Made by a program: the position numbers and the translations under genes
Shown: positions 1-64,000 of the stretch, piece by piece
How the letters are laid out: each line of letters begins with the position of its first letter
Position numbering within the stretch: the first letter of the stretch is position 1
Source of the DNA: Janthinobacterium silvisoli
GTDB taxonomy: Bacteria; Pseudomonadota; Gammaproteobacteria; Burkholderiales; Burkholderiaceae_D
Length of the DNA stretch: 64,000 bases
Direction: 5' to 3'
NCBI RefSeq assembly: GCF_014200725.1
Contig: NZ_JACHCL010000001.1
Location: 2,046,001-2,110,000, forward strand
Notes under the pieces: generated by a model
Database searches by the model: none
Seen by the model: the letters and a program-made list of their open reading frames with translations, nothing else
Told to the model about the DNA's origin: nothing

Positions 1-348
1 TCCGCCGGCGATGATCAGATGCGCTTCACCAGCCTTGATGGAGCGGGCAGCCAGACCGACCGCATCCAGGCTGGAACCGCACAGGCGGTTGATGGTGTTG
101 GCTGGGACGTCGACAGGCAGACCCGCCAGCAGCGCGGCCATGCGGCCCACGTTGCGGTTGTCTTCGCCCGCCTGGTTGGCGCAACCGTAATACACATCAT
201 CGATGGCGGCCCAGTCGACGGAGGGATTGCGCGCGATCAGCGCGGCGATCGGCAGCGCACCCAGGTCGTCGGCGCGCACGCCGGACAAGGCGCCGCCATA
301 GCGGCCAAATGGCGTACGCACGGCGTCACAGATAAAAGCTTCGTTCAT
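1..348 (-). CDS. paaJ: 3-oxoadipyl-CoA/3-oxo-5,6-dehydrosuberyl-CoA thiolase, N-terminal part
   Basis: Thiolase that performs the last CoA-dependent cleavage of the phenylacetate pathway, releasing acetyl-CoA. Only the first 116 residues are in the window; the gene runs off at base 1. The N-terminus (MNEAFICDAVRTPFGRYGG) is typical of the PaaJ/PcaF thiolases, and the nucleophilic cysteine is visible at about residue 90 in NRLCGSS. It follows paaK by 20 bp on the same strand, so it is the distal gene of the paa operon as seen here. PcaF of the beta-ketoadipate pathway is nearly identical in this region, so the symbol rests mainly on the paa context. Confidence 0.88.
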   Translation of the reverse strand, partial: MNEAFICDAVRTPFGRYGGALSGVRADDLGALPIAALIARNPSVDWAAIDDVYYGCANQAGEDNRNVGRMAALLAGLPVDVPANTINRLCGSSLDAVGLAARSIKAGEAHLIIAGG

Positions 349-368
349 GGTCTATCCTGCAAAATCGT

Positions 369-1697
369 TTAAGAAAAATTCTTCGGACGCTGGTCGATCA
401 CGCGCTTGGCCTTGCCCGTCAGGGTGCGTTCGATGCCGGAAGCGGCCACCAGGCGCACGCGCGTGCTCACGCCCACATGCGTCTTGATGCGGTGTTCCAG
501 TTCACGCGCCAGGCCATCCGTCTCGCTGGCTGACAGGCTTGCCGTCAGGTCGAGGCGCAGTTCGGCGATCACTTCCAGCTTGTCCAGGTGGCCGTCGCGC
601 GTAACGATGAGCTGGTATTGCGGCGCCAGCTTCGGCATTTTCAGGATCAGTTCTTCTATCTGCGTGGGAAAGACATTCACGCCACGGATAATCAGCATGT
701 CGTCCGAGCGGCCCGTGATCTTGCCGATGCGGCGCATCGAGCGCGAGGTGGGCGGCAGCAAGCGCGTCAAATCGCGCGTGCGGTAGCGGATGATGGGCAA
801 CGCCTCTTTCGACAGCGAGGTAAACACCAGTTCGCCTTCTTCGCCGTCTGGCAGCACCTCGCCCGTATCCGGGTCGATGATCTCGGGGTAGAAATGGTCT
901 TCCCAAATCACCGGTCCATCCTTGCTCTCGATGCATTCGGACGCTACACCTGGGCCCATCACTTCCGACAAGCCATAGATATCGACGGCGTCGATACCGG
1001 CCCGTGCCTCGATTTCGGCGCGCATGGCGTCGGTCCACGGTTCGGCGCCAAAGATGCCCACTTTCAGCGACGATTCTGCCGGGTCCAGGCCCTGGCGCGT
1101 GAATTCCTCGATGATGTTGAGCATGTACGAAGGCGTGACCATGATGATGGATGGCTTGAAATCCTGGATCAGCTGCACCTGTTTTTCCGTCTGCCCGCCG
1201 GACATGGGGATCACCGTGCAACCCAGGCGCTCGGCGCCATAGTGCGCGCCCAAACCACCCGTAAACAAGCCATAGCCGTAGGAGATATGCACCATGTCGC
1301 CCGCGCGGCCACCACCGGCGCGGATCGAGCGCGCCACCACATTGGCCCAGGTGTCGATATCGTTTTGTGTGTAACCGACCACCGTGGCCTTGCCCGTGGT
1401 ACCGCTCGATGCATGGATGCGCACCACTTGTTCGCGCGGCACGGCAAACAGGCCAAACGGGTAATTGTCGCGCAAGACCTTTTTATCGGTGAATGGAAAT
1501 TTGGCCAGGTCGGCCAGCGATTTCAAGTCGTCCGGATGCACGCCCGCCGCATCGAAGGCGGCGCGGTAATGGGGCACATTATCGTAAGCGTGTTTGAGCG
1601 ACCATTGCATGCGTTCGAGCTGCAGCGCCTGCAATTCATCCTTGCTGGCGCGTTCGATCGCCTCCAGTTCATTCGGCTCTGGATTACGTTGGACCAT
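369..1697 (-). CDS. paaK: Phenylacetate-CoA ligase
   Basis: Activates phenylacetate with ATP and CoA to phenylacetyl-CoA, the first step of the aerobic hybrid pathway, in the cytoplasm. The 442-residue product has the normal PaaK length. The AMP-binding P-loop SSGTTGK lies at about residues 97-103, the YGLSE adenylate-binding motif is in the middle, and the small C-terminal lid domain carries GRSDDMLIIRGVNVFPTQIE. It sits between paaI and paaJ in one minus-strand operon. Upstream of the ATG the minus strand reads GAGGAGACAAG-like, a good ribosome binding site. Confidence 0.96.
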   Translation of the reverse strand: MVQRNPEPNELEAIERASKDELQALQLERMQWSLKHAYDNVPHYRAAFDAAGVHPDDLKSLADLAKFPFTDKKVLRDNYPFGLFAVPREQVVRIHASSGTTGKATVVGYTQNDIDTWANVVARSIRAGGGRAGDMVHISYGYGLFTGGLGAHYGAERLGCTVIPMSGGQTEKQVQLIQDFKPSIIMVTPSYMLNIIEEFTRQGLDPAESSLKVGIFGAEPWTDAMRAEIEARAGIDAVDIYGLSEVMGPGVASECIESKDGPVIWEDHFYPEIIDPDTGEVLPDGEEGELVFTSLSKEALPIIRYRTRDLTRLLPPTSRSMRRIGKITGRSDDMLIIRGVNVFPTQIEELILKMPKLAPQYQLIVTRDGHLDKLEVIAELRLDLTASLSASETDGLARELEHRIKTHVGVSTRVRLVAASGIERTLTGKAKRVIDQRPKNFS

Positions 1698-1718
1698 GCT
1701 TGTCTCCTCAATGGTTCT

Positions 1719-2171
1719 TTAATTATTTTCTGGTATGACGCTGCCGGCCACACGGATCGACTTGCCACGGAACAGGGCAATCGCGCGGCCATCCTGGTTA
1801 CTCACCTTGACGTCATAGATACCGCTCTTGCCAGCCAGCGACTGCTCTACCGCTTCCGCCGCCAGCACGTCGCCTTTGTGAGCTGGCGCAAGGTAATCGA
1901 TGGTGCAGGCTGCGCCCACGGTATTCATGTTGTAGCTGTTGCAGGCAAAGGCGAAAGCGCTGTCGGCCAGCGCGAAAATAAAACCGCCATGGCAGCTCAG
2001 GTGACCGTTCAACATATCGGGGCGCACCGTCATCGTCATGCGTGCATAACCGGGGCGCACCTCAGCCAGGGCCATGCCCATGGCGAGGGTGGCGCTGTCG
2101 CGCGATAGCATGGAGGCGGCGGACGCTTCGGCCAGGGCTTGCGCGCCTTGCAGGGAATCTGCCTTATGCAT
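1719..2171 (-). CDS. paaI: Hydroxyphenylacetyl-CoA thioesterase PaaI (hotdog fold)
   Basis: Hotdog-fold thioesterase that hydrolyses stalled phenylacetyl-CoA intermediates and so frees CoA. The 150-residue protein carries the PaaI signature HGGFIFALADSAFAFACNS at residues 61-79, with the catalytic aspartate at residue 70. The ATG at 2171 overlaps the stop of paaH (ATGCATAA, 8 bp), which indicates translational coupling and fixes the start; an upstream extension of the frame reads into paaH and is a shadow. Downstream is paaK. Confidence 0.93.
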   Translation of the reverse strand: MHKADSLQGAQALAEASAASMLSRDSATLAMGMALAEVRPGYARMTMTVRPDMLNGHLSCHGGFIFALADSAFAFACNSYNMNTVGAACTIDYLAPAHKGDVLAAEAVEQSLAGKSGIYDVKVSNQDGRAIALFRGKSIRVAGSVIPENN

Positions 2172-3729
2172 GGAATGGCGCTCCGCTGGCGAGTTTGCGG
2201 CGCAGCAGCGGCGAGACCCGATAACGGTCCTCCCCATAACCTGACGCCAGATTCTGCAGCACAGTGACGATGTGGCTGATGCCCACGTCATCGGCCCAGG
2301 CCAGCGGTCCGCGCGGATAATTGACGCCTTTTTGCATGGCGATATCGACGGCGGCGGCTGTGCACACGCCTTGGTTGACGGCGTCGGCGGCCTCGTTGGC
2401 CAACATGGCCACGGTGCGCATGACCGCCATGCCCGCCACGTCGTCCAGGAGGGTGACGGTGAAACCGGCTGCCTGGAACAGGCCCACGACGGCGGCATAG
2501 GCGGCGTCGCTGCACTGGTCGGCACGGGCCAGGGCGATGCGTTTGGCACTGGCGTAGTCGAGCGCCAGGTCGAACAGCACCGTATCTGCATGTTGATTGT
2601 CGTGCGCGCGCTGGGTAGCGCTGCGGCCATCGGTCAGGTAGATCGCGGCGCCATTGCAATGCAGGGCCGGCGCCGCATCATGCGCCTGGCCTTCGAGCAG
2701 CACGCGGCTGCTGACGGTAAAACCCGCTTGCTCCAGCCGCTGCACCAGGCTGTGGACGATGCCGCTATGGCTACGGCCATCGCCACCGATGGCTGCGCTC
2801 AGGGTGACCACCTCAGGTTTCGGCTGCGCCGCTTCTGCCTGCGCTACGGGAGTGGTAGCGCCTTCGCCATAGGCATAAAAGCCACGGCCCGATTTGCGGC
2901 CCAGGAATCCGGCGTTGACCATTTCCTGCTGTAGCACGGAAGGCGTAAAGCGCGGATCGTTGAAATAGGCGCCAAACACGGATTGGGTGACGGAGAAATT
3001 GACATCATGGCCGATCAGGTCCATCAACTCGAATGGGCCCATGCGGAAACCGCCCGCCTCGCGCAGCACGGCGTCGATGGTGGCAGGGTCGCCCGCCTGT
3101 TCGCTGAGCAAACGCCAGCCTTCCGCATAGAATGGACGGGCCACGCGGTTGACGATAAAGCCAGGTGTCGATTTCGCGTGCACGGGTTTCTTGCCCCAGG
3201 TAGTAGCCGTGTCATAAACGATGGCGGCGACAGTCTCGCTGGTGGCCAGGCCACTGATTACTTCCACCAGCGCCATCAAGGGCACGGGATTAAAGAAGTG
3301 CATGCCGACCAGGCGTTCCGGGCGGCGCAGTTTGGCGGCAATCGCTGTCACGGAAATCGACGAGGTATTGGTGGCCAGGATGCAGTCGTCGGCCACCAGC
3401 GCTTCCAGTTCCGCAAAAACGCTGCGCTTGACGTCGAGGTTTTCCACGATGGCTTCCACCACCAGCATAGCATCTGCCACGTCGGCCAGGCTGCCCGCCG
3501 CCTGCAGGCGGGCCGTGGCGGCTAGCGCTTCGTCTGCCGTCATGCGGCCCTTTTCAGCCAGCTTGCCATACATCTTGCCGATATCGGCCAAGGCTTTGCT
3601 GACGGCTTCTGGGCGCGTGTCGTACAACTTGACGCGATAACCTGCGGCCGCCGCGACTTGCGCGATGCCCGCGCCCATGGCGCCACTGCCGATCACGGCG
3701 ACGACTGAATTTTTTTGCAATGCTGCCAT
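2164..3729 (-). CDS. paaH: 3-hydroxyacyl-CoA dehydrogenase PaaH
   Basis: NAD-dependent oxidation of 3-hydroxyadipyl-CoA to 3-oxoadipyl-CoA. The 521-residue protein begins with a Rossmann fold (GSGAMG at residues 14-19) and has the NTSS (121-124) and HFFNP (144-148) motifs of the family, with His144 as the catalytic base. After the C-terminal domain ending in LGRKSGRGFY there is a second, diverged dehydrogenase C-terminal-like half that ends around residue 515. It is somewhat longer than E. coli PaaH (about 475 residues). It starts 9 bp after paaG and overlaps paaI by 8 bp. Confidence 0.94.
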   Translation of the reverse strand: MAALQKNSVVAVIGSGAMGAGIAQVAAAAGYRVKLYDTRPEAVSKALADIGKMYGKLAEKGRMTADEALAATARLQAAGSLADVADAMLVVEAIVENLDVKRSVFAELEALVADDCILATNTSSISVTAIAAKLRRPERLVGMHFFNPVPLMALVEVISGLATSETVAAIVYDTATTWGKKPVHAKSTPGFIVNRVARPFYAEGWRLLSEQAGDPATIDAVLREAGGFRMGPFELMDLIGHDVNFSVTQSVFGAYFNDPRFTPSVLQQEMVNAGFLGRKSGRGFYAYGEGATTPVAQAEAAQPKPEVVTLSAAIGGDGRSHSGIVHSLVQRLEQAGFTVSSRVLLEGQAHDAAPALHCNGAAIYLTDGRSATQRAHDNQHADTVLFDLALDYASAKRIALARADQCSDAAYAAVVGLFQAAGFTVTLLDDVAGMAVMRTVAMLANEAADAVNQGVCTAAAVDIAMQKGVNYPRGPLAWADDVGISHIVTVLQNLASGYGEDRYRVSPLLRRKLASGAPFHA

Positions 3730-3738
3730 AGCGACTCC

Positions 3739-4530
3739 TTAATGTCCTTTGAATTGCGGTGCGCGCTTTTCCATGAAGGCGGCCACGCCTTCGCGGTAAT
3801 CGTCGCTGTTACCGAGTTCGCTCATCATGCCGGCTTCCAGCGCCAGCTGCTGCGGCAAAGTATTGGCGCCGCTGGCGGCCAGCGCCTGCTTGGTAAAGGC
3901 CAGGCCCTTGGTAGGCGCGGTGGAAAAGTGCACGGCCAGCTTGCGGGTTTCCTCAGCCAGCTGCGCATCGTCGACGCATTTCCAGATCAGCCCCCAGTCT
4001 TCGGCTTTTTCCGCCGTCAGTTTTTCACCGAGCATGGCCAACCCCATGGCGCGCGCCGAACCGATCAGGCGCGGCAGGAAAAAGGTGCCGCCCGTATCCG
4101 GGATCAAGCCCAGTTTGCAGAATACTTCCACGAAGCTGGCCGATTTACCGGCGATGACGATATCGCAGGCCAGCGCCAGGTTGGCGCCCGCGCCGGCCGC
4201 CACGCCATTGACGGCGCAAATCACCGGCATGGCCAAGGCTTTCAGCGCCAGCACCAGCGGCGCATAGTTTTTTTCCACCGACTCGCCCAGGTCCACGCCT
4301 TTCGAACCTGGCTCCACGGCGCGGTCGGACAAATCCTGGCCCGCGCAAAAGCCGCGGCCCGCCCCCGTCAGCACGAAGACGCGCACGGATTTGTCTGCGT
4401 TGACGCGTCCAATCGCGTCGCGCACTTCTTCGTGCATCGCTTGCGTAAAGCTGTTGAGTTTATCGGGACGATTCAGGGTCAACGTGGCGATGCCCTGCTC
4501 GATGGTGAAGAGGATGTTTTGGTAGCTCAT
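3739..4530 (-). CDS. paaG: 1,2-epoxyphenylacetyl-CoA isomerase
   Basis: Crotonase-fold enzyme that isomerises ring-1,2-epoxyphenylacetyl-CoA to the oxepin-CoA. The 263 residues align in my memory with E. coli PaaG along the whole length: GRGFCAGQDL at 58-67 forms the first oxyanion strand, NGVAAGAGAN at 108-117 the second, and the catalytic aspartate is Asp145 in GLIPDTGGT. The end DYREGVAAFMEKRAPQF is also PaaG-like rather than PaaF-like. It lies between paaE and paaH. The hydratase PaaF, normally next to it in E. coli, is absent from this cluster. Confidence 0.93.
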   Translation of the reverse strand: MSYQNILFTIEQGIATLTLNRPDKLNSFTQAMHEEVRDAIGRVNADKSVRVFVLTGAGRGFCAGQDLSDRAVEPGSKGVDLGESVEKNYAPLVLALKALAMPVICAVNGVAAGAGANLALACDIVIAGKSASFVEVFCKLGLIPDTGGTFFLPRLIGSARAMGLAMLGEKLTAEKAEDWGLIWKCVDDAQLAEETRKLAVHFSTAPTKGLAFTKQALAASGANTLPQQLALEAGMMSELGNSDDYREGVAAFMEKRAPQFKGH

Positions 4531-4551
4531 GGCGTGTCTCGCTAAGTTGTT

Positions 4552-5631
4552 TTATTCAGCCTGGTCGAAATCGACGACCACTTTATCGGTCAAAGGAAAA
4601 CTCTGGCAGCTCAAAACGAAGCCGCGCGCCACTTCGTAGTCTTCCAGCGCGTAGTTGACGTCCATCTCGATCTTGCCTTGCGTGACCTTGCAGCGGCAGG
4701 TGGAGCACACTCCCCCCTTGCACGAATAGCGCATGTCTATGCCTTGACGCAGGCCGGCGTCGAGGATGGATTCCTTGTCGCGGTCCATGGTAAAGCTGGT
4801 GTGGTAACCATCCATGATGACGGTCACTTCCGTCTCCTGCCGCGCGGCCGTATCAAGCTGGGCACGCGGCTTGTGGGCCTTTTTCGGGATGCTGGCGGCG
4901 AACAGCTCGATCTTGATATTCTGCTTGGGCATGCCGGCCGCCTGCAGGGCATTCGATACGCCCAGCATCATGTCTTCCGGACCGCAGATGAAGGCGTGGT
5001 CGTAGTCTTCGACCTTGATCCAGTGCTGCAAAAACTGCTCGCATTTTTCCTGCGTGATGCGGCCATTGAACAATTCGATATCCTGCTGCTCGCGGCTCAT
5101 CACGTAGACCAGGTTCAAGCGCTCCAGGTACACATCCTTCAAGTCCGTCAATTCTTCCTTGAAGATGACGGAAGACGATGCGCGGTTGCCGTAAAAGAGC
5201 GTGAAGCGGCTCAAGGGTTCGGCCAGCAAAGTGGTCTTGATGATGGAGAGGATGGGCGTGATGCCGCTGCCAGCCGCAAACGCCAGGTAGTGCTTGCGAT
5301 TCACGCAATCGAGCGGCACGTTGAAGTGGCCCATGGGCGGCATCACGTCGATGCGGTCGCCCGCTTTCAGGGTGTCATTCGCCCAGGTTGAGAACGCACC
5401 ACCCGGCGTGCGCTTGATGGCCACGCGCAGGGTACCGTCCTGCACCGCCGAACAGATGGAATAGGAGCGGCGCACATCTTCCGCATCGATGTGGGCGCGC
5501 AGGGTCAGGTGCTGGCCCTGCTGGAAGCGGAACTGTGGCTGCAATTCGGCCGGCACGGCAAACGTGACGGCGATGGTGTCGCGCGTTTCATGGCGCACCT
5601 CGGCCACGGACAGCGGATAAAATTTACTCAT
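4552..5631 (-). CDS. paaE: Phenylacetyl-CoA epoxidase reductase subunit PaaE
   Basis: Electron-transfer component of the phenylacetyl-CoA 1,2-epoxidase: it passes electrons from NADPH through FAD and a 2Fe-2S cluster to the diiron PaaA. The 359-residue protein has an FAD-binding RSYS motif (55-58), a nucleotide-binding segment AAGSGITPIL, and a C-terminal plant-type ferredoxin domain with CKGGVCSTC and a fourth cysteine in LSCQSF. It follows paaD by 38 bp and precedes paaG by 21 bp. Confidence 0.95.
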   Translation of the reverse strand: MSKFYPLSVAEVRHETRDTIAVTFAVPAELQPQFRFQQGQHLTLRAHIDAEDVRRSYSICSAVQDGTLRVAIKRTPGGAFSTWANDTLKAGDRIDVMPPMGHFNVPLDCVNRKHYLAFAAGSGITPILSIIKTTLLAEPLSRFTLFYGNRASSSVIFKEELTDLKDVYLERLNLVYVMSREQQDIELFNGRITQEKCEQFLQHWIKVEDYDHAFICGPEDMMLGVSNALQAAGMPKQNIKIELFAASIPKKAHKPRAQLDTAARQETEVTVIMDGYHTSFTMDRDKESILDAGLRQGIDMRYSCKGGVCSTCRCKVTQGKIEMDVNYALEDYEVARGFVLSCQSFPLTDKVVVDFDQAE

Positions 5632-5669
5632 GCTTCATCTCCAGTTTCTGCGCAAGGCGTGCCTGTTTT

Positions 5670-6224
5670 TTAGTGGCACTTGAAGTAGTCAAACGGTTCG
5701 CGGCAATCGAGGCATTTATACAGGGCCTTGCACGGCGTGGAGCCGAACTGGCTGGTCAGCTGCGTGTGGGTCGAACCACAGTTCGGGCAGATCACGTCCA
5801 GCTTCGGTATGGCGTGGCGCTTGACTCCCGCCCCTGCACCACCTCGCAAGCCGCTGATATCGATCACCTGCTGCTGCGGCGGCGCGATGCCATAGCCTTT
5901 CAGTTTGGCCCTGCCAGTCTCGCTCATCCAGTCCGTGGTCCATGCAGGCGCCAGCTGGTTCACCAGCGTGACCTTGGCCACACCATGGCTGTGCAAGGCA
6001 TCGGTGACGGCGTCGGCGATCACCTGCATGGCTGGGCAGCCAGAATACGTGGGCGTGATGGTCACGATGCACTCATCCCCATCCACCGCATTGACCACAT
6101 CGACGGCGCGCACGATGCCCAGGTCCACCACTGAAATGACGGGGATTTCCGGGTCCGGCACTTCGCCCAGCCATGCCCAGACCTGGGCGGCGTCCAGCGC
6201 AGCTGCACCAGCGGCGGTATGCAT
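5670..6224 (-). CDS. paaD: Phenylacetate epoxidase accessory protein PaaD (MIP18/DUF59 plus zinc ribbon)
   Basis: Small protein needed for phenylacetyl-CoA epoxidase activity and thought to help Fe-S or diiron maturation. The N-terminal half carries the MIP18/DUF59 domain (VPDPEIPVISVVDLGI and the YSGCPA motif), and the C-terminus is a zinc ribbon with CPNCGS and CLDC pairs. I chose the ATG at 6224 because it forms a TAATG junction with the paaC stop codon; a GTG at 6230, two codons upstream in the same frame, is the alternative. The product is 184 residues. Confidence 0.9.
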   Translation of the reverse strand: MHTAAGAAALDAAQVWAWLGEVPDPEIPVISVVDLGIVRAVDVVNAVDGDECIVTITPTYSGCPAMQVIADAVTDALHSHGVAKVTLVNQLAPAWTTDWMSETGRAKLKGYGIAPPQQQVIDISGLRGGAGAGVKRHAIPKLDVICPNCGSTHTQLTSQFGSTPCKALYKCLDCREPFDYFKCH

Positions 6225-6976
6225 TACCACTCCGCCCCGGGATAGGCACGCTGCAGGAACTGCATCTCGGCCAGGATAAAACCCAGGTGCTCCGTGTGGC
6301 GGCCCTGCTTGCCGCCCTTTTGCATCCAGGCGTCGGGCGCTGGCATGACCAGGGTGGCTTCGGCGAAAATCTCGGCCACGTGTTCCAGGAAAGCTGCACG
6401 CAATACCGCGCTCGAAGGCGCGATGCCGGCGTCAAACATCGCCTGGTCGACCGCGTCATAATTGAACATCTCGCCCGTGTACATCCATAGCGCGTCGGCC
6501 GCAGCCTGCGTTTTCGCATGGCTTTCCGCCGTGCCATCGCCCAGGCGCACGATCAAGTCGCCGCTGCGGCGCAAGTGATAAGTCACTTCCTTGATCGATT
6601 TTTGCGCCACTTCCACGATGCGCGGATCGCCGCACTTGAGCAGCTCGGCCAGCTGGAAGTAATGCCAGGTATCGAAGAAAAACTGGCGCATCAGGGTGTC
6701 GGCGTAATTGCCGTTCGGCTGCTCCAGCAGCAAACAGTTCTTGAAGTCGTGGGCATCGCGCAAAAAGGCGATATCGTCTTCGTCGCGGCCCGCGCCTTCC
6801 AGTTCGGCCGCATAGCTGAACCACAGGCGCGTCTGGCCCAGCAGATCGAGCGCCACATTGGTCAGCGCCATGTCTTCTTCCAGCGCCGGCCCCTTGCCGC
6901 ACAGCTGCGACAGCTGCTGGCTGAGAATCAGCGCATTGTCGCCCAGGCGCAGCAGGTAGTTGACCTTATCGTCCAT
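6224..6976 (-). CDS. paaC: Phenylacetyl-CoA epoxidase structural subunit PaaC
   Basis: Non-catalytic ferritin-like partner of PaaA in the epoxidase core. The 250-residue protein starts MDDKVNYLLRLGDNALILSQ, and has the family segments DLLGQTRLWFSYAAELEG and RQFFFDTWHYFQLAELL. The start at 6976 is preferred over an upstream extension to 7063 because the extension reads through the end of paaB as low-complexity arginine-rich sequence. It is 13 bp after paaB and joined to paaD by TAATG. Confidence 0.94.
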   Translation of the reverse strand: MDDKVNYLLRLGDNALILSQQLSQLCGKGPALEEDMALTNVALDLLGQTRLWFSYAAELEGAGRDEDDIAFLRDAHDFKNCLLLEQPNGNYADTLMRQFFFDTWHYFQLAELLKCGDPRIVEVAQKSIKEVTYHLRRSGDLIVRLGDGTAESHAKTQAAADALWMYTGEMFNYDAVDQAMFDAGIAPSSAVLRAAFLEHVAEIFAEATLVMPAPDAWMQKGGKQGRHTEHLGFILAEMQFLQRAYPGAEW

Positions 6977-6989
6977 CACGATCTCCGCA

Positions 6990-7274
6990 TCACAGGTTCT
7001 TGACTTCTTCCGGCATCGGGAAGAACGTGGGGTGGCGGTAGACCTTGCTGTTCGATGGTTCAAACAGGGCGCCCTTGTCGCCAGGGCTGCTGGCGACGAT
7101 ATCGGCCGCGCGCACCACCCAGATGCTCACACCTTCATTGCGGCGCGTGTAGACGTCGCGCGCGTGGTTGACCGCCATGGTGGCGTCGGATGCGTGCAGG
7201 CTACCCACATGCTTGTGTGCCAGGCCGTGCTGGCTGCGGATGAATACTTCCCACAATGGCCATTCTTTGCTCAT
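6990..7274 (-). CDS. paaB: Phenylacetyl-CoA epoxidase subunit PaaB
   Basis: Small bridging subunit of the epoxidase complex. The 94-residue product begins MSKEWPLWEVFIRSQHGLAH and contains the typical ARDVYTRRNEGVSIWVV and SKVYRHPTFF segments. The minus strand shows GAGGAGAACAAG just before the ATG at 7274, which decides this start over an in-frame upstream extension. It lies 23 bp after paaA. Confidence 0.95.
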   Translation of the reverse strand: MSKEWPLWEVFIRSQHGLAHKHVGSLHASDATMAVNHARDVYTRRNEGVSIWVVRAADIVASSPGDKGALFEPSNSKVYRHPTFFPMPEEVKNL

Positions 7275-7297
7275 CTTGTTCTCCTCTATTCTCTGTA

Positions 7298-8290
7298 TCA
7301 GGCTGCCGCTTTTGTATTGGCGGCTTGCTTGTCGGCGTAGGCGACCAGCGCGTCGCGGAACCACTCGCCATCGTCATACGCCTTGACGCGCGTTTGCAAA
7401 CGCTCGCGGTTGCACGGGCCATTGCCCTTCAATACATTGTTGAACTCAGCCCAGTCGATTTCGCCGAATTCGTAATGGCCTGTTTCGGGATTGAATTTCA
7501 GGTCGGGATCGGGCACGGTCAAGCCCAGGTATTCGATTTGCGGCACGGTCTGGTCAACCATGCGCTGGCGCAGTTCATCGTTCGAGAACAGCTTGATGCG
7601 CCATTGCGCCGATTGCGCGCTGTTGACGGAAGCGGCGTCGGACGGACCGAACATCATCAGCGATGGCCACCACCAGCGGTTCAAGGCATCTTGCGCCATG
7701 GCTTTCTGTTCGGGAGTGCCCTTGCACAGCGACATCATGATGTCGTAGCCCTGGCGCGCATGGAACGATTCCTCCTTGCAGACGCGAATCATGGCCCGCG
7801 CATACGGACCATAGGAGCAGCGGCACAGGGGAATCTGGTTGATGATGGCCGAACCATCGACCAGCCAGCCGATGGCGCCCATATCTGCCCACGACAAGGT
7901 GGGATAGTTAAAAATGCTGGAATATTTGGCTTTGCCCGAATGCAAGGCGGCCAGCAGCTCATCGCGCGAAACACCCAGGGTTTCCGCCGCGCTATACAAA
8001 TACAGGCCATGGCCCGCTTCATCCTGGATCTTGGCCAGCAGGATCGATTTGCGCTTCAGGGTCGGTGCGCGCGTGACCCAGTTGCCTTCTGGTAACTGAC
8101 CGACGATTTCCGAGTGCGCGTGCTGTGAAATCTGGCGTATCAGGGTCTTGCGATAGGCGTCCGGCATCCAGTCCTTGGCCTCGATCTTGATGCCTTCGTC
8201 GATGCGCGCCTGGAAAGCAAGTTCATCCTGCCCCATATCAGCTATGGAACGGACGTTTTTCAGGCCGGTTTCAACCATTTGTGCGTACAT
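7298..8290 (-). CDS. paaA: Phenylacetyl-CoA epoxidase catalytic diiron subunit PaaA
   Basis: Oxygenase subunit that epoxidises the ring of phenylacetyl-CoA. The 330-residue protein has the two carboxylate/histidine metal-binding repeats of bacterial diiron oxygenases, EAGH at residues 91-94 and EESFH at 173-177. GGGAGACAG-type ribosome binding sequence precedes the ATG at 8290; a 13-codon upstream extension is not needed. This is the first gene of the minus-strand paa operon, transcribed divergently from paaX. Confidence 0.96.
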
Positions 8291-8374
8291 GATCTGTCTC
8301 CCATGTTCTATGCATGCGCAGCGGCGCATGGCGATAATCAGATAATACGATACAAAAATCAGTTTGCATACACT

Positions 8375-8386
8375 TGATTTGAATCA
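8375..8386. promoter_or_regulatory. Candidate PaaX operator between paaA and paaX
   Basis: TGATTTGAATCA is an inverted repeat with perfect 5-bp arms (TGATT/AATCA) around a 2-bp centre. It lies in the AT-rich divergent region 8291-8523. PaaX of E. coli is known to bind a palindrome containing TGATTC and GAATCA half-sites, which matches these arms closely. A wider inverted pair, ATACGA at 8345-8350 and TCGTAT at 8397-8402, flanks it. A possible -10 for paaX is TATGAT at 8424-8429. Confidence 0.55.
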
Positions 8387-8523
8387 TTTAAATATTTCGT
8401 ATCCTGTGAATATTTTTGCAATGTATGATGTGAAAAATAATTACCGCCTTTCCGCACGGCAAACGCGCGGCAAAGTAAACTGTGCATCTCATACAAACAC
8501 CGCAGCAGCCAGACCAGGATCAC

Positions 8524-9462
8524 ATGAAAAACCCCGCTTGTACCGCATGGATAGCCGATTTTCTCGCCAACGACCCGCCCCGCTCCAAGTCGCTGGTGAT
8601 GACCATCTTCGGCGACGCCATCGTGCCGCGCGGCGGGACGCTCTGGCTGGGCAGCCTGATCGAATTGCTGGCGCCGTTTGGCGTGAATGACCGTTTGCTG
8701 CGCACCAGCGTGTTCCGCCTGGCGCAGGAAGGCTGGCTCAGCTCGCAACGCGATGGCCGCCGCAGCGCTTATACGATACGCCCGGAAGCATCGGCCCGCT
8801 TCGAGCGCGCCTATCGCCGCATCTACGCGCCGCTGGTGGCGCACTGGGATGGCAGCTGGACCCTGGTGATCGGCCCGGCAGGCAGCATCGACGCCGCCGA
8901 ACGGGGCGCCGTGCGCAAGGAATTATTATGGGCAGGTTATGGCTTGATTGCGCCGGGCATCTTCGGCCATCCGGCGGCCGACCCGGACGTGCTGGAAGAT
9001 ATCCTCACCCGCAACGAGGTGCTGGGCAAGCTGTATGTGTGCCACGCCACGGAATTGCCGGGCGTGAGCACCCGTCCGCTGCGCCACATGGTCGGCGAGT
9101 GCTGGGACTTGTCGGAAGTGATGGCGGGCTATGAGCAATTCATTAGCCGTTTCCAGCCGCTGCTGCACTTGCTGCAAGCACAGGCAGACGGTGCCAATAT
9201 CGATGCGGAACAGGCATTTGTCATCCGCTCTCTGCTGACGCACGCCTACCGCCGCGTACAACTGCACGACCCGCAACTGCCCGTCGAACTGCTGCCCGAA
9301 CCGTGGCCCGGCACGCAAGCCTATGCCCTGGCGCGCGCCCTGTACCGCCGTACCTATGCATCTGCCGAAGACTATATCCTGGCCACCTTGCGGCGCGAGG
9401 ATGAGCAAACGCCTGACGTCGAGCCGTGGTTCTTTGAACGCTTCGGCGGTCTGAACGTCTGA
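8524..9462 (+). CDS. paaX: Phenylacetic acid degradation operon repressor PaaX
   Basis: Transcriptional repressor that is released by phenylacetyl-CoA. The 312-residue product has the PaaX N-terminal winged helix (residues about 15-80, including GDAIVPRGGTLWLGSLIELL and RTSVFRLAQEGWL) and the C-terminal PaaX domain. The ATG at 8524 has AGGAT upstream; an in-frame GTG at 8482 would add 14 residues but has no good ribosome binding site. It is divergent from paaA, as expected for an autoregulated pathway repressor. Confidence 0.94.
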   Translation: MKNPACTAWIADFLANDPPRSKSLVMTIFGDAIVPRGGTLWLGSLIELLAPFGVNDRLLRTSVFRLAQEGWLSSQRDGRRSAYTIRPEASARFERAYRRIYAPLVAHWDGSWTLVIGPAGSIDAAERGAVRKELLWAGYGLIAPGIFGHPAADPDVLEDILTRNEVLGKLYVCHATELPGVSTRPLRHMVGECWDLSEVMAGYEQFISRFQPLLHLLQAQADGANIDAEQAFVIRSLLTHAYRRVQLHDPQLPVELLPEPWPGTQAYALARALYRRTYASAEDYILATLRREDEQTPDVEPWFFERFGGLNV

Positions 9463-9467
9463 AAAAT

Positions 9468-9545
9468 GCTCAGGGCAAGGCGCGCTGCCGCAGGCAGTAC
9501 GACTAGTACGCCAAGGCAAAGCAACGCCGCCATGGGCTTTTTCTC
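9468..9545. repeat. Candidate dispersed intergenic repeat between convergent genes
   Basis: A GC-rich segment between the ends of paaX and the convergent small gene at 9552 contains GGCAAGGCGCGCTGCCGCAG, then AGTACGACTAGTACG, then CCAAGGCAAAGCAACGCCG. The near-palindromic blocks and the extragenic position resemble short dispersed repeats of betaproteobacteria. I see only this copy in the window, so the call depends on other copies in the genome. Confidence 0.35.
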
Positions 9546-9551
9546 AGGCGT

Positions 9552-9815
9552 TCACTGCTTGGCGACCACCAGTTTGGCCCCTGCTACCAGATCCTGCCCC
9601 AGTTTTTCCAGCGCATTGACCTGCACCAGCATGATGTCGAGGATGGCGACATTGAAGGCGAATTCGGCTGGCGTGGTATAGCCGGGGAAACGTATGATGC
9701 GCAGCAATTCCTTCAAGCTGGTGCCTTGCCCCAGATGCGCCAGCGCGTCGCTGAGGGCGCTGATTTTCTTGTCCAGTTCCCGGATATGGTTATCTTGTGT
9801 GCCATTGCTTGCCAT
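9552..9815 (-). CDS. Small hypothetical protein, 87 residues
   Basis: I do not recognise a family. The product begins MASNGTQDNHIRELDKKISA, has a helical, possibly coiled-coil first half, and a second half rich in hydrophobic residues (AEFAFNVAILDIMLVQVNAL) without a clear membrane segment. GGGAGAACATC before the ATG at 9815 is a good ribosome binding site and decides the start over an upstream in-frame codon. It is divergent from the carboxypeptidase gene at 9971, sharing a 155-bp promoter region. Confidence 0.65.
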   Translation of the reverse strand: MASNGTQDNHIRELDKKISALSDALAHLGQGTSLKELLRIIRFPGYTTPAEFAFNVAILDIMLVQVNALEKLGQDLVAGAKLVVAKQ

Positions 9816-9970
9816 GATGTTCTCCCTTGTTTGAACGTCCATGTGGACTTTTTACCTTAGCAAAGCAAGGGCATTGCTCTTTGCGCCAGCACAAGGTGGC
9901 AAGTAAAACAGGTATCATCGCGCCATTGCACGCGATGCAAACCTTATTTGTTTTTTATCAGGAAACATTC

Positions 9971-11095
9971 ATGACCATTAAAATCAGCCAGCAATTCGAC
10001 GCCGGCGCGATCGAGGTGCTGCGCGCCGACGATGCGCAATCGATCGAGCTGAACATCCGTAAAGATTCCCACGCCGACATCACGCAGTGGTTTTATTTCC
10101 GCCTGCAAGGCGCGCAAGGCGAGGCGTGCACGATCCGCTTTATGAATGCCGGCAAGTCTGCTTATCCGGATGGCTGGAAAGATTATCAGGCAGTAGCCAG
10201 CTACGACCGCGAAACGTGGTTCCGCGTGCCGACCAGCTTTGACGGCACCGTGATGACCATCGAACATACGCCGGAAGAAGAAAGCGTGTATTACGCTTAT
10301 TTTGAGCCGTATCCATGGGACCGCCACCTGGCCTTGATCGACAGCGCGCAAGCATCGCCACTGGTGCGCTTGATCGACCTGGGCAGCACGGTGGAAGGAC
10401 GCGACATGAATCTGCTGGTGGTCGGCGATGCCGATGCCGAGAAAAAAGTCTGGGTCATCGCGCGCCAGCATCCCGGTGAAACGATGGCCGAATGGTTTGT
10501 CGAAGGCATGCTCGAAGCGCTGCTGGACCAGGCTAATCCATTTGCCCGCCAATGCCTGCAAGACGCCGTGTTCTACGTGGTGCCGAACATGAATCCGGAC
10601 GGTTCCGTGCACGGCAACCTGCGCACCAACGCGGCCGGCGCTAACCTGAACCGTGAATGGATGACGCCGACGATGGAACGCAGCCCGGAAGTATTCCTGG
10701 TGAAACAGAAGATGCATGAAATCGGCTGCGATTTGTTCCTCGACGTGCATGGCGACGAAGGTTTGCCGTATGTCTTCGTGGCTGGCAGCGACTCGCTGGA
10801 AAACTTTACGCCTGCGCAAAAAGCCGAGCAAGACCGCTTCATCGCGGACTTCAAGGTGGCCAGCCCCGACTTCCAGGACGTGTATGGCTATGAAGATGGC
10901 CCATTTACGCCGGAAGTGCTGACCATGGGTTCGCCCCACATCACGCACGCCTTCGGCTGCCTGGCGCTGACGCTGGAATTGCCATTCAAGGACAATGCCA
11001 ACGATCCTGACCCGCAAACGGGCTGGAGCGGTGCACGCAGCGCCGCCCTGGGTGCGGCCGTGTTGCAACCGATCCTGTCTACCCTGCGCGCTTAA
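9971..11095 (+). CDS. M14-family zinc carboxypeptidase (cytosolic carboxypeptidase-like)
   Basis: Predicted zinc metallocarboxypeptidase of the AGTPBP1/CCP-like branch of family M14. The 374-residue protein has an N-terminal beta-rich domain (about 1-125) typical of the CCP group, then the peptidase domain. The zinc ligands are visible as HPGE (His167, Glu170) and His260 in DVHGDEG, and the catalytic glutamate is Glu336 in LTLELPF. There is no signal peptide, so it should act in the cytoplasm. AGGAAA precedes the ATG at 9971; a long upstream in-frame extension to 9827 looks non-coding. The substrate is unknown; bacterial members are not established as tubulin-type deglutamylases. Confidence 0.88.
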   Translation: MTIKISQQFDAGAIEVLRADDAQSIELNIRKDSHADITQWFYFRLQGAQGEACTIRFMNAGKSAYPDGWKDYQAVASYDRETWFRVPTSFDGTVMTIEHTPEEESVYYAYFEPYPWDRHLALIDSAQASPLVRLIDLGSTVEGRDMNLLVVGDADAEKKVWVIARQHPGETMAEWFVEGMLEALLDQANPFARQCLQDAVFYVVPNMNPDGSVHGNLRTNAAGANLNREWMTPTMERSPEVFLVKQKMHEIGCDLFLDVHGDEGLPYVFVAGSDSLENFTPAQKAEQDRFIADFKVASPDFQDVYGYEDGPFTPEVLTMGSPHITHAFGCLALTLELPFKDNANDPDPQTGWSGARSAALGAAVLQPILSTLRA

Positions 11096-11105
11096 GTACG
11101 CAGCT

Positions 11106-11144
11106 AAAAAAAGCCGGCCTCCTTGCGGATAGGCCGGTTTTTTT
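11106..11144. terminator. Bidirectional rho-independent terminator
   Basis: The hairpin CCGGCCT/AGGCCGG (11114-11120 and 11131-11137) is preceded by a run of A and followed by a run of T, so it can stop both the carboxypeptidase transcript and the convergent aminotransferase transcript. Confidence 0.85.
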
Positions 11145-11161
11145 ACGTCCATGCAATAACT

Positions 11162-12466
11162 TCAGCTGCGGGCTACCTGCTGCAGTGCCACGATAAAGCG
11201 CTCGATATGCGCGTCCGGCGTAAAAATGCCAGGCGTGACTCTGATGCAGCTGCCAGCCGCCAGGCCGTCGCGCGGCACGGTGAAGATGCCATGCTCGGCA
11301 ACCAGGCGTTTCGACAGCGCCAAGTTATCGGCAAAGCTGGTCTTGCCTTTCAGACGGAACGAAGCGAGCGCGCTGGTCAAACGCGGGTCCGATGACGCCA
11401 GCACTTCCACGCCATCGATACCGCGCGCCGCTTCCACCCAGCGGTTGCGCAAGCGCTGCAGCCGCGCCTGCTTGTTGGCCACGCCGATCTGGCCGTGTAT
11501 ATCAAAGGCCAGCGGCAAGGACAGATATGCCGCAAAGTTCAACGTGCCCGTATGCACGCGCGTGCGGATATCGTCGCCCTGCTCTTCTCCCTGATAAGCA
11601 TCGATATCGGCCAGCCGGCCCCGCTTGATGTACACGGCGCCCACCCCGACCGGTGCGCCTATCCACTTGTGCAGGTTGATGCCGACGAAATCGGCCTGCA
11701 GGTCGGGTATCGTCATGTCGAGCTGGCCAAAACCGTGGGCCGTATCGACGATCACATCCACGCCGCGCTGGCGCGCCATGCTGGCGATCTGCGCCACCGG
11801 CAAGACCATGCCGTTGCGGTGGTTCACATGCGTGAGCAGCATCAGTTTCAACTTCGGATGGTTTTCCAATGCCTGTGCATAGGCAGCGACTACGCTGTCA
11901 TGGCTGAACGGTTCCGGCATGGCGATCGACACCACGTCCACGCCGCGCCGCTGCCTGAGCCAGCGCGTGGTGGTGATCATATTATCGTAATCGATGTCCG
12001 CGTACAGCACAGTGTCGCCGGGTTTTAAAAGGTTGTAGCTGGCGATCAGGATTTGCAGTGCCTCCGTGGCGCCCCGCGTCAACACGATCTCGTCAAGATG
12101 CACGCCCAGCGCCTGCGCGGCCCTGGCACGGGCCGCTTCAAAGGCAGCAGGAAAGCGCACTCTGCCATACCAGGAATTGCCACGATTCACCATCGCCACT
12201 TGCCGCTGGTAATCTTCCAGCACGGGCAAGGCCATAGAGCCCCAGTAGGCGTTATCGAGCAGCACCACTTCATCGGTGATGTCGTACTGGCGCGCCACCG
12301 ACGCCCAATAGCCCGTATCGGACGCCAGGGCCAGCGGTTCGCTACCCTTCGGCGGCGCCAGCTGTGGCACGGTGGACGCGGCCGATGCGGCCAGTGCACT
12401 GGCAGGCAGCATGGGCAGCAAGGCGCCAAAACGCAGCATGTTGCGGCGGCTCAGGTCGGTGCTCAA
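11162..12466 (-). CDS. Tat-exported PLP-dependent class V aminotransferase-fold protein (PvdN/isopenicillin-N epimerase-like)
   Basis: PLP-dependent enzyme of fold type I predicted to work in the periplasm. The 434-residue protein begins with a twin-arginine signal (SRRNMLRF at residues 6-13, then a hydrophobic stretch ending in ALAASAAS). The cofactor site is complete: Asp241 and His244 in DTAHGFG, and Lys267 in LHKW as the Schiff-base lysine. The start is a TTG at 12466 that overlaps the stop of the receptor gene (TTGA). The first ATG, at 12438, would remove both arginines, so the TTG start is favoured. Tat-exported members of this family include PvdN, which modifies pyoverdine in the Pseudomonas periplasm; whether this one acts on a siderophore is inference. 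It is in an operon with the upstream TonB receptor. Confidence 0.85.
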   Translation of the reverse strand: MSTDLSRRNMLRFGALLPMLPASALAASAASTVPQLAPPKGSEPLALASDTGYWASVARQYDITDEVVLLDNAYWGSMALPVLEDYQRQVAMVNRGNSWYGRVRFPAAFEAARARAAQALGVHLDEIVLTRGATEALQILIASYNLLKPGDTVLYADIDYDNMITTTRWLRQRRGVDVVSIAMPEPFSHDSVVAAYAQALENHPKLKLMLLTHVNHRNGMVLPVAQIASMARQRGVDVIVDTAHGFGQLDMTIPDLQADFVGINLHKWIGAPVGVGAVYIKRGRLADIDAYQGEEQGDDIRTRVHTGTLNFAAYLSLPLAFDIHGQIGVANKQARLQRLRNRWVEAARGIDGVEVLASSDPRLTSALASFRLKGKTSFADNLALSKRLVAEHGIFTVPRDGLAAGSCIRVTPGIFTPDAHIERFIVALQQVARS

Positions 12467-14877
12467 AATTTCACCCGGTATTCGGCAAACAGGCTGCGGC
12501 CATCCGTATCGTAAGGTGCGTTGCGCGAATAGATCAGGCCGCGGCTGGCCTGGAAGGTCGCTTCATCTGGATATTTATTGAGCGCATTGTCGATGCCTAC
12601 GCGCACCGTGTGCATGGCGTTGATCTTGTAGCTCAAAGCCAGGTCCAGGAACTGGATGGCACTGAAACGTTGGAACACGTCGCCGGTGGCGTTGCCGGTG
12701 TTGTCCGTCCAGGCGCCATAGTAGCGCCAGCGGGCCAGCGAGCTCCATTGGCCCAAATCGTAGGTCGCGCCCAAGGTTGCCTTCTGGCGCGGCAGATGCT
12801 CTTCAAACACGGTGCGCTGCGCATCGTTGGTGGCGATGCTGGAATTGCCGCCATCGACCTTGGTCGTGTTGTAGTTATACGCCAGGGTCAGATTCAAACG
12901 GCCATCGCCCAGCTTGCTCGTATGGTTACCGACGATGTCGATGCCGCGCGTGGTGGTGTCGAAATCGTTGGTGAAATAGCTGATCGAGGTGTAGTGCAGC
13001 GGATTGGCCACGCCGGCGGGCACGGCAAACGAGGCCGAAGTACTGAAACGGTCGCTGACCTTGATGTTGTACACATCCACCGAACCTGAGAAACCAGCTG
13101 GCGTCTTCCAGGTAAAGCCCAGCGACAGGTTTTTCGATTTTTCAGGCTTCAAAGGCTTGGCGCCCAGCAAGATGGCCAGCGGATCGTTATTGGCCAGGCG
13201 GCCGCTGGTAAACAACAGCAAGGTCTTGGTATCGAGGCCCTGGTTGGTGCTGTTGGTATTCGACTGGCCCGGCGTCGGTGCGCGGAAACCGGTCGAATAG
13301 GAACCGCGCACGGCGATGTCTGGCGTGACCGTGTAGCGGGCCGACAGCTTGCCATTGACGGTGCTGCCGAATTCAGAGAAATGTTCGTAGCGGGCCGCGC
13401 CCCCCAGGCTCAGGTCGCGCGTGACGGGCACTTCCACGTCCAGGTAGCCGGCGTAGCTGGTCTGGCCCCAGCTGCCTGCCTGGCGGTCGCTGAAACCGGG
13501 GGCGCCATTGGCGTTCGCATCGAGACCGACTGCCGCGCCCGGCCCCACCGTGTACGACGCCAGGTCGCCCGCCTTCACGCCGTAGGTCTCATTGCGCGCC
13601 TCGGTACCGAAAGCGATATTGACCGGCTGCGCCAGCGACGCCATGGGCAATTCATAGTTAAAGTTGGCATTGAGGATTTTTTCTTCCTGCGACAACTGGC
13701 CCAGGTAAAACGAAGTCGGGCTGGATGGTCCCATCGAGGCATTGATGGAGTTGGCCAGATTGTAATCGATATGGTTCATGCCATACGAAGCGCTGACATC
13801 CCAGCCCAGGCGTTCATTGATATGCCCGCGCAAACCGGCCACCACTTGGGCATCATTCTGCTTGTTAGAATACTGCGGGCTGAAACCAACCGGATAGAGG
13901 CTGCGCAAATCCCAGCCAGGAAATAGCGGCGTGACCTTGAAGGCGCCCGTGCTGGTGTCCGGATTGCGCCAGTTGAAGTCCGACGTGCCATCGCTGTGGC
14001 TGAACATGCCGAAGGAATACAGTTCCACGTCATCGCTCAGCGAGACGCTGCCGTTATAGCCGACGTGTTCGCCAGACAATTTCGGCTGGCCCCAACGCTG
14101 CACGGGATTCGGCACATCGAGGTTCGGATGCGCGGCCTGGAACGCGATGGCATCGGGACGCTGGCGCGTGCGCGAGGTCGGGTCCGACTGATTGATGGTG
14201 GCGTACAGCGACAGCTTGCCCGTCTCGCCGATGGCAAAACCGCTGCGGACATTCAATTCATTGGCCTTGCCATCGCCTTCGGAATACTGCGAATGGCGCA
14301 CCGACATTTCCGTGCCCACGCTGTCGTCGAGAATGATATTGATCACGCCGGCAATCGCATCGGAACCGTACTGGGCCGACGCGCCGTCGCGCAGCACTTC
14401 GATGCGCTTGATGGCGGATACGGGAATCTGCGCCAGATCGGCTGCCTGCGCGCCGCGCGCGCCCAGCAAGGCGCTGCGGTGAAAACGCTTGCCGTTGACT
14501 AATACCAAAGTCTGGTCTGGCGACAGGCCGCGCAAGGTTGCCGGGCGTACAAACACCTGGCCATCGGCCATCGGCAGGCGCTGCACCACATACGACGGCA
14601 CCAGTTGCGCCAACACATCGTTCAAGTCCGACGATTTCACGGCGCTGATATCGTCGCGGTTAAATACGTCGACCGGGGCCATGGTATCGAATTGCGTGCG
14701 GTTGCTTCCACGCGTGCCGGTGACGATCACGGCCTGCGGTGCGGCATCGGCCTGGGCGCCGTCAGGCGCAGGGGCAGCAGGAGCATCGCCAGATGCTTGG
14801 GCGGACGCTACAAACAAGGCGTTCATGGCGCAAAACAGCGCGACCGCGCTGGCGATGCGGGTACGGGATAAGGTCAT
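12463..14877 (-). CDS. TonB-dependent outer-membrane receptor
   Basis: Outer-membrane beta-barrel receptor for energised uptake. The 804-residue product has a signal peptide (about 1-28, ending ASAQAS), a TonB-box-like segment around QAVIVTGTR, a plug domain with NDVLAQLVPSYVV, VLVNGKRFHRSALL and RDGASAQYGSDAIAGVINII, and a barrel ending in AEYRVKF, with the terminal phenylalanine needed for barrel insertion. The start at 14877 (MTLSRTRIASAVALF) is chosen because the 39-residue upstream extension precedes a clear signal peptide. Its stop overlaps the TTG of the periplasmic aminotransferase-fold gene. The substrate cannot be read from the sequence. Confidence 0.9.
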   Translation of the reverse strand: MTLSRTRIASAVALFCAMNALFVASAQASGDAPAAPAPDGAQADAAPQAVIVTGTRGSNRTQFDTMAPVDVFNRDDISAVKSSDLNDVLAQLVPSYVVQRLPMADGQVFVRPATLRGLSPDQTLVLVNGKRFHRSALLGARGAQAADLAQIPVSAIKRIEVLRDGASAQYGSDAIAGVINIILDDSVGTEMSVRHSQYSEGDGKANELNVRSGFAIGETGKLSLYATINQSDPTSRTRQRPDAIAFQAAHPNLDVPNPVQRWGQPKLSGEHVGYNGSVSLSDDVELYSFGMFSHSDGTSDFNWRNPDTSTGAFKVTPLFPGWDLRSLYPVGFSPQYSNKQNDAQVVAGLRGHINERLGWDVSASYGMNHIDYNLANSINASMGPSSPTSFYLGQLSQEEKILNANFNYELPMASLAQPVNIAFGTEARNETYGVKAGDLASYTVGPGAAVGLDANANGAPGFSDRQAGSWGQTSYAGYLDVEVPVTRDLSLGGAARYEHFSEFGSTVNGKLSARYTVTPDIAVRGSYSTGFRAPTPGQSNTNSTNQGLDTKTLLLFTSGRLANNDPLAILLGAKPLKPEKSKNLSLGFTWKTPAGFSGSVDVYNIKVSDRFSTSASFAVPAGVANPLHYTSISYFTNDFDTTTRGIDIVGNHTSKLGDGRLNLTLAYNYNTTKVDGGNSSIATNDAQRTVFEEHLPRQKATLGATYDLGQWSSLARWRYYGAWTDNTGNATGDVFQRFSAIQFLDLALSYKINAMHTVRVGIDNALNKYPDEATFQASRGLIYSRNAPYDTDGRSLFAEYRVKF

Positions 14878-15189
14878 GGGAAGGTCTCTGGGCAGTGGTC
14901 GATCAACAACGTCGCGCTTGCTGCAAGATTCACATCTTGCATGAAATATCACGAAGTTCGGCTTACTTACATTAAAAGCATCTAATTCACGCAATTAACG
15001 TCAGGCAGCGACATCTTACGAAGACAATATTTCAACAGTGTGACGATCAGACAAGTGACCGAAAAACTACAGCGGGCTGGCACATCAGGGCAGACAAGGC
15101 AACAATTCGATAGATTTCCAAATAACAACATTGCATATAATGCCGCCGCGCAACGGCACGCATCTTTGTCGATATCTTGGGTAATACAC
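14878..15189. other. Divergent intergenic region of 312 bp
   Basis: No gene seen. The region is AT-rich, separates the TonB receptor from the lipoprotein gene, and must carry promoters for both. A short inverted repeat (CAAGAT...ATCTTG, 14930-14940 area) lies close to the receptor start and could be an operator. Confidence 0.5.
15136..15141 (+). promoter_or_regulatory. Candidate -10 box for the lipoprotein gene
   Basis: A perfect TATAAT lies 49 bp before the ATG at 15190. The matching -35 region (around GATTTC, 15113-15118) is poor, so the promoter may need an activator. Confidence 0.4.
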
Positions 15190-16182
15190 ATGAAAAAACA
15201 GGTCGCGTTTTACGCTTTTTTGACCTTGCTCGCTGGCTGCGGTGGCGGTGGCGGTGGCGGTGGCAGTAGTAATGATGGTGGCGGCACACAAGTTTCACCC
15301 CCTGTCAAACCGGTATTGGCATCGATTGATGCCGCTGCTTCGCTCAAGAAATTTCTCAGCACAGAACAAACAAGCGTGGAGCTGGCTTCCAACGATGGCT
15401 ACCTGGGCACAGCGACACTCAGTGTAAGCCAGGAGACAGGCCAGCCAACTCCGCTGATCGTGAATGGCGTAACGCAGCAAGCGACCTCGGTCAGAGTCAT
15501 TTCACTCCTGCGTAGCGATGCCAATGGAAGATTGCGCTATCGCAATACATGGAAGCTGCACCTCGATGCGCAAATGAAACCTATCGGCATGGCAATGGGC
15601 TATGCCGATGCCGGATACAAACAATGCATGTCAATCAATAGCCAGAATGACTTGCCTGGCGCCACGAATGGCTCAGGCATTTATTTCTCAGGCATACAAA
15701 CATCAAATTACGCCCAGGAATTCAGGGCTGGGAAATATGCGCATTATTGCGACCCTGGCAACACCAGCGCCTCCAGCGTGGAATGGTCGGTTGTGGCAGG
15801 TTCACCCAGTCCCTATTTCTGCCTGACGATGCCGCCAGCCATAGCGTCAGCCAAGACAAGAATGTGCATCCCGGTCGATTCGACGGGCGCGCTGAACAGT
15901 TCTGTGTGGGTACGACTCTACGATGAAGGCGGCCAAGTCTTGGTCGACTACAAAAACACAGCCTTGAACAAACCGGTGGAACAACTCAGTACAGTAGTCG
16001 ATCCAAACAATTATTGGTACGGCGTCGTGTGGCGTCCTCAGGACGGGCATATCTATCAAACTTACGAAGGGACCAAATTTGCATCGCAGCAAGCATGTAG
16101 GGAGCAGACGACCATCGATTGGAAAGCAACCTGGAACGCCTCCAATATCGCGTGGACTTGCGCCAACGTGATATCAAGATAA
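15190..16182 (+). CDS. Hypothetical cysteine-rich lipoprotein with polyglycine linker
   Basis: Family not recognised. The 330-residue product starts MKKQVAFYAFLTLLAGC, a lipoprotein signal with the lipid-modified cysteine at residue 17, followed by eight glycines (18-25) and a Ser/Asp/Gly linker to about residue 35. The mature part has six further cysteines (146, 187, 211, 226, 303, 324), enough for three disulfides, and many Tyr/Trp residues near the end. It is probably anchored in the outer membrane. The gene is less GC-rich and uses more A/T-ending codons than its neighbours, which hints at a separate origin. It converges on pmbA. Confidence 0.8.
   Translation: MKKQVAFYAFLTLLAGCGGGGGGGGSSNDGGGTQVSPPVKPVLASIDAAASLKKFLSTEQTSVELASNDGYLGTATLSVSQETGQPTPLIVNGVTQQATSVRVISLLRSDANGRLRYRNTWKLHLDAQMKPIGMAMGYADAGYKQCMSINSQNDLPGATNGSGIYFSGIQTSNYAQEFRAGKYAHYCDPGNTSASSVEWSVVAGSPSPYFCLTMPPAIASAKTRMCIPVDSTGALNSSVWVRLYDEGGQVLVDYKNTALNKPVEQLSTVVDPNNYWYGVVWRPQDGHIYQTYEGTKFASQQACREQTTIDWKATWNASNIAWTCANVISR
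15241..15264 (+). repeat. GGTGGC hexanucleotide tandem repeat, four units
   Basis: Four perfect GGTGGC units encode the eight glycines after the lipid-attachment cysteine of the lipoprotein. Because the unit is six bases, slippage would change linker length without breaking the frame. Confidence 0.9.
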
Positions 16183-16261
16183 GGCAGCCGCAGTCATCAG
16201 GGCCATCGATACGCAAGGCATTACACCGCATATCGATGGCTCGCATGGGGAGTGGCTGGCC

Positions 16262-17614
16262 TCAACCGCCAGCCACCACCATGCTCTCGATCAGGATGGA
16301 ACCAGTTTCTTTGGTGCCGCGGCGCAACACGTCGGCGCCGACGGCGACGATGTTGCGCAGCATGTCTTTCATGTTGCCGGCGATGGTGATTTCTTCCACC
16401 GGATATTGGATCACGCCGTTTTCCACCCAGAAACCCGAGGCACCGCGCGAATAATCACCCGTCACGTAATTGGTACCTTGCCCCATCAGTTCCGTCACCA
16501 GCAAACCCGTGCCCAGCTTTTTCAGCATGGCACTAAAATCGTCAGTGGCGGCCGTCTGTGTGGAGGTCAGGTAGAGATTGTGCGAACCGCCTGCATTGCC
16601 CGTGGTCTGCAAGCCCAGCTTGCGGGCCGTGTAAGTCGACAGGAAATAGCCTTGCACCACGCCATCCCTGACCACATCGCGGCTGACGGTTTTGACGCCT
16701 TCTTCATCGAACGGTGCGGAACCGACGCCGCCGATCACATGCGGGTCTTCAAAGATCTGCACATGCGATGGCAGCACTTGCGTGCCCAGGGAATCGAGCA
16801 GGAAGGTGGACTTGCGGTATAGCGCGCCGCCCGAGGTCGCTTGCACATAGGTACCCAGCAAACCGGCCGCCAGCGGTGCTTCGAACAGCACCGGGCAAGT
16901 GCGCGTGCCCAGCTTGCGCGCATTCAGGCGCGACAGCGCGCGCTCGGCGGCGTAGCGGCCGATGGCTTCAGGACTCGACATTTTGGAGGCGTCGCGCACA
17001 GACGAATACCAGTCGTCGCGCTGCATCTTTGCGCCCTTGCCGGCGATGGGCGCCACCGACAGGGTGTGGCGCGAAAACGGGTAGCCGCCGATAAAACCGC
17101 GCGAATTGGCCGATACAAAGTGCGATTGCTGCACGTGTACGCCCGCCCCTTCGCTATTCGTGATGCGGGGATCGACATCGAAAGCGGCCGCTTCGGCACG
17201 CTGCGCCAACAGCACAGCTTCTTCGGCAGAAATATTCCATGGGTAAAACAGTTGCAGATCGCGGGGCGCCATTTCCAGCAGGTCGGCGTCGGCCAGACCT
17301 GCGCAATCGTCCTCGGCCGTAAAGCGGGCGATATTGTAGGCTGCGTCCACCGTGGCGCGCAGGGCGCTGGCTGAAAAGTCGGAAGTGCTGGCATTGCCGC
17401 GCTTCTTGCCGACAAACACGGTCACGCCCATGCCCTTGTCTTTGTTTTGCTCGATCGTCTCGATCTTGCCTTTTCGTACAGAAACGGACAGGCCGCCGCC
17501 TTCGCTGACTTCCACTGCGGCGTCGGTGCCGCCAATTTCCCGCGCAAAAGACAACACATCGCGTGCAAGTTGCTTCAATTGCTCTTGACTATGGGTAAAT
17601 ACGGAGTCGTTCAT
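16262..17614 (-). CDS. pmbA: TldD/PmbA-family metalloprotease subunit PmbA (TldE)
   Basis: Partner of TldD in the TldD/TldE protease, which degrades unfolded peptides and matures microcin-like or other modified peptides. The 450-residue product has normal length and typical PmbA segments: EQNKDKGMGVTVFVGKKRGNASTS early on, and GTNYVTGDYSRGASGFWVENG near the C-terminus. I chose the ATG at 17614 (MNDSVFTHSQEQ). As is usual in proteobacteria it is divergent from darP (yjgA), 95 bp away. The catalytic TldD partner is not in the window. Confidence 0.93.
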   Translation of the reverse strand: MNDSVFTHSQEQLKQLARDVLSFAREIGGTDAAVEVSEGGGLSVSVRKGKIETIEQNKDKGMGVTVFVGKKRGNASTSDFSASALRATVDAAYNIARFTAEDDCAGLADADLLEMAPRDLQLFYPWNISAEEAVLLAQRAEAAAFDVDPRITNSEGAGVHVQQSHFVSANSRGFIGGYPFSRHTLSVAPIAGKGAKMQRDDWYSSVRDASKMSSPEAIGRYAAERALSRLNARKLGTRTCPVLFEAPLAAGLLGTYVQATSGGALYRKSTFLLDSLGTQVLPSHVQIFEDPHVIGGVGSAPFDEEGVKTVSRDVVRDGVVQGYFLSTYTARKLGLQTTGNAGGSHNLYLTSTQTAATDDFSAMLKKLGTGLLVTELMGQGTNYVTGDYSRGASGFWVENGVIQYPVEEITIAGNMKDMLRNIVAVGADVLRRGTKETGSILIESMVVAGG

Positions 17615-17709
17615 GCGCTGTTTTCTTCGGAGAGCCGCTAAAACAGTTATCATAGCAGTCGTTTACAGTTTACAGGAGTGGGCTACCAGCCCCCTCCCGC
17701 CTTAATATC

Positions 17710-18309
17710 ATGCCAAATCCAAACCGGGGAGCTTGCGGCTTCCAATCCTCCGAATTCGAACAGGAATATGAACGTCCATCGAAGTCGGAACTCAAGCGCC
17801 AGATGAATGAATTGCAAAAGCTGGGCGAAGAGCTCGTCAATGAAGCACGCGACCGCGTCAAGCGCGTACCGATGCCGGAAGACGTGCGCGACGCCATTCT
17901 GGAATGCCAGCTGATCAAGGATCACGAAGGCCGCCGGCGCCAGATGCAATACGTGGGCAAGAAAATGCGCACCCTCGATGAAGAGGAAGTGGCCGCCATC
18001 CAGCGCACCATCGATAGCTGGAAAGGCTTGTCGAAAGCCGATACGGCCGCCATGCACGCGATGGAACGCCGCCGCGACAAGCTGCTGACAGACGACAAGG
18101 CCCTGACCGTCTTGCTGCAGGAAAACCCGGAACTGGACGTGCAACATATCCGCACCCTGATCCGCAATGCCCGCAAGGAACAAGCCGAGAACAAGCCGCC
18201 TAAAGCCTACCGCGAAATCTTCCAGATCCTGAAACAGATCGCCAAGAAGCAAAACGGCGGCAAGGATGATGCAGAAGAAGGTGATGTCGAGTCGGACGAA
18301 GACGAGTAA
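17710..18309 (+). CDS. darP: Ribosome biogenesis factor DarP (YjgA, DUF615)
   Basis: Small helical protein that associates with late 50S ribosomal assembly intermediates. The 199 residues contain the DUF615 core, including RPSKSELKRQMNELQKLGEE at about 22-41 and RRQMQYVGKKMR near residue 80, with an acidic tail. The gene order divergent from pmbA is conserved in beta- and gammaproteobacteria. A terminator follows at 18334. Confidence 0.93.
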   Translation: MPNPNRGACGFQSSEFEQEYERPSKSELKRQMNELQKLGEELVNEARDRVKRVPMPEDVRDAILECQLIKDHEGRRRQMQYVGKKMRTLDEEEVAAIQRTIDSWKGLSKADTAAMHAMERRRDKLLTDDKALTVLLQENPELDVQHIRTLIRNARKEQAENKPPKAYREIFQILKQIAKKQNGGKDDAEEGDVESDEDE

Positions 18310-18331
18310 TACACTGTCTTGCCCTCAGATG

Positions 18332-18364
18332 GGAAAAAAACCGGGATAATCCCGGTTTTATTGT
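18332..18364 (+). terminator. Rho-independent terminator after darP
   Basis: ACCGGGA TAA TCCCGGT hairpin (18340-18356) with an A run before and TTTTATTGTTT after. Confidence 0.8.
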
Positions 18365-18396
18365 TTGTACGCCACTTCAGACTTTATAGGTGACCG

Positions 18397-19029
18397 ATGA
18401 GCAACGCTATCGAAGACGAATTGATTATCGGCCTCGTGTCGATCTCGGACCGCGCCAGCGGCGGCGTGTATGAAGACTTGGGGATTCCCGCGCTGGAAAG
18501 CTGGCTGTCGGCGGCCATCCGCACGCCTTTCCGCCTGGAAAAACGCCTGATCCCCGACGAGCGCTCGCAAATTGAACACACCCTGATCGACATGGTGGAC
18601 CTGAACCGCTGCCATCTGATCCTGACGACGGGCGGCACGGGACCGGCGCGGCGCGATGTGACGCCCGACGCCACCCTGTCCGTCGGCAGCAAGGAAATGC
18701 CGGGTTTTGGCGAACAGATGCGCCAGATCAGCCTGCAATTCGTGCCCACCGCGATCTTGTCGCGCCAAGTGGCGGTGATCCGCGAGACGCCCGAGCACGC
18801 CTGCCTGATCATGAATCTGCCTGGCCAGCCCAAGGCTATCAAGGAAACGCTGGAAGGCTTGAAAGATGCCGATGGCAAGCAACTGGTGAACGGCATTTTC
18901 GCCGCCGTACCGTATTGCATCGACCTGATCGGCGGCCCCTACATGGAAACCGACCCGGCCATCTGCAAGGCTTTCCGCCCCAAATCCGCGCTGCGACCGG
19001 CGCAACCCCTACCAGAGGAAAATACATGA
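18397..19029 (+). CDS. mog: Molybdopterin adenylyltransferase
   Basis: Adenylylates molybdopterin before molybdenum insertion in molybdenum cofactor synthesis. The 210-residue product has the MoaB/Mog fold with the substrate-binding motif LILTTGGTGPARRD at about residues 71-84, the DATLSVGSKEMPGFGEQMR segment, and NLPGQPKAIKE. AGGTGA lies upstream of the ATG. The stop overlaps the ATG of the esterase gene by ATGA. No other cofactor genes are adjacent. Confidence 0.93.
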   Translation: MSNAIEDELIIGLVSISDRASGGVYEDLGIPALESWLSAAIRTPFRLEKRLIPDERSQIEHTLIDMVDLNRCHLILTTGGTGPARRDVTPDATLSVGSKEMPGFGEQMRQISLQFVPTAILSRQVAVIRETPEHACLIMNLPGQPKAIKETLEGLKDADGKQLVNGIFAAVPYCIDLIGGPYMETDPAICKAFRPKSALRPAQPLPEENT

Positions 19030-19694
19030 GCACTTTGCTGGAAACCATAGAACTCGACAGCGCAGCGAACCCGACCGTATCCATCATCTGGATGCACGGC
19101 CTGGGCGCCGACGGCAATGACTTCGTGCCGCTGGTCAAGGAACTCGATCTGCGCGGCTGCCCTGGCATCCGCTTCATCTTCCCCAGCGCCGGCACCATGC
19201 CCGTCACCATCAACAACGGTTATGTGATGCGCGCCTGGTATGACATCCTGGTAAGCGACCTGGTGCGCCGCGAAGACGAGTCCGGCTTGCGCGCTTCGCA
19301 AGCACAGATCGAAGCATTGATCGCCCGTGAAAAAGCTCGCGGTATTCCCGCTAACCGCATCATCCTGGCCGGCTTTTCGCAAGGTTGCGCCATGGCTTTG
19401 CAAACCGGCTTGCGCCACCCGGAAAAACTGGCTGGCCTGATGTGCTTGTCCGGTTACTTGCCGCTGGCAGATAAAACCGCTGCCGAACGTACACCCGCCA
19501 GCCTGGACACGCCGATCTTCATGGCCCACGGCACGGCTGATCCCGTGGTGCAAATCCCGCGTGCAGAACAGTCGCGCGACTTGCTGACCGGCCTGGGTTA
19601 CAAGGTGGAGTGGCATGCCTACCGCATGCAGCACTCGCTGTGCCAGGAAGAAATCGACGATATCGGCGCCTGGCTGAAAAAAGTATTGGCCTGA
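19026..19694 (+). CDS. Alpha/beta-hydrolase carboxylesterase (phospholipase/carboxylesterase family)
   Basis: Cytoplasmic serine esterase of the carboxylesterase II/acyl-protein thioesterase-like family. The 222-residue product has the oxyanion segment HGLGADGNDF near residue 20, the nucleophile motif GFSQG at about 116-120, the acid in HGTADPVV and the histidine in MQHSLC near residue 200. It overlaps mog by ATGA, so the two are translationally coupled although no functional link is known. Confidence 0.9.
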   Translation: MSTLLETIELDSAANPTVSIIWMHGLGADGNDFVPLVKELDLRGCPGIRFIFPSAGTMPVTINNGYVMRAWYDILVSDLVRREDESGLRASQAQIEALIAREKARGIPANRIILAGFSQGCAMALQTGLRHPEKLAGLMCLSGYLPLADKTAAERTPASLDTPIFMAHGTADPVVQIPRAEQSRDLLTGLGYKVEWHAYRMQHSLCQEEIDDIGAWLKKVLA

Positions 19695-19698
19695 GAAA

Positions 19699-19724
19699 AC
19701 AGGCGCAGCGAAAGCCGCGCCTGT
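19699..19724 (+). terminator. Candidate hairpin after the esterase gene
   Basis: ACAGGCGC/GCGCCTGT stem without a T run; possibly a transcript 3'-end stabiliser upstream of the stronger terminator at 19738. Confidence 0.4.
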
Positions 19725-19737
19725 CAGTCAAACATCA

Positions 19738-19770
19738 CGCCGGGGGCTTATTTGCCTGCCGGCGTTTTTT
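19738..19770 (+). terminator. Rho-independent terminator overlapping the convergent protease gene
   Basis: CGCCGG (19738-19743) pairs with CCGGCG (19759-19764) and is followed by six T. The stem includes the last codons and stop of the opposite-strand protease gene. Confidence 0.65.
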
Positions 19771-21295
19771 CATTCCAGATTTTTAACATATCGGGCGATG
19801 CTTCCGAACGGATACCATTGTCGGTCAATATCGATTCCGTCGCCGCCAGCATTTCCTTGCGGGGCACGACAATCGCTTCGGCGTCGCGCTGCTCAAAGCG
19901 GAAGGTCAGCAAGTCATCGGTCTGGTCGCGCAGCAGGGTAACCAGATGGGCCAGGCTGCGCACGGGTACGCCATTGACCGAATACAAGACCGAGAAGAAG
20001 CGCGTGCTGTAGCCATTCATCAGCTTATGCGGGAAGAATGGTGAAGCGATCACCACCAGTTCTTCGCGCTGGGCATCAGGCTTGTCGCCGCGCCGCGTCA
20101 TCAGGGGATTGCCCGCAAAAGCCATGCCATACAGTATCTGCGGATTGCCATTCGGAACATTCATGAATTCCGACGTGGCGCGCGAAAATACCATCGGGCC
20201 AAAGATGAAATAAGACGGATAGTTGCCCGCCAGGCTAGGGATCAGCATCGGGTGCGACGACGAGACGGGCAGGCTGACCTTCATGCTGGCGCCATTGCGC
20301 ACCACCGTCAGCGGCAGCAGACCATTTTTTGCCAGCTGCTGTACCCTGTACTGGAAACGCACACGGCTGTTGGCATTGAGCTTGACCATGCCCTGATTGT
20401 CGATCGGGAAATCGCCAATATGCGTGATGACATCGAGTTCCTTGAGCGGATAATCGGCTTCCTTGCTGAACGGCGCCAGCACCACGGCGCCCTCGACATT
20501 CTTGCCGAGCTTGAGGAAAGTGCGCAGGGCCGGGTTTTCCAGCGTTTGTATCGTATCGAACATGGCAGGCTTGCCATGGGGGGTGCCGCTGGCTTCATCG
20601 CGCAGGAACAAATCGATTTCTTCGTTGGGGATGATGTACCCGATATTTTGCATATTGAGTGCACCGGCAAAAGCCAGGCCTATCATCTTGTCGCCGGCGA
20701 TCACGGGGCCGCCGCTATTGCCGGGATTAATGGCTGCATCGATCTGGATGCGCAAACCGGAAACAGGGTAGTTGTACCGCACAAACTCGATGCGCGAAAC
20801 GATGCCCTTGGTGATAGACAGCGAGGTGCCGCCCGTCGGATAACCATAGGCCAGCACGGCGTCGCGTACGTCGGGCAATACGTTCGCGCGCGGCACCGGT
20901 TTGTGGCTGTCAAAAAAGCTGTCGTCATCAATCTTCAACAAAGCCAGGTCCATGCCGCGTGAGATGGCCAGCACGGTGGCCGGTATCTTGTCGCCAGCAC
21001 CATTGGCCTGGATCTGCACCTGGCTGGCATAGCCGACCACATGCGCATTGGTCAGGATGCGGTGGCCATCGATGACCACGCCGGAACCCGTCACTTCCTG
21101 CGGCCCGGCCTTGCTCCATGGCTTGTACGGATCAGGGCCACGCAAGGTGGAAAATACCTTGACGACCGAGTTTTCCAGCGCCGAAGCACTGGCGGTTTCA
21201 GCAGCCACGGCTTGTACCGTGATCAATGGGCAAAAAGAAAGGGCCAACGCCAGAACGGCGCGGCCCATCAGGATGAAGCACGAACGAGTTTTCAT
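19748..21295 (-). CDS. Exported trypsin-like serine protease with PDZ-like C-terminus (Deg/S1C type)
   Basis: Periplasmic serine endopeptidase resembling the plant and bacterial Deg group. The 515-residue product has a signal peptide (about 1-32, ending AVAAETA), then a trypsin fold with a full triad: His85 in TNAHVV, Asp116 in MDLALLKID and Ser194 in NPGNSGGP. Residues about 240-500 hold diverged PDZ-like domains instead of two standard DegP PDZ repeats; the internal layout (PDZ, insert, PDZ) is closer to the DegP9/Deg-like family. It is a single gene, convergent with the esterase gene. Confidence 0.87.
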   Translation of the reverse strand: MKTRSCFILMGRAVLALALSFCPLITVQAVAAETASASALENSVVKVFSTLRGPDPYKPWSKAGPQEVTGSGVVIDGHRILTNAHVVGYASQVQIQANGAGDKIPATVLAISRGMDLALLKIDDDSFFDSHKPVPRANVLPDVRDAVLAYGYPTGGTSLSITKGIVSRIEFVRYNYPVSGLRIQIDAAINPGNSGGPVIAGDKMIGLAFAGALNMQNIGYIIPNEEIDLFLRDEASGTPHGKPAMFDTIQTLENPALRTFLKLGKNVEGAVVLAPFSKEADYPLKELDVITHIGDFPIDNQGMVKLNANSRVRFQYRVQQLAKNGLLPLTVVRNGASMKVSLPVSSSHPMLIPSLAGNYPSYFIFGPMVFSRATSEFMNVPNGNPQILYGMAFAGNPLMTRRGDKPDAQREELVVIASPFFPHKLMNGYSTRFFSVLYSVNGVPVRSLAHLVTLLRDQTDDLLTFRFEQRDAEAIVVPRKEMLAATESILTDNGIRSEASPDMLKIWNEKTPAGK

Positions 21296-21413
21296 GGAGC
21301 GTTTTCGCTGTGGAAGGGGAATTAAAGTATATATTCAGCAATGGCAAGAATATATGACATTTTATCCATGTTACTCCTTAACAACACACCTCAACACCTC
21401 GCAGCACTCCGCC

Positions 21414-21968
21414 TCAGTCCGGTAGCGGTTCTGCCGTCGAAACCGGCACCGCCGTCTGCGCCCCATTCATCACCATCGCCAAAAACGTGTAATAACCATT
21501 GATGCCCATCAAATCGACCACGCCATGCTCGCCAAACAGGCGCAAGGCCTGCGCATACGTCGCATCGCTGACCCGCTTGTGTTGCTGCAGCTCGATGCAA
21601 AAATCATGCACAGCTTGCTCGTCTGGCGGCAAACCACCCGGCATGCGCCGCTCGGCGATGGCGTCCACGGCCGCTGGTGCGATGCCATTCTGTATCGCCA
21701 GTGGCGCGTGGATGGCCCATTCAACTTGCTGATCCCACTGGCGCGCCGTGACCAGGATCGCCAGTTCCGACAGCCGCGTGCCGATGGCGCTGCGGTAGCG
21801 CAGGTATTCACCGAGGCGCTGGGCAGCTTCCATCAGCTCGGGGCTGCGGATCAGTGGCACGAAGGGACCGTACAGCGCCCCGCGCGGACCATCGATGATG
21901 GCTTGCGCAGCCGTTTGCTGCTCTGTACTCAATTGTTCGAAAGCAAGGGGCGGAAGGCGATCAGTCAT
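21414..21968 (-). CDS. Carboxymuconolactone decarboxylase (AhpD-like) family protein
   Basis: The 184-residue product belongs to the CMD/AhpD-like fold, shown by LSELAILVTARQWDQQVEWAIHAPLA and the final MGINGYYTFLAMVMNG segment. It lacks the CxxC peroxidase motif of AhpD, so it is more likely a decarboxylase or hydrolase-like member than an alkyl hydroperoxidase. It stands alone between the protease gene and the phytase gene; its substrate is unknown. Confidence 0.85.
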   Translation of the reverse strand: MTDRLPPLAFEQLSTEQQTAAQAIIDGPRGALYGPFVPLIRSPELMEAAQRLGEYLRYRSAIGTRLSELAILVTARQWDQQVEWAIHAPLAIQNGIAPAAVDAIAERRMPGGLPPDEQAVHDFCIELQQHKRVSDATYAQALRLFGEHGVVDLMGINGYYTFLAMVMNGAQTAVPVSTAEPLPD

Positions 21969-22013
21969 GGCAAGGTTCTGTATAGGCTCTTGCCCGTAGT
22001 GTACATGTGCTTG

Positions 22014-23546
22014 CTAGTGCTGATAACAACTCTTCAACTGAGCATAACGATAGAAGTGGCTGGCCGGGGCCATCCTGGCACTATCGCAAGCGGGCTTGAA
22101 ATCGGTTTCTTTTTCGTTGTACAACATGCGTACCAGCGTGCTGCCCTTGCCATCCGTGTACACATCCCATTGCATATTGGCTGCCATTGGCGCCACCGTC
22201 GCGCCGCGCCACGGATTATTGTCGTAGCTATACATGGCAGCGCGCGGCAACGCTGCCGCCATGCCGGGCAAGCCAAGCATGGCCGCCATGGGGATCACGA
22301 TTTCCGCGTGGGAAAAGCGCAGCTTGGCGGCATGCGACAGGTCACCGCTGGCAACCGCGTCCACTTCCTTGAAAAAGTCGTCCAGCAAGGTGGTCGCCAT
22401 ACGGTAGTTGAGGTCGCCGTTTTCAGCGATACCCGGCCCTTTGGCATAAAACGATTGCGCATCGTCAATCGCGGCAAATACTGCGGCCTGCGCAGGCGGC
22501 ACATAGCGCGTGAAGTCGGCCGCAACTTCTTCGCGCATATCGGCCGCCGCCGCATACAGCTCGTACAGCGCCAGCGCGGCGTCGGTAGCTGAGGCGATCA
22601 CGGTATCGCCATCGCCGCTCAGGGTATTGCTGAACTTGCCGTCGGCGCTGGTGTAGCTGTAGGTGCCGGTGTTGGCGACCCGGTAGCGCCCCTGCTCCAG
22701 CGCCGCAACAAACGCTGGCGTGAACAGGCGTTCCAGCACCGCTTTTGCTGCGCTGGCCAGGCGCGGCTGCGCCAGTATCGCCGCTTCGCGGGCACGCAGC
22801 TCATCGCTCTTGAGCCAGGCCTGGTAAGACTGGCTGGCCTGGTAAGTTGCATACAGCGGATCGGCAGTGTCAGCCACTTGGTCTTGCTTGACGCTCAGTT
22901 TATGGAAATACAGCAGATAGCGGTCGGTACCCTTGGGACGGCTGGCGTGACTGGTTTCGGCGCGCGGGGCCAGCGAGTCGGGGTAGGCCAGTAGCGGCGC
23001 CAGGCTGGTTTGCTGCGCCAGCAGCGAGCGCGTGAAGAAATAGCCGCTGTCGACTGCGCGGTCCTTGCCGGAAGTGACGACGACGATCTGGCGCGACTGG
23101 CCCGCAGCGTCATTGAACAGTTGCGGCAAGCGCTGGTACAGGCGCTGCGCCAGCTGCGTGTGTTCAGCCACGCCCTGCATGGTTTCATTGCCATAGCCTG
23201 GCTTGCTGATTCCGTCCACGCCATAGCCGAGCAGAAAATTGGCCTTCATCAGTTGCCGGATATCGGGCCCCAGTTGCTGGCCCAGCGGTGTCAAAGCACC
23301 GTCCTTCTCGGCCTCTCGCCACAGATTGTAGAGCGCCAGGTCGGCCTTGAAACTGCTCAGGCCACGCGAGCCATGACGCGCCAGCAGCTGCGTATAGACA
23401 GGACGATAGCCTGGCGGCGCCGCTTCGTAGCTGGCCATATCCTGCTGCGGCGCATACGGCGTTTTGCTTTGGTAGTACTGTTCGCCGTAAGCATTGACCA
23501 GCAGCAGGGACAGCGCGGCACCGGCCGCAAGATGGTGGACTTTCAT
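22014..23546 (-). CDS. Histidine acid phosphatase, MINPP-like phytase
   Basis: Exported phosphatase likely to act on inositol phosphates. The 510-residue product has a signal peptide ending near residue 21 (VNAYG), the phosphohistidine motif RHGSR at 57-61 and the proton-donor motif HAE at 413-415. The HAE form, instead of HD, is the hallmark of multiple inositol polyphosphate phosphatases (MINPP). The motif proline of RHGxRxP is missing here (RHGSRGL). The gene follows the TonB receptor by only 3 bp, so the two are one operon. Confidence 0.87.
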   Translation of the reverse strand: MKVHHLAAGAALSLLLVNAYGEQYYQSKTPYAPQQDMASYEAAPPGYRPVYTQLLARHGSRGLSSFKADLALYNLWREAEKDGALTPLGQQLGPDIRQLMKANFLLGYGVDGISKPGYGNETMQGVAEHTQLAQRLYQRLPQLFNDAAGQSRQIVVVTSGKDRAVDSGYFFTRSLLAQQTSLAPLLAYPDSLAPRAETSHASRPKGTDRYLLYFHKLSVKQDQVADTADPLYATYQASQSYQAWLKSDELRAREAAILAQPRLASAAKAVLERLFTPAFVAALEQGRYRVANTGTYSYTSADGKFSNTLSGDGDTVIASATDAALALYELYAAAADMREEVAADFTRYVPPAQAAVFAAIDDAQSFYAKGPGIAENGDLNYRMATTLLDDFFKEVDAVASGDLSHAAKLRFSHAEIVIPMAAMLGLPGMAAALPRAAMYSYDNNPWRGATVAPMAANMQWDVYTDGKGSTLVRMLYNEKETDFKPACDSARMAPASHFYRYAQLKSCYQH

Positions 23547-23549
23547 ACC

Positions 23550-25709
23550 TTAGAAGTCTACCCGTACATTCACACTGGCGGTGCGCGGCGAGCCCACGTT
23601 CAGGTAGTTCTCCTGGTAGTAAGTCCAGTATTTGCGGTTAGCCAGGTTCGAGATATTCGCGCGCACGCTGACCATCTTGCCGAAGTAGCGGTGACGGTAG
23701 TTGAAGCCCGCGTCCAACAGCGCATACGATGGCAAGGTGTTGGCGTTGGCCGCATCCATCGCCAGCTCACCCAGGTACTGGGCGCCCGCGTGCAGGGCCA
23801 GGCCCGGCAAGACTTCGCGCCAGGTGGCTTGCACCGAAGCCTGGCGGCGCGGCGCACCGACGGCGCGCTTGCCGCTGTAGCCGGGCGCCGCATCTTGCAA
23901 GGTGGCATCGAGTAGCATGATGCCGCCTTCGATCGACACATTCTTCGCTGCCTGCAGCACCGAGTTCAATTCCAGGCCCTGGTAACGCGTCTGGCCATCT
24001 GCCACGTAGACGTTGCTGGCATTAGTGTACTGGGCGCCCCGCTCAATCTGGAACACGGCTGCGCTGGCATTCCAGAAGCTGCGTTCCGTCTTGACGCCGA
24101 ACTCGGTCTGCTTGCTCTTGATCGGTGCAAAAGTCTGCAAGGCATTGGTCGCCGAAGTCGGCGCGCTGGAGGCTTGCTCCAGGGCTTCGACATAGCTGCC
24201 ATACAGCGTGGTGTCGGCGGCTGGCTTGTACATCAGCGCGATGGTCGGCGTGGTTTTGTTGGCTGGATAACTGGCAATCACGGCGCCCTTGGTGGAATAA
24301 GCGGTGTCCTGGTACTGCGTGTAGCGCAGGCCGGCCAGTACAGACCAGTTATCGGTGAGCTTGAGCGTATCGCTGGCAAACACCGCATCCTGGCGCGTGG
24401 TTTCATCCTGGTACAAGCCACCGCTGTAATTGGTGTTCGTGGCGTTGAAGATGGTCGGTGCATACAGGTTGCCGGTGCCCAGGTAGGGTTTCGGCGTGAC
24501 AACAGAATCGGTCGAATCCAGGTTTTGCGACATGACGCCCGCCACCACTTCATGCTGCAGGCCGAAGGTAGCGAACTTGCCGCTGAGACTGGCTTGTACC
24601 TGGTCAAAATGGTAGTCGTGGCGCTCGGACGTGACGCGGTCCTTGTAGTTGCCTGTATTGCTGGTGATGTAGTACTGGTCCTTCTTGTAGACGCGGCTCG
24701 AATCGGAGGTGCGGTACGAGAAATTGGCGGTCCAGTCCGGCGCCAAGCGGTATTCCAGGCCCGTCGTGTACAGCGAATATTCGACATCGCTGCCGGCGCC
24801 TATGCTATTGAGCTTGCTGTCGCCGGCTATCGGCGCAGGCACCTTGAAGCTCGGTGAAATGACGACGTCGGTGCCGCCGACAGTGGCGCGGCGCTGGTAC
24901 AGCACATCGTAGCTCAGGGTCAGATCCCGGCTCAGGCGCCAGTCCAGGTTCAGGCTGGCGGCATTGCGGTTGATGGAGCCGCTTTCTTCCTTCACGCCGC
25001 CATCTTCATGCAGCAAATTAAAACGGTAGCCAAAGCTGCCATCGTCGCCCAGGCGGCCACCGGTATCGATATGCTCCTTGATCGCACCGCCTTCCTGGTA
25101 ACCCAGCGCAGCGCTGAAACTCTTGTCGGTGGTCGGGCGCTTGCTAACATAGTTGACGATACCGCCTGGCGAGCCGAAGCCGTACATATAACCGGACAAG
25201 CCTTTCAGCGCTTCCACGCTTTCAAACATTTCCAGCGGCATTTCCGTGCCACGGTTGATATTGGCCAGGCCATCGACCTTGTAACCATTCAAGTCATCGA
25301 GGCGCAAGCCGCGCATCTGGATGGTGGCCGGGTGGGTGCTGATCGGCGGGCTGATGGCGGTGACGGAGGCATCGTATTTCAGTACTTCGGAAATGCTGGT
25401 GGCCAGGCGGTCTTCGATTTCATCGCTGCTGACGGCCTTGGTGGAAAATGGCGTATCGAGTTCCGACTTGCGGCCCAGGGCGCCGCTGCTGACGCTATCG
25501 CTGAGCTTTTTCTTTTCAACCGTGGCTTTGACTACCACGCGGGAAACCTCACCGGAATCCGCACCGGAAGCCGGGCTGGAAGCGTCAGCATCGGTGGCAT
25601 TAGCGGCACTAAAGGCGGCAGTATGCAGCGCGCACAGGCCGGCGGCTACCAGGGCCAGATGCAAACGGGTGACGCGCGGGTGTTTCGTGGAAGACAAGGT
25701 GGGGAACAT
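23550..25709 (-). CDS. TonB-dependent siderophore-type receptor
   Basis: Outer-membrane receptor of the siderophore branch. The 719-residue product has a signal peptide (to about residue 38), a short N-terminal extension with no STN signalling domain, a TonB-box-like VVVKATVE, a plug domain with ATIQMRGLRLDDLNGYKVDG and FGSPGGIVNYVSKRP, and a barrel that ends SVNVRVDF. The last segment ANRKYWTYYQENYLNVGSPR is typical of FhuA/FecA-like siderophore receptors. It precedes the phytase gene in the same operon, which suggests uptake of a phosphorylated or iron-chelating ligand; this is inference. Confidence 0.9.
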   Translation of the reverse strand: MFPTLSSTKHPRVTRLHLALVAAGLCALHTAAFSAANATDADASSPASGADSGEVSRVVVKATVEKKKLSDSVSSGALGRKSELDTPFSTKAVSSDEIEDRLATSISEVLKYDASVTAISPPISTHPATIQMRGLRLDDLNGYKVDGLANINRGTEMPLEMFESVEALKGLSGYMYGFGSPGGIVNYVSKRPTTDKSFSAALGYQEGGAIKEHIDTGGRLGDDGSFGYRFNLLHEDGGVKEESGSINRNAASLNLDWRLSRDLTLSYDVLYQRRATVGGTDVVISPSFKVPAPIAGDSKLNSIGAGSDVEYSLYTTGLEYRLAPDWTANFSYRTSDSSRVYKKDQYYITSNTGNYKDRVTSERHDYHFDQVQASLSGKFATFGLQHEVVAGVMSQNLDSTDSVVTPKPYLGTGNLYAPTIFNATNTNYSGGLYQDETTRQDAVFASDTLKLTDNWSVLAGLRYTQYQDTAYSTKGAVIASYPANKTTPTIALMYKPAADTTLYGSYVEALEQASSAPTSATNALQTFAPIKSKQTEFGVKTERSFWNASAAVFQIERGAQYTNASNVYVADGQTRYQGLELNSVLQAAKNVSIEGGIMLLDATLQDAAPGYSGKRAVGAPRRQASVQATWREVLPGLALHAGAQYLGELAMDAANANTLPSYALLDAGFNYRHRYFGKMVSVRANISNLANRKYWTYYQENYLNVGSPRTASVNVRVDF

Positions 25710-25909
25710 GAAGTGCCTAATAAGAGGAGGGAGGTTATTAGGTGCATCATGATAGTGAGTTTGTGTGACAATCGTATGACCGGATCGGGCTCATTTGATG
25801 TCATGCACAGCGCTGTGATCTTTGTGCCATGCCATGCTGACAAGAAGCTGGCGAGCGCACCGTGCAGGCCACCGATGATGGCCTGCTCAGTGCTAGTGCT
25901 GGGATCAGA

Positions 25910-26761
25910 TTACTTGGCGGTCCAGGCCACCACGTCTTGCTGCTGCTCGCCCAGGCCGGCGATACCGAGGCGCAGGCTGTCGCCTTTTTTCAGGAAGCGC
26001 TGCGGCTTGCGGCCCTGGCCTACGCCTGGCGGCGTGCCGGTGGCGATGATGTCGCCCGCTTCCAGGGTCATGAATTGCGACAGATAGCTGACGATTTGCG
26101 CCACATTAAAAATCATGGTTTGCGTGTTGCCGGTCTGCATGCGCTTGCCATTCAATTCCAGGTACAGGTCCAGGTCTTGCACGTCATACACTTCATCGCG
26201 CGTCACCAGCCATGGGCCGACCGGGCCGAAGGTATCGCAACCCTTGCCCTTGTCCCATTGCGGACCGCGTTCCAGCTGGAACGAGCGCTCGGACAAGTCA
26301 TTCACGACGCAATAGCCGGCCACGTATTTCAGCGCCTCTTCTTCGCTGACGTATTGTGCGCGCGTGCCGATCACCACGCCCAGTTCCACTTCCCAATCCG
26401 TCTTTTTCGAGCCTTTCGGCAAGATCACATTATCGTCCGGACCATTCAGGCAAGTCACCGCCTTCATGAAAACGATAGGTTCGGCCGGCAAGGGCATGCC
26501 CGCTTCGGCCGCGTGGTCGGCGTAATTCAAGCCGATGCCGATGAATTTGCCGACCTTGGCCAGCGGCACGCCGAAACGTGGGTTGCCGCGTACCAGGGGC
26601 AGCGTTTTTTCATCGATCTTGGCCAGCTTGCGCAAGGCCTTGTCGGACAGTTGTGCACCATCAATATCGGCGATCACGCCGGACAGGTCGCGCAATTTGC
26701 CTTCTTCATCGATCAGGCCTGGTTTTTCCTTGCCTGGACGTCCGTAACGAACGAGTTTCAT
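25910..26761 (-). CDS. Fumarylacetoacetate hydrolase (FAH) family protein
   Basis: FAH-fold hydrolase or lyase acting on a 2,4-diketo or related acid. The 283-residue product has the typical GIGLNYADHAAEAG at about residues 74-87, the metal ligands in WEVELGVVIG, and the signature DIIATGTPPGVGQG near residue 240. Similar sequences are annotated as ureidoglycolate lyase or 2,4-diketo-3-deoxy-sugar-acid hydrolase, so the substrate is open. Its ATG lies inside the MFS gene (56-bp overlap), so it is the third gene of the KamA-MFS-FAH operon. Confidence 0.88.
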   Translation of the reverse strand: MKLVRYGRPGKEKPGLIDEEGKLRDLSGVIADIDGAQLSDKALRKLAKIDEKTLPLVRGNPRFGVPLAKVGKFIGIGLNYADHAAEAGMPLPAEPIVFMKAVTCLNGPDDNVILPKGSKKTDWEVELGVVIGTRAQYVSEEEALKYVAGYCVVNDLSERSFQLERGPQWDKGKGCDTFGPVGPWLVTRDEVYDVQDLDLYLELNGKRMQTGNTQTMIFNVAQIVSYLSQFMTLEAGDIIATGTPPGVGQGRKPQRFLKKGDSLRLGIAGLGEQQQDVVAWTAK

Positions 26762-28049
26762 AGTCTTCCTTGGAGTTAATCATTGCCGCTGAGCAGGCTG
26801 CCATTTTACCGGATGCACCGGCCTGCCTGATATGCTCCATGAAAAACAGCAACAGCCCCGGCAATTGCAGGGCCGCCACAATCGCGAACGCAAGGCGGTA
26901 AGCCTCGGGCGGATAATGATGCTGGGCATCGACTGGCCACAGCCCCAGGATCAGGCCAAAGCCCGCCTGCACCAGAAAAGCCCCCGTAAAAATCAGCAGG
27001 TTCAGACAGGTAGCCGCCCGCCCCGTCAAACTGGGCGGCATGCTTTGCGCGACAATCGCATATTCCAGGCCGGCCACCGTACCCAGCAAGGTAAACAACA
27101 CCGATAACAAGGGCAAGCCTGGCTGGTAGTTGCTGGCCATGCCCAGTTGCACCAGCACAAACAAGACAATGCCGATAGCGGCCACTTGCATGGTCGTGAT
27201 ACCGTGCCGCGCCGCCCATTCCGTCAGCATACCCATGGCGATGGCGCCAAAGATGACGGCGGCCATGCCCAGGTACAAAAGATACGCCACATTATCGTCA
27301 GACAAGCCGCCCACGTCGCTGAGCCAGCGCCCTACCCACAAGCCCTGGATGCCAAAAAACACGGTATGCGGCAACAGGATCAAACGGATGGTGCGGCGAA
27401 AGGCAGGGTCGGCATACACATCGCGCAGGCGGATAGCAGGCGTAGTGGGCGCCTGACGTGCAGGCATGGCTGGAGTCAGCAGGCGGATCAACAAAACCAG
27501 AGCCAGCGCCGCAACCGCCAGCCCCAGGAACAGGCCGCGCCAATCCGTATAATGCAGGGCCAGCTTGACAGGCATGGTGGCCGTGGCCGCGCCCAGGCCA
27601 CCCACTGCGATCAGATAACCATGCATGGATGGCAGCCGCGCAGGCGCGACCGCGCCGGAAATGGCTTTCACGGCAGCCATGAAACAGCCGCCCAGGCCGG
27701 CCCCCATCACGGCGCGCGCCCACATCAGTTCGGCAAAGCTATGGCCCCGGCTGAACAGGAATACGCCGAGCGCCGCCACTAGCAGCAACAGCAGTTGCAC
27801 CGTACGCGGGCCATAACGGTCAAGCGCCATGCCAACTGGCAATTGCACCAGCGCAAACGCCAGGAAAAACACGCTGGTCAGCAAACCCAGCTGCGTCGCT
27901 GTCAGCGGCACGGTCGCCAGCAATTCTGAAGTCAGCACGGCATTCACGCCACGCAGCAGACAGGACAGATAGTGCCCCAGCGCATACGGTAAAAATATCA
28001 GGCAAAACACGGCCACGCCGGATCGTGGTGGCAAGCCGGCGCGGTCCAT
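26706..28049 (-). CDS. MFS transporter
   Basis: Twelve-helix major facilitator protein of the inner membrane, 447 residues. The conserved loop between helices 2 and 3 is present as GMALDRYGPRTVQ at about residues 73-85. The last 25 residues after the final helix are hydrophilic and are read through the start of the FAH gene, giving a 56-bp overlap. It starts 2 bp after the KamA-family gene. It probably moves the substrate or product of the two enzymes; the direction is unknown. Confidence 0.87.
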   Translation of the reverse strand: MDRAGLPPRSGVAVFCLIFLPYALGHYLSCLLRGVNAVLTSELLATVPLTATQLGLLTSVFFLAFALVQLPVGMALDRYGPRTVQLLLLLVAALGVFLFSRGHSFAELMWARAVMGAGLGGCFMAAVKAISGAVAPARLPSMHGYLIAVGGLGAATATMPVKLALHYTDWRGLFLGLAVAALALVLLIRLLTPAMPARQAPTTPAIRLRDVYADPAFRRTIRLILLPHTVFFGIQGLWVGRWLSDVGGLSDDNVAYLLYLGMAAVIFGAIAMGMLTEWAARHGITTMQVAAIGIVLFVLVQLGMASNYQPGLPLLSVLFTLLGTVAGLEYAIVAQSMPPSLTGRAATCLNLLIFTGAFLVQAGFGLILGLWPVDAQHHYPPEAYRLAFAIVAALQLPGLLLFFMEHIRQAGASGKMAACSAAMINSKEDYETRSLRTSRQGKTRPDR

Positions 28050-28051
28050 GT

Positions 28052-29425
28052 TCAGGCTGCCTGCACCAGGTGGATCACGCGCTGCGGTGCGTGCACTACT
28101 TCCGGCAGGCTAGCATCGAGTTCGAAGAAGAATTTCTCCTGGCCAAATGCAGGCCGTAAATCGTCGAACCAAGTCGCTTCTGCATCGAACTTCGCATAAA
28201 ACGGCCGCCGTACCCAGTCCGGATTACGCGCCTGCAAGAACTGCAGTGCAAATACTTTTTCACCACCGATATTCACCACGCCATCGATCACGATCTTGCC
28301 GGGAAAAGCGCTCATGGAAGGCCCGCGCACCGTACGCGACAAACCGGATACCTGCTGGTAAGCGGCCTGGAAAATTTCGTGGGCCCTGGCAAGCGGTACT
28401 TCAAAATAACCGCGCGGGCCCGTGTCGCGCTCGACAAACATGTAATACGGAATCGCCCCCAAGCGCGTGCCCGTCTGCCACAGCTCGGCCCAGCTATTCG
28501 GATCTTCATTGATGTGGCGTATCAGTGGGCCCTGCATGCGCAAGGTGGCGCCCGTCGAGACGATGCGCTTGACGGCTTGCTGGGCTATATCCTGGCGCAA
28601 TTCGACGGCATGGCTGTAATGGCCCATGATGGCCAGGTTTTTGCCCGCCTTGACGATGCGTTCAAACAGGCGCAGCAAGTCGTCCGCATCGCGGTCGGAC
28701 ACAAAACGCTGGGGCCAGTACGCCACCGACTTGGTGCCGATACGGATATTCTGGATATGAACCAGCGCCGGGTCCAGCAAGGGTTCCAGATAGGCGGCCA
28801 GCGAACGCGTATTCATGATCATCGGGTCGCCACCCGTGATCAGCACGTCGGTCACTTCCGTATGCAGCTTAAGGTAAGCGGCCAGTTCAGTCGATTCGCG
28901 CGCATCAAACTTCATGTCGTCCATGCCGACAAACTGGGGCCAGCGGAAACAGAAGGTGCAATACGCATGGCAAGTCTGGCCGGCGCTGGGGAAAAACAGC
29001 ACGGTTTGCGCATATTTGTGCTGCAAGCCACGCACCGGTTCGCCATTCATGGTTGGGACGTTATGCGTCATCTGGCCCGCCGGATGCGGGTTCATGCCCA
29101 GGCGAATGCCGCGTACATACGCATCGATGGCGGCCTTGTCCTGCCGCACCAGCACCAGCTCGCGCAAATGGGCATATTGCTCGGGCGGCAGCATGTCGCG
29201 GTGCGGGAACACCAGGCGATAGATCGGATCGTCGGGAATATTGTTCCATTCGATCAATTGATCGAGCACGTATTCATTGGTTCGGAACGGCAAGACGTGT
29301 GATACCACTTGCACTGCTTCGCGCTGTTCGGCAGGGAGCCAGTCCCATTGCCGCGCCTGGCTAATGGTCTGCCGCGTATAGGGTTTGAATTTGACGCTGG
29401 AAAGTTCATTACTGTCATCGGACAT
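28052..29425 (-). CDS. KamA-family radical SAM aminomutase
   Basis: Radical S-adenosylmethionine, PLP-dependent enzyme related to lysine 2,3-aminomutase. The 457-residue product has the 4Fe-4S motif CHAYCTFC (Cys152, 156, 159), the SAM-binding GGDP (198-201) and a retained candidate PLP lysine, Lys377 in AFPGK. The segment where lysine aminomutase has an aspartate that grips the side-chain amine (YxxDL) reads YYMFVERD here, so lysine may not be the substrate. AGGAG before the ATG at 29425 decides the start over an upstream in-frame ATG at 29461. It is too long for EpmB and no epmA or efp is nearby. First gene of an operon with the MFS and FAH genes. Confidence 0.87.
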   Translation of the reverse strand: MSDDSNELSSVKFKPYTRQTISQARQWDWLPAEQREAVQVVSHVLPFRTNEYVLDQLIEWNNIPDDPIYRLVFPHRDMLPPEQYAHLRELVLVRQDKAAIDAYVRGIRLGMNPHPAGQMTHNVPTMNGEPVRGLQHKYAQTVLFFPSAGQTCHAYCTFCFRWPQFVGMDDMKFDARESTELAAYLKLHTEVTDVLITGGDPMIMNTRSLAAYLEPLLDPALVHIQNIRIGTKSVAYWPQRFVSDRDADDLLRLFERIVKAGKNLAIMGHYSHAVELRQDIAQQAVKRIVSTGATLRMQGPLIRHINEDPNSWAELWQTGTRLGAIPYYMFVERDTGPRGYFEVPLARAHEIFQAAYQQVSGLSRTVRGPSMSAFPGKIVIDGVVNIGGEKVFALQFLQARNPDWVRRPFYAKFDAEATWFDDLRPAFGQEKFFFELDASLPEVVHAPQRVIHLVQAA

Positions 29426-29712
29426 GCTCGACTCCTGTGCGGTAGTGATAACAACTTCCATTAAAGAGCATGAAAATCAGGCCATCTCCGGCCATATTCT
29501 TTTCATGGTGCGATATCGCCATGCTGGGAAAGTCATCATAGTTCTTGCCAGAAAGAACCAATTGCCGCACATCAACAAGTCTTCTACTGCATGTATGTAA
29601 TGAGACATGCAATTAGGCAAGACTTAAGTTTGTTCAATCGCAATTCCATGCAGACCAGTGCGACGTAAATTACGGTTTGGCAACACCTCTCTCGATTTCA
29701 CAAGGAGTCTTC
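29426..29712. other. Divergent intergenic region of 287 bp
   Basis: AT-rich sequence between the KamA-family gene and the Cache-protein gene, with no coding sequence seen; it should hold promoters for both directions. Confidence 0.5.
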
Positions 29713-30171
29713 ATGAAACAAATCATCAAGGGCAGTTTGCTATGCCTGGCATGTGCCAGTTTTGCCGTCAGCGCCGCTACGGAACCCACTGAAAAGGACG
29801 CCATCGCCATGGCTGAACGGGGCGCCGCCTTCATCAAGGCGCATGGCAAGGAAGAAATGATCAAGAAGCTCATCGCCAAGGATCCCGACTTCGTGCAAGG
29901 TTCGCTGTATGTGGACATGCGCGACATCAAGACGGGCATCGTGCTGGCCCATCCGATCAACCCGGCCATCGTCGGCAAGGACTTGACGGATGTGCCGGAT
30001 GCCAATGGCAAGAAATATCGCCGTGAAATCATTGAACTGGCACAGAAACAGGGCAAGGGCTGGGTCGACTATCTGTACAAGAATCCCGTCAGTGGCAAGA
30101 TCGAACCGAAAACTACCTACATCCTGCGTGTCAACGACGTAGTACTGGAAGCGGGCCTCTACAAAAAATAG
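29713..30171 (+). CDS. Secreted single-Cache-domain protein
   Basis: Periplasmic protein consisting of a signal peptide (about 1-22, ending AVSA) and one small Cache-type sensor domain. The 152-residue product contains [29 protein letters not shown]-type sequence, the usual Cache core, and ends [18 protein letters not shown]. It has no signalling domain. AAGGAG upstream fixes the ATG at 29713. It is followed by a chemoreceptor gene 76 bp downstream on the same strand; it may hand a ligand to that receptor. Confidence 0.87.
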
Positions 30172-30188
30172 CCAGGCGGGCCAGCATG

Positions 30189-30207
30189 CCCCGCTTTCAG
30201 GGCGGGG
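30189..30207 (+). terminator. Candidate intercistronic hairpin
   Basis: CCCCGC/GCGGGG stem with a 7-base loop between the Cache gene and the chemoreceptor gene. There is no T run, so it may lower downstream expression or protect the upstream message. Confidence 0.35.
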
Positions 30208-30247
30208 TTCCATCACGCCCGATACAGCCACAGGCAGGAGTCAAGAT

Positions 30248-31930
30248 ATGCTCGACAAACTACGCATCGGACCAAAATTATTGCTGGCCCCCGCCCTCGT
30301 CTTGCTGCTGCTGATAGTCAGTTCGGCCGGCGCCTGGTATGGCATGGTGCGGCAAAATGCTTCGCTGGAAAATATGGTGACTGTACGCATCAGCCACCTG
30401 AAGGCGGCCTCGGATGTGGCGAGCGACGCCAAATATGCGCACGGCAATATGTACCAGTTGCTGGCGTGGACCAACGGCAGTTTTGCCAAGGAGCGCCTCG
30501 ATGCACTGGAACAACAAATCAAGGCACGCCACCAGGCCATCGCCGAACAATTGTCTACCTTGCGCGCCTCGGCGTCGGAGGCTGAACGGGTGTTGATCGA
30601 TGCAGCGCTCGTGCCTCTGGCGGCGTATCGCAAGGCGGTGCTGGAAACCATGGAAATTGCGCAGATGGATCAATCGATCGCCACCAATTCCATGCTCAAG
30701 GCGGAAACACAGTTCACTCAGCTCAACGAGCAGCTGGCGCAATTGTCAAAGCTGGAAACAACCCTCAGCAGCCAGGCGCATGCCACGGCCAGCGCCGAGT
30801 TTCGCAGCCTGGGCTGGAGCTTGCTGCTGACCGTTATCCTCTCCATCCTTGCCTCCATCGTGGTGACGGTGCTGGTGCGGCGCGCCATGCTGGGAGAGAT
30901 ACGCGGCATTGCCGACGTCGTGCAAGACCTGGCTGCCGGCAAGCTGATCGCGGGCGCGCCCAATCCTGGCCGAGACGAGATCGCCGACACTTCGCGCGTG
31001 CTGGACCAGACCATCGCCAATCTGAACCATACCTTGCGCACCATTATGGAAGCCGTGCACTCGATCGACACGGCTGCCCGAGAAATTGCCACCGGCAATA
31101 TGGATTTATCTGCGCGAACGGAAATGCAGGCCAGTTCGCTGGAAGAAACCTCGAGCGCCATGGAAACACTGACGGAAGCCGTCAACAACAATGCCACCAA
31201 TGCCCAGCTCGCCTGTCAATTAGCAGCCCAGGCATCGACCCTGGCCGTGCAAGGAGGCGCCGCGATGCAGCAGGCTGTGACAATGATGACGACGATACGG
31301 GCTAATTCGCGCGAGATCGTGGAAATTATCGGCGTGATCGATGGCATTTCCTTCCAGACCAATATCCTGGCGCTGAACGCGGCCGTGGAAGCGGCGCGCG
31401 CCGGCGAACAGGGACGCGGCTTTGCCGTGGTGGCTTCGGAAGTGCGCACCCTGGCGCACCGCTCGGCCGCCGCCGCAAAGGAAATCAAGACCTTGATCGC
31501 CACCTCGGTGACCACCATCGATGGCGGCAGCGTGGCGGTACAGCAAGCAGGCGACAGCATGGGTGCCATCGTCGCCTCGGTGCAGCAAGTGAACGACATC
31601 ATCCAGCGCGTGCAGACAGCCAGCGCGGAACAGGCTTCGGGCATCAGCGAGGTCAACACGGCCGTGGCGCAAATGGATGATGTGACGCAACAAAATGCGG
31701 CCCTGGTCGAACAGGCGGCCGCGGCCGCTGCCAGCCTGCAGGATCAGGCCGTGACCTTGTCGTCCGCCGTGGCCGTCTTCACGCTGGACCAGGCGGCGGG
31801 GTCGGCAGTGATACCGGTGCAGGAAAAGCCCGGCGAAGCCGATTCCTTTCAGCATCCGGAAGAGCATAGGGCTAGCCAGGCTGAACGACGAGCATTACAA
31901 AGTCCGCTACGCAGCAAGCGCCGCGCCTAG
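30248..31930 (+). CDS. Methyl-accepting chemotaxis protein (4HB-type sensor)
   Basis: Inner-membrane chemoreceptor of 560 residues. Helix 1 is at about 10-30, followed by a periplasmic four-helix-bundle-like domain of about 155 residues, helix 2 at about 188-210, a HAMP domain, and a signalling domain whose hairpin tip ([20 protein letters not shown]) is near residue 368. The C-terminus is a basic, disordered tail without an NWETF-type CheR-docking pentapeptide. AGGAG lies 8 bp before the ATG. It probably partners with the upstream secreted Cache protein. Confidence 0.93.
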
Positions 31931-31946
31931 CTTGATTTGGTTGAAC

Positions 31947-32516
31947 TCAGCTCCGCATCGGCTTGCTCAAATAAGGCGAACCGGCCAGCACGAAACGCCA
32001 TGGCACGTCCATGGCTTTCGAAATACCGATGCGCGGCCCGGCCAGCACCGTCACCTCGTGCTCGCGCGCTAGTAACTCGAAAGGCGGCGCGTTCAAATCC
32101 AGGCGGTTCTGCAAATGCGTCACGCCCAGCGCCTGGCAGACCTTGCCCGGCCCCGAACACAGCAGCCGCACCTGGTCGACACCACGCCGCTCGCGCATGG
32201 TCTCCAGGCCCATCACCGGTTCAATCGCGCGTATCAGCACGCCAGCGCCGTGGCCAGGTTCGCGGCAGACAAAATTCAGACACCAATGGATGCCGTAGGA
32301 ACGGTAGACATAAGCGTGTGCCGGCGGACCGAACATGGCCGCGTTGCGCGGCGTGATACCCGAAAACGTGTGCGAGGCAGGGTCCAGCGCATCGTAGGCT
32401 TCCGTTTCCACGATGCGCCCGCCCACGCCATCAACCAGCACGGTGACGCCGATCAGCTGCTGCGCCACGATGGAAGAATCGTCTGCAAAATCGATACCGG
32501 CAAGTATGCTTTTCAT
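31947..32516 (-). CDS. DNA-3-methyladenine glycosylase (AAG/MPG type)
   Basis: Base-excision repair enzyme that removes alkylated purines and hypoxanthine. The 189-residue product has the AAG-family catalytic segment RIVETEAYDALDPASHTFSG at about residues 34-53, in which the first glutamate activates water, and the typical YVYRSYGIHWCLNFV and GPGKVCQALG motifs. Its 3' end is 16 bp from the convergent chemoreceptor gene. Confidence 0.93.
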   Translation of the reverse strand: MKSILAGIDFADDSSIVAQQLIGVTVLVDGVGGRIVETEAYDALDPASHTFSGITPRNAAMFGPPAHAYVYRSYGIHWCLNFVCREPGHGAGVLIRAIEPVMGLETMRERRGVDQVRLLCSGPGKVCQALGVTHLQNRLDLNAPPFELLAREHEVTVLAGPRIGISKAMDVPWRFVLAGSPYLSKPMRS

Positions 32517-32775
32517 GGCGCAATTGTAGCGCGCCGCTGCATTCCATCTGTTCCACGCACGCTATCATCATTCTTAAAAATCAATAAATATTATAGATAT
32601 AGCCATGAAAAGATCGCTGTAGCAAGATAAAAAGCATACTTTTTTACACAATCTATTGCATAGATGAACTATTGCCATCCATAAACAGCGATAATCTCCA
32701 GGCACTGCGCCGGACCTCCATCAGCTCCATCCGTTGCAAGGCGCGACAGACAAACCACCCAGTGATGCGAAGAGA

Positions 32776-33645
32776 ATGATGACGATAGCAGCAACGCAAG
32801 CGAAGGCAAGTGAAGGTGATCCGGTCGATGCCTTGATGCGTTCCATCCGCATTCCACCGCGCCCCAGCCTGCTGGTCGATTTGCAGCGTGAACTGGCCGA
32901 AGCAGACCCATCGCCGCGCAAGATTGCCCGCATCATCGCCGACGATGTCGGCATGTCGGGCGCGCTATTAAAACTGGCCAATTCGCCTTTTTATGGCGCC
33001 GCGCGCAAGGCCAAGTCGGTCGAGCAAGGCATCAACTTTCTGGGCATCAACCAGTGCAGCGCCATGATGACGGGCTTGCTGGCGCGCCAGGCGGTCGAAG
33101 CGGAAGGCGTGGAACTGAACAATTTCTGGGATGTCTCGGCCAAGCGGGCACGCGCCGTGGTATTTACATCACGCAAGCTGCGCATCGCCCCGCCCGACAT
33201 CGCCCACACTTTCGGCCTGTTCTGCGATATCGGCGTACCCCTGCTGATGAACCGCTTTCCCGACTACGTCAACACCTATGCGGCGGCGGCCAATGATGCC
33301 CAGCACTGTTTTACGCGCCTGGAAGATGCGCGCCACCAGACCAACCACGCCGCCATCGGCTGCTTGCTGGCTCGTAACTGGGGCTTGTCGTCGGACGTGG
33401 CCTGGGCCATCCTGCATCACCACGACTACAGCGTGCTGGCCGACCCGTCCACGGATGACGCCATCCGTTCGCTGGTCGCCCTGTCCTTGCTGGCCGAAAA
33501 AGGCATTCAGCGCTACCATGGCAACAGTAGCTCGCTGGAGTGGGACAAGGGCGGCGAACTTGCCTGCAAGCATCTCGGATTGTCGGCGGAAGAAACCACA
33601 GACCTGCTCGATGAATTGCACGAGATGTTCGATACCGATCACTGA
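32776..33645 (+). CDS. HDOD-domain protein
   Basis: Signalling protein built of one HDOD domain (a degenerate HD phosphohydrolase fold found in bacterial regulation of motility, cell cycle or secretion). The 289-residue product shows IRIPPRPSLLVDLQRELAEA, ADDVGMSGALLKLANSPFYG and GLFCDIGVPLLM. No other output domain is fused. I used the ATG at 32776; a second ATG follows at once, and an upstream TTG at 32734 is possible. The divergent promoter region with the glycosylase gene is AT-rich. Confidence 0.88.
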   Translation: MMTIAATQAKASEGDPVDALMRSIRIPPRPSLLVDLQRELAEADPSPRKIARIIADDVGMSGALLKLANSPFYGAARKAKSVEQGINFLGINQCSAMMTGLLARQAVEAEGVELNNFWDVSAKRARAVVFTSRKLRIAPPDIAHTFGLFCDIGVPLLMNRFPDYVNTYAAAANDAQHCFTRLEDARHQTNHAAIGCLLARNWGLSSDVAWAILHHHDYSVLADPSTDDAIRSLVALSLLAEKGIQRYHGNSSSLEWDKGGELACKHLGLSAEETTDLLDELHEMFDTDH

Positions 33646-33683
33646 TCGCACCGTGCGGCCTCAACGGCCTGTATCATCCCTTC

Positions 33684-33718
33684 CGGGCGCCAGGCGGCAT
33701 CGCCGCGGCGCCCGTTTG
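33684..33718 (+). terminator. Candidate terminator after the HDOD gene
   Basis: CGGGCGCC (33684-33691) pairs with GGCGCCCG (33707-33714), followed by a short T-rich stretch. Confidence 0.5.
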
Positions 33719-33719
33719 C

Positions 33720-33753
33720 TTTAGCTGCTGCTTTAGCTGCTGCTTTAGCTGCC
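33720..33753 (+). repeat. 12-bp tandem repeat TTTAGCTGCTGC
   Basis: Two perfect units and a partial third, in the 138-bp gap before the DUF2863 gene. Confidence 0.85.
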
Positions 33754-33783
33754 TTACCTGATAACTTAACCATCACGACCACC

Positions 33784-34992
33784 ATGCCTAAAAATAAGCG
33801 CCCTGTCCCCCGTAAATCCGCCAATAGCCCTGAAGACAAGGACGAAGCCGTCACGCGCATGCTGTGCACGATGGCCCTGAACCTGGCGGAGCAGGAAGAC
33901 AGGGAGTCGCAAGGCACGGTGCTGGCCGAGCAGGCCGTCGAGTTTGGCCGCATCATCCGCAAGAATCTGAACCAGAAGAAAGATGAAGTGCTGTACGACG
34001 CCATCGAGCGGTCGAAATATGAAGACGTGGGCGCTTACCAGTATCTGCGCCAGCATATCGAGGAAGCCTCGTCGGTAGTGGTCATCCGCCGCGAGAATGC
34101 AGCGTCGATGGAAATCAACGCCTTCGTGGTGCCACTGCTGGTACAAAGCACGGGCGGCTTGAAGCAGGCGGACACATTCCTGGACCAGAGTGCATTCGAA
34201 GCGCTGGTGAAAAGTTTCCAGCAGGCTGAGCTGGAAAGCGCCAAGGCCAAGGTGGTACTGATGAGCCACGCCTACGACCTCGACGAAATCGACCGCATCA
34301 CTTACAGCCATCTGCATGAAATGGTGCGCGATGCCTATACCTCGATGACGGACAAGAAAATCGTCGCCGCGCCTGGCCTGGAACGCAGCATCGTGGGCTG
34401 GAGCGAGACGGCTTTCGGTCCACAGGACACGGCCGTGGAATTGCGTTTCCTGCTGGGCTTTGCCCTCAAGCGCGTGGACGATCCGTTCTATGTGGAACCG
34501 AAAGATGAAGCGGCGCTGGACGCCTGGTTCGATGCGCGCATGGCCCGCTACCAGCAGTGGACCAGCGACATGGCCGAGCTCGTCAAACGCTGCCTGGCCC
34601 CCGCCGGTACGGCGCTGGAAGTCAGCTTCCTGTACCAGGATCTGTTCCACGGTGGTAAGGAACAAGGCATGGCCGAATATGCGATGCTGCAAATGATGTC
34701 GGGCATCAATCATGCACTGGCAGAAAATAATGCTGCCCCTGCTGATGTTTCCGTGATCGTGGGTCCTGCCGATGAGCATGGCGAAATGCTGCTGCGCGTG
34801 AATGTCCATGCGGCTGGCGGCGCATTGCTGCACAGCGCAGACAAGCCGCTGGACCTGGCGGCCGACCTGCAGGATGAAGTGGACGATATCTGCGACGCGC
34901 TGGCCACCATCGGCGTAAGCCAATTGTCGGTGGCCTTGCGCTTCGACGCCAAAGGCCAGCCGCTGGAAGTGCAGGCTTACTCGCCAGCCTGA
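33784..34992 (+). CDS. DUF2863 family protein
   Basis: Cytoplasmic protein of 402 residues with no signal peptide or membrane segment. I place it in DUF2863, a family of about this length found mainly in betaproteobacteria, from overall length and sequences such as [20 protein letters not shown] near residue 30; the function is unknown. The N-terminus is basic ([15 protein letters not shown]). The 3' end overlaps the convergent chemoreceptor gene by 16 bp. Confidence 0.75.
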
Positions 34993-36518
34993 CGTTCTAT
35001 TTTGAACAGGCTCACCAGTTCCGACAACTGATGCGCCTGTTCCTGCATGGCTTGCGCGGCCGCCGCGGCCTGTTCCACCAGCGCCGCATTTTGCTGCGTC
35101 ACGTCATCCATGCTGATGATGGCCTGGTTCACTTGCGCGATGCCTTCGCTTTGTTCATGCGTGGCCACGCTGATGTCATGCATGAAGGCCGTCACCCTGG
35201 CGATGCCTGCGACCACCTGCTGCATGGTCTCGCCGGCCTGGCTGGCCAGCACGCCGCCCAGCTCCACCTGCGCCACAGACACGCCGATCAAGTCCTTGAT
35301 TTCCTTCGCCGCGCCGGCCGCGCGCTGCGCCAGGCTGCGCACTTCGCCCGCCACCACGGCAAAGCCGCGCCCCTGCTCGCCCGCGCGCGCCGCTTCCACG
35401 GCCGCATTCAAGGCCAGGATATTCGTCTGGAAGGCGATGGCGTCGATCAGGCCCGTGATCTCGGCGATCTTGCCTGACGACTGGCCGATCGCCCCCATGG
35501 TATCGACCATGCGCGCTACCACGGCGCCGCCCTGCTGCGCCAGTTGCGCGGCGTCGCCGGCCAGTGCGCTCGCCTGCTGTGCATTGCCCGCATTCTGGCT
35601 GACGGTGCCCGTCAGTTCTTCCATCGAAGCAGCCGTCTGCTCCAGCGAACTGGCTTGTGCCTCCGTGCGCGCCGACAAATCCAGGTTGCCATTGGCGATT
35701 TCCTTGGAGGCAGCCGCAATCGCCGTCGCATTGCCGCGGATCTGGCGCACGGTCGCGGCCAGGTCTTGCTGCATGCGCGCGATGCTGTGCAGCAGGCTGC
35801 CATTGTCCCCCGTGCGCAAGGCCACCGGCGCCGATAAATCGCGTCCGGCGATGCGGCGCGTGACGTCGCCCGCATAGGCAGGTTCGCCGCCGAGCGCGCC
35901 CAGCACGCTGCGTATCACTTGCCAGCCCAGCGCCAGCATCACGGCCAGGGCGGCGATAAAGAACCACAGGAACTGCATGGCCGCATGCCAGAAAGCGTTC
36001 TCGATATCGTCATTGAAAAAGCCCGTGCCTATCCACCAGCCCCAGGGTTTAAACGCGATGATGCCATTGAGCTTGGCCACCAGTTGGCCATCGCGGCGGC
36101 TCTTGACGGAGACCAGGCCCACTTCCTCTTTCGCCAGCGCTTCGATATACGCCAAAGAGTCGGGCCGGCCATCCATGGTTTCGCCTTCGGCAATCACACC
36201 GATATTTTTCGGATTCGGATGCACCAGGTTCAAGCCATTCGGCAAGCGTGCCCAGTAATAGCTTTTGCCATCGTTATTGAGCTGGGTCAGCGCTTCCTTC
36301 GCTGCCGCCTGCGCCTGTTCGCGCGTAAGCTGGCCCGACAATTCCTGGCTGTGATAATGGGCGGCCAGGTGCTGACCCATCTTGAGCATATTGATAATTT
36401 GCGCCTGGCGGTCATGCTGCATGGCCTGGTAGAGATTGCGCAAGCTGTAGGCGCCCAGCATGGCCATGGCCAGCAGTGCGGCGCCGACCAGCAGGATCAG
36501 ACGGTGGGACACTTTCAT
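34977..36518 (-). CDS. Methyl-accepting chemotaxis protein with periplasmic single-Cache sensor
   Basis: Inner-membrane chemoreceptor of 513 residues. Helix 1 is at about 7-28; the periplasmic region is an sCache_2 domain with [20 protein letters not shown] near residue 83 and [14 protein letters not shown] just before helix 2 (about 180-200). The signalling domain carries [20 protein letters not shown]. The end is [11 protein letters not shown] with no CheR-docking pentapeptide. sCache_2 chemoreceptors often sense small organic acids, but the ligand here is unknown. Confidence 0.93.
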
Positions 36519-36604
36519 GTGTAATCCTTTATTGATGCGTATCGACAGGCGTGCCGGGTCCCTGCCCGGCTGTGGCGCGGGCAGATAATGGACGGCGGGG
36601 GAAG

Positions 36605-37327
36605 CTAGCGCCTGGGTTTGACGGCGAGATGCGGCATGAAGTATTCAGGCCGCAGTTTGCGGGTGATTTCCAGCACCGGCAGCACGTGATCGAGATGGCT
36701 GCGCATGGCGGCGACGGCGTGCTGCGGATCGCCTGAGGCGACCGCTTCCACCACCTTGCCATGCTCCGCCATCACGTCGCTCATGCGCCCTTCCAGAGGG
36801 AGCGTCAGCTGGCGGTAGCGGTCCATCTGGGTTTTCGCCTGCAGGATCATGGGCCAGACACCGGGATAACCGGACAATTCGGCCAGGGCTGCATGAAAGT
36901 TCTCATCGGTGCGGTGAAAGCCCCGTATATCGTTGTTCGTGATGCATTCAGCCTGCGCGGCCAAAATAGCCCTCAGCCTGGCAATGCCTTCCGGCGTGGC
37001 CCGTTGCGTGGCTTTTTCAATGATGGCCGTCTCCAGCGCGCAGCGCACCAGCATCGCTTCTTCCAGCGAATCGAGGGGAATCCGGGCGACAAACGTGCCC
37101 ACGCGCGGCAGCACTTCGATCAAGCCTTCCTCGGCCAGCCGCTGCACCGCTTCATGCACGGGCGTGCGGCTGGTACCCAGTTCTTCGGCCAGTTCCTTCT
37201 CCACGATGCGGGTGCCGGGCAGCATGCTCATGTCGACAATACGCTGGCGCAGCAGGCCGTACACGCGGCGCGCGGCGCTGACGCCGGTTTCGCCATCGGC
37301 CGAAGAAAGAGTAGACGTCAGATTCAT
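36605..37327 (-). CDS. GntR-family (FCD) transcriptional regulator
   Basis: DNA-binding repressor of the FadR/UxuR-like class: an N-terminal winged helix with [20 protein letters not shown] at about residues 51-70, and an FCD ligand-binding domain with [17 protein letters not shown] and the C-terminal MRSHLDHV motif whose histidines usually hold a metal. The 240-residue size is normal. It is the last gene of the galacturonate locus, 81 bp after kdgK, so it may control that locus, but this is inferred from position. Confidence 0.88.
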
Positions 37328-37408
37328 AGACTTGTTTGTAGACTTATTTTTAGCGGTATAGCAAATTAAACGGGAAAAACTGCGGTTTCGATGATACAGC
37401 TTCTACGC

Positions 37409-38350
37409 TCAGCCGGCAGGCATTTCCGTGCGCGCGATGATGGCGCCGCGCTGGCCTATCACGCAGGCAGCCAGGCGGTGCCCTGCCGCTGCGGCTACGG
37501 CAGGTGGCTGGCCCGCCAGGCGCGCCGCCACATAGGCTGCGCCGAAGGAATCGCCGGCCGCCGTGGTATCGACCACGCGCGCCACAGGCTGGGCAGCCAC
37601 TTCTTCCTGTTCGCCATCGCGCCAGACGATGCAGGGCTGGGCGCCGCGCTTGAGCACGATTTCGGGCACGCCCAGCGCCGCCGTACGCGCCAGCACCTGT
37701 GCGATGCTGGCCGGCCCGTACAGCGCCTCTTCATCATCCAGTGTCAGCAAGGCCAGCGACGACAGGCTCAGGATGCGGTGGTAAATCGAAGCGGCGGCAT
37801 CGGCGCTTTCCCATAAGCGGGGGCGGTAGTTATTGTCGAAGATGATCTGGCCGCCCTGGGCATGGCATTGCGCCAGGGTCGCCAGCAGCAATTCGCGGTC
37901 AGCTGGCGGCAGGATCGCCAGGCTGATACCGGACAAAACCACATGGCGCGCGCCAGCCAGCTCACGCAAGATGTCCGGCGCCTGCGCGCGGCGCATCCAG
38001 TGGCGTGCAGCCGAATCGCTGCGCCAGTAATGGAAGTTGCGCTCGCCCTGGCCATCGGTCTCGATCAGGTACATGCCTGGCAGCTTGTCGTCCAGGCGCT
38101 GCACGCAGCGCGTATTGATGCCCTCTTCCTGCCAGCTGGCGCACATATCATCGGACAGGCCATCGGTGCCCAGCGCCGTCACATACGCGACCTGGTGCCG
38201 GCGCGCATCGAGCAGGCGGGCCATATACAGCGCCGCATTCAGCGTGTCGCCGCCAAAGCGGTAAGCCATGGCCTGCTCCTGCTGCTGTTCCTTGCGCTGC
38301 AATTCGATCATGCATTCGCCGATCACGAATACGGTAACTGGTGCGTTCAC
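37409..38350 (-). CDS. kdgK: 2-dehydro-3-deoxygluconokinase
   Basis: PfkB-family sugar kinase that phosphorylates 2-keto-3-deoxygluconate to KDPG. The 313-residue product has the N-terminal FVIGECMIEL and GGDTLNAALYMARLL, and the PfkB signature DTTAAGDSFGAAYVAARL at about residues 264-281 with the catalytic aspartate in GDSF. The start is a GTG at 38350, with AGAGGAAA seven bases upstream. It follows the polygalacturonase gene by 75 bp. Confidence 0.92.
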   Translation of the reverse strand: MNAPVTVFVIGECMIELQRKEQQQEQAMAYRFGGDTLNAALYMARLLDARRHQVAYVTALGTDGLSDDMCASWQEEGINTRCVQRLDDKLPGMYLIETDGQGERNFHYWRSDSAARHWMRRAQAPDILRELAGARHVVLSGISLAILPPADRELLLATLAQCHAQGGQIIFDNNYRPRLWESADAAASIYHRILSLSSLALLTLDDEEALYGPASIAQVLARTAALGVPEIVLKRGAQPCIVWRDGEQEEVAAQPVARVVDTTAAGDSFGAAYVAARLAGQPPAVAAAAGHRLAACVIGQRGAIIARTEMPAG

Positions 38351-38372
38351 TACGGTTTCCTCTCAAGGGAAA

Positions 38373-38390
38373 GCCGGCTGCCGCGCCGGC
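38373..38390 (-). terminator. Candidate hairpin between polygalacturonase and kdgK
   Basis: GCCGGC repeats at 38373-38378 and 38385-38390 form a six-pair stem. On the minus strand it is followed by TTTCCC only, so termination would be weak. Confidence 0.3.
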
Positions 38391-38425
38391 ATCACGAAAG
38401 ATGCGCGGCGCGGCGCCTGCCGGTA

Positions 38426-40561
38426 TTACTTTTTATCCCAGGTCGAACCAAACAGGTTCGACTGGCCGATGGCCGGGAAGTCCACGAAAGCCTTGCTGCA
38501 ATCGACGACCTTGTCCACATCGACCGCCTGCGTGGCCGTGCCATTGACCGTTACGCGTTCGGCAGCATTGGCGAAGATCGGCAGATTCGTGCCCTTGATC
38601 GTCAGATTGGCATCGGACGACGTCATCGTCGTGGCATTCGGCGAGTCGGTCACCACATTGTTCAGGCTCATCACCAGAGGATACTGCGGATTGTCGAAAC
38701 CGCCCGTATTGGCCTTGAAGCCCTGCAGCTTGATGGCCGTGTTACCGAGGATGCGCACGTTATCGAGCGTGATATCGTGGAAGTTCGGGTACAGCGGACC
38801 AGCCGCCGGCAATGCCTTGGTGCTGTAGTAGGTGGTAAACAGCAGCGCGTTCTGCGCATCGCGGATGCAGATATTGCGGTAGTGGACATTGCTCACTTCG
38901 CCGCCGCGTGCATAGTCGGACTTGATGCGCAGACCCTCTTCCGAATGCGTGAACGAGTTGTCGTAGACCTCGACGTTGGTCACGCCGGCGTTGGTTTCAC
39001 TGCCCACCGAAATGCCATGGCCCCAGTAGATGTGGTTATGCGCGATCACGATGCCGTGCTTGCGGTCCGAACGCACATCGCGCTTGCCATCGATGGCGAA
39101 CAGGCCCGAACCGGCTGGCGACGGATTGGAACTGCCCTTCAGGGCCACATCATCGTCGCCCGTGCTGACGAAATTGTAGGCAAAGACGAAGTTTTTCAGG
39201 TAGCCGTCAAACGACATGGCGCCCGCCGACGTGGTGCTGCTGCCCGTGGCCAGCTTGCCCGAAATGGCCTTGCTGGCCGCACCCGGATCAAAGGCGTCCG
39301 TATTCTTGACGTTATCTGCATTCCAGGTTTCGCCGTTGTACAGCGGATTGCCGTTACCGGCCGGGTTGGCGAAAGCTGCCAGGGTCGGGGTCTGCACCTT
39401 GACGCCCCACACCGTCAAGCCATCGACGCCGCTCGGCACGACGTGGAAGTTGGCGCTGTTATTGAGCGAAATGCGGTACAAGGTCAGGTTTTTCGCATAG
39501 TTGAACACCATCATGCGGAAGTTCGATTGCGAACCCGTGCCCGTGACGCCGTTCTGTACCATATTGCCCAGGAAGGCCAGGTCCCACCAGCTCATATTGC
39601 GCGCCGACGATTTGGAATCAACAAAAGTACCGCCGTTATCGCACGACACGCCGTCGGCCGCCTGCTTGCCGGCCGCGTACGAGGTGTAGGTGTTCGAGCA
39701 GGTCATGTCGACCTTCATCAACGGATACAGCTTGTTGGTGGTGACGATTTCCGAATAGGCGCGGCTGTCGATCGAGCCATCGCCCATGACGGCTGAATTA
39801 ACCAGGTTGGAGCCGTTGATCAGCGCCGTGCAATTGCCCGAGCTGCCAGCCTTGCTGGAACTGACGGCAGTATTGCCGCAGTATGGGCCAGCCGGATTCG
39901 GCGAATAGGTCGTCACATCGCGCGAAGCGTACAAGGTCACGCCCTTGTCGATCCACAAGGTCACGCCCGATGGCAGGGTCAATGGACCGCTGATAAAACC
40001 ATCGCCCACACCGGAACGATTCACTACCAGGCGCACGGCGAACTTGCTGGCGCGGTATTCGGGCTTGGCCAGTTCCTCGCCCGAGACGCCGGCGATATTG
40101 ACGTTCTTGACATTGGCCGTCTTTTGCGCGGCGGTGGCGGCGGCATCGGCGGCGGCGATCTTCGCGCCCACTTCCGCATCGACGGCGGCGCCGCAAGCGT
40201 CCAGCGCAGCCTGGATACGGGCCTGGTCAGGATTGGCGGTGGCGGTGGTGACCACGGCGCCCACGCCAGGTTTCGACGGGTCGGCTTCCGGCGGCAGCGA
40301 GCCATCGGGACGGCGCACCAGGTTGCTGGTCGCTTCCAGGGTGGCGCAGACTTGCGTGTCTTTCGGCAGGGTCGGTTCCGGCGGCAGGTCCGGATCGTAG
40401 GACGTGGTGCCAACCTGGTACACGCTGCCCGGGTTATAGCTGGTGGCGGTGTCGCCATTGGTGCTGCCACCGCCGCCGCATGCCGCCAGCATGGCGGCCA
40501 GTGGCAGGGCCACGCAGGCTTGCGCCCAGCCTGTATTGAGTTTCTTGCTACCTGACTTCAT
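38426..40561 (-). CDS. Polygalacturonase-type glycoside hydrolase family 28 lipoprotein
   Basis: Extracytoplasmic pectinase that hydrolyses polygalacturonate or its oligomers. The 711-residue product has a lipoprotein signal with Cys28 in MLAACGGGG. The catalytic GH28 motifs are all present: NTDAFD at 420-425, GDDD at 468-471, GHG at 514-516 and RIK at 545-547. It is much longer than typical polygalacturonases (about 400-450): residues 40-175 form an extra N-terminal part with an Ala-rich stretch, and loops have been added. It lies between the porin gene and kdgK in the galacturonate locus. Confidence 0.92.
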   Translation of the reverse strand: MKSGSKKLNTGWAQACVALPLAAMLAACGGGGSTNGDTATSYNPGSVYQVGTTSYDPDLPPEPTLPKDTQVCATLEATSNLVRRPDGSLPPEADPSKPGVGAVVTTATANPDQARIQAALDACGAAVDAEVGAKIAAADAAATAAQKTANVKNVNIAGVSGEELAKPEYRASKFAVRLVVNRSGVGDGFISGPLTLPSGVTLWIDKGVTLYASRDVTTYSPNPAGPYCGNTAVSSSKAGSSGNCTALINGSNLVNSAVMGDGSIDSRAYSEIVTTNKLYPLMKVDMTCSNTYTSYAAGKQAADGVSCDNGGTFVDSKSSARNMSWWDLAFLGNMVQNGVTGTGSQSNFRMMVFNYAKNLTLYRISLNNSANFHVVPSGVDGLTVWGVKVQTPTLAAFANPAGNGNPLYNGETWNADNVKNTDAFDPGAASKAISGKLATGSSTTSAGAMSFDGYLKNFVFAYNFVSTGDDDVALKGSSNPSPAGSGLFAIDGKRDVRSDRKHGIVIAHNHIYWGHGISVGSETNAGVTNVEVYDNSFTHSEEGLRIKSDYARGGEVSNVHYRNICIRDAQNALLFTTYYSTKALPAAGPLYPNFHDITLDNVRILGNTAIKLQGFKANTGGFDNPQYPLVMSLNNVVTDSPNATTMTSSDANLTIKGTNLPIFANAAERVTVNGTATQAVDVDKVVDCSKAFVDFPAIGQSNLFGSTWDKK

Positions 40562-40648
40562 GTTTGCATCTCCTGATGTAAGCGCCGCTCTGACGTGGCC
40601 GCGCTGTAGTCGTTAAGCCGGCTATGACCGGACTTGTTCATTACGAAT

Positions 40649-41920
40649 TTAAAAACGGGCGATAAAACCAAATCCGAAGGCGCGCGGCGAATTACCCGGT
40701 GCCAGGAAGGCATCATCCTTGCCCGAGTTATTGCTATGCAGCGGAGACTGGCCCAGGTTGACGTTCTGCTGTGCCTTGTTGTTGATGCGCGTGAAGTACA
40801 CATAGGGCATGAACTGTTCGTCGATCTTGTAGGTCGCGCCCAGCGACACTTGCGTGGCGCCGAAATCGTCGGGCTTGGCAAAGGTGGTGTTATCGAGCTT
40901 GCCCAGCTTGCCGGCGGCCAGCATCACGGTCACGTCGTAGCCCACTTCCTGGCTCAAGGAGGCCATCACGGAACGCTGCTTCATGCTGCCCGTGGTCAGC
41001 GAGGTGTAGATATTGCCCGGCGTGGGCAGCGACTGCACGGCATAGCCATAGCTGCCCGATTCAAAGCCCACGCCAAGCGAGGTCTTGGTAGGGAATTTAT
41101 ACGTTGCCAGCAGCTTGTAGAACGAAGTGTTTACGCCACTGACCGAGGTATTGCGCATGCCGAAACCCTTGGACAGGTTTTCCACATCGACACCCGTATT
41201 TTGCTGGCGGTCGTAGCCGGCGCCGATGGAAAACGCACCGATGCTGTATTTGGCGGCCAGCGAGTAGCGCGCGCGGTCGTCGCCCGTGCTGCGCTGTTCA
41301 TCGAAGCCATACGATGCGCCAGCCTGGAAACCGCGCCATTCCGGCGACAGATAATGGGCCGAGTTCTTGTAGCGCGCTTCGCCACGGCCGAACAGGCTGT
41401 CGGCGTTGCCGCTCAACTGGGCCGAGGTGTTATTCCACACGTCCACGCCCTGCACCGTCAAACCCAGGTTGCCGCCCAGGGCGCCGCCCGAGCCGACCAG
41501 GCTGCGGTAGACGGAATCGTTATTACCGACGATGAAACGGCCGAAACGCTTGCTGTCGATACCGACAAAGGTATTGCGCGATTCGATGGTGGCCGACTTG
41601 CCCTGGCCATTCACGCCGCCTTCGTCGAAGTTATTCAGGCTGCCTTCGATTTGCCAGATGCCGCTCACGTCGCCGCGCAGGCCGATCGAACCGGCAAAGC
41701 CGATACGCGAATTGCCATCCGAAATACGGCCACGGCTGGCGTAAGGCGTGGCGCCGCCGACGGCTTTCACCGATTCGATCTCGCCGTTCAGGAAACCGTA
41801 GATGCGCGTTTCCACATGGCGGTTTTCCAGGATACCGTCGGCCAGCGCGCTACCGGACAGGGCCGCCAGCAGGGCGGTTGCCAGCAGCTTGCGGGTGCAG
41901 TGGTTATTCAATGGTGTCAT
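40649..41920 (-). CDS. Gram-negative porin (OmpC/Omp32 type)
   Basis: Trimeric outer-membrane porin of the betaproteobacterial general-porin family, 423 residues. The signal peptide ends at about residue 27 (GSALA/D). The start of the barrel (ETRIYGFLNGEIESVKA) and GRISDGNSRIGFAGS are typical, and the protein ends in FIARF with the terminal phenylalanine. Its place between exuT and the polygalacturonase gene suggests a channel for galacturonate or oligogalacturonides. Confidence 0.92.
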   Translation of the reverse strand: MTPLNNHCTRKLLATALLAALSGSALADGILENRHVETRIYGFLNGEIESVKAVGGATPYASRGRISDGNSRIGFAGSIGLRGDVSGIWQIEGSLNNFDEGGVNGQGKSATIESRNTFVGIDSKRFGRFIVGNNDSVYRSLVGSGGALGGNLGLTVQGVDVWNNTSAQLSGNADSLFGRGEARYKNSAHYLSPEWRGFQAGASYGFDEQRSTGDDRARYSLAAKYSIGAFSIGAGYDRQQNTGVDVENLSKGFGMRNTSVSGVNTSFYKLLATYKFPTKTSLGVGFESGSYGYAVQSLPTPGNIYTSLTTGSMKQRSVMASLSQEVGYDVTVMLAAGKLGKLDNTTFAKPDDFGATQVSLGATYKIDEQFMPYVYFTRINNKAQQNVNLGQSPLHSNNSGKDDAFLAPGNSPRAFGFGFIARF

Positions 41921-41970
41921 GTGCTTCTCCTCTTCTCGCGCCTTGGTGGACGCCTATGTATAAACATCGT

Positions 41971-42017
41971 AAAAAACAGCTCCCCGCTGCACCGCGCGGT
42001 GCAGGACAACAGCGGGG
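41971..42017 (-). terminator. Terminator or attenuator between exuT and the porin gene
   Basis: CCCCGCTG (41982-41989) pairs with CAGCGGGG (42010-42017); inside the loop there is a second stem GCACCGC/GCGGTGC. On the minus strand it is followed by a run of six T (41971-41976), so it should stop or reduce transcription leaving exuT. Confidence 0.75.
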
Positions 42018-42034
42018 AAAATGGGTATGGGTCT

Positions 42035-43324
42035 TTATCTGCTGAAGGCGGGCTGGGCCAGCGGCACGCCAGGCGACATCTTTTCGCGTATCAGCAGGCA
42101 CACCACGGCAGCGGCGACCAGATCGAACACGGCCAGCAGCATGAACAGGGGGCTGTAGCCCACCACCGTCACCAGCACGCCGAACAGCAGGGTGAAGACA
42201 GTGGCGCCCAGGTAGCCGGACATGCCGGCCAGGCCGGTGGCGGTAGCCACTTCATTCTTGCCGAAGACGTCGGAAGTGATCGAATACAGCGCGCCAGACA
42301 AGGTCTGGTGGGCGAAGCCGCCCACGCACAGCAAGGCAATCGCCGCATACGGGCTGGCCACCAGGCCGATGCAGGCCGGGCCTATCATGCAGACGGCGCC
42401 GACGATGACGACCAGCTTGCGCGAGGTGAACAGCGACACTTTCCAGTACTTGTGGAACCATGGGCTCAGATAGCCGCCCAGCACGCAGCCGATGTCGGCC
42501 GCCAGGAAAGGCAGCCAGGCGAACATGGCGATTTCCTTGATGTTCATATGGCGCTCGGTGGCCATGTAGAGGGGTATCCAGGCATTGAAGGTTTGCCAGG
42601 CCGGCTCGGACAAAAAGCGCGGCACGGCGATGGCCCAGAAATTACGGCTGCGGACGATCTGGTGCCAGCTGGCCTTCTTGACCTTGTCGCTGTGGTGGCT
42701 CGCCTCCTGGCCTTCCAGGATAAAATCGCGCTCCTTGTCGGACAATAGTTTCTGGTCGCGCGGATGCTTGTAGAACAGCAGCCACAAGCCCGTCCAGACG
42801 ATACCGATGGCGCCGACGATGACGAAGGACATTTGCCAGCTGCCGTGCAAAATGGTCCACACCACCAGCGGCGGTGCGCACAGGGCGCCGATCGAAGAGC
42901 CGATATTGAACCAGCCGATGGCGATCGAGCGCTCCTTGGCGGGAAACCATTCGGTGGTGGCTTTTACGCCGGCCGGAATGCCGGCCGCTTCGGTCAAGCC
43001 CAGCATGCCGCGGAACAGGGCCATGCTTTGCCAGCCCGTCGCCAGCGCCGCGCAGGCGCAGGCCACGGACCAGGCCAGGGCGAAGATGGCGAAACCGATC
43101 TTGGTGCCGATGGCATCGATCACATAGCCGGCGATGGGCTGCATCAACGCGTAGCAGACCTGCCACGCCACCACGATATAGGAATATTCCTGGGTCGTGA
43201 TATTGAGTTCGCTCATCATCGTCGGTGCCGCTACCGACAAGGTATTGCGCGCCAGGTAATTGACGATGAGTCCAGCCGTCACCAGCCCGACCATCCACCA
43301 GCGCATGCCGCGTATTGTAGTCAT
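42035..43324 (-). CDS. exuT: Hexuronate MFS transporter (anion:cation symporter family)
   Basis: Twelve-helix inner-membrane symporter of the ACS family, 429 residues. It has the family segments NYLARNTLSVAAPTMMSELN at about 22-41, LTEAAGIPAGVKATTEWFPAKERS near residue 110 and FNIGSSIGA. Its place directly downstream of uxaC-uxaA-uxaB supports galacturonate/glucuronate import. A related hexuronate or galactonate transporter cannot be separated from sequence alone. Confidence 0.87.
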   Translation of the reverse strand: MTTIRGMRWWMVGLVTAGLIVNYLARNTLSVAAPTMMSELNITTQEYSYIVVAWQVCYALMQPIAGYVIDAIGTKIGFAIFALAWSVACACAALATGWQSMALFRGMLGLTEAAGIPAGVKATTEWFPAKERSIAIGWFNIGSSIGALCAPPLVVWTILHGSWQMSFVIVGAIGIVWTGLWLLFYKHPRDQKLLSDKERDFILEGQEASHHSDKVKKASWHQIVRSRNFWAIAVPRFLSEPAWQTFNAWIPLYMATERHMNIKEIAMFAWLPFLAADIGCVLGGYLSPWFHKYWKVSLFTSRKLVVIVGAVCMIGPACIGLVASPYAAIALLCVGGFAHQTLSGALYSITSDVFGKNEVATATGLAGMSGYLGATVFTLLFGVLVTVVGYSPLFMLLAVFDLVAAAVVCLLIREKMSPGVPLAQPAFSR

Positions 43325-43349
43325 TGTGTCTCCCTCTATCCATCCATGG

Positions 43350-43365
43350 CGGCGCAGCTGCGCCG
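43350..43365. repeat. 16-bp perfect palindrome in the exuT leader
   Basis: CGGCGCAGCTGCGCCG lies 26 bp upstream of the exuT start codon; on the plus strand a T run follows. It may be an operator or an mRNA hairpin. Confidence 0.5.
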
Positions 43366-43462
43366 TCTCTTTTTTGGGCCGTTCAGCCTTCCTGGGGAAG
43401 TGCCTTCGGCCTCGGTTTTTTATGGGTGCTGCCTGTTACTTCTGTACTGCCTTGATGTCTTA

Positions 43463-44917
43463 TTACGCCTGCAAGGCGCCGCGCATGCCCTGCTGTTCGA
43501 TGCGCTGCAATGCGGCGGCCACCGCTTGCGCCAGACCGATCACCACATTCATGTCGCGGCCCCAGACCTTGTCGTTCGCCAGCCAGCCCTGCGCCAGTTG
43601 CAGCAAGGTTTGCCGGTCACTATCGACATCAAACCAGCCCTGGCCGAACCAGGCCAGGCTGGCCGCATCATCGGACAGCACGATCACATCGCCCCGGTAC
43701 AGCCGCATGGTGGCGGCCAGCGCCAGTACCAAGCGCTGCGGCAGCCGGCCATGTAAATCGACGTAGCGCAGCATTTGCGGCGCGATGCGCGCGGCAAATT
43801 TGCTCCAGCTGTTCAAGGCAATCGCCGACAAACGATGCTGGATGTAAGGGTTACGGAAGCGCAGCAGCACGTCGCGCGCGAACTGCTGTAATTCGTCTTG
43901 CGGCAGCGGCAAGGCAGGGATGATTTCCTGCGCCAGGGTGTCGGCCAGCCAGCCGCCCACCTGCTCATCGCTGACGGCCGCGCCCACCGTATCGAGGCCC
44001 GCCAGCAGGGCCACGGGCACCAGCGCCGTATGGCCACCGTTCAGGATGCCCACCTTGCGTTTCTTGTAAGGTGTGATGTCATCGACCAGCTGGATATTCA
44101 AGCCAGCACCGGCCAGTTTCAATTCATCGGCCAGCCACTGCGGGCCTTCGATGACGAACAGGTAGTAGTGTTCGGCCGCCACCAGGAACTGGTCGCGGTA
44201 GCCCAGCACTTCTTCGATCGCCTGCGCTTCACCTTCGGGATAACCTGTAACGATGCGGTCAACCAGGGTCGAACAGAATACGCAAGTGCCATCGAGCCAG
44301 TCGGCAAAGCCCGCGTCCAGCTGCCACAAGCGGGCAAAGTGCAGCACGGCTGCTTTTAAGGCAGGGCCATTGCGCTCGATCAATTCACATGGCAGCAGCA
44401 CCAGACCCTTGTTGCGGTCACCCTCGAAATGCGTGTAGCGCTCGAACAGCAAGCGCGCCAGCTTGGCGGGAAAACTCGATGGAGGGGAGTCTTCGAAGGC
44501 ATCGCTGTCGTTGACGGCGATGCCCGCTTCTGTCGTGTTCGAGACGATGAAACGCAGTTCGGGCAGGCTGGCCAGCGCCAGGTAATCGCCATACATGGTC
44601 GATGGATCGATTTCGCGCTGCACGCAACGGATGGTGCGGCAGGTGCTGACGGCCTGGCCGTCTTCATCGAGGCCCCGAACGATGGTGGTAAACAAGCCAT
44701 CCTGCACGTCGAGTAATGGCGATCCGCTGCCGCCGCGCGGCCGCACCACCACCACGCCGCCATTCAGACCAGTGCGTTCATTGAGCAGGTCGACCTGCCA
44801 GTCAAAAAAGCCGCGCATGAAATTACCCTGCCCGAACTGGAGGAACTTGATCGGCAGGTCGAACGGCGCGCTGCGCTGCAGTACTGATACTGATGCTTGC
44901 ATGGGAGTGTGAATCAC
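43463..44917 (-). CDS. uxaB: Tagaturonate reductase
   Basis: NAD-dependent reduction of tagaturonate to altronate, the second step of galacturonate breakdown. The 484-residue product belongs to the long-chain mannitol-dehydrogenase-like family: LQFGQGNFMRGFFDWQVDLLN near residue 26 binds NAD, and KKRKVGILNGGHTALVPVAL near residue 280 holds the catalytic lysine region. The chosen GTG at 44917 overlaps the uxaA stop (GTGA); an ATG at 44902, five codons inside, is the alternative, and neither has a strong ribosome binding site. Confidence 0.9.
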   Translation of the reverse strand: MIHTPMQASVSVLQRSAPFDLPIKFLQFGQGNFMRGFFDWQVDLLNERTGLNGGVVVVRPRGGSGSPLLDVQDGLFTTIVRGLDEDGQAVSTCRTIRCVQREIDPSTMYGDYLALASLPELRFIVSNTTEAGIAVNDSDAFEDSPPSSFPAKLARLLFERYTHFEGDRNKGLVLLPCELIERNGPALKAAVLHFARLWQLDAGFADWLDGTCVFCSTLVDRIVTGYPEGEAQAIEEVLGYRDQFLVAAEHYYLFVIEGPQWLADELKLAGAGLNIQLVDDITPYKKRKVGILNGGHTALVPVALLAGLDTVGAAVSDEQVGGWLADTLAQEIIPALPLPQDELQQFARDVLLRFRNPYIQHRLSAIALNSWSKFAARIAPQMLRYVDLHGRLPQRLVLALAATMRLYRGDVIVLSDDAASLAWFGQGWFDVDSDRQTLLQLAQGWLANDKVWGRDMNVVIGLAQAVAAALQRIEQQGMRGALQA

Positions 44918-46512
44918 AGTGAAATGTCGCGTTTCCAGAAGATGAAATCGTATTGCTGCAGGCGGTCGGCCTTGGCCTGGTACTGGCCGCCAGCGGTGGC
45001 CACCACCATGTCGAACAAGCCGTTGGCCACGTCCGGCAAGGGCGTGCCTTCAATCACGGGGCCGCAATCATAATCGATCAGGTCCGACAGCTTTTTGGCT
45101 ACCCGCGTATTGCTCGATATTTTCAGCACGGGCACGATGGGGTTGCCCGTCGGCGTGCCCAGGCCCGTGGAAAACAGCACCACGTTGGCGCCCGAGGCGA
45201 CGATGCCCGTCACCGACTCCACATCACCGCCCGGCGTGCACAGCAAGGACAATCCAGGCTTGGCGCTTTGTTCGCCATAATCGAGCACGGAAACGATGGG
45301 AGAAGTGCCGCCCTTCTTGGCTGCGCCGGCCGACTTCATGGCGTCGGTAATCAAGCCATCCCGGATATTGCCAGGGCTGGGATTGTCGGCGAAATGCGTG
45401 CCCACCGCTTCGGCGCGCGCTTCGAAATCGCGCATCAGGCCCAGGAAGCGGCGCTTGTCGTCGTCGTTTTCGCAGCGCTCGATCAGGTTGGCTTCAACAC
45501 CGCACAGTTCAGGAAATTCCGCCAGGATGGACGAGCCGCCCACGGCCACCACCATGTCCGATACCAGGCCCATGGCCGGGTTGGCGGAGATGCCGGAAAA
45601 ACCATCCGAGCCGCCGCACTTGACGCCTATCTTCAGGTGCGACAGCGGCACCGGCTTGCGCTGCACCTTGTTCGCTTCCTTCAGCTGGACCAGGGTATCG
45701 GTCAGCACGGCCTTCATCATCGCTTCTTCGCTATCCCATTTCTGCTGTTCGTAGATCAAACAAGGCTTGTCGAAATGGGGATTCTGTTTCGCCAGCGCTT
45801 CCTGGAACATGGCGATCTGCGCGTTCTGGCAACCGAGGCTGAAGACGGTGATGCCGGCCACGTTAGGATGGTCGGCATAGGCGGACAGGATTTTGCACAG
45901 CGAGCGCGCATCGGCGCGCGTGCCGCCGCAGCCGCCGTTATGCGTAATGATCCGCACGCCATCGAGGTTCGGAAATGGCCGCACCACGGGTTTAGGCGCT
46001 TCCATCTCTTCGCCCAGCAAGGACAAGGCAAATGAGGCCAGGTCATTGCGCGTGTAGCCCAGTGGCGCTTCGAGCGCATTGCGCAAATGTTCGACATTGC
46101 GGTTTTCACAGAACACCAGCGGGAAGATCAGCCAGTAATTGGCCGTGCCCACGCGGCCATCGGCGCGCACCACGCCGGGAAAGGTGGTGCCATCCAGTCG
46201 GGTCACATCGGGCGGCGTCCAGCTATACGGCGCTTGCGCTTCCAGTTCCACGTCAGCTGCGTAATGCGCGAGGTTTTCCGTGGTGACGGCTTCGCCGCGG
46301 CGTATCTGCGCCGTCGCCTTGCCAACCGGGACGCCGTACAGACGCAATATCTCACCGGCCGCAAATGCGCGGCGGGCCAGCTTGTGCTTGGTCTTCACGG
46401 GGCTGCTGACGAGAATCGATTCATCTTCCCACTGCACCACTTCGCCAGCCGCCAGGTCAGACAGGGCGACCAGCATGTCGTCGTCGGGATGAATGCACAA
46501 TACTTTTTGCAT
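44914..46512 (-). CDS. uxaA: Altronate dehydratase
   Basis: Dehydrates altronate to 2-keto-3-deoxygluconate. The 532-residue product has the two UxaA-family domains: an N-terminal SAF domain (about 1-90) with VQWEDESILVSSPVKTKHKL, and the large C-terminal catalytic domain with ITHNGGCGGTRADARSL, SLGCQNAQI and GGSDGFSGISANPAMG. Conserved cysteines in these motifs are likely iron ligands. The ATG at 46512 follows uxaC by 19 bp; the upstream extension to 46620 is non-coding in character. Confidence 0.93.
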   Translation of the reverse strand: MQKVLCIHPDDDMLVALSDLAAGEVVQWEDESILVSSPVKTKHKLARRAFAAGEILRLYGVPVGKATAQIRRGEAVTTENLAHYAADVELEAQAPYSWTPPDVTRLDGTTFPGVVRADGRVGTANYWLIFPLVFCENRNVEHLRNALEAPLGYTRNDLASFALSLLGEEMEAPKPVVRPFPNLDGVRIITHNGGCGGTRADARSLCKILSAYADHPNVAGITVFSLGCQNAQIAMFQEALAKQNPHFDKPCLIYEQQKWDSEEAMMKAVLTDTLVQLKEANKVQRKPVPLSHLKIGVKCGGSDGFSGISANPAMGLVSDMVVAVGGSSILAEFPELCGVEANLIERCENDDDKRRFLGLMRDFEARAEAVGTHFADNPSPGNIRDGLITDAMKSAGAAKKGGTSPIVSVLDYGEQSAKPGLSLLCTPGGDVESVTGIVASGANVVLFSTGLGTPTGNPIVPVLKISSNTRVAKKLSDLIDYDCGPVIEGTPLPDVANGLFDMVVATAGGQYQAKADRLQQYDFIFWKRDISL

Positions 46513-46531
46513 GACAGTTCCTGGCGGCGGC

Positions 46532-47926
46532 TTAGAGTTGGAAGTATTTGCGGGCGTTGTCGTAACAGATGCCGCGCACGATGGTGGCCAGCGCCGCGAA
46601 GTCGGCCGGGTATTCGCCACCCGCGACCCAATCGCCGATCTGGCGGCACACCAGGCGGCGGAAATAGTCGTGGCGCGGATACGAAGCGAAGCTGCGCGAA
46701 TCGGTCACCATGCCGACAAACACACCCAATACACTGTGATTGCCGAAGCCGACCAGCTGCTGCAGATTGCCTTCCTTGTGATCGTTGAACCACCAGGCCG
46801 GGCCGAACTGCAGCTTGCCGGCGACGGTGCCATCCTGGAAGTTGCCAACCATGGTGGACAGCACTTCATTCATGTTTGGGTTCAGGCAAAACAGCATGGT
46901 CTTCGGCAGGCGGTCGTCCAGGTCAAGGGCGTTGAGCAGGGACGCCAGGCCGGCGCTGCAATGCATGTCCGAGATCGAGTCGTAACCCGTATCCGGGCCC
47001 AGTTTGGTCCGCATGCGGTCATTGTTATTGCGCTGGGCGCCGATGTGCAGACACATGGTCCAGCCATAGTTGGCGTACACGCGGCCTATCGCCTCTAACA
47101 AACCACGCAGGTACAGGCCATTTTCCGCGTCCGTCAACAAGGTGCCTTGCAGGCGCTTGGCAAACAGCGCTTCGAGTTCTTCGGCGCTGGCCGCCTGCAC
47201 GGGAAGGGTCACGTCGACGGCATGGTCCGAAATGCGCGCGCCACGGGCATGGAAGAATTCCACGCGCACGGCCAGTGCGGCGATCATCGAGGCAAACGAG
47301 GTGACGGGGACATCGGCCACCTCACCCAGGCGTTTCAGGTAGTCGGGAAAGCGCGGCTGGTTGATGCGCATCGCCTTGTCGGGACGGTAGGCCGGCAGCA
47401 CGCGCGTCTTCAAGGCCGAGGCGGCGATTTCTGCATGCTGCAGCAAGTCGTCGGCAGGATCGTCGGTGGTGCAGGCGATTTCCACGCCGGCCTGTTCCAG
47501 CAGCGACCAGGTATCCATCGTTGCCAGCTTCGCATTCGCCTGCTCCCAGATCGCATCGGCGTTGTCTTCATTGATCAGCAGGTCGATGTTGAAGATGCGG
47601 CGCAGTTCCAGGTGGCTCCAGTGGTGGATCGGGTTGCCGATGGCCAGTGGCAGCACCTTGCAAAAGGCACGGAATTTTTCCTGGTCCGAGCGCTCGCCCG
47701 TGATGAATTCCTCGGCCACGCCGGCCGTGCGCATCAAGCGCCATTTGTAATGGTCGCCGGCCAGCCACAGTTCGGCGATATTGCGGAAGGTCTTGCGGCT
47801 GGCGATCTCGCCCTGCTGCAAGTGCGAGTGGTAATCGATGATGGGCAAGTCAGCCGCCACCTCGTGATACAGCTTGCGCGCCATCTCGGTGGTGAGAAGA
47901 AAATCCTGATTCATGAACTCGGTCAT
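46532..47926 (-). CDS. uxaC: Glucuronate/galacturonate isomerase
   Basis: Isomerises D-galacturonate to D-tagaturonate (and glucuronate to fructuronate), the first cytoplasmic step. The 464-residue product matches UxaC along its whole length: IIDYHSHLQ near residue 29 (metal-binding histidines), GDHYKWRLMR, HHWSHLELRR, and TDSRSFASYPRHDYFRR near the C-terminus. AAGGAG sits eight bases before the ATG at 47926, which decides this start over the in-frame ATG at 47935, where the ribosome binding site would abut the codon. First gene of the galacturonate operon. Confidence 0.94.
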   Translation of the reverse strand: MTEFMNQDFLLTTEMARKLYHEVAADLPIIDYHSHLQQGEIASRKTFRNIAELWLAGDHYKWRLMRTAGVAEEFITGERSDQEKFRAFCKVLPLAIGNPIHHWSHLELRRIFNIDLLINEDNADAIWEQANAKLATMDTWSLLEQAGVEIACTTDDPADDLLQHAEIAASALKTRVLPAYRPDKAMRINQPRFPDYLKRLGEVADVPVTSFASMIAALAVRVEFFHARGARISDHAVDVTLPVQAASAEELEALFAKRLQGTLLTDAENGLYLRGLLEAIGRVYANYGWTMCLHIGAQRNNNDRMRTKLGPDTGYDSISDMHCSAGLASLLNALDLDDRLPKTMLFCLNPNMNEVLSTMVGNFQDGTVAGKLQFGPAWWFNDHKEGNLQQLVGFGNHSVLGVFVGMVTDSRSFASYPRHDYFRRLVCRQIGDWVAGGEYPADFAALATIVRGICYDNARKYFQL

Positions 47927-48004
47927 CGTAGCCATCTCCTTGCTGCGCGCGATGCATCGGCTCGTCATCGCGCTATGTTTTATGGTGGCACCACATTGGC
48001 GCAC

Positions 48005-48040
48005 TCTGATATATCAGAATATTAAATCTAATATATCAGA
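48005..48040. promoter_or_regulatory. Two copies of a 14-bp palindromic operator upstream of uxaC
   Basis: TCTGATATATCAGA at 48005-48018 is a perfect palindrome. A second copy with one mismatch lies at 48027-48040, 22 bp further, which is about two helical turns. The pair is 79-114 bp upstream of the uxaC start. The likely binder is the GntR/FCD regulator encoded at the end of the locus, but this is inference. Confidence 0.6.
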
Positions 48041-48219
48041 TCAAGCAAGCGCAAAAGTGTTACCAAGGCAATTTAACGGGCGGGGAAACAACAGCTGGTT
48101 TGGTAGCCGGGAGAATCCGGGCACAAGAAGGGAATAATCAGGAAAAGAACAAAAACATCAATAACATCGCGCTTGATCGGCAAAAATCGGCCATCTCGAT
48201 GGAATGACAGGGGTTGCTG

Positions 48220-48777
48220 TCAGCGTGCCTGCAACGCCAGCCACTGCTCCAGTTTGGCCGCGTATGCCAGTGTGTAAGCAGGACTGCTCGATGGCAGGCT
48301 GATGATGCGGTAGCGCTGCGCATGTTCACCCAACACTTTAATCCCCAGTCGCGCAGCAGTGCCGCCGTTAAAGGCGATCACCTCAAGCTTCGGCAAGCTG
48401 GCCGCCAGCGTCACCAGGTCATTGTCGTCGCGTTCGCGGATATTGCTGTCGAGGCTACCGGCGCGCTGCGCCTGCGCCACCACGTCCCACAGGCCCACGC
48501 CATGGGCCAACAAAGCGTTCAGGCGCGCTGCGTAAGGCAGGACCTTCAAGTCCACGCCCAGCACTTCCCCCATCAGCAGCCAGAATTTGTTTTGTGGATG
48601 GGCATAGTATTGGCTGTGCGCCAGCGATTTTTCGCCGGGCAGGCTGCCCAGTATCAACAGCCGCGTGTCGGAATCGACGACGGGATCGAAGCAGCGCTTG
48701 CGGGTATCGGCCAATGCTGCAGTTAAGGGGTGTAAGGGGTGGTTCAAGTGAGCATCCCTGGTAGCATAAAAATGCAT
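48220..48777 (-). CDS. DNA-deoxyinosine (hypoxanthine) glycosylase, uracil-DNA glycosylase superfamily
   Basis: Family 6 (HDG) member of the uracil-DNA glycosylase superfamily, which removes deaminated adenine from DNA. The 185-residue product has the active-site segment LILGSLPGEKSLAHSQYYAH at about residues 40-59, PQNKFWLLMG after it, and the C-terminal SLPSSSPAYT motif. The ATG at 48777 is chosen although its ribosome binding site is weak; the longer in-frame extension to 48936 is not protein-like and would run into the divergent gene at 48865. Confidence 0.88.
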   Translation of the reverse strand: MHFYATRDAHLNHPLHPLTAALADTRKRCFDPVVDSDTRLLILGSLPGEKSLAHSQYYAHPQNKFWLLMGEVLGVDLKVLPYAARLNALLAHGVGLWDVVAQAQRAGSLDSNIRERDDNDLVTLAASLPKLEVIAFNGGTAARLGIKVLGEHAQRYRIISLPSSSPAYTLAYAAKLEQWLALQAR

Positions 48778-48864
48778 GCATTTTACCCGGCGTGCTGCCC
48801 GGGGCCGACACGTGTATTCCGGTGTAGAATTTCCCTCAAATAAAACGATAACAAGAGACAACTC

Positions 48865-49293
48865 ATGCGCACCATCGATAGCCTGCTGGCACAGTATGGC
48901 GAAAGCCACCGCAATCACGTCAATGAATGGGTGCACATCGTGTGCGTGCCCTTGATCGTGTTCAGCCTGCTGGGCTTGCTATGGAGCCTGCACGCCAGCG
49001 TGGCGCTGTTGGGCAGTATTGTTGCCTTATACTACTATTACAAATTATCGCGGCCATTTGCGGCGGGTATGCTGCTGATGCTCGCCATCATGCTGGCCGT
49101 GTTGCTGATACTGCCGGGGGCAACCATCTTGCCGCTGTCACTGGCGATTTTCGTGCTGGCGTGGATAGGCCAGTTCATCGGCCACCAGATCGAAGGCAAG
49201 AAACCCTCGTTTCTCGACGATTTGCGCTTTTTGCTGATCGGACCGCTTTTTGTGCTGGGCTTCCTGTACCGGCGCTTGCATGTAGCGTATTGA
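48865..49293 (+). CDS. Mpo1-like (DUF962) membrane protein
   Basis: Inner-membrane protein of 142 residues related to yeast Mpo1, a dioxygenase of fatty acid alpha-oxidation. The conserved histidine motifs are visible: YGESHRNHVNEWVHIVCVP at about residues 11-29 and IGHQIEGKKPSFLDDLRFLL near residue 103, separated by three to four hydrophobic helices. The histidines of such motifs bind iron in Mpo1. The bacterial role is not established. It is divergent from the deoxyinosine glycosylase gene. Confidence 0.87.
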   Translation: MRTIDSLLAQYGESHRNHVNEWVHIVCVPLIVFSLLGLLWSLHASVALLGSIVALYYYYKLSRPFAAGMLLMLAIMLAVLLILPGATILPLSLAIFVLAWIGQFIGHQIEGKKPSFLDDLRFLLIGPLFVLGFLYRRLHVAY

Positions 49294-49471
49294 CGCACTG
49301 GAGCGGGCACTAAGCGATCTATAAGCGGGAAGTAGTAAAGTAGCGCCTTACCGTAACATTTTATTACCATTCAAAACTGCTTATCTTGAGCAAATATACT
49401 TATGATAGCCAGGAATGCAGATGCTGTTCAATGCCATCAGCACTCACTATTTTTGTCCAAGGGAGTCACTC

Positions 49472-49921
49472 ATGAAAGCACCAATTATCGCCGTCGCCTT
49501 GCTTGCCACCTTGGCCGGCTGTGCCGTCCAACCGAATTCGGCCAATGTTTATAGCGCACGCCAGACCCAGAATGAGCAATCGGTGCGCATGGGTACCGTG
49601 GAATCGGTGCGCGACGTGACCATCGACAAGGGCGAAAGCGGCACCGGCGTGCTGGCTGGCGCAGCGCTGGGCGGCGTAGCCGGTTCGGCAATCGGTGGCG
49701 GCAAGGGCGCCATCGCGACCAGCATCCTCGGTGCGGTCGCTGGCGGCATGGCCGGCCAAAGCATCGAAGCGAATGCATCGAACAAGCGCGGCTTTGAAAT
49801 CACCGTACGCCTGGACAATGGCGACCTGCGCGCCATCGTGCAAGATGCGGATGAACTGTTCCGTCCTGGCGAGCGCGTGCGACTGCTGTCGGATGGCCGC
49901 AAGACCCGCGTGACGCACTGA
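49472..49921 (+). CDS. Glycine-zipper outer-membrane lipoprotein (SlyB/Pcp-like)
   Basis: Small outer-membrane lipoprotein of 149 residues. The signal ends with the lipobox LAGC (Cys17). The middle has a glycine-zipper 2TM domain, GVLAGAALGGVAGSAIGGG at about residues 59-77 followed by a second glycine-spaced helix. The C-terminal part is a small beta domain ending RLLSDGRKTRVTH. Related proteins (SlyB, PcP) help outer-membrane integrity. GGGAG precedes the ATG at 49472. Confidence 0.9.
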   Translation: MKAPIIAVALLATLAGCAVQPNSANVYSARQTQNEQSVRMGTVESVRDVTIDKGESGTGVLAGAALGGVAGSAIGGGKGAIATSILGAVAGGMAGQSIEANASNKRGFEITVRLDNGDLRAIVQDADELFRPGERVRLLSDGRKTRVTH

Positions 49922-49931
49922 TCGTCTTAGT

Positions 49932-50063
49932 TTAGCCGAAGGCGCCGGCGGCCATCAGCAAGGATGATGGCGCCGTGCCTTCGTGCAGCCAGATGGAAAT
50001 GAGCGTCATGACGGCAACATAGGCAATCAGGGTCCACACTTTGAGTTGCAGAGAGTTAGCCAC
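49932..50063 (-). CDS. Small single-helix membrane protein, 43 residues
   Basis: Not in any family I know. The GTG start at 50063 has a strong AAGGAG site seven bases upstream. The 43-residue product (starting MANSLQLKVWTLIAYVAVMT) has one membrane helix at about residues 9-26 and a short tail. It converges on the SlyB-like gene, 10 bp away. Coding character and the ribosome binding site support it; the short length keeps confidence moderate. Confidence 0.6.
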   Translation of the reverse strand: MANSLQLKVWTLIAYVAVMTLISIWLHEGTAPSSLLMAAGAFG

Positions 50064-50234
50064 GGTATTCTCCTTGAAATATTTACTTAATGATAATTTA
50101 AATATTTTCAAAAATTCAACATTTCTTGCAGATACTGCGCTGCCTCAATAGCTGGCTAGCTGGCAATAGCGTCTGCATCAGGCAGATCAGCCCGGCAATC
50201 ACGCCGACCATGGCGCATGGCATATACTTGCGCC

Positions 50235-51179
50235 ATGCCATCTCCTTTCCTGTTTATTATTGCCTGCCTGATCTGGGGCTCTACCTTCTGGGCCATCACC
50301 TTGCAGCTGGGCGATGTCGCCCCCGCCGTGTCCGTGGTCTACCGTTTCGGCCTCGCCTCCGCTACCCTGTTTGCCTGGTGCGCCCTGCGTGGCGACAAGC
50401 TGCGCCTGCCCTGGCGCGCGCAAAAATGGATGATGCTGCAGGGCCTGGCCTCATTCGCCATCAGCTATGTGTGCACTTACACTTCTGAACAATATCTGGT
50501 GTCGGCCCTCGTCAGCGTGCTGTTCGCCCTGATGGTGTTCTGGACGCCGCTGCTGAACCGCATCGCCTTCGGCACGCGCATCACCTGGAACACTTGCTGC
50601 GCGGCGGCGGTGGCTATCTGCGGCATCGTGCTGCTGTTCTATCAATCGATCGATGCCGCGCTGAAAGATATGCTGGGCGGCGGCACCGGCCACTTCCTGC
50701 TGGGATTTTTACTGGCCCTGGTGGCAACCCTGGCCAGTACGGTGGGCAATGCCCTTGTCATGAAGGTGCGTGAGCACTCACCCAATGTGATGCTGACCAT
50801 GGCCTGGACCATGCTGTGGGGCACCTCGATGGTAGCCGTGTGGGCGATTGCCACGGGCCAGTCCTGGAACTTGCCGGCACGCGCCAGTTACTGGATGGGA
50901 TTAGCTTATCTGGCCATCTTCGGTTCGGTGATCGCCTTCAGCGCCTATTTCACCTTAATCGCCCGCATCGGCACGCAAAAGACTGTGTATATCGGCGTTG
51001 TCACACCCGTTATTTCCGTGCTGCTGTCGGTACAGTTCGAACACTACCGCCCCGCCCCCATCGAGTGGCTGGGCATGGTGCTGTGCCTGTCCAGCGTGGC
51101 CTGGGCCCTGACCTCGGGTGCGCGCAAGACACAGGCTATCGACTCTATTTCCAATAAAAATACTGCAAAGGCAACATGA
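50235..51179 (+). CDS. EamA/DMT-family transporter
   Basis: Ten-helix inner-membrane exporter of the drug/metabolite superfamily, 314 residues, with two EamA repeats: helix 1 begins PFLFIIACLIWGSTFWAI and the second repeat begins near residue 150 (HFLLGFLLALVATLASTVGN). The ATG at 50235 (MPSPFLF) has no clear ribosome binding site; an ATG at 50217 adds six residues. Its stop overlaps the GNAT gene (ATGA). Confidence 0.88.
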   Translation: MPSPFLFIIACLIWGSTFWAITLQLGDVAPAVSVVYRFGLASATLFAWCALRGDKLRLPWRAQKWMMLQGLASFAISYVCTYTSEQYLVSALVSVLFALMVFWTPLLNRIAFGTRITWNTCCAAAVAICGIVLLFYQSIDAALKDMLGGGTGHFLLGFLLALVATLASTVGNALVMKVREHSPNVMLTMAWTMLWGTSMVAVWAIATGQSWNLPARASYWMGLAYLAIFGSVIAFSAYFTLIARIGTQKTVYIGVVTPVISVLLSVQFEHYRPAPIEWLGMVLCLSSVAWALTSGARKTQAIDSISNKNTAKAT

Positions 51180-51676
51180 GCATTTCTTCACCCTCTCTCA
51201 CCATCCGTCCCGCACAGGCATTTGACGTGACCGCCATCTTTGGCATGATCCATGAACTGGCCGTGTTTGAAAAACTTGAACACATGATGATCGCCACGGA
51301 GCCCATGCTGCACGACAGCCTGTTCGGCGAGCATCCTGCCTGCGAAGCGCTGGTCGGCACCGAAGATGGCGTGGTGGTCACGTTCGCCCTGTTCTTCCAC
51401 AACTTTTCCACTTTCCTGTGCCGCAAAGGCTTGTACCTGGAAGACCTGTACGTCAAGCAAGCCGCGCGCGGCAAGGGTTATGGCAAGCAGATGCTGGCGG
51501 CGCTGGCGCAACTGGCCGTCGAACGCGACTGCGGCCGCTTCGAATGGTCGGTGCTGGACTGGAATGAAAATGCGATCAATTTCTACAAGGGCATGGGTGC
51601 GGACGTAATGCCCGACTGGCGCATCTGCAGGGTAACGGGCGATGCCTTGATGCAATTGTCAAAAAACGCGCAATAA
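51176..51676 (+). CDS. GNAT N-acetyltransferase, diamine/spermidine-acetyltransferase-like
   Basis: Cytoplasmic acetyl-CoA-dependent acetyltransferase, 166 residues. The acetyl-CoA-binding motif is ARGKGYGKQML at about residues 97-107, preceded by GLYLEDLYVK; the end has LDWNENAINFYKGMGA. This arrangement is like the SAT1/thialysine acetyltransferase branch, so a polyamine or related amine is the likely substrate. Translationally coupled (ATGA) to the DMT transporter. Confidence 0.85.
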   Translation: MSISSPSLTIRPAQAFDVTAIFGMIHELAVFEKLEHMMIATEPMLHDSLFGEHPACEALVGTEDGVVVTFALFFHNFSTFLCRKGLYLEDLYVKQAARGKGYGKQMLAALAQLAVERDCGRFEWSVLDWNENAINFYKGMGADVMPDWRICRVTGDALMQLSKNAQ

Positions 51677-51693
51677 GGTTTTAAATTTTCCCC

Positions 51694-51728
51694 AAAAAAA
51701 AGCCCCACGGGCTAGCGGCACCGTGGGG
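51694..51728 (-). terminator. Minus-strand rho-independent terminator
   Basis: CCCCACGG (51703-51710) pairs with CCGTGGGG (51721-51728). On the minus strand eight T follow, so it fits a transcript coming from the small gene at 51870-52007. Confidence 0.8.
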
Positions 51729-51806
51729 TGAACCCATTGTCAAGTGGGAGGGGGAGAATGCAATCAACGACTTCAATATAAACCTTGACTGTGCAGGCGA
51801 CTCCTA

Positions 51807-51837
51807 CCTTTACATTTGCTTACTGCCCTTTACATTT
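51807..51837. repeat. Direct repeat CCTTTACATTT
   Basis: Two perfect 11-bp copies at 51807-51817 and 51827-51837, 20 bp apart, in the stretch without genes downstream of the GNAT gene. Confidence 0.7.
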
Positions 51838-51869
51838 ACAAGAGGGGATGCTTACTAAATGTCGCAATT

Positions 51870-52007
51870 TCATTTCCGTGGCTCAATCAATGTCCCGTGC
51901 AAACCGATGTGTTGTTGCGCAACACCGCTACTGTCGCGTGATTTTTTATAGATTTGGTACACTGTCAGGCAAGCGATGCAGCCAGCAATCAGGGCGGAAA
52001 TGACCAT
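51870..52007 (-). CDS. Small membrane protein, 45 residues
   Basis: Not recognised. The ATG at 52007 has AAGGAG eight bases upstream. The product starts MVISALIAGCIACLTVYQIY, one predicted membrane helix at residues 2-20, followed by a basic, hydrophilic tail. A good minus-strand terminator lies 142 bp after the stop, which supports a short transcript. A single-gene transcription unit. Confidence 0.6.
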   Translation of the reverse strand: MVISALIAGCIACLTVYQIYKKSRDSSGVAQQHIGLHGTLIEPRK

Positions 52008-52062
52008 GCGACAATCTCCTTAAGCGGTATGAGGACCTGCGCATCACAGTGCATTGAATCGA

Positions 52063-52104
52063 CACTGGACTCGGTACCGACGGCACTGGACTCGATACGG
52101 AGTT
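52063..52104. repeat. 21-bp imperfect tandem repeat CACTGGACTCG...
   Basis: CACTGGACTCGGTACCGACGG (52063-52083) is followed directly by CACTGGACTCGATACGGAG (52084-52102). A weaker related block, CATTGAATCGA, starts at 52052. Confidence 0.65.
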
Positions 52105-52281
52105 ATCCAGAAGAGTCGGTTGATGCTTGCAGGGAAGATTCAGTGTGGCATCTTCCATACCGACGACATTGCGGGATATCAAACACGCCAATTTTCAGGC
52201 CTCCAGCTGTTTGATACCTCGCAAAATGGCGGCATTGTGCTCACACAAAATGAACGAACCGTCACGCACTGGGAGCCATTC

Positions 52282-52461
52282 ATGAATGTTTCTGCCAAAC
52301 CGCTGGTCGTCAAACTCTACCGCGCCTATTTGCGCTCCCGCCTGGAACGCTACACGCGCGACTTGCAAGCCATCGCCGAACAGCGCGAAAACGATTTCCA
52401 GGCCGAGCGCATCTTGCACCAGGCGGTCGTTTCCGTCCGTTCGAAACTGCACTCGCTGTGA
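52282..52461 (+). CDS. Small hypothetical protein, 59 residues
   Basis: Not recognised. It starts MNVSAKPLVVKLYRAYLRSR and is an Arg/Glu-rich, probably helical protein without membrane segments. GGGAG lies six bases before the ATG at 52282. It converges on the hut-linked transporter gene and ends 5 bp from it. Confidence 0.6.
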   Translation: MNVSAKPLVVKLYRAYLRSRLERYTRDLQAIAEQRENDFQAERILHQAVVSVRSKLHSL

Positions 52462-52466
52462 GGTTG

Positions 52467-53972
52467 TTAGCGCTGCCGGCCCGCCACGGCCCATCGTTCG
52501 ACCAGTTCGAACAAGCCTTGCGTCAGCAGGGCCAGCACTGCCGCCGGAATGGCGCCAGCCAGCAGCATGTCGTTATCGTTCAGGGCCAGGCCGATCGTGA
52601 TGCGTTCGCCGTAGCCGCCAGCGCCAATAAAGGCGGCGATGGTAGCCGTGCCCACGCTCATTACGGCCGCCGTTTTCACGCCCGCCAGTATCACCGGCAA
52701 GGCTAGCGGCAAGTCCACATACAGCAGGCGGTCACGCTTGCTCAAACCCAGCGCCAGCGCCGCCATGCGCAAACCCTCGGGCACTTGCAAGATGCCGGTA
52801 CAGGTATTGCGCACGATGGGCAGCAAGGCATACACGCATAAGGCCACCAGCGCCGGCACGGTGCCTATCATGCCCAGCACCGGAATTAATATCGCCAGCA
52901 AGGCCAGCGACGGCACCGTTTGTAATACCCCCACCAGCGCCAGCACGGTTTGCCGCAGCGGTGCATAAAAAGCGGCCAGCACACCCAGCGGAATGCCGAT
53001 CAGGCAAGCGACGCCCACCGACAGCAAGACTAGTGTCAGGTGCTGGCGCGTCAGGGTCCATAAATCATCGCCGAGGATTTTATCGAGCAGCGTCGTGCGC
53101 TGTACCGGCTTGTTGGCCTGCCCGCCTGCTTTCTCATGCTGCATCAGCCACTGCTGCGCCACATCGGCAAAGCGCCTGCCATCGATTTCCACCGCCGCAT
53201 TCATGGCGATCATGTCGCTTTCGCTGATACGTCCCTGCAGTGTTTGCAGCGCTTTCCAGGCGGTGGGAAAACGCGGTGGCAAATCGAGCCGGTACAGCAG
53301 CATGGCGTCGTAGCGGGGAAAATACTGCTGCGTGTCGGCCAGCACGCGCAAGCCGTACTGGCGTATCTTCGCGTCCGTCGAATAGATATCGATCACATCC
53401 ACCTGGCGCTGGGCCAGCGCTTCATAGGCGATGCCGTGATCGAGTCCGCGCGGGCGCTGCGGCAAGCCATAACGCGCCGCCAGGCCCGGCCAGCCATCGA
53501 CCCTGCCGATGAATTCATGCGACAGGCCGAATTTCAGCGCCGGTTGCGCGGCCAGCTGATCGAGGCGGCTGATATCGGCATCGCTGCGCATGGCCAGCGC
53601 ATAAGTGTTATTAAACCCCAGTGGCACGGCCACGCCCAGGCCCAGCGGCGCCAGCTCGCGCTGCATCTGATCGAGGGTAATCGGTTTGTCGTGCTTGAGG
53701 ATTTCGCTGGCGATGGTGCCCATGTACTCGGCATACACATCGATGCTGCCCGCCTGCAGCGCGGCGAGCACGATGGCCGTGTTACCCAGTCCCTGGCGAT
53801 GCTCTGTCCTGACGTGCGGCGCGGCGCTCTGCCTGACAATTTCACCGAGGATGTAGGATTCCGTGAAACGCTTGGAGCCCACCTTCAGGGTGCCTCCATC
53901 CATGGCGTGCGCAGGCAACGCGGCGTTAAAAAAAAGGACGAGGGGCAGCAAAAAAATAAAACTCAAACGCAC
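52467..53972 (-). CDS. Fused substrate-binding protein and permease of a quaternary-amine-type ABC transporter
   Basis: Single 501-residue polypeptide that joins an exported solute-binding domain to an ABC permease. After a signal peptide (about 1-23), residues 27-275 form the OpuAC/ProX-like binding domain (VGSKRFTESYILGEI early on), and residues about 305-495 form a permease with five or six helices and the ATPase-contact loop around EGLRMAALALGLSKRDRL. Such natural fusions occur in the QAT family (glycine betaine, choline, histidine). It starts at a GTG with GGAG six bases upstream, 21 bp after hutI, so it is the last gene of the hut operon. No ATPase gene is adjacent. Confidence 0.88.
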   Translation of the reverse strand: MRLSFIFLLPLVLFFNAALPAHAMDGGTLKVGSKRFTESYILGEIVRQSAAPHVRTEHRQGLGNTAIVLAALQAGSIDVYAEYMGTIASEILKHDKPITLDQMQRELAPLGLGVAVPLGFNNTYALAMRSDADISRLDQLAAQPALKFGLSHEFIGRVDGWPGLAARYGLPQRPRGLDHGIAYEALAQRQVDVIDIYSTDAKIRQYGLRVLADTQQYFPRYDAMLLYRLDLPPRFPTAWKALQTLQGRISESDMIAMNAAVEIDGRRFADVAQQWLMQHEKAGGQANKPVQRTTLLDKILGDDLWTLTRQHLTLVLLSVGVACLIGIPLGVLAAFYAPLRQTVLALVGVLQTVPSLALLAILIPVLGMIGTVPALVALCVYALLPIVRNTCTGILQVPEGLRMAALALGLSKRDRLLYVDLPLALPVILAGVKTAAVMSVGTATIAAFIGAGGYGERITIGLALNDNDMLLAGAIPAAVLALLTQGLFELVERWAVAGRQR

Positions 53973-53993
53973 GCGGCGCTCCGGGACGTATCA

Positions 53994-55220
53994 TCAATCC
54001 GGCAAGCTTACCACCGCTGTGCGCCAGACACCGCCCTGTACCACGCCCGCACAGGGATTCAATCCCAGCGCATACGACAGGTCGGCTGGACGCGCGATGC
54101 GCCACAGGGCGAAGTCGGCCCGCTTGCCGACGACCAGGCTGCCCCTGTCATGCTGCAAACCCAGCGCGCGCGCCGCGTGGCAGGTAGTACCGGCCAGCGC
54201 TTCCTGAGGCGTCAAGCGCCACAAGGTGCACGCCATATTCATCGCCAGCAGCAAAGAGGTCATCGGCGAAGTGCCCGGATTGCAATCGGTGGACACGGCC
54301 ATCGGCACGCCAGCCGCGCGCAGTGCCACCACAGGCGGTTGCTGCGTCTCACGCAAAAAATAATAGGCGCCCGGCAGCAGCACGGCCACCGTGCCGTGTG
54401 CCGCCATGGCTGCGATGCCGTCATCGGACAAAAACTCCAGGTGATCGGCCGACAAGCCATCGTAGCGCGCCACCAGCGCCGCACCGCCCAGGTCGGACAA
54501 CTGCTCCGCATGCAGTTTCACAGGCAGCTTCAAGGCGCACGCCGCTTCGAACACCTGCTGCGTCTGTGCAGGCGTAAAACCGATGCGTTCGCAAAACGCG
54601 TCGACGGCGTCGACCAATCCCTGCGCGGCCAGCGCAGGCAGCATTTGCGTGCACAGCATGCTGATATAGTCATCGGCACGGCCCGCGTAGTCGGGCGGCA
54701 GCGCATGCGCGCCCAAAAACGTGGTGCGCACCGAAACCGGCAGCACGTCCTGCAGCTTGCGCGCCACGCGCAGCATCTTTGCTTCCGATTCCAGCTCCAG
54801 GCCGTAGCCCGACTTGATCTCGATGGTCGTGAGTCCTTCGGCCAGCAGCGCCAGCACGCGCGGCAGGCTTTGCGCCAGCAGTTCTTCATCGCTGGCCGCC
54901 CGCGTGGCGCGCATGGTGGACATGATGCCGCCACCGGCGCGGCTGATCTCTTCATAGCTGGCGCCATTGAGCCTCGCCTCAAATTCATCGCTGCGGCTAC
55001 CCGCATGGACGATGTGCGTATGGCAGTCGATCAAACCGGGTGTGAGCCAGCAGCCCTGGCCATCGATCAGCGCTGCGGCGCTGGCCGGCAGTTCGTCGCC
55101 GGGACCGAACCAGGCGATGCGGCCATCCTTGACGGCGATGGCTGCATCAAGCAGCTCGCCGTAGCCCTGCTCCATCGTCGCCAGGTGGACGTTGTGAATC
55201 ACCAGATCCCAGTCTTGCAT
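53994..55220 (-). CDS. hutI: Imidazolonepropionase
   Basis: Third step of histidine breakdown: hydrolyses imidazolonepropionate to formiminoglutamate. The 408-residue amidohydrolase-fold protein has the metal pair His67 and His69 in [12 protein letters not shown], then EIKSGYGLE near residue 134, LHAEQLS, and TDCNPGTSP near residue 317. GGAGG before the ATG at 55220 is strong and decides the start. It follows hutD by 13 bp. Confidence 0.95.
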
Positions 55221-55233
55221 CGCTTCCTCCTTC

Positions 55234-55809
55234 CTAGATAAACAGATCGACGCGGAAGATGGCGACGTCCTGTGACGCTTCCAGCTGCCACTGGGGTGCG
55301 TCACCGGCGTCCAGCAGCAAGGCATCGTAGCGTGACAGGGCGAACTGCTGGTCACCACTGCGCGCCTGCACCGTGCCTTCGCCCGCCACAAACAGCAGGG
55401 TAGTATTGCTGCGCCTGATCAACCGGCCAGGCGCAGCGATTTTTTCCAGCTGGTGGCGGCAACGGCTGCGCCGCGTCATCACATTGAAATCGGTGGTGGC
55501 GGCCGTCACCACCGCGCTGACGTCCGCCTCGCCGGGAAACCACAGCATGGGCTGGGCCGCAGTAAGCACCACTTTGCGCGTACCGTCGATTGTCAACGAG
55601 ACGGATGCGCCATCGACCAGCATCAGACTGCGGTCGATGCCGGGAAAACTGGAAAACGGTCCGCTAGCCGTGATCGTCGCCAGGCTGATGCGCCAGTCGA
55701 AATCCTCAAATCCCGCCCCCTTTGGTGAGACGGCGATTTCCGTCGTGCTGCCGCCGCCATTTTTCCACGCTGCGGCGCGCAGGCTGGCGTGGGGTATCAG
55801 GATCGCCAT
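55234..55809 (-). CDS. hutD: HutD family protein
   Basis: Cupin-fold protein of the HutD family that is found in hut operons and is thought to moderate the pathway; in Pseudomonas it limits over-induction, possibly by binding formylglutamate. The 191-residue product has the family start [13 protein letters not shown] at residues 15-27 and the [13 protein letters not shown] segment. The ATG at 55809 shares a base with the hutF stop (TGATG), so the two are coupled. Confidence 0.92.
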
Positions 55810-57170
55810 CAGAGCGCCCTCAATTTTGCCAAGGTGCGTTTATAGGCGACGGCGATGGCGTCCTGCGCCACATGGCGCCCAGCGCGCACCTGCCACTGGC
55901 CGCCACACAGCACATCGCGCACGAGATTGTCGTTACCGCAGAATAGAAAACTGCCCAGCACATCGGCCAGCGCCACGCCAGCCAGATTGACGTGGGTGTC
56001 GTCGAGCACCAGCAGATCGGCGCGTTTGCCTGGCGCCAGCGCGCCCAGCTTGCGGCCCGCAGCCTGCGCGCCGCCCTGTAACGCTGTTTGCCACAGGTAG
56101 TCCCCTACCTGCCTTTGCTTCGGTGTAGCAGCGATATTGCGCTGCTGCCGCAACAAGCGCTGGCCATATTCCAGCCAGCGCAATTCCTCAACGGGCGACT
56201 GCGACACGTGGCTGTCGCTGCCGACGCCGAAGCGCCCACCGGCAGCGAGAAACTCGGCCAGTGGGAACAGGCCGTCGCCCAGGTTGGCTTCCGTGGTCGG
56301 GCACAGCCCCGCCACAGCGCCGCTGGCCGCCAGCTGCACCACTTCGTCGGCCTGCAAATGCGTGGCGTGCACCAGGCACCAGCGGCCATCGACATCGAGT
56401 TGATCATACAGATACTGCACCGGGCGCCGGCCGCTGAAGTCCAGGCATTGCCGCACTTCCCCTTGCTGCTCGGCGATGTGGATATGCACGGGGCGCTCAG
56501 GCGGCAACGCCGCCAGCACTTCCCTGATCTGGCCCACCGAAGCGGCGCGCAGGGAATGGGGCGCGAAACCCACTTCTGTCTGCCCATCGCGCAGCGGCGC
56601 CAAGGCCTCGACGATGGACAAGACATCATCGGCATTCGTGCGAAAACGCGCTTGCTCGGGTTTTAATGGCTGTTCGCCAAAACCGGCATGGCTGTACAGC
56701 ACGGGCAGCATGGTGATGCCGATGCCGCTCAAGCGCGCCGCCTGTATTACCCGTTCCGCTGTCTCGGCCGGGCGTGCATACAGCGCACCCTGTTCGTCGC
56801 GCTGCAGATAGTGAAATTCGCACACGGCCGTGTAGCCATGGCGCAGGCATTCGGCAAACAGCTGGGCGGCGATAGTTTGGATCTGCTCCGGCGTGATGTG
56901 GCGCGCGAAACGGTACATCAAGTCGCGCCAGGTCCAGAAACTATCTTCCTGTTCTCCGGCCCTTTCCGTCATGCCTCCCAGCGCCCGCTGGAACGCATGC
57001 GAATGCAGGTTGACCATGCCAGGCAAGACGTATTCCGCCACTTCCACACCAGCAGGCGGCGCCGCGTTTTCCACCACCGTAATCAAGTCGCCAGCCACAT
57101 CCCAGGCCAGCAGCACGTCGCGGCACCAGCCATGCGGCAGTAGCGCATGGCGGGCAAACAAAGTGTTCAT
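55809..57170 (-). CDS. hutF: Formimidoylglutamate deiminase
   Basis: Converts formiminoglutamate to N-formylglutamate and ammonia; with HutG this is the two-step end of the pathway. The 453-residue amidohydrolase has NLHSHAFQRALGG near residue 55, HIHIAEQQGEV, LVHATHLQ and GSDSHVSQSP. I use the ATG at 57170, five bases after the hutG stop; a GTG at 57191 would overlap hutG. Confidence 0.94.
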   Translation of the reverse strand: MNTLFARHALLPHGWCRDVLLAWDVAGDLITVVENAAPPAGVEVAEYVLPGMVNLHSHAFQRALGGMTERAGEQEDSFWTWRDLMYRFARHITPEQIQTIAAQLFAECLRHGYTAVCEFHYLQRDEQGALYARPAETAERVIQAARLSGIGITMLPVLYSHAGFGEQPLKPEQARFRTNADDVLSIVEALAPLRDGQTEVGFAPHSLRAASVGQIREVLAALPPERPVHIHIAEQQGEVRQCLDFSGRRPVQYLYDQLDVDGRWCLVHATHLQADEVVQLAASGAVAGLCPTTEANLGDGLFPLAEFLAAGGRFGVGSDSHVSQSPVEELRWLEYGQRLLRQQRNIAATPKQRQVGDYLWQTALQGGAQAAGRKLGALAPGKRADLLVLDDTHVNLAGVALADVLGSFLFCGNDNLVRDVLCGGQWQVRAGRHVAQDAIAVAYKRTLAKLRAL

Positions 57171-57175
57171 ACTAC

Positions 57176-57964
57176 TCACCGTTGCACCCACGTCACAGCC
57201 GCTTCCATCATCTGGCGCAGCAGCGGCTGCACCTTTGCCGCCACGGCGGGACGGTAGCCAAACGGCGACGCTTCATCCATGTACAGGCACTGGCACATCT
57301 CCAGCTGGATCGCATGCACGCGGTTTTGCGGCTGGCCGTAATGGCGCGTGATATGGCCGCCCTTGAAGCGGCCATTCAGGGCCAGCGTGAAATCCTGCTG
57401 TCCATTAGCCACCTCCATCACGGCGGACGTCAATCCCGCATCGCAGCTGGCGCCATCGGCCGTACCAAAGTTCAGGTCGGGCAGCTTGCCGTCAAAAAAG
57501 CGCGGCACGTGGGAAGCGATGGAATGGGCGTCCCACAGCACCACGGCGCCATGCACGCGCAGCAAGCGGTCCAGCTCTGCACGCAGTTGCCGGTGGTACG
57601 GCGCCCAGTAGCGCTGCACCCGGCGCTGCACGTCGGCCGCATCGGGCTCCTGGCCCGCCAGGTACAGCGGTTCTCGATGAAAGGTATCGTGCGGCAGCAA
57701 GCCTGTCGTATCCTGGCCCGGATACAGATTCGTGTCTTCCTGCGGACGATTCAAGTCGATGGTGTAGCGCGACCAACGCGCCGACAGCACGGACGCATCC
57801 ATCTCGGACAAAAAGCCGTACAGCTCGCGCAGATGCCAGTCCGTGTCCGCCTTCTGCAAGGCCTGCGGCGTCAAACGTGCGGCGATATCGTCGGGTATAT
57901 CGGTGCCCACATGGGGCATCGACACCAGCAGCGCAATGCTGCCTTCATTGAAGCGAAAATCCAT
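57176..57964 (-). CDS. hutG: N-formylglutamate deformylase
   Basis: Zinc hydrolase releasing formate and glutamate from N-formylglutamate. The 262-residue product is of the FGase family (not the arginase-like HutG) with SMPHVGTDIP at about residues 15-24, DLNRP near residue 70 and WDAHSI. AAGGAG lies upstream of the ATG. It is 59 bp after hutH with a hairpin between them. Confidence 0.94.
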   Translation of the reverse strand: MDFRFNEGSIALLVSMPHVGTDIPDDIAARLTPQALQKADTDWHLRELYGFLSEMDASVLSARWSRYTIDLNRPQEDTNLYPGQDTTGLLPHDTFHREPLYLAGQEPDAADVQRRVQRYWAPYHRQLRAELDRLLRVHGAVVLWDAHSIASHVPRFFDGKLPDLNFGTADGASCDAGLTSAVMEVANGQQDFTLALNGRFKGGHITRHYGQPQNRVHAIQLEMCQCLYMDEASPFGYRPAVAAKVQPLLRQMMEAAVTWVQR

Positions 57965-57977
57965 GTTGTCTCCTTGC

Positions 57978-58007
57978 GCCCGGCTCGCGCTGTCTTGTCG
58001 GCCGGGC
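57978..58007 (-). other. Intercistronic hairpin between hutH and hutG
   Basis: GCCCGGC (57978-57984) pairs with GCCGGGC (58001-58007) with a 16-base loop and no T run; it may set the ratio of upstream to downstream hut mRNA. Confidence 0.5.
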
Positions 58008-58023
58008 TGCTGGTGTTCATGAT

Positions 58024-59583
58024 TCAGGCGTACAGCGGGGCGAACAGGTTTTTACAAGTGAGGCTCAACTCGCCCCGCAAGACCATCTGCTTGGCCGCTT
58101 CGATGTCCGGCGCAAAGAAGCGGTCGGCGTCGAAGAACGGTACTTGCTGGCGCAGCTGGTGGTGCACATGCTCCAGGTGCGGCGAAGTTTTCAGCGGACG
58201 GTGGAAATCGATACCCTGCGCGGCGGCCAGCAATTCAATGCCGACGATGACAGCCGTATTGTGCGCCATGTCGTCCAGGCGGCGTCCGGCAAACGTGGCC
58301 ATGCTGACGTGGTCTTCCTGGTTGGCGGAAGTGGGCAGGCTGTCGACGCTGGCCGGATGCGCCAGCGACTTGTTTTCCGACGCCAGCGCGGCAGCCGTCA
58401 CATGGGCGATCATGAAGCCAGAATTGACACCGGGATCGCGCACCAGGAAAGGCGGCAAACCGGACAGGGTGGCGTCGATCAGCAGCGCGATGCGGCGTTC
58501 AGCCAATGCGCCTATCTCGGCGATCGCCAGCGCCAGCGTATCGGCTGCGAAGGCGACAGGCTCGGCGTGGAAATTACCGCCCGAGACGATCTCGGCCCGG
58601 CCGCCAGGGCCATCCTGGAAGATCAGCGGATTGTCGGTGACGGCGTTCGCTTCGATCAGCAGGGTACGGCCCGCATTGCTGATCAAGTCCAGGCAGGCGC
58701 CCATGACTTGCGGCTGGCAGCGCAGGCTGTACGGGTCTTGCACGCGCTCGTCGCCTTCCAGGTGCGAGGCACGGATCGCGCTGTGCGCCACCAGCTGGCG
58801 GTACATCTGCGCCGCCAGGATTTGCCCCGGCTGGCCGCGCACAGCGTGCACGCGCGCGTCGAACGGCGCATCGCTACCCTTGGCCGCGTCGAGCGACAAG
58901 GCGCCCGTGACCATGGCCGCTTCCAGCAGGCGTTCAGCCATGAACAAGCCATGCAAGGCCAGCGCGTTCGACACCTGCGTGCCATTGATCAGCGCCAGCC
59001 CTTCTTTCGCCGCCAGCACCACCGGCGCGATGCCGGCCTGCGCCAGCGCCTCGGGCGCCGACATCAATTCGCCGTTGACGCGCACATCGCCCACGCCCAG
59101 GATCGCCAGGGTCATATGCGACAGTGGCGCCAGGTCGCCCGAAGCGCCTACCGACCCCTTGGCAGGGATGGCTGGCATGATGCCCGCGTTGTACAAGGCG
59201 ATCAGGGTATCGATAATCAGCGGGCGAACGCCGGAAAAACCGCGCGCCAGGCTGCCGATTTTCATCAGCATGATCAGGCGCACCACCGAGTCCGACAGCA
59301 ATTCACCGGTACCGACAGAATGCGACAAGATCAGGTTGCGCTGCAACTGCTCCAGCTTTTCATCGGGGATACGCGTCTTGGCCAGCAAGCCAAAACCCGT
59401 GTTGATGCCGTAAGCTGCATCGCCCTTGGCGACGATGGCTTGCACGGCCGCGGCCGACGCTTCGATGACAGGATAAGCTTCGGCAGCGAGGGTCAATTTG
59501 CCAGGCGCAGCCCATACGGCGCGCAGATCGGCCAGGGTCATTGCGCCCGGTTTCAGGGTCCAACTGTTGGAATGCTGTGTCAT
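58024..59583 (-). CDS. hutH: Histidine ammonia-lyase
   Basis: First step of histidine breakdown, giving urocanate and ammonia. The 519-residue product has the self-forming MIO cofactor triad Ala147-Ser148-Gly149 in [15 protein letters not shown], and the conserved YGINTGFG (58-65) and QEDHVSM segments. The ATG at 59583 is used; a GTG at 59595, 4 codons upstream, is also possible and would sit directly at the hutU stop. Confidence 0.95.
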
Positions 59584-59596
59584 ATTCGTTTTCACT

Positions 59597-61300
<1,704 letters not shown>

Positions 61301-61359
61301 GCTGTCTCCTCTAGGGGTGCGAGCGGGCATGCGCGTCCCGCTCTTGTACTCCCAGCATA

Positions 61360-61375
61360 GGTTGTCTATACAACC
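61360..61375. promoter_or_regulatory. Candidate HutC-type operator upstream of hutU
   Basis: GGTTGTCTATACAACC has perfect 6-bp inverted arms. HutC (GntR family) of Pseudomonas binds TTGTATATACAA-like palindromes in hut promoters, which this resembles. hutC itself is not in the window. Confidence 0.6.
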
Positions 61376-61406
61376 AAGTCAACAGATTTCTGCTGCAGTG
61401 TTGCGT

Positions 61407-63080
61407 CTACTTTTTCTCATACACCCGCTTGCCCGCCAGCCAGGTCTGCAGCACCTGCGTCTTGCCGATGGCGCTGGGCGCCACCTTGAACAAGTCCTGG
61501 TCGACGACGATAAAGTCCGCCCATTTACCCTTTTCCAGGGTGCCGACGACGTTTTCCTGATGCGCCGCCCACGCCGCGTCCAAGGTAAAGCAGCGCAGCG
61601 CCTCGGTCACCGTCATCGCCTGCTGCGGATACCAGCCGCCTGCTGGCAAGCCGGCGCTATCCTGGCGCGTGACGGCCGCATGGATGCCTTCAAACGGGTT
61701 GGGCGACTCGATGGGGAAATCGGAGCCGCAGGCGATGCGCGAACCCTGTTTCAGAAAAGTGCGCCAGGCGTACGCGCCCTTGATGCGCTCATGGCCCACG
61801 CGCTGCTCGGCCATGTTCTGGTCCGAGGTAGCATGCGTAGGCTGCATCGACGGCACGATGCCCAGGGTCTTGAAGCGGGGAATGTCGGAAAGCTGCACCA
61901 CCTGCGCATGCTCGATACGGTGGCGCAGCCCCACATTGTGGTATTTGGCGATCAGTGCCTGGTAGCCATCGAGGATTTGATGGTTGCCCGCGTCGCCGAT
62001 GGCGTGCACATTGACCTGGTAACCAGCGCGCATGGCCTTGTCCATCTTGGCCCGCATCACATCATCCTTGTAGAACAGCAGGCCGCTGGTAGTCGGATCA
62101 TCGCTATACGGCGCCAGCAAGGCCGCGCCACGGCTGCCCAGGGCGCCATCGGACAGCAGTTTCACGGCCCGCAGCGCATACAGGTCGTGCGCGTAGCTGT
62201 TCAGGGGGCCGTTCTTGGACAGCGCATCAAAATCGTCCGTCGTATCCATGATCATGCCGTACACGCGCACCGTCAGCTTGCCGTGGTCGGCGTAGTCGCG
62301 GAACAGCCTGTCCTGCAGTTGGCCTATGCCCGCGTCGTGCACGCTGGTCAGGCCCACTTGCGACAGCTGGACCAATGCGCCGTCGAGCGCAGCGCGGTTT
62401 TCCGCGTCGCCGGGCTTGGGCAGCACGGCGTCCATCAGCTCCACCGCATTATCAACCAGCACACCGGTGGCGTTACCCTCCGCATCGCGTTCTATCTTGC
62501 CGCCTACCGGATCAGGCGTGTCGCGCGTGATGCCAGCCAGCGCCAGCGCGCGGCTGTTGGCCCAACCCGCGTGGCCGTCGACCCGGCGCAGCCACACAGG
62601 CCGCGTGCTTTCCGCCGCATCGAGTTCGGCGGCCGTAGGAAAACGTCCCAGCTTCCAGATTTCCTGGTTCCAGCCATTCCCCGTGATCCAGCTGCGTTCC
62701 GGGTGCGCCCTGGCGAAATCGGCCACCGTCTGCACCGCGCCAGCCAGCGAGGTGGAACCGTACAGCAGCACGCCGCTGGCGATCGCCCCCAGGCCAAACA
62801 CATGGCCGTGCGCATCGATCAGCCCCGGCAACACCGTCTTGCCCTGCGCATCGATCACCGTCGCGCCCTTGGCCGCCTTGCGCTGCACCTCAGACTGGGA
62901 GCCGACGGCGATGATCTTGCCCGCATCGTCAAAAGCCAGCGCCGTGAAGCGGGCCACCTTGCCAGCATGATTGAGCGTATAGCCATTGGCATTGGCAATC
63001 ACCGTGTCGGCGTGGGCGTGGCCGATGGCGCCCAGGCAGGCAAGCGTGAGCAGGGTGCGGCGCAATGGCAGGGTGGGCAT
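61407..63080 (-). CDS. Exported amidohydrolase of the YtcJ type
   Basis: Metal-dependent hydrolase of 557 residues in the amidohydrolase 3 (YtcJ-like) family. A signal peptide (about 1-25, ending GHAHA/D) suggests a periplasmic enzyme. The metal-binding motif LIDAHGHVFGLG is near residue 87, with VNVHAIGDAGNHQIL, RIEHAQVVQ and CGSDFPIESPNPF further on. TGGAGA lies upstream of the ATG. The family has broad or unknown substrates. It sits upstream of hutU, separated by the hut promoter region, so it is probably a separate unit. Confidence 0.87.
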   Translation of the reverse strand: MPTLPLRRTLLTLACLGAIGHAHADTVIANANGYTLNHAGKVARFTALAFDDAGKIIAVGSQSEVQRKAAKGATVIDAQGKTVLPGLIDAHGHVFGLGAIASGVLLYGSTSLAGAVQTVADFARAHPERSWITGNGWNQEIWKLGRFPTAAELDAAESTRPVWLRRVDGHAGWANSRALALAGITRDTPDPVGGKIERDAEGNATGVLVDNAVELMDAVLPKPGDAENRAALDGALVQLSQVGLTSVHDAGIGQLQDRLFRDYADHGKLTVRVYGMIMDTTDDFDALSKNGPLNSYAHDLYALRAVKLLSDGALGSRGAALLAPYSDDPTTSGLLFYKDDVMRAKMDKAMRAGYQVNVHAIGDAGNHQILDGYQALIAKYHNVGLRHRIEHAQVVQLSDIPRFKTLGIVPSMQPTHATSDQNMAEQRVGHERIKGAYAWRTFLKQGSRIACGSDFPIESPNPFEGIHAAVTRQDSAGLPAGGWYPQQAMTVTEALRCFTLDAAWAAHQENVVGTLEKGKWADFIVVDQDLFKVAPSAIGKTQVLQTWLAGKRVYEKK

Positions 63081-63146
63081 TTACATCTCCAGGTTTTTAT
63101 TAAAAAGACCAGTGTATAGAAATGCACAAAATGGTCAATCAACCAG

Positions 63147-63749
63147 CTATTTTGACGGGCGGACCATCAGCCAGTAATCGCAGCCGGTCACCGCTTCCGC
63201 ATAACGCCCCGCCACGGCAAAACCAAGCCGGCCATAAAACGGCAGGCTGCGTTCATTGTAGGTTTCAAGGAAACACGCGGCACCGGCCTGGTCGACGGCA
63301 GCCAGGCCAGGCGCCAGCACGGACGCGCCCAGTCCCCTGCCCTGCGCAGCCGGCGCCACACCGGCAATCGACAGATACCAGGCATCTTTCAGTTCGTGCT
63401 CAGACAGCACCTGTTCCATATTCCCGACGATGGCCGTGAAGTGGGCAAAGCCCTGCGGCCCCAGCAAGGTACGCAAGGCAGTCTCGCGCTGTGCATAAGC
63501 GGCCTGGCGCAAGGCAGCCGGCGTATCCGTGGTCCAGATGGCGGCGCCATTGCCATCAATATCGGCCAGGTCGACCCGCCCCGCCTGATGGCCTTCAGCC
63601 AGCGCCAGCTCAAAATACACCATCAGCATCTCCAGCCGCGCCGCTTCGTCATCACCGCAAGCCACCGTGACGGTGCGGTAAAACGGATCATCTATCAGGG
63701 CGGCAGCCAGGCTGCGGGCGGCTGGGGATTGCGGTACTGCGTTGAACAT
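63147..63749 (-). CDS. GNAT-family N-acetyltransferase
   Basis: Cytoplasmic acetyltransferase of 200 residues. The acetyl-CoA loop is APAAQGRGLGASVL at about residues 142-155, followed by LETYNERSLPFYGRLGF, as in acetyltransferases for small molecules. The ATG at 63749 (MFNAVPQSPAARS) is chosen because the preceding in-frame region is Arg-rich and non-coding in look. Substrate unknown. Confidence 0.85.
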   Translation of the reverse strand: MFNAVPQSPAARSLAAALIDDPFYRTVTVACGDDEAARLEMLMVYFELALAEGHQAGRVDLADIDGNGAAIWTTDTPAALRQAAYAQRETALRTLLGPQGFAHFTAIVGNMEQVLSEHELKDAWYLSIAGVAPAAQGRGLGASVLAPGLAAVDQAGAACFLETYNERSLPFYGRLGFAVAGRYAEAVTGCDYWLMVRPSK

Positions 63750-63834
63750 CGGTGTTCTCTTCTGAGTAAGTAAATAAAGGACAAGCATCTTAACGCAAGC
63801 ATCCACTACCGCGTGGCCGCTCCGCCGTCCCCAG

Positions 63835-64000
63835 TCACTGCGCCTCCGGCCCTTTCGCCGGCGCCCTGAACCATTCCTCGCGCGGCAGCACCTGCGATTC
63901 TTCCGGGTCGGCGATGTAGTGCGGCGAGGTGATCTGCACTTCGAACTCATTAAAGACGTCGATGATGTTCTGGTGCAGCCGGTTCAGCACTTCGGCGCGC
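63835..64000 (-). CDS. Mechanosensitive channel (MscS family) C-terminus, partial
   Basis: The last 54 codons of a gene that starts beyond the window. The segment LHQNIIDVFNEFEVQITSPH followed by YIADPEESQ is typical of the C-terminal domain of MscS-family channels that relieve osmotic pressure. The frame ends in TGA at 63835-63837. Confidence 0.75.
   Translation of the reverse strand, partial: RAEVLNRLHQNIIDVFNEFEVQITSPHYIADPEESQVLPREEWFRAPAKGPEAQ

Follow-up and report, generated by a model that had tools for sequence, protein, structure and literature searches.

Three closely packed genes lie on the minus strand of the window, a stretch of 64,000 nucleotides of Janthinobacterium silvisoli DNA. 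The first, kam (28052..29461), encodes a predicted radical SAM/PLP 2,3-aminomutase of the KamA clade with 469 aa; in-frame ATGs are found at 29461 and at 29425, and the latter, at which a previous reading made from the sequence alone had placed the end of the gene, is one possible start. After a gap of 2 bp (28050-28051) follows an MFS transporter gene (26706..28049), whose reading frame shares 56 bp (26706..26761) with that of a gene for an FAH-fold hydrolase (25910..26761). The tight packing described in the sequence-only reading was recovered when the ORFs were found anew. A profile search of the window genome with the KamA-family model gave a single match, which is kam. Divergent Cache/MCP genes are also present near kam; the surrounding genes are equally syntenic, and a link to chemotaxis is not singled out.

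Kam retains the residues of a KamA-type radical SAM/PLP aminomutase. The three cysteines of the [4Fe-4S] motif CHAYCTFC (Cys164, Cys168 and Cys171; 28949..28972, minus strand), an arginine, Arg173 (28943..28945, minus strand), and the PLP lysine, Lys389 (28295..28297, minus strand; Lys377 when counted from the later start), are found in 156/156 distinct clade sequences, and the SAM motif GGDP forms residues 210-213 of the window protein. Together with the segment PYYMFVERD, these align with the residues that serve the Fe-S cluster, SAM and PLP in lysine 2,3-aminomutase (LAM; 2a5h, AblA), although the phmmer match between the two proteins aligns well only over residues 140-373. Arg173 corresponds to LAM Arg134, which we take to contact the substrate carboxylate. 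The cofactor residues and the altered YYMFVERD segment, to which the sequence-only reading had drawn attention, are thus both borne out. At the position of LAM Asp293, presumably the contact to the side-chain amine of lysine, Kam has Arg345 (28427..28429, minus strand), our proposed specificity switch, and an arginine is present here in all 156 distinct clade sequences, in contrast to 30/30 sequences of the TIGR00238 type (EpmB/AblA-type), which have Asp. The position of LAM Asp330, acidic in the same 30/30 sequences, is occupied by Ser382 (28316..28318, minus strand), with Ser in 148, Val in 7 and Ile in 1 of the 156; in addition, LAM Arg116 is replaced by Thr in Kam. These counts are taken from a set of 233 sequences, from which L001, which duplicates the window gene, was taken out and a 250-aa filter removed none; the residue table holds 192 clade rows, including some loci fetched twice, and was reduced to the 156 distinct core sequences, with L236, L237 and L251 falling outside the table. 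The comparison set consists of the 30 best-scoring TIGR00238-type loci. A single AlphaFold prediction of Kam, with 42 close homologues, reached a mean pLDDT of 61.9, a confidence too low to support fold searching or modelling of the active site. The substitutions support the view that the pocket of Kam is of a type that accepts a side chain other than that of lysine.

According to public annotation, the enzyme would be an ordinary lysine 2,3-aminomutase producing beta-lysine; many plasmid homologues bear this name, the cofactor residues are the same, and 2a5h is the only solved structure that was matched. However, both acids that serve the lysine side chain are replaced in every distinct clade sequence, Kam scores 97.8 bits against the lysine 2,3-aminomutase model TIGR03820 (cut-off 525.4), and AblB, the beta-lysine acetyltransferase, has no match in the window genome, in line with the earlier remark that no such gene accompanies kam. 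We therefore consider this explanation very improbable. The remaining named families fare no better, as the scores stay below the cut-offs for TIGR00238 (KamA subfamily; 121.2 bits, cut-off 199.2), for TIGR03821 (EpmB; 87.2 bits, cut-off 369.3) and for TIGR04368 (glutamate 2,3-aminomutase; 80.4 bits, cut-off 650), the last of which gives 85.4 bits against the same cut-off of 650 with a Streptomyces homologue. EpmB, which acts in EF-P beta-lysylation, belongs like Kam to the KamA superfamily; it differs in that the sampled TIGR00238-type sequences retain Asp at the 293 position. Glutamate 2,3-aminomutase shares with Kam the proposed reaction and a cationic residue at the LAM Asp293 position, where the enzyme of Ruzicka and Frey (2007) reportedly carries Lys332. 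The two differ in having Lys or Arg at this position and in having at the LAM-330 position either Asn or, in the Kam clade, Ser, Val or Ile. Since the TIGR04368 score lies so far under its cut-off, Kam as a glutamate enzyme would represent a separate lineage.

The pairing of kam with the MFS gene is beyond chance. Among 195 sampled genomes of the window's family, the two genes occur together in 43/44 carriers, whichever of them is taken as the starting point, and the transporter gene is a near-constant companion of kam in Oxalobacteraceae. These numbers were obtained from 48 genomes with a kam match, after exclusion of a contig-edge fragment (G060, in which a LysR gene stands beside the partial kam at the contig end) and three distant matches of 26-27%, and from 57 genomes with an MFS match, after exclusion of 13 at 37-40% identity. 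The gene that follows the MFS gene varies among relatives and can encode FAH, a 2OG-Fe oxygenase, a serine hydrolase or a sugar-dehydrogenase-like protein. Neither MFS nor FAH was found near kam in 8/8 loci of Paraburkholderia and Trinickia (six and two, respectively) or in one Oxalobacteraceae MAG, UBA6018; these nine loci had been picked for lacking the MFS gene, so that its absence from them is a description and not a test, and one of them extends less than 3 kb downstream. Both genes were likewise missing from 43/43 clade loci of the class and phylum searches, within flanks of up to 8 kb, some of which were ended by a contig edge. Genes of unannotated loci were predicted with a home-made codon-usage gene caller, which did poorly on part of the Paraburkholderia loci and predicted no genes in L164 or L167, and the neighbour counts around kam rest on tblastn.

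The FAH gene is an independent and older neighbour of the kam-MFS pair and is found as often without the two genes as with them. Its product matches 2,4-didehydro-3-deoxy-L-rhamnonate hydrolase (NF053535; PDB 8gsr) over the full length and just misses the curated cut-off (476 bits against 500); a paralogue in the window genome is of a different FAH subtype. At an identity of 69% or more, the gene is present in at least 89 of the 195 sampled family genomes, 45 of which, G060 with its kam fragment included, have no strong kam match. The sequence-only reading had proposed that all three genes act together, in a route that ends in an FAH-type cleavage. In its fullest form, this would be one catabolic pathway in which a class III aminotransferase first makes a beta-keto acid from the Kam product and FAH performs the last step. 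Gene order lends it some support: FAH abuts or overlaps the MFS gene in 28/71 loci and, in 42/44 kam genomes, shares a contig with kam at a distance of at most 9.3 kb (at most 1.6 kb in 19), an aminotransferase gene is convergent in 34/71 kam loci, and a class III aminotransferase gene directly follows kam in UBA6018 and in G027. However, FAH keeps the same neighbourhood in 7/13 kam-less loci that were fetched (L222-L228), among them that of a congener, G072, in which a segment corresponding to 26829..29665 of the window, comprising kam and most of the MFS gene, is absent and the flanks stand 165 bp apart. Because FAH holds its place in such loci, its closeness to kam is best seen as inherited synteny. 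Furthermore, FAH is near kam in none of the nine MFS-less loci and none of the 43 that the class and phylum searches gave, and the nearest relative of the class III aminotransferase in the window genome is about 0.79 Mb away. On the distribution of FAH and the G072 site we rejected the three-gene pathway, which we regard as improbable. Of the earlier proposal, the coupling of kam with the MFS gene therefore stands, also in the co-occurrence check that had been suggested, and the partnership with FAH does not; the occurrence of kam homologues without MFS or FAH in distant carriers speaks against the three-gene pathway and leaves the non-lysine specificity untouched.

The Kam proteins form one clade (support 0.70; 56 sequences after de-replication at 80%), which includes seven actinobacterial homologues. 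A scan of a viral collection yielded one further relative, whose contig also carries a TFIIB gene, an archaeal setting. In most loci of the class search, kam stands amid varying neighbours that give no hint of a pathway; three genomes from that search, two of them from one family, have BioA, named by eye from its sequence, next to kam, and this adjacency is possibly incidental. Other contexts are LysR-aminotransferase operons, NRPS clusters with dihydroxyphenylglycine-type genes, and sets with SidA, cupin and MetRS-like genes. A type I PKS cluster of Streptomyces sp. NBC_00334 contains kam (53%) and the gene for a PLP enzyme with an aminotransferase fold; it also encodes a pair of adenylation enzymes, an acyltransferase, a single free-standing carrier protein and a peptidase. 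One of the adenylation enzymes has a beta-aminoacyl-ACP synthetase (7dq5, by its title) among its top matches, and the other best matches of this cassette, given as PDB codes, are presumably macrolactam starter enzymes; the cluster thus looks like one of the macrolactam type with a beta-amino-acid starter cassette. A PLP enzyme of the same type (50%) adjoins kam in Amycolatopsis sp. AA4. It could be argued that Kam is a KamA-fold protein without aminomutase activity, which performs other radical PLP chemistry or acts on a protein or RNA; its conserved C-terminal segment, its score below the KamA subfamily cut-off and the changing neighbours across the class would fit. However, the PLP lysine and the carboxylate arginine are invariant and the association with small-molecule gene clusters is recurrent, which makes this explanation most unlikely.

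A precedent is found in incednine biosynthesis, where cassettes of the radical SAM enzyme IdnL4 and the decarboxylase IdnL3 are described as leading to 3-aminobutyrate via beta-glutamate, with the role of IdnL4 confirmed by disruption of idnL4 (PMC11284099; PMC10662134). In vitro activity of IdnL4 has not been observed (PMC11284099), and its role in converting L-glutamate to beta-glutamate is putative. IdnL4 resembles the Kam clade in being a radical SAM aminomutase that is encoded, along with a PLP enzyme, in a macrolactam cluster for a beta-amino acid, a setting in which the NBC_00334 member is also found; the likeness is one of cluster setting and description, and the window Kam differs in being paired with an MFS transporter rather than a PKS. 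In searches of an open-licence paper collection, no title or abstract opening among the results listed names such a KamA clade.

Taking together the cofactor residues, the Arg/Ser pocket, the kam-MFS coupling, the independence of FAH and the clade homologues in biosynthetic clusters, we infer, at a probability of about 0.5, that Kam is a radical SAM/PLP 2,3-aminomutase for a substrate with an acidic side chain, most likely converting L-glutamate to beta-glutamate (3-aminoglutarate), and that the MFS transporter is dedicated to it. According to this model, the [4Fe-4S] cluster of Kam would cleave SAM, the resulting 5'-deoxyadenosyl radical would abstract a hydrogen from C3 of the substrate, and the PLP-bound amine would shift from C2 to C3, while Arg345, in place of the lysine-pairing Asp, should be the partner of the distal carboxylate. 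The dedicated MFS protein of Oxalobacteraceae may then export the product or import the substrate; in the window, its frame overlaps the start of the independent, older FAH gene. An arginine suits any anionic or hydrogen-bonding side chain, and the other kam clusters, with NRPS or with SidA/cupin/MetRS-like genes, need not use beta-glutamate. Alternatively, the enzyme might be a 2,3-aminomutase whose substrate is a different anionic or polar amino acid, such as 2-aminoadipate or one that is hydroxylated or contains sulfur, and the substrate would then vary from lineage to lineage. This would agree with an invariant Arg345 beside a variable LAM-330 position and with the diversity of the contexts, PKS clusters among them; on the other hand, glutamate is the substrate assigned to the one enzyme type from a comparable setting that has been studied genetically, and we regard a different substrate as unlikely, though a serious contender. 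Returning to an acidic substrate, it is a tentative proposal that the Arg-type 2,3-aminomutases are a widespread, misnamed clade and a second, independent lineage of synthases of beta-glutamate or other acidic beta-amino acids, with members in proteobacteria, in antibiotic gene clusters of actinobacteria and, on one contig, in an archaeal setting with TFIIB, and coupled to secretion or uptake by a transporter in Oxalobacteraceae. To our knowledge, no beta-amino acid of this kind has been reported from Oxalobacteraceae.

The pocket argues against the label "lysine 2,3-aminomutase" for every clade sequence examined, and Arg345, a single mutable residue, provides a direct handle on the substrate question, while the kam-MFS pair, compact as it is, lends itself to uncovering the physiological role. 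If the clade acts on glutamate, it would supply the unproven first step of the 3-aminobutyrate macrolactams, and a beta-glutamate metabolism would be implied in common soil and water bacteria.

In this analysis, the tight packing of three genes described by the sequence-only reading was confirmed. On the minus strand, a gene for a KamA-like radical SAM/PLP enzyme of 469 aa (kam; 28052-29461, with a second in-frame ATG moving the start to 29425) lies 2 bp from an MFS transporter ORF (26706-28049), which overlaps the ORF of an FAH-fold hydrolase (25910-26761) by 56 bp. The KamA protein is the sole KamA-family match in the 5.9-Mb genome, which has its closest named relatives in Janthinobacterium, and a search of this genome for AblB gave zero matches. 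The protein matches six KamA-type NCBIfam models, in each case below the cut-off: TIGR00238 (121.2 vs 199.2), AblA_like_2 (102.5 vs 396.25), AblA (97.8 vs 525.4), EpmB (87.2 vs 369.3), the glutamate enzyme (80.4 vs 650) and the arginine enzyme (79.7 vs 600). When aligned with lysine 2,3-aminomutase (2a5h), it retains the three cluster cysteines, Arg134 and the PLP lysine, whereas Asp293 and Asp330 are replaced by Arg345 and Ser382, respectively. In lysine 2,3-aminomutase, Asp293 and Asp330 are the acids that hold the amine of lysine, and Arg134 is the substrate-carboxylate residue. Among the homologues collected, Arg at the 293 position is invariant in the 156 distinct sequences (192 rows with duplicates) of the clade to which the protein belongs, which have Ser (148), Val (7) or Ile (1) at the 330 position. 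The comparison set, comprising the 30 best-scoring TIGR00238-type loci of their search (EpmB-like and AblA-like), has Asp at 293 in 30/30 and Glu (25) or Asp (5) at 330. Once sequences were de-replicated at 80% identity, 56 clade members remained; they form a monophyletic group with moderate FastTree support (0.70), and seven actinobacterial sequences are nested within it (support 0.95). Arg is also found in more distant relatives (L172, L187-L189, Rhizobium L247 and Paenibacillus L248), and the distant L186 and L190 have Met instead.

Strong clade members (at least 72% identity) are encoded by 44 of the 195 sampled genomes of the family; 48 of the 195 pass the search threshold. The MFS orthologue (at least 55% identity) is likewise found in 44 genomes, 43 of them shared with kam, the exceptions being G027, which has kam alone, and G170, which has MFS alone; with relatedness ignored, Fisher P = 6e-41. 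Among 80 kam loci, nine without MFS were set apart (six Paraburkholderia, two Trinickia and the MAG UBA6018), and MFS directly follows kam in 69 of the remaining 71. A novel-specificity aminomutase with a paired transporter is, as a family, well supported.

In 28 of the 71 loci FAH adjoins MFS, and in 52 it lies inside the fetched flank. In 42 of the 44 genomes with kam, it shares a contig with that gene at a distance of at most 9.3 kb (at most 1.6 kb in 19), which, taken alone, would favour a link. However, FAH (at least 69% identity) is present in at least 89 of the 195 genomes, of which 44 have kam and 45 lack a strong match to it; one of the latter, G060, has a kam fragment. In seven of 13 fetched kam-less loci (L222-L228 of L222-L234) FAH occupies the same neighbourhood. 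The congener G072 aligns with the window on both flanks and keeps FAH, yet it lacks kam and most of MFS, with 165 bp separating the Cache-side and FAH-side blocks; since 12 of the 13 genomes from this genus carry kam, loss in G072 is the simpler reading. FAH cleavage as the end of the pathway is therefore not borne out. In relatives a 2OG-Fe oxygenase or a serine hydrolase is inserted between MFS and FAH, and in some Massilia a sugar-dehydrogenase-like gene follows MFS. The FAH protein, whose closest solved relative is 8gsr, comes close to 2,4-didehydro-3-deoxy-L-rhamnonate hydrolase (476 bits vs a cut-off of 500), an activity that nothing links to kam. Genes for a TonB siderophore-type receptor and a histidine phosphatase (22014-25709) separate FAH from a small conserved gene; within the fetched flanks the pair is found in only one of 80 relatives (L002; L049 has a weak receptor match of 32% and no pair) and is therefore probably a recent insertion. 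Further away, sets for phenylacetate degradation (1-8236) and histidine utilisation (53994-61288) were judged by eye from translation starts.

In wider samples, matches came from 42 of 369 class genomes (the window's own included; the others at 34-58% identity), 19 of 398 phylum genomes (six distant, 31-37%) and 137 plasmid records (20 covering at least 80% of the query). At the nine Paraburkholderia, Trinickia and UBA6018 loci a LysR gene (GcvA-like in the two scanned) is divergent from kam in 9/9, with neither MFS nor FAH nearby; L080 and L235 have the arrangement LysR/kam-aminotransferase (class III). The class and phylum searches contributed 43 clade loci (L140-L171, L175-L185) with flanks of at most 8 kb, in some cases ended by contig edges; none has MFS, FAH or this LysR near kam, and three have a BioA-looking aminotransferase (35-37% identity). 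At L172 a kam relative (32-34% identity) lies behind LysR, with CoA-transferase subunits and thiolase, assigned by eye, and a HemL-like aminotransferase, plausibly a candidate beta-amino-acid degradation operon. On plasmids of Rhodococcus sp. DK176 (L245) and Burkholderia arboris (L240), from two phyla, kam heads a set with a lysine/ornithine N-hydroxylase, a cupin, a MetRS-like and an ATP-grasp protein, joined by a saccharopine-dehydrogenase-like protein in the former and by FAD oxidoreductases and a CoA-transferase in the latter; the sets resemble hydrazine (N-N bond) forming cassettes. On a Streptomyces cellulosae plasmid (L244) kam adjoins NRPS, type III PKS and enoyl-CoA hydratase genes, which resemble a dihydroxyphenylglycine set. 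On a Rhizobium etli plasmid (L247) a relative at 34% identity, which shares the Arg, lies near nif genes and is followed by an MFS gene, and many other rhizobial plasmids carry relatives at 34-36%. A clade-like gene (53%; L251, 3454-4797) on an IMG/VR contig adjoins a TFIIB gene, so the contig is probably from an archaeon or archaeal virus.

A type I PKS cluster of Streptomyces sp. NBC_00334 contains kam, between a proline-iminopeptidase-type hydrolase (best solved match 3wmr) and an aminotransferase-fold PLP enzyme, which again adjoins kam in Amycolatopsis sp. AA4 (50% identity). The two adenylation enzymes of the cluster match 5jjq/7dq5/5jjp and 8k4r/6akd, and its acyltransferase 5czc/5czd; 7dq5 is titled a putative ATP-dependent b-aminoacyl-ACP synthetase and the other titles are generic. 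The entries with generic titles correspond to VinJ, IdnL1/CmiS6, IdnL7 and VinK. The incomplete gene table of the 125-228 kb stretch lists no glutamate mutase. For incednine, one report describes beta-glutamate as an intermediate decarboxylated by IdnL3, and the radical SAM enzyme IdnL4 as the proposed glutamate 2,3-aminomutase, its involvement confirmed by disruption and in vitro activity not observed (PMC11284099). A genome-mining study uses IdnL4 with IdnL3 to mark 3-aminobutyrate macrolactams (PMC10662134). An acidic side chain would require a residue like Arg345. Combined with the macrolactam-type setting, the incednine work and the recurrent PLP enzyme, this residue favours L-glutamate to beta-glutamate as the putative reaction of the window enzyme, the substrate being the main uncertainty.

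Beta-glutamate is a known methanogen osmolyte also found in a few bacteria, and early NMR work on methanogens argued against its production there by a glutamate aminomutase (PMC1224877). An aminomutase alone or with a transporter would fit such a solute or an exported metabolite.
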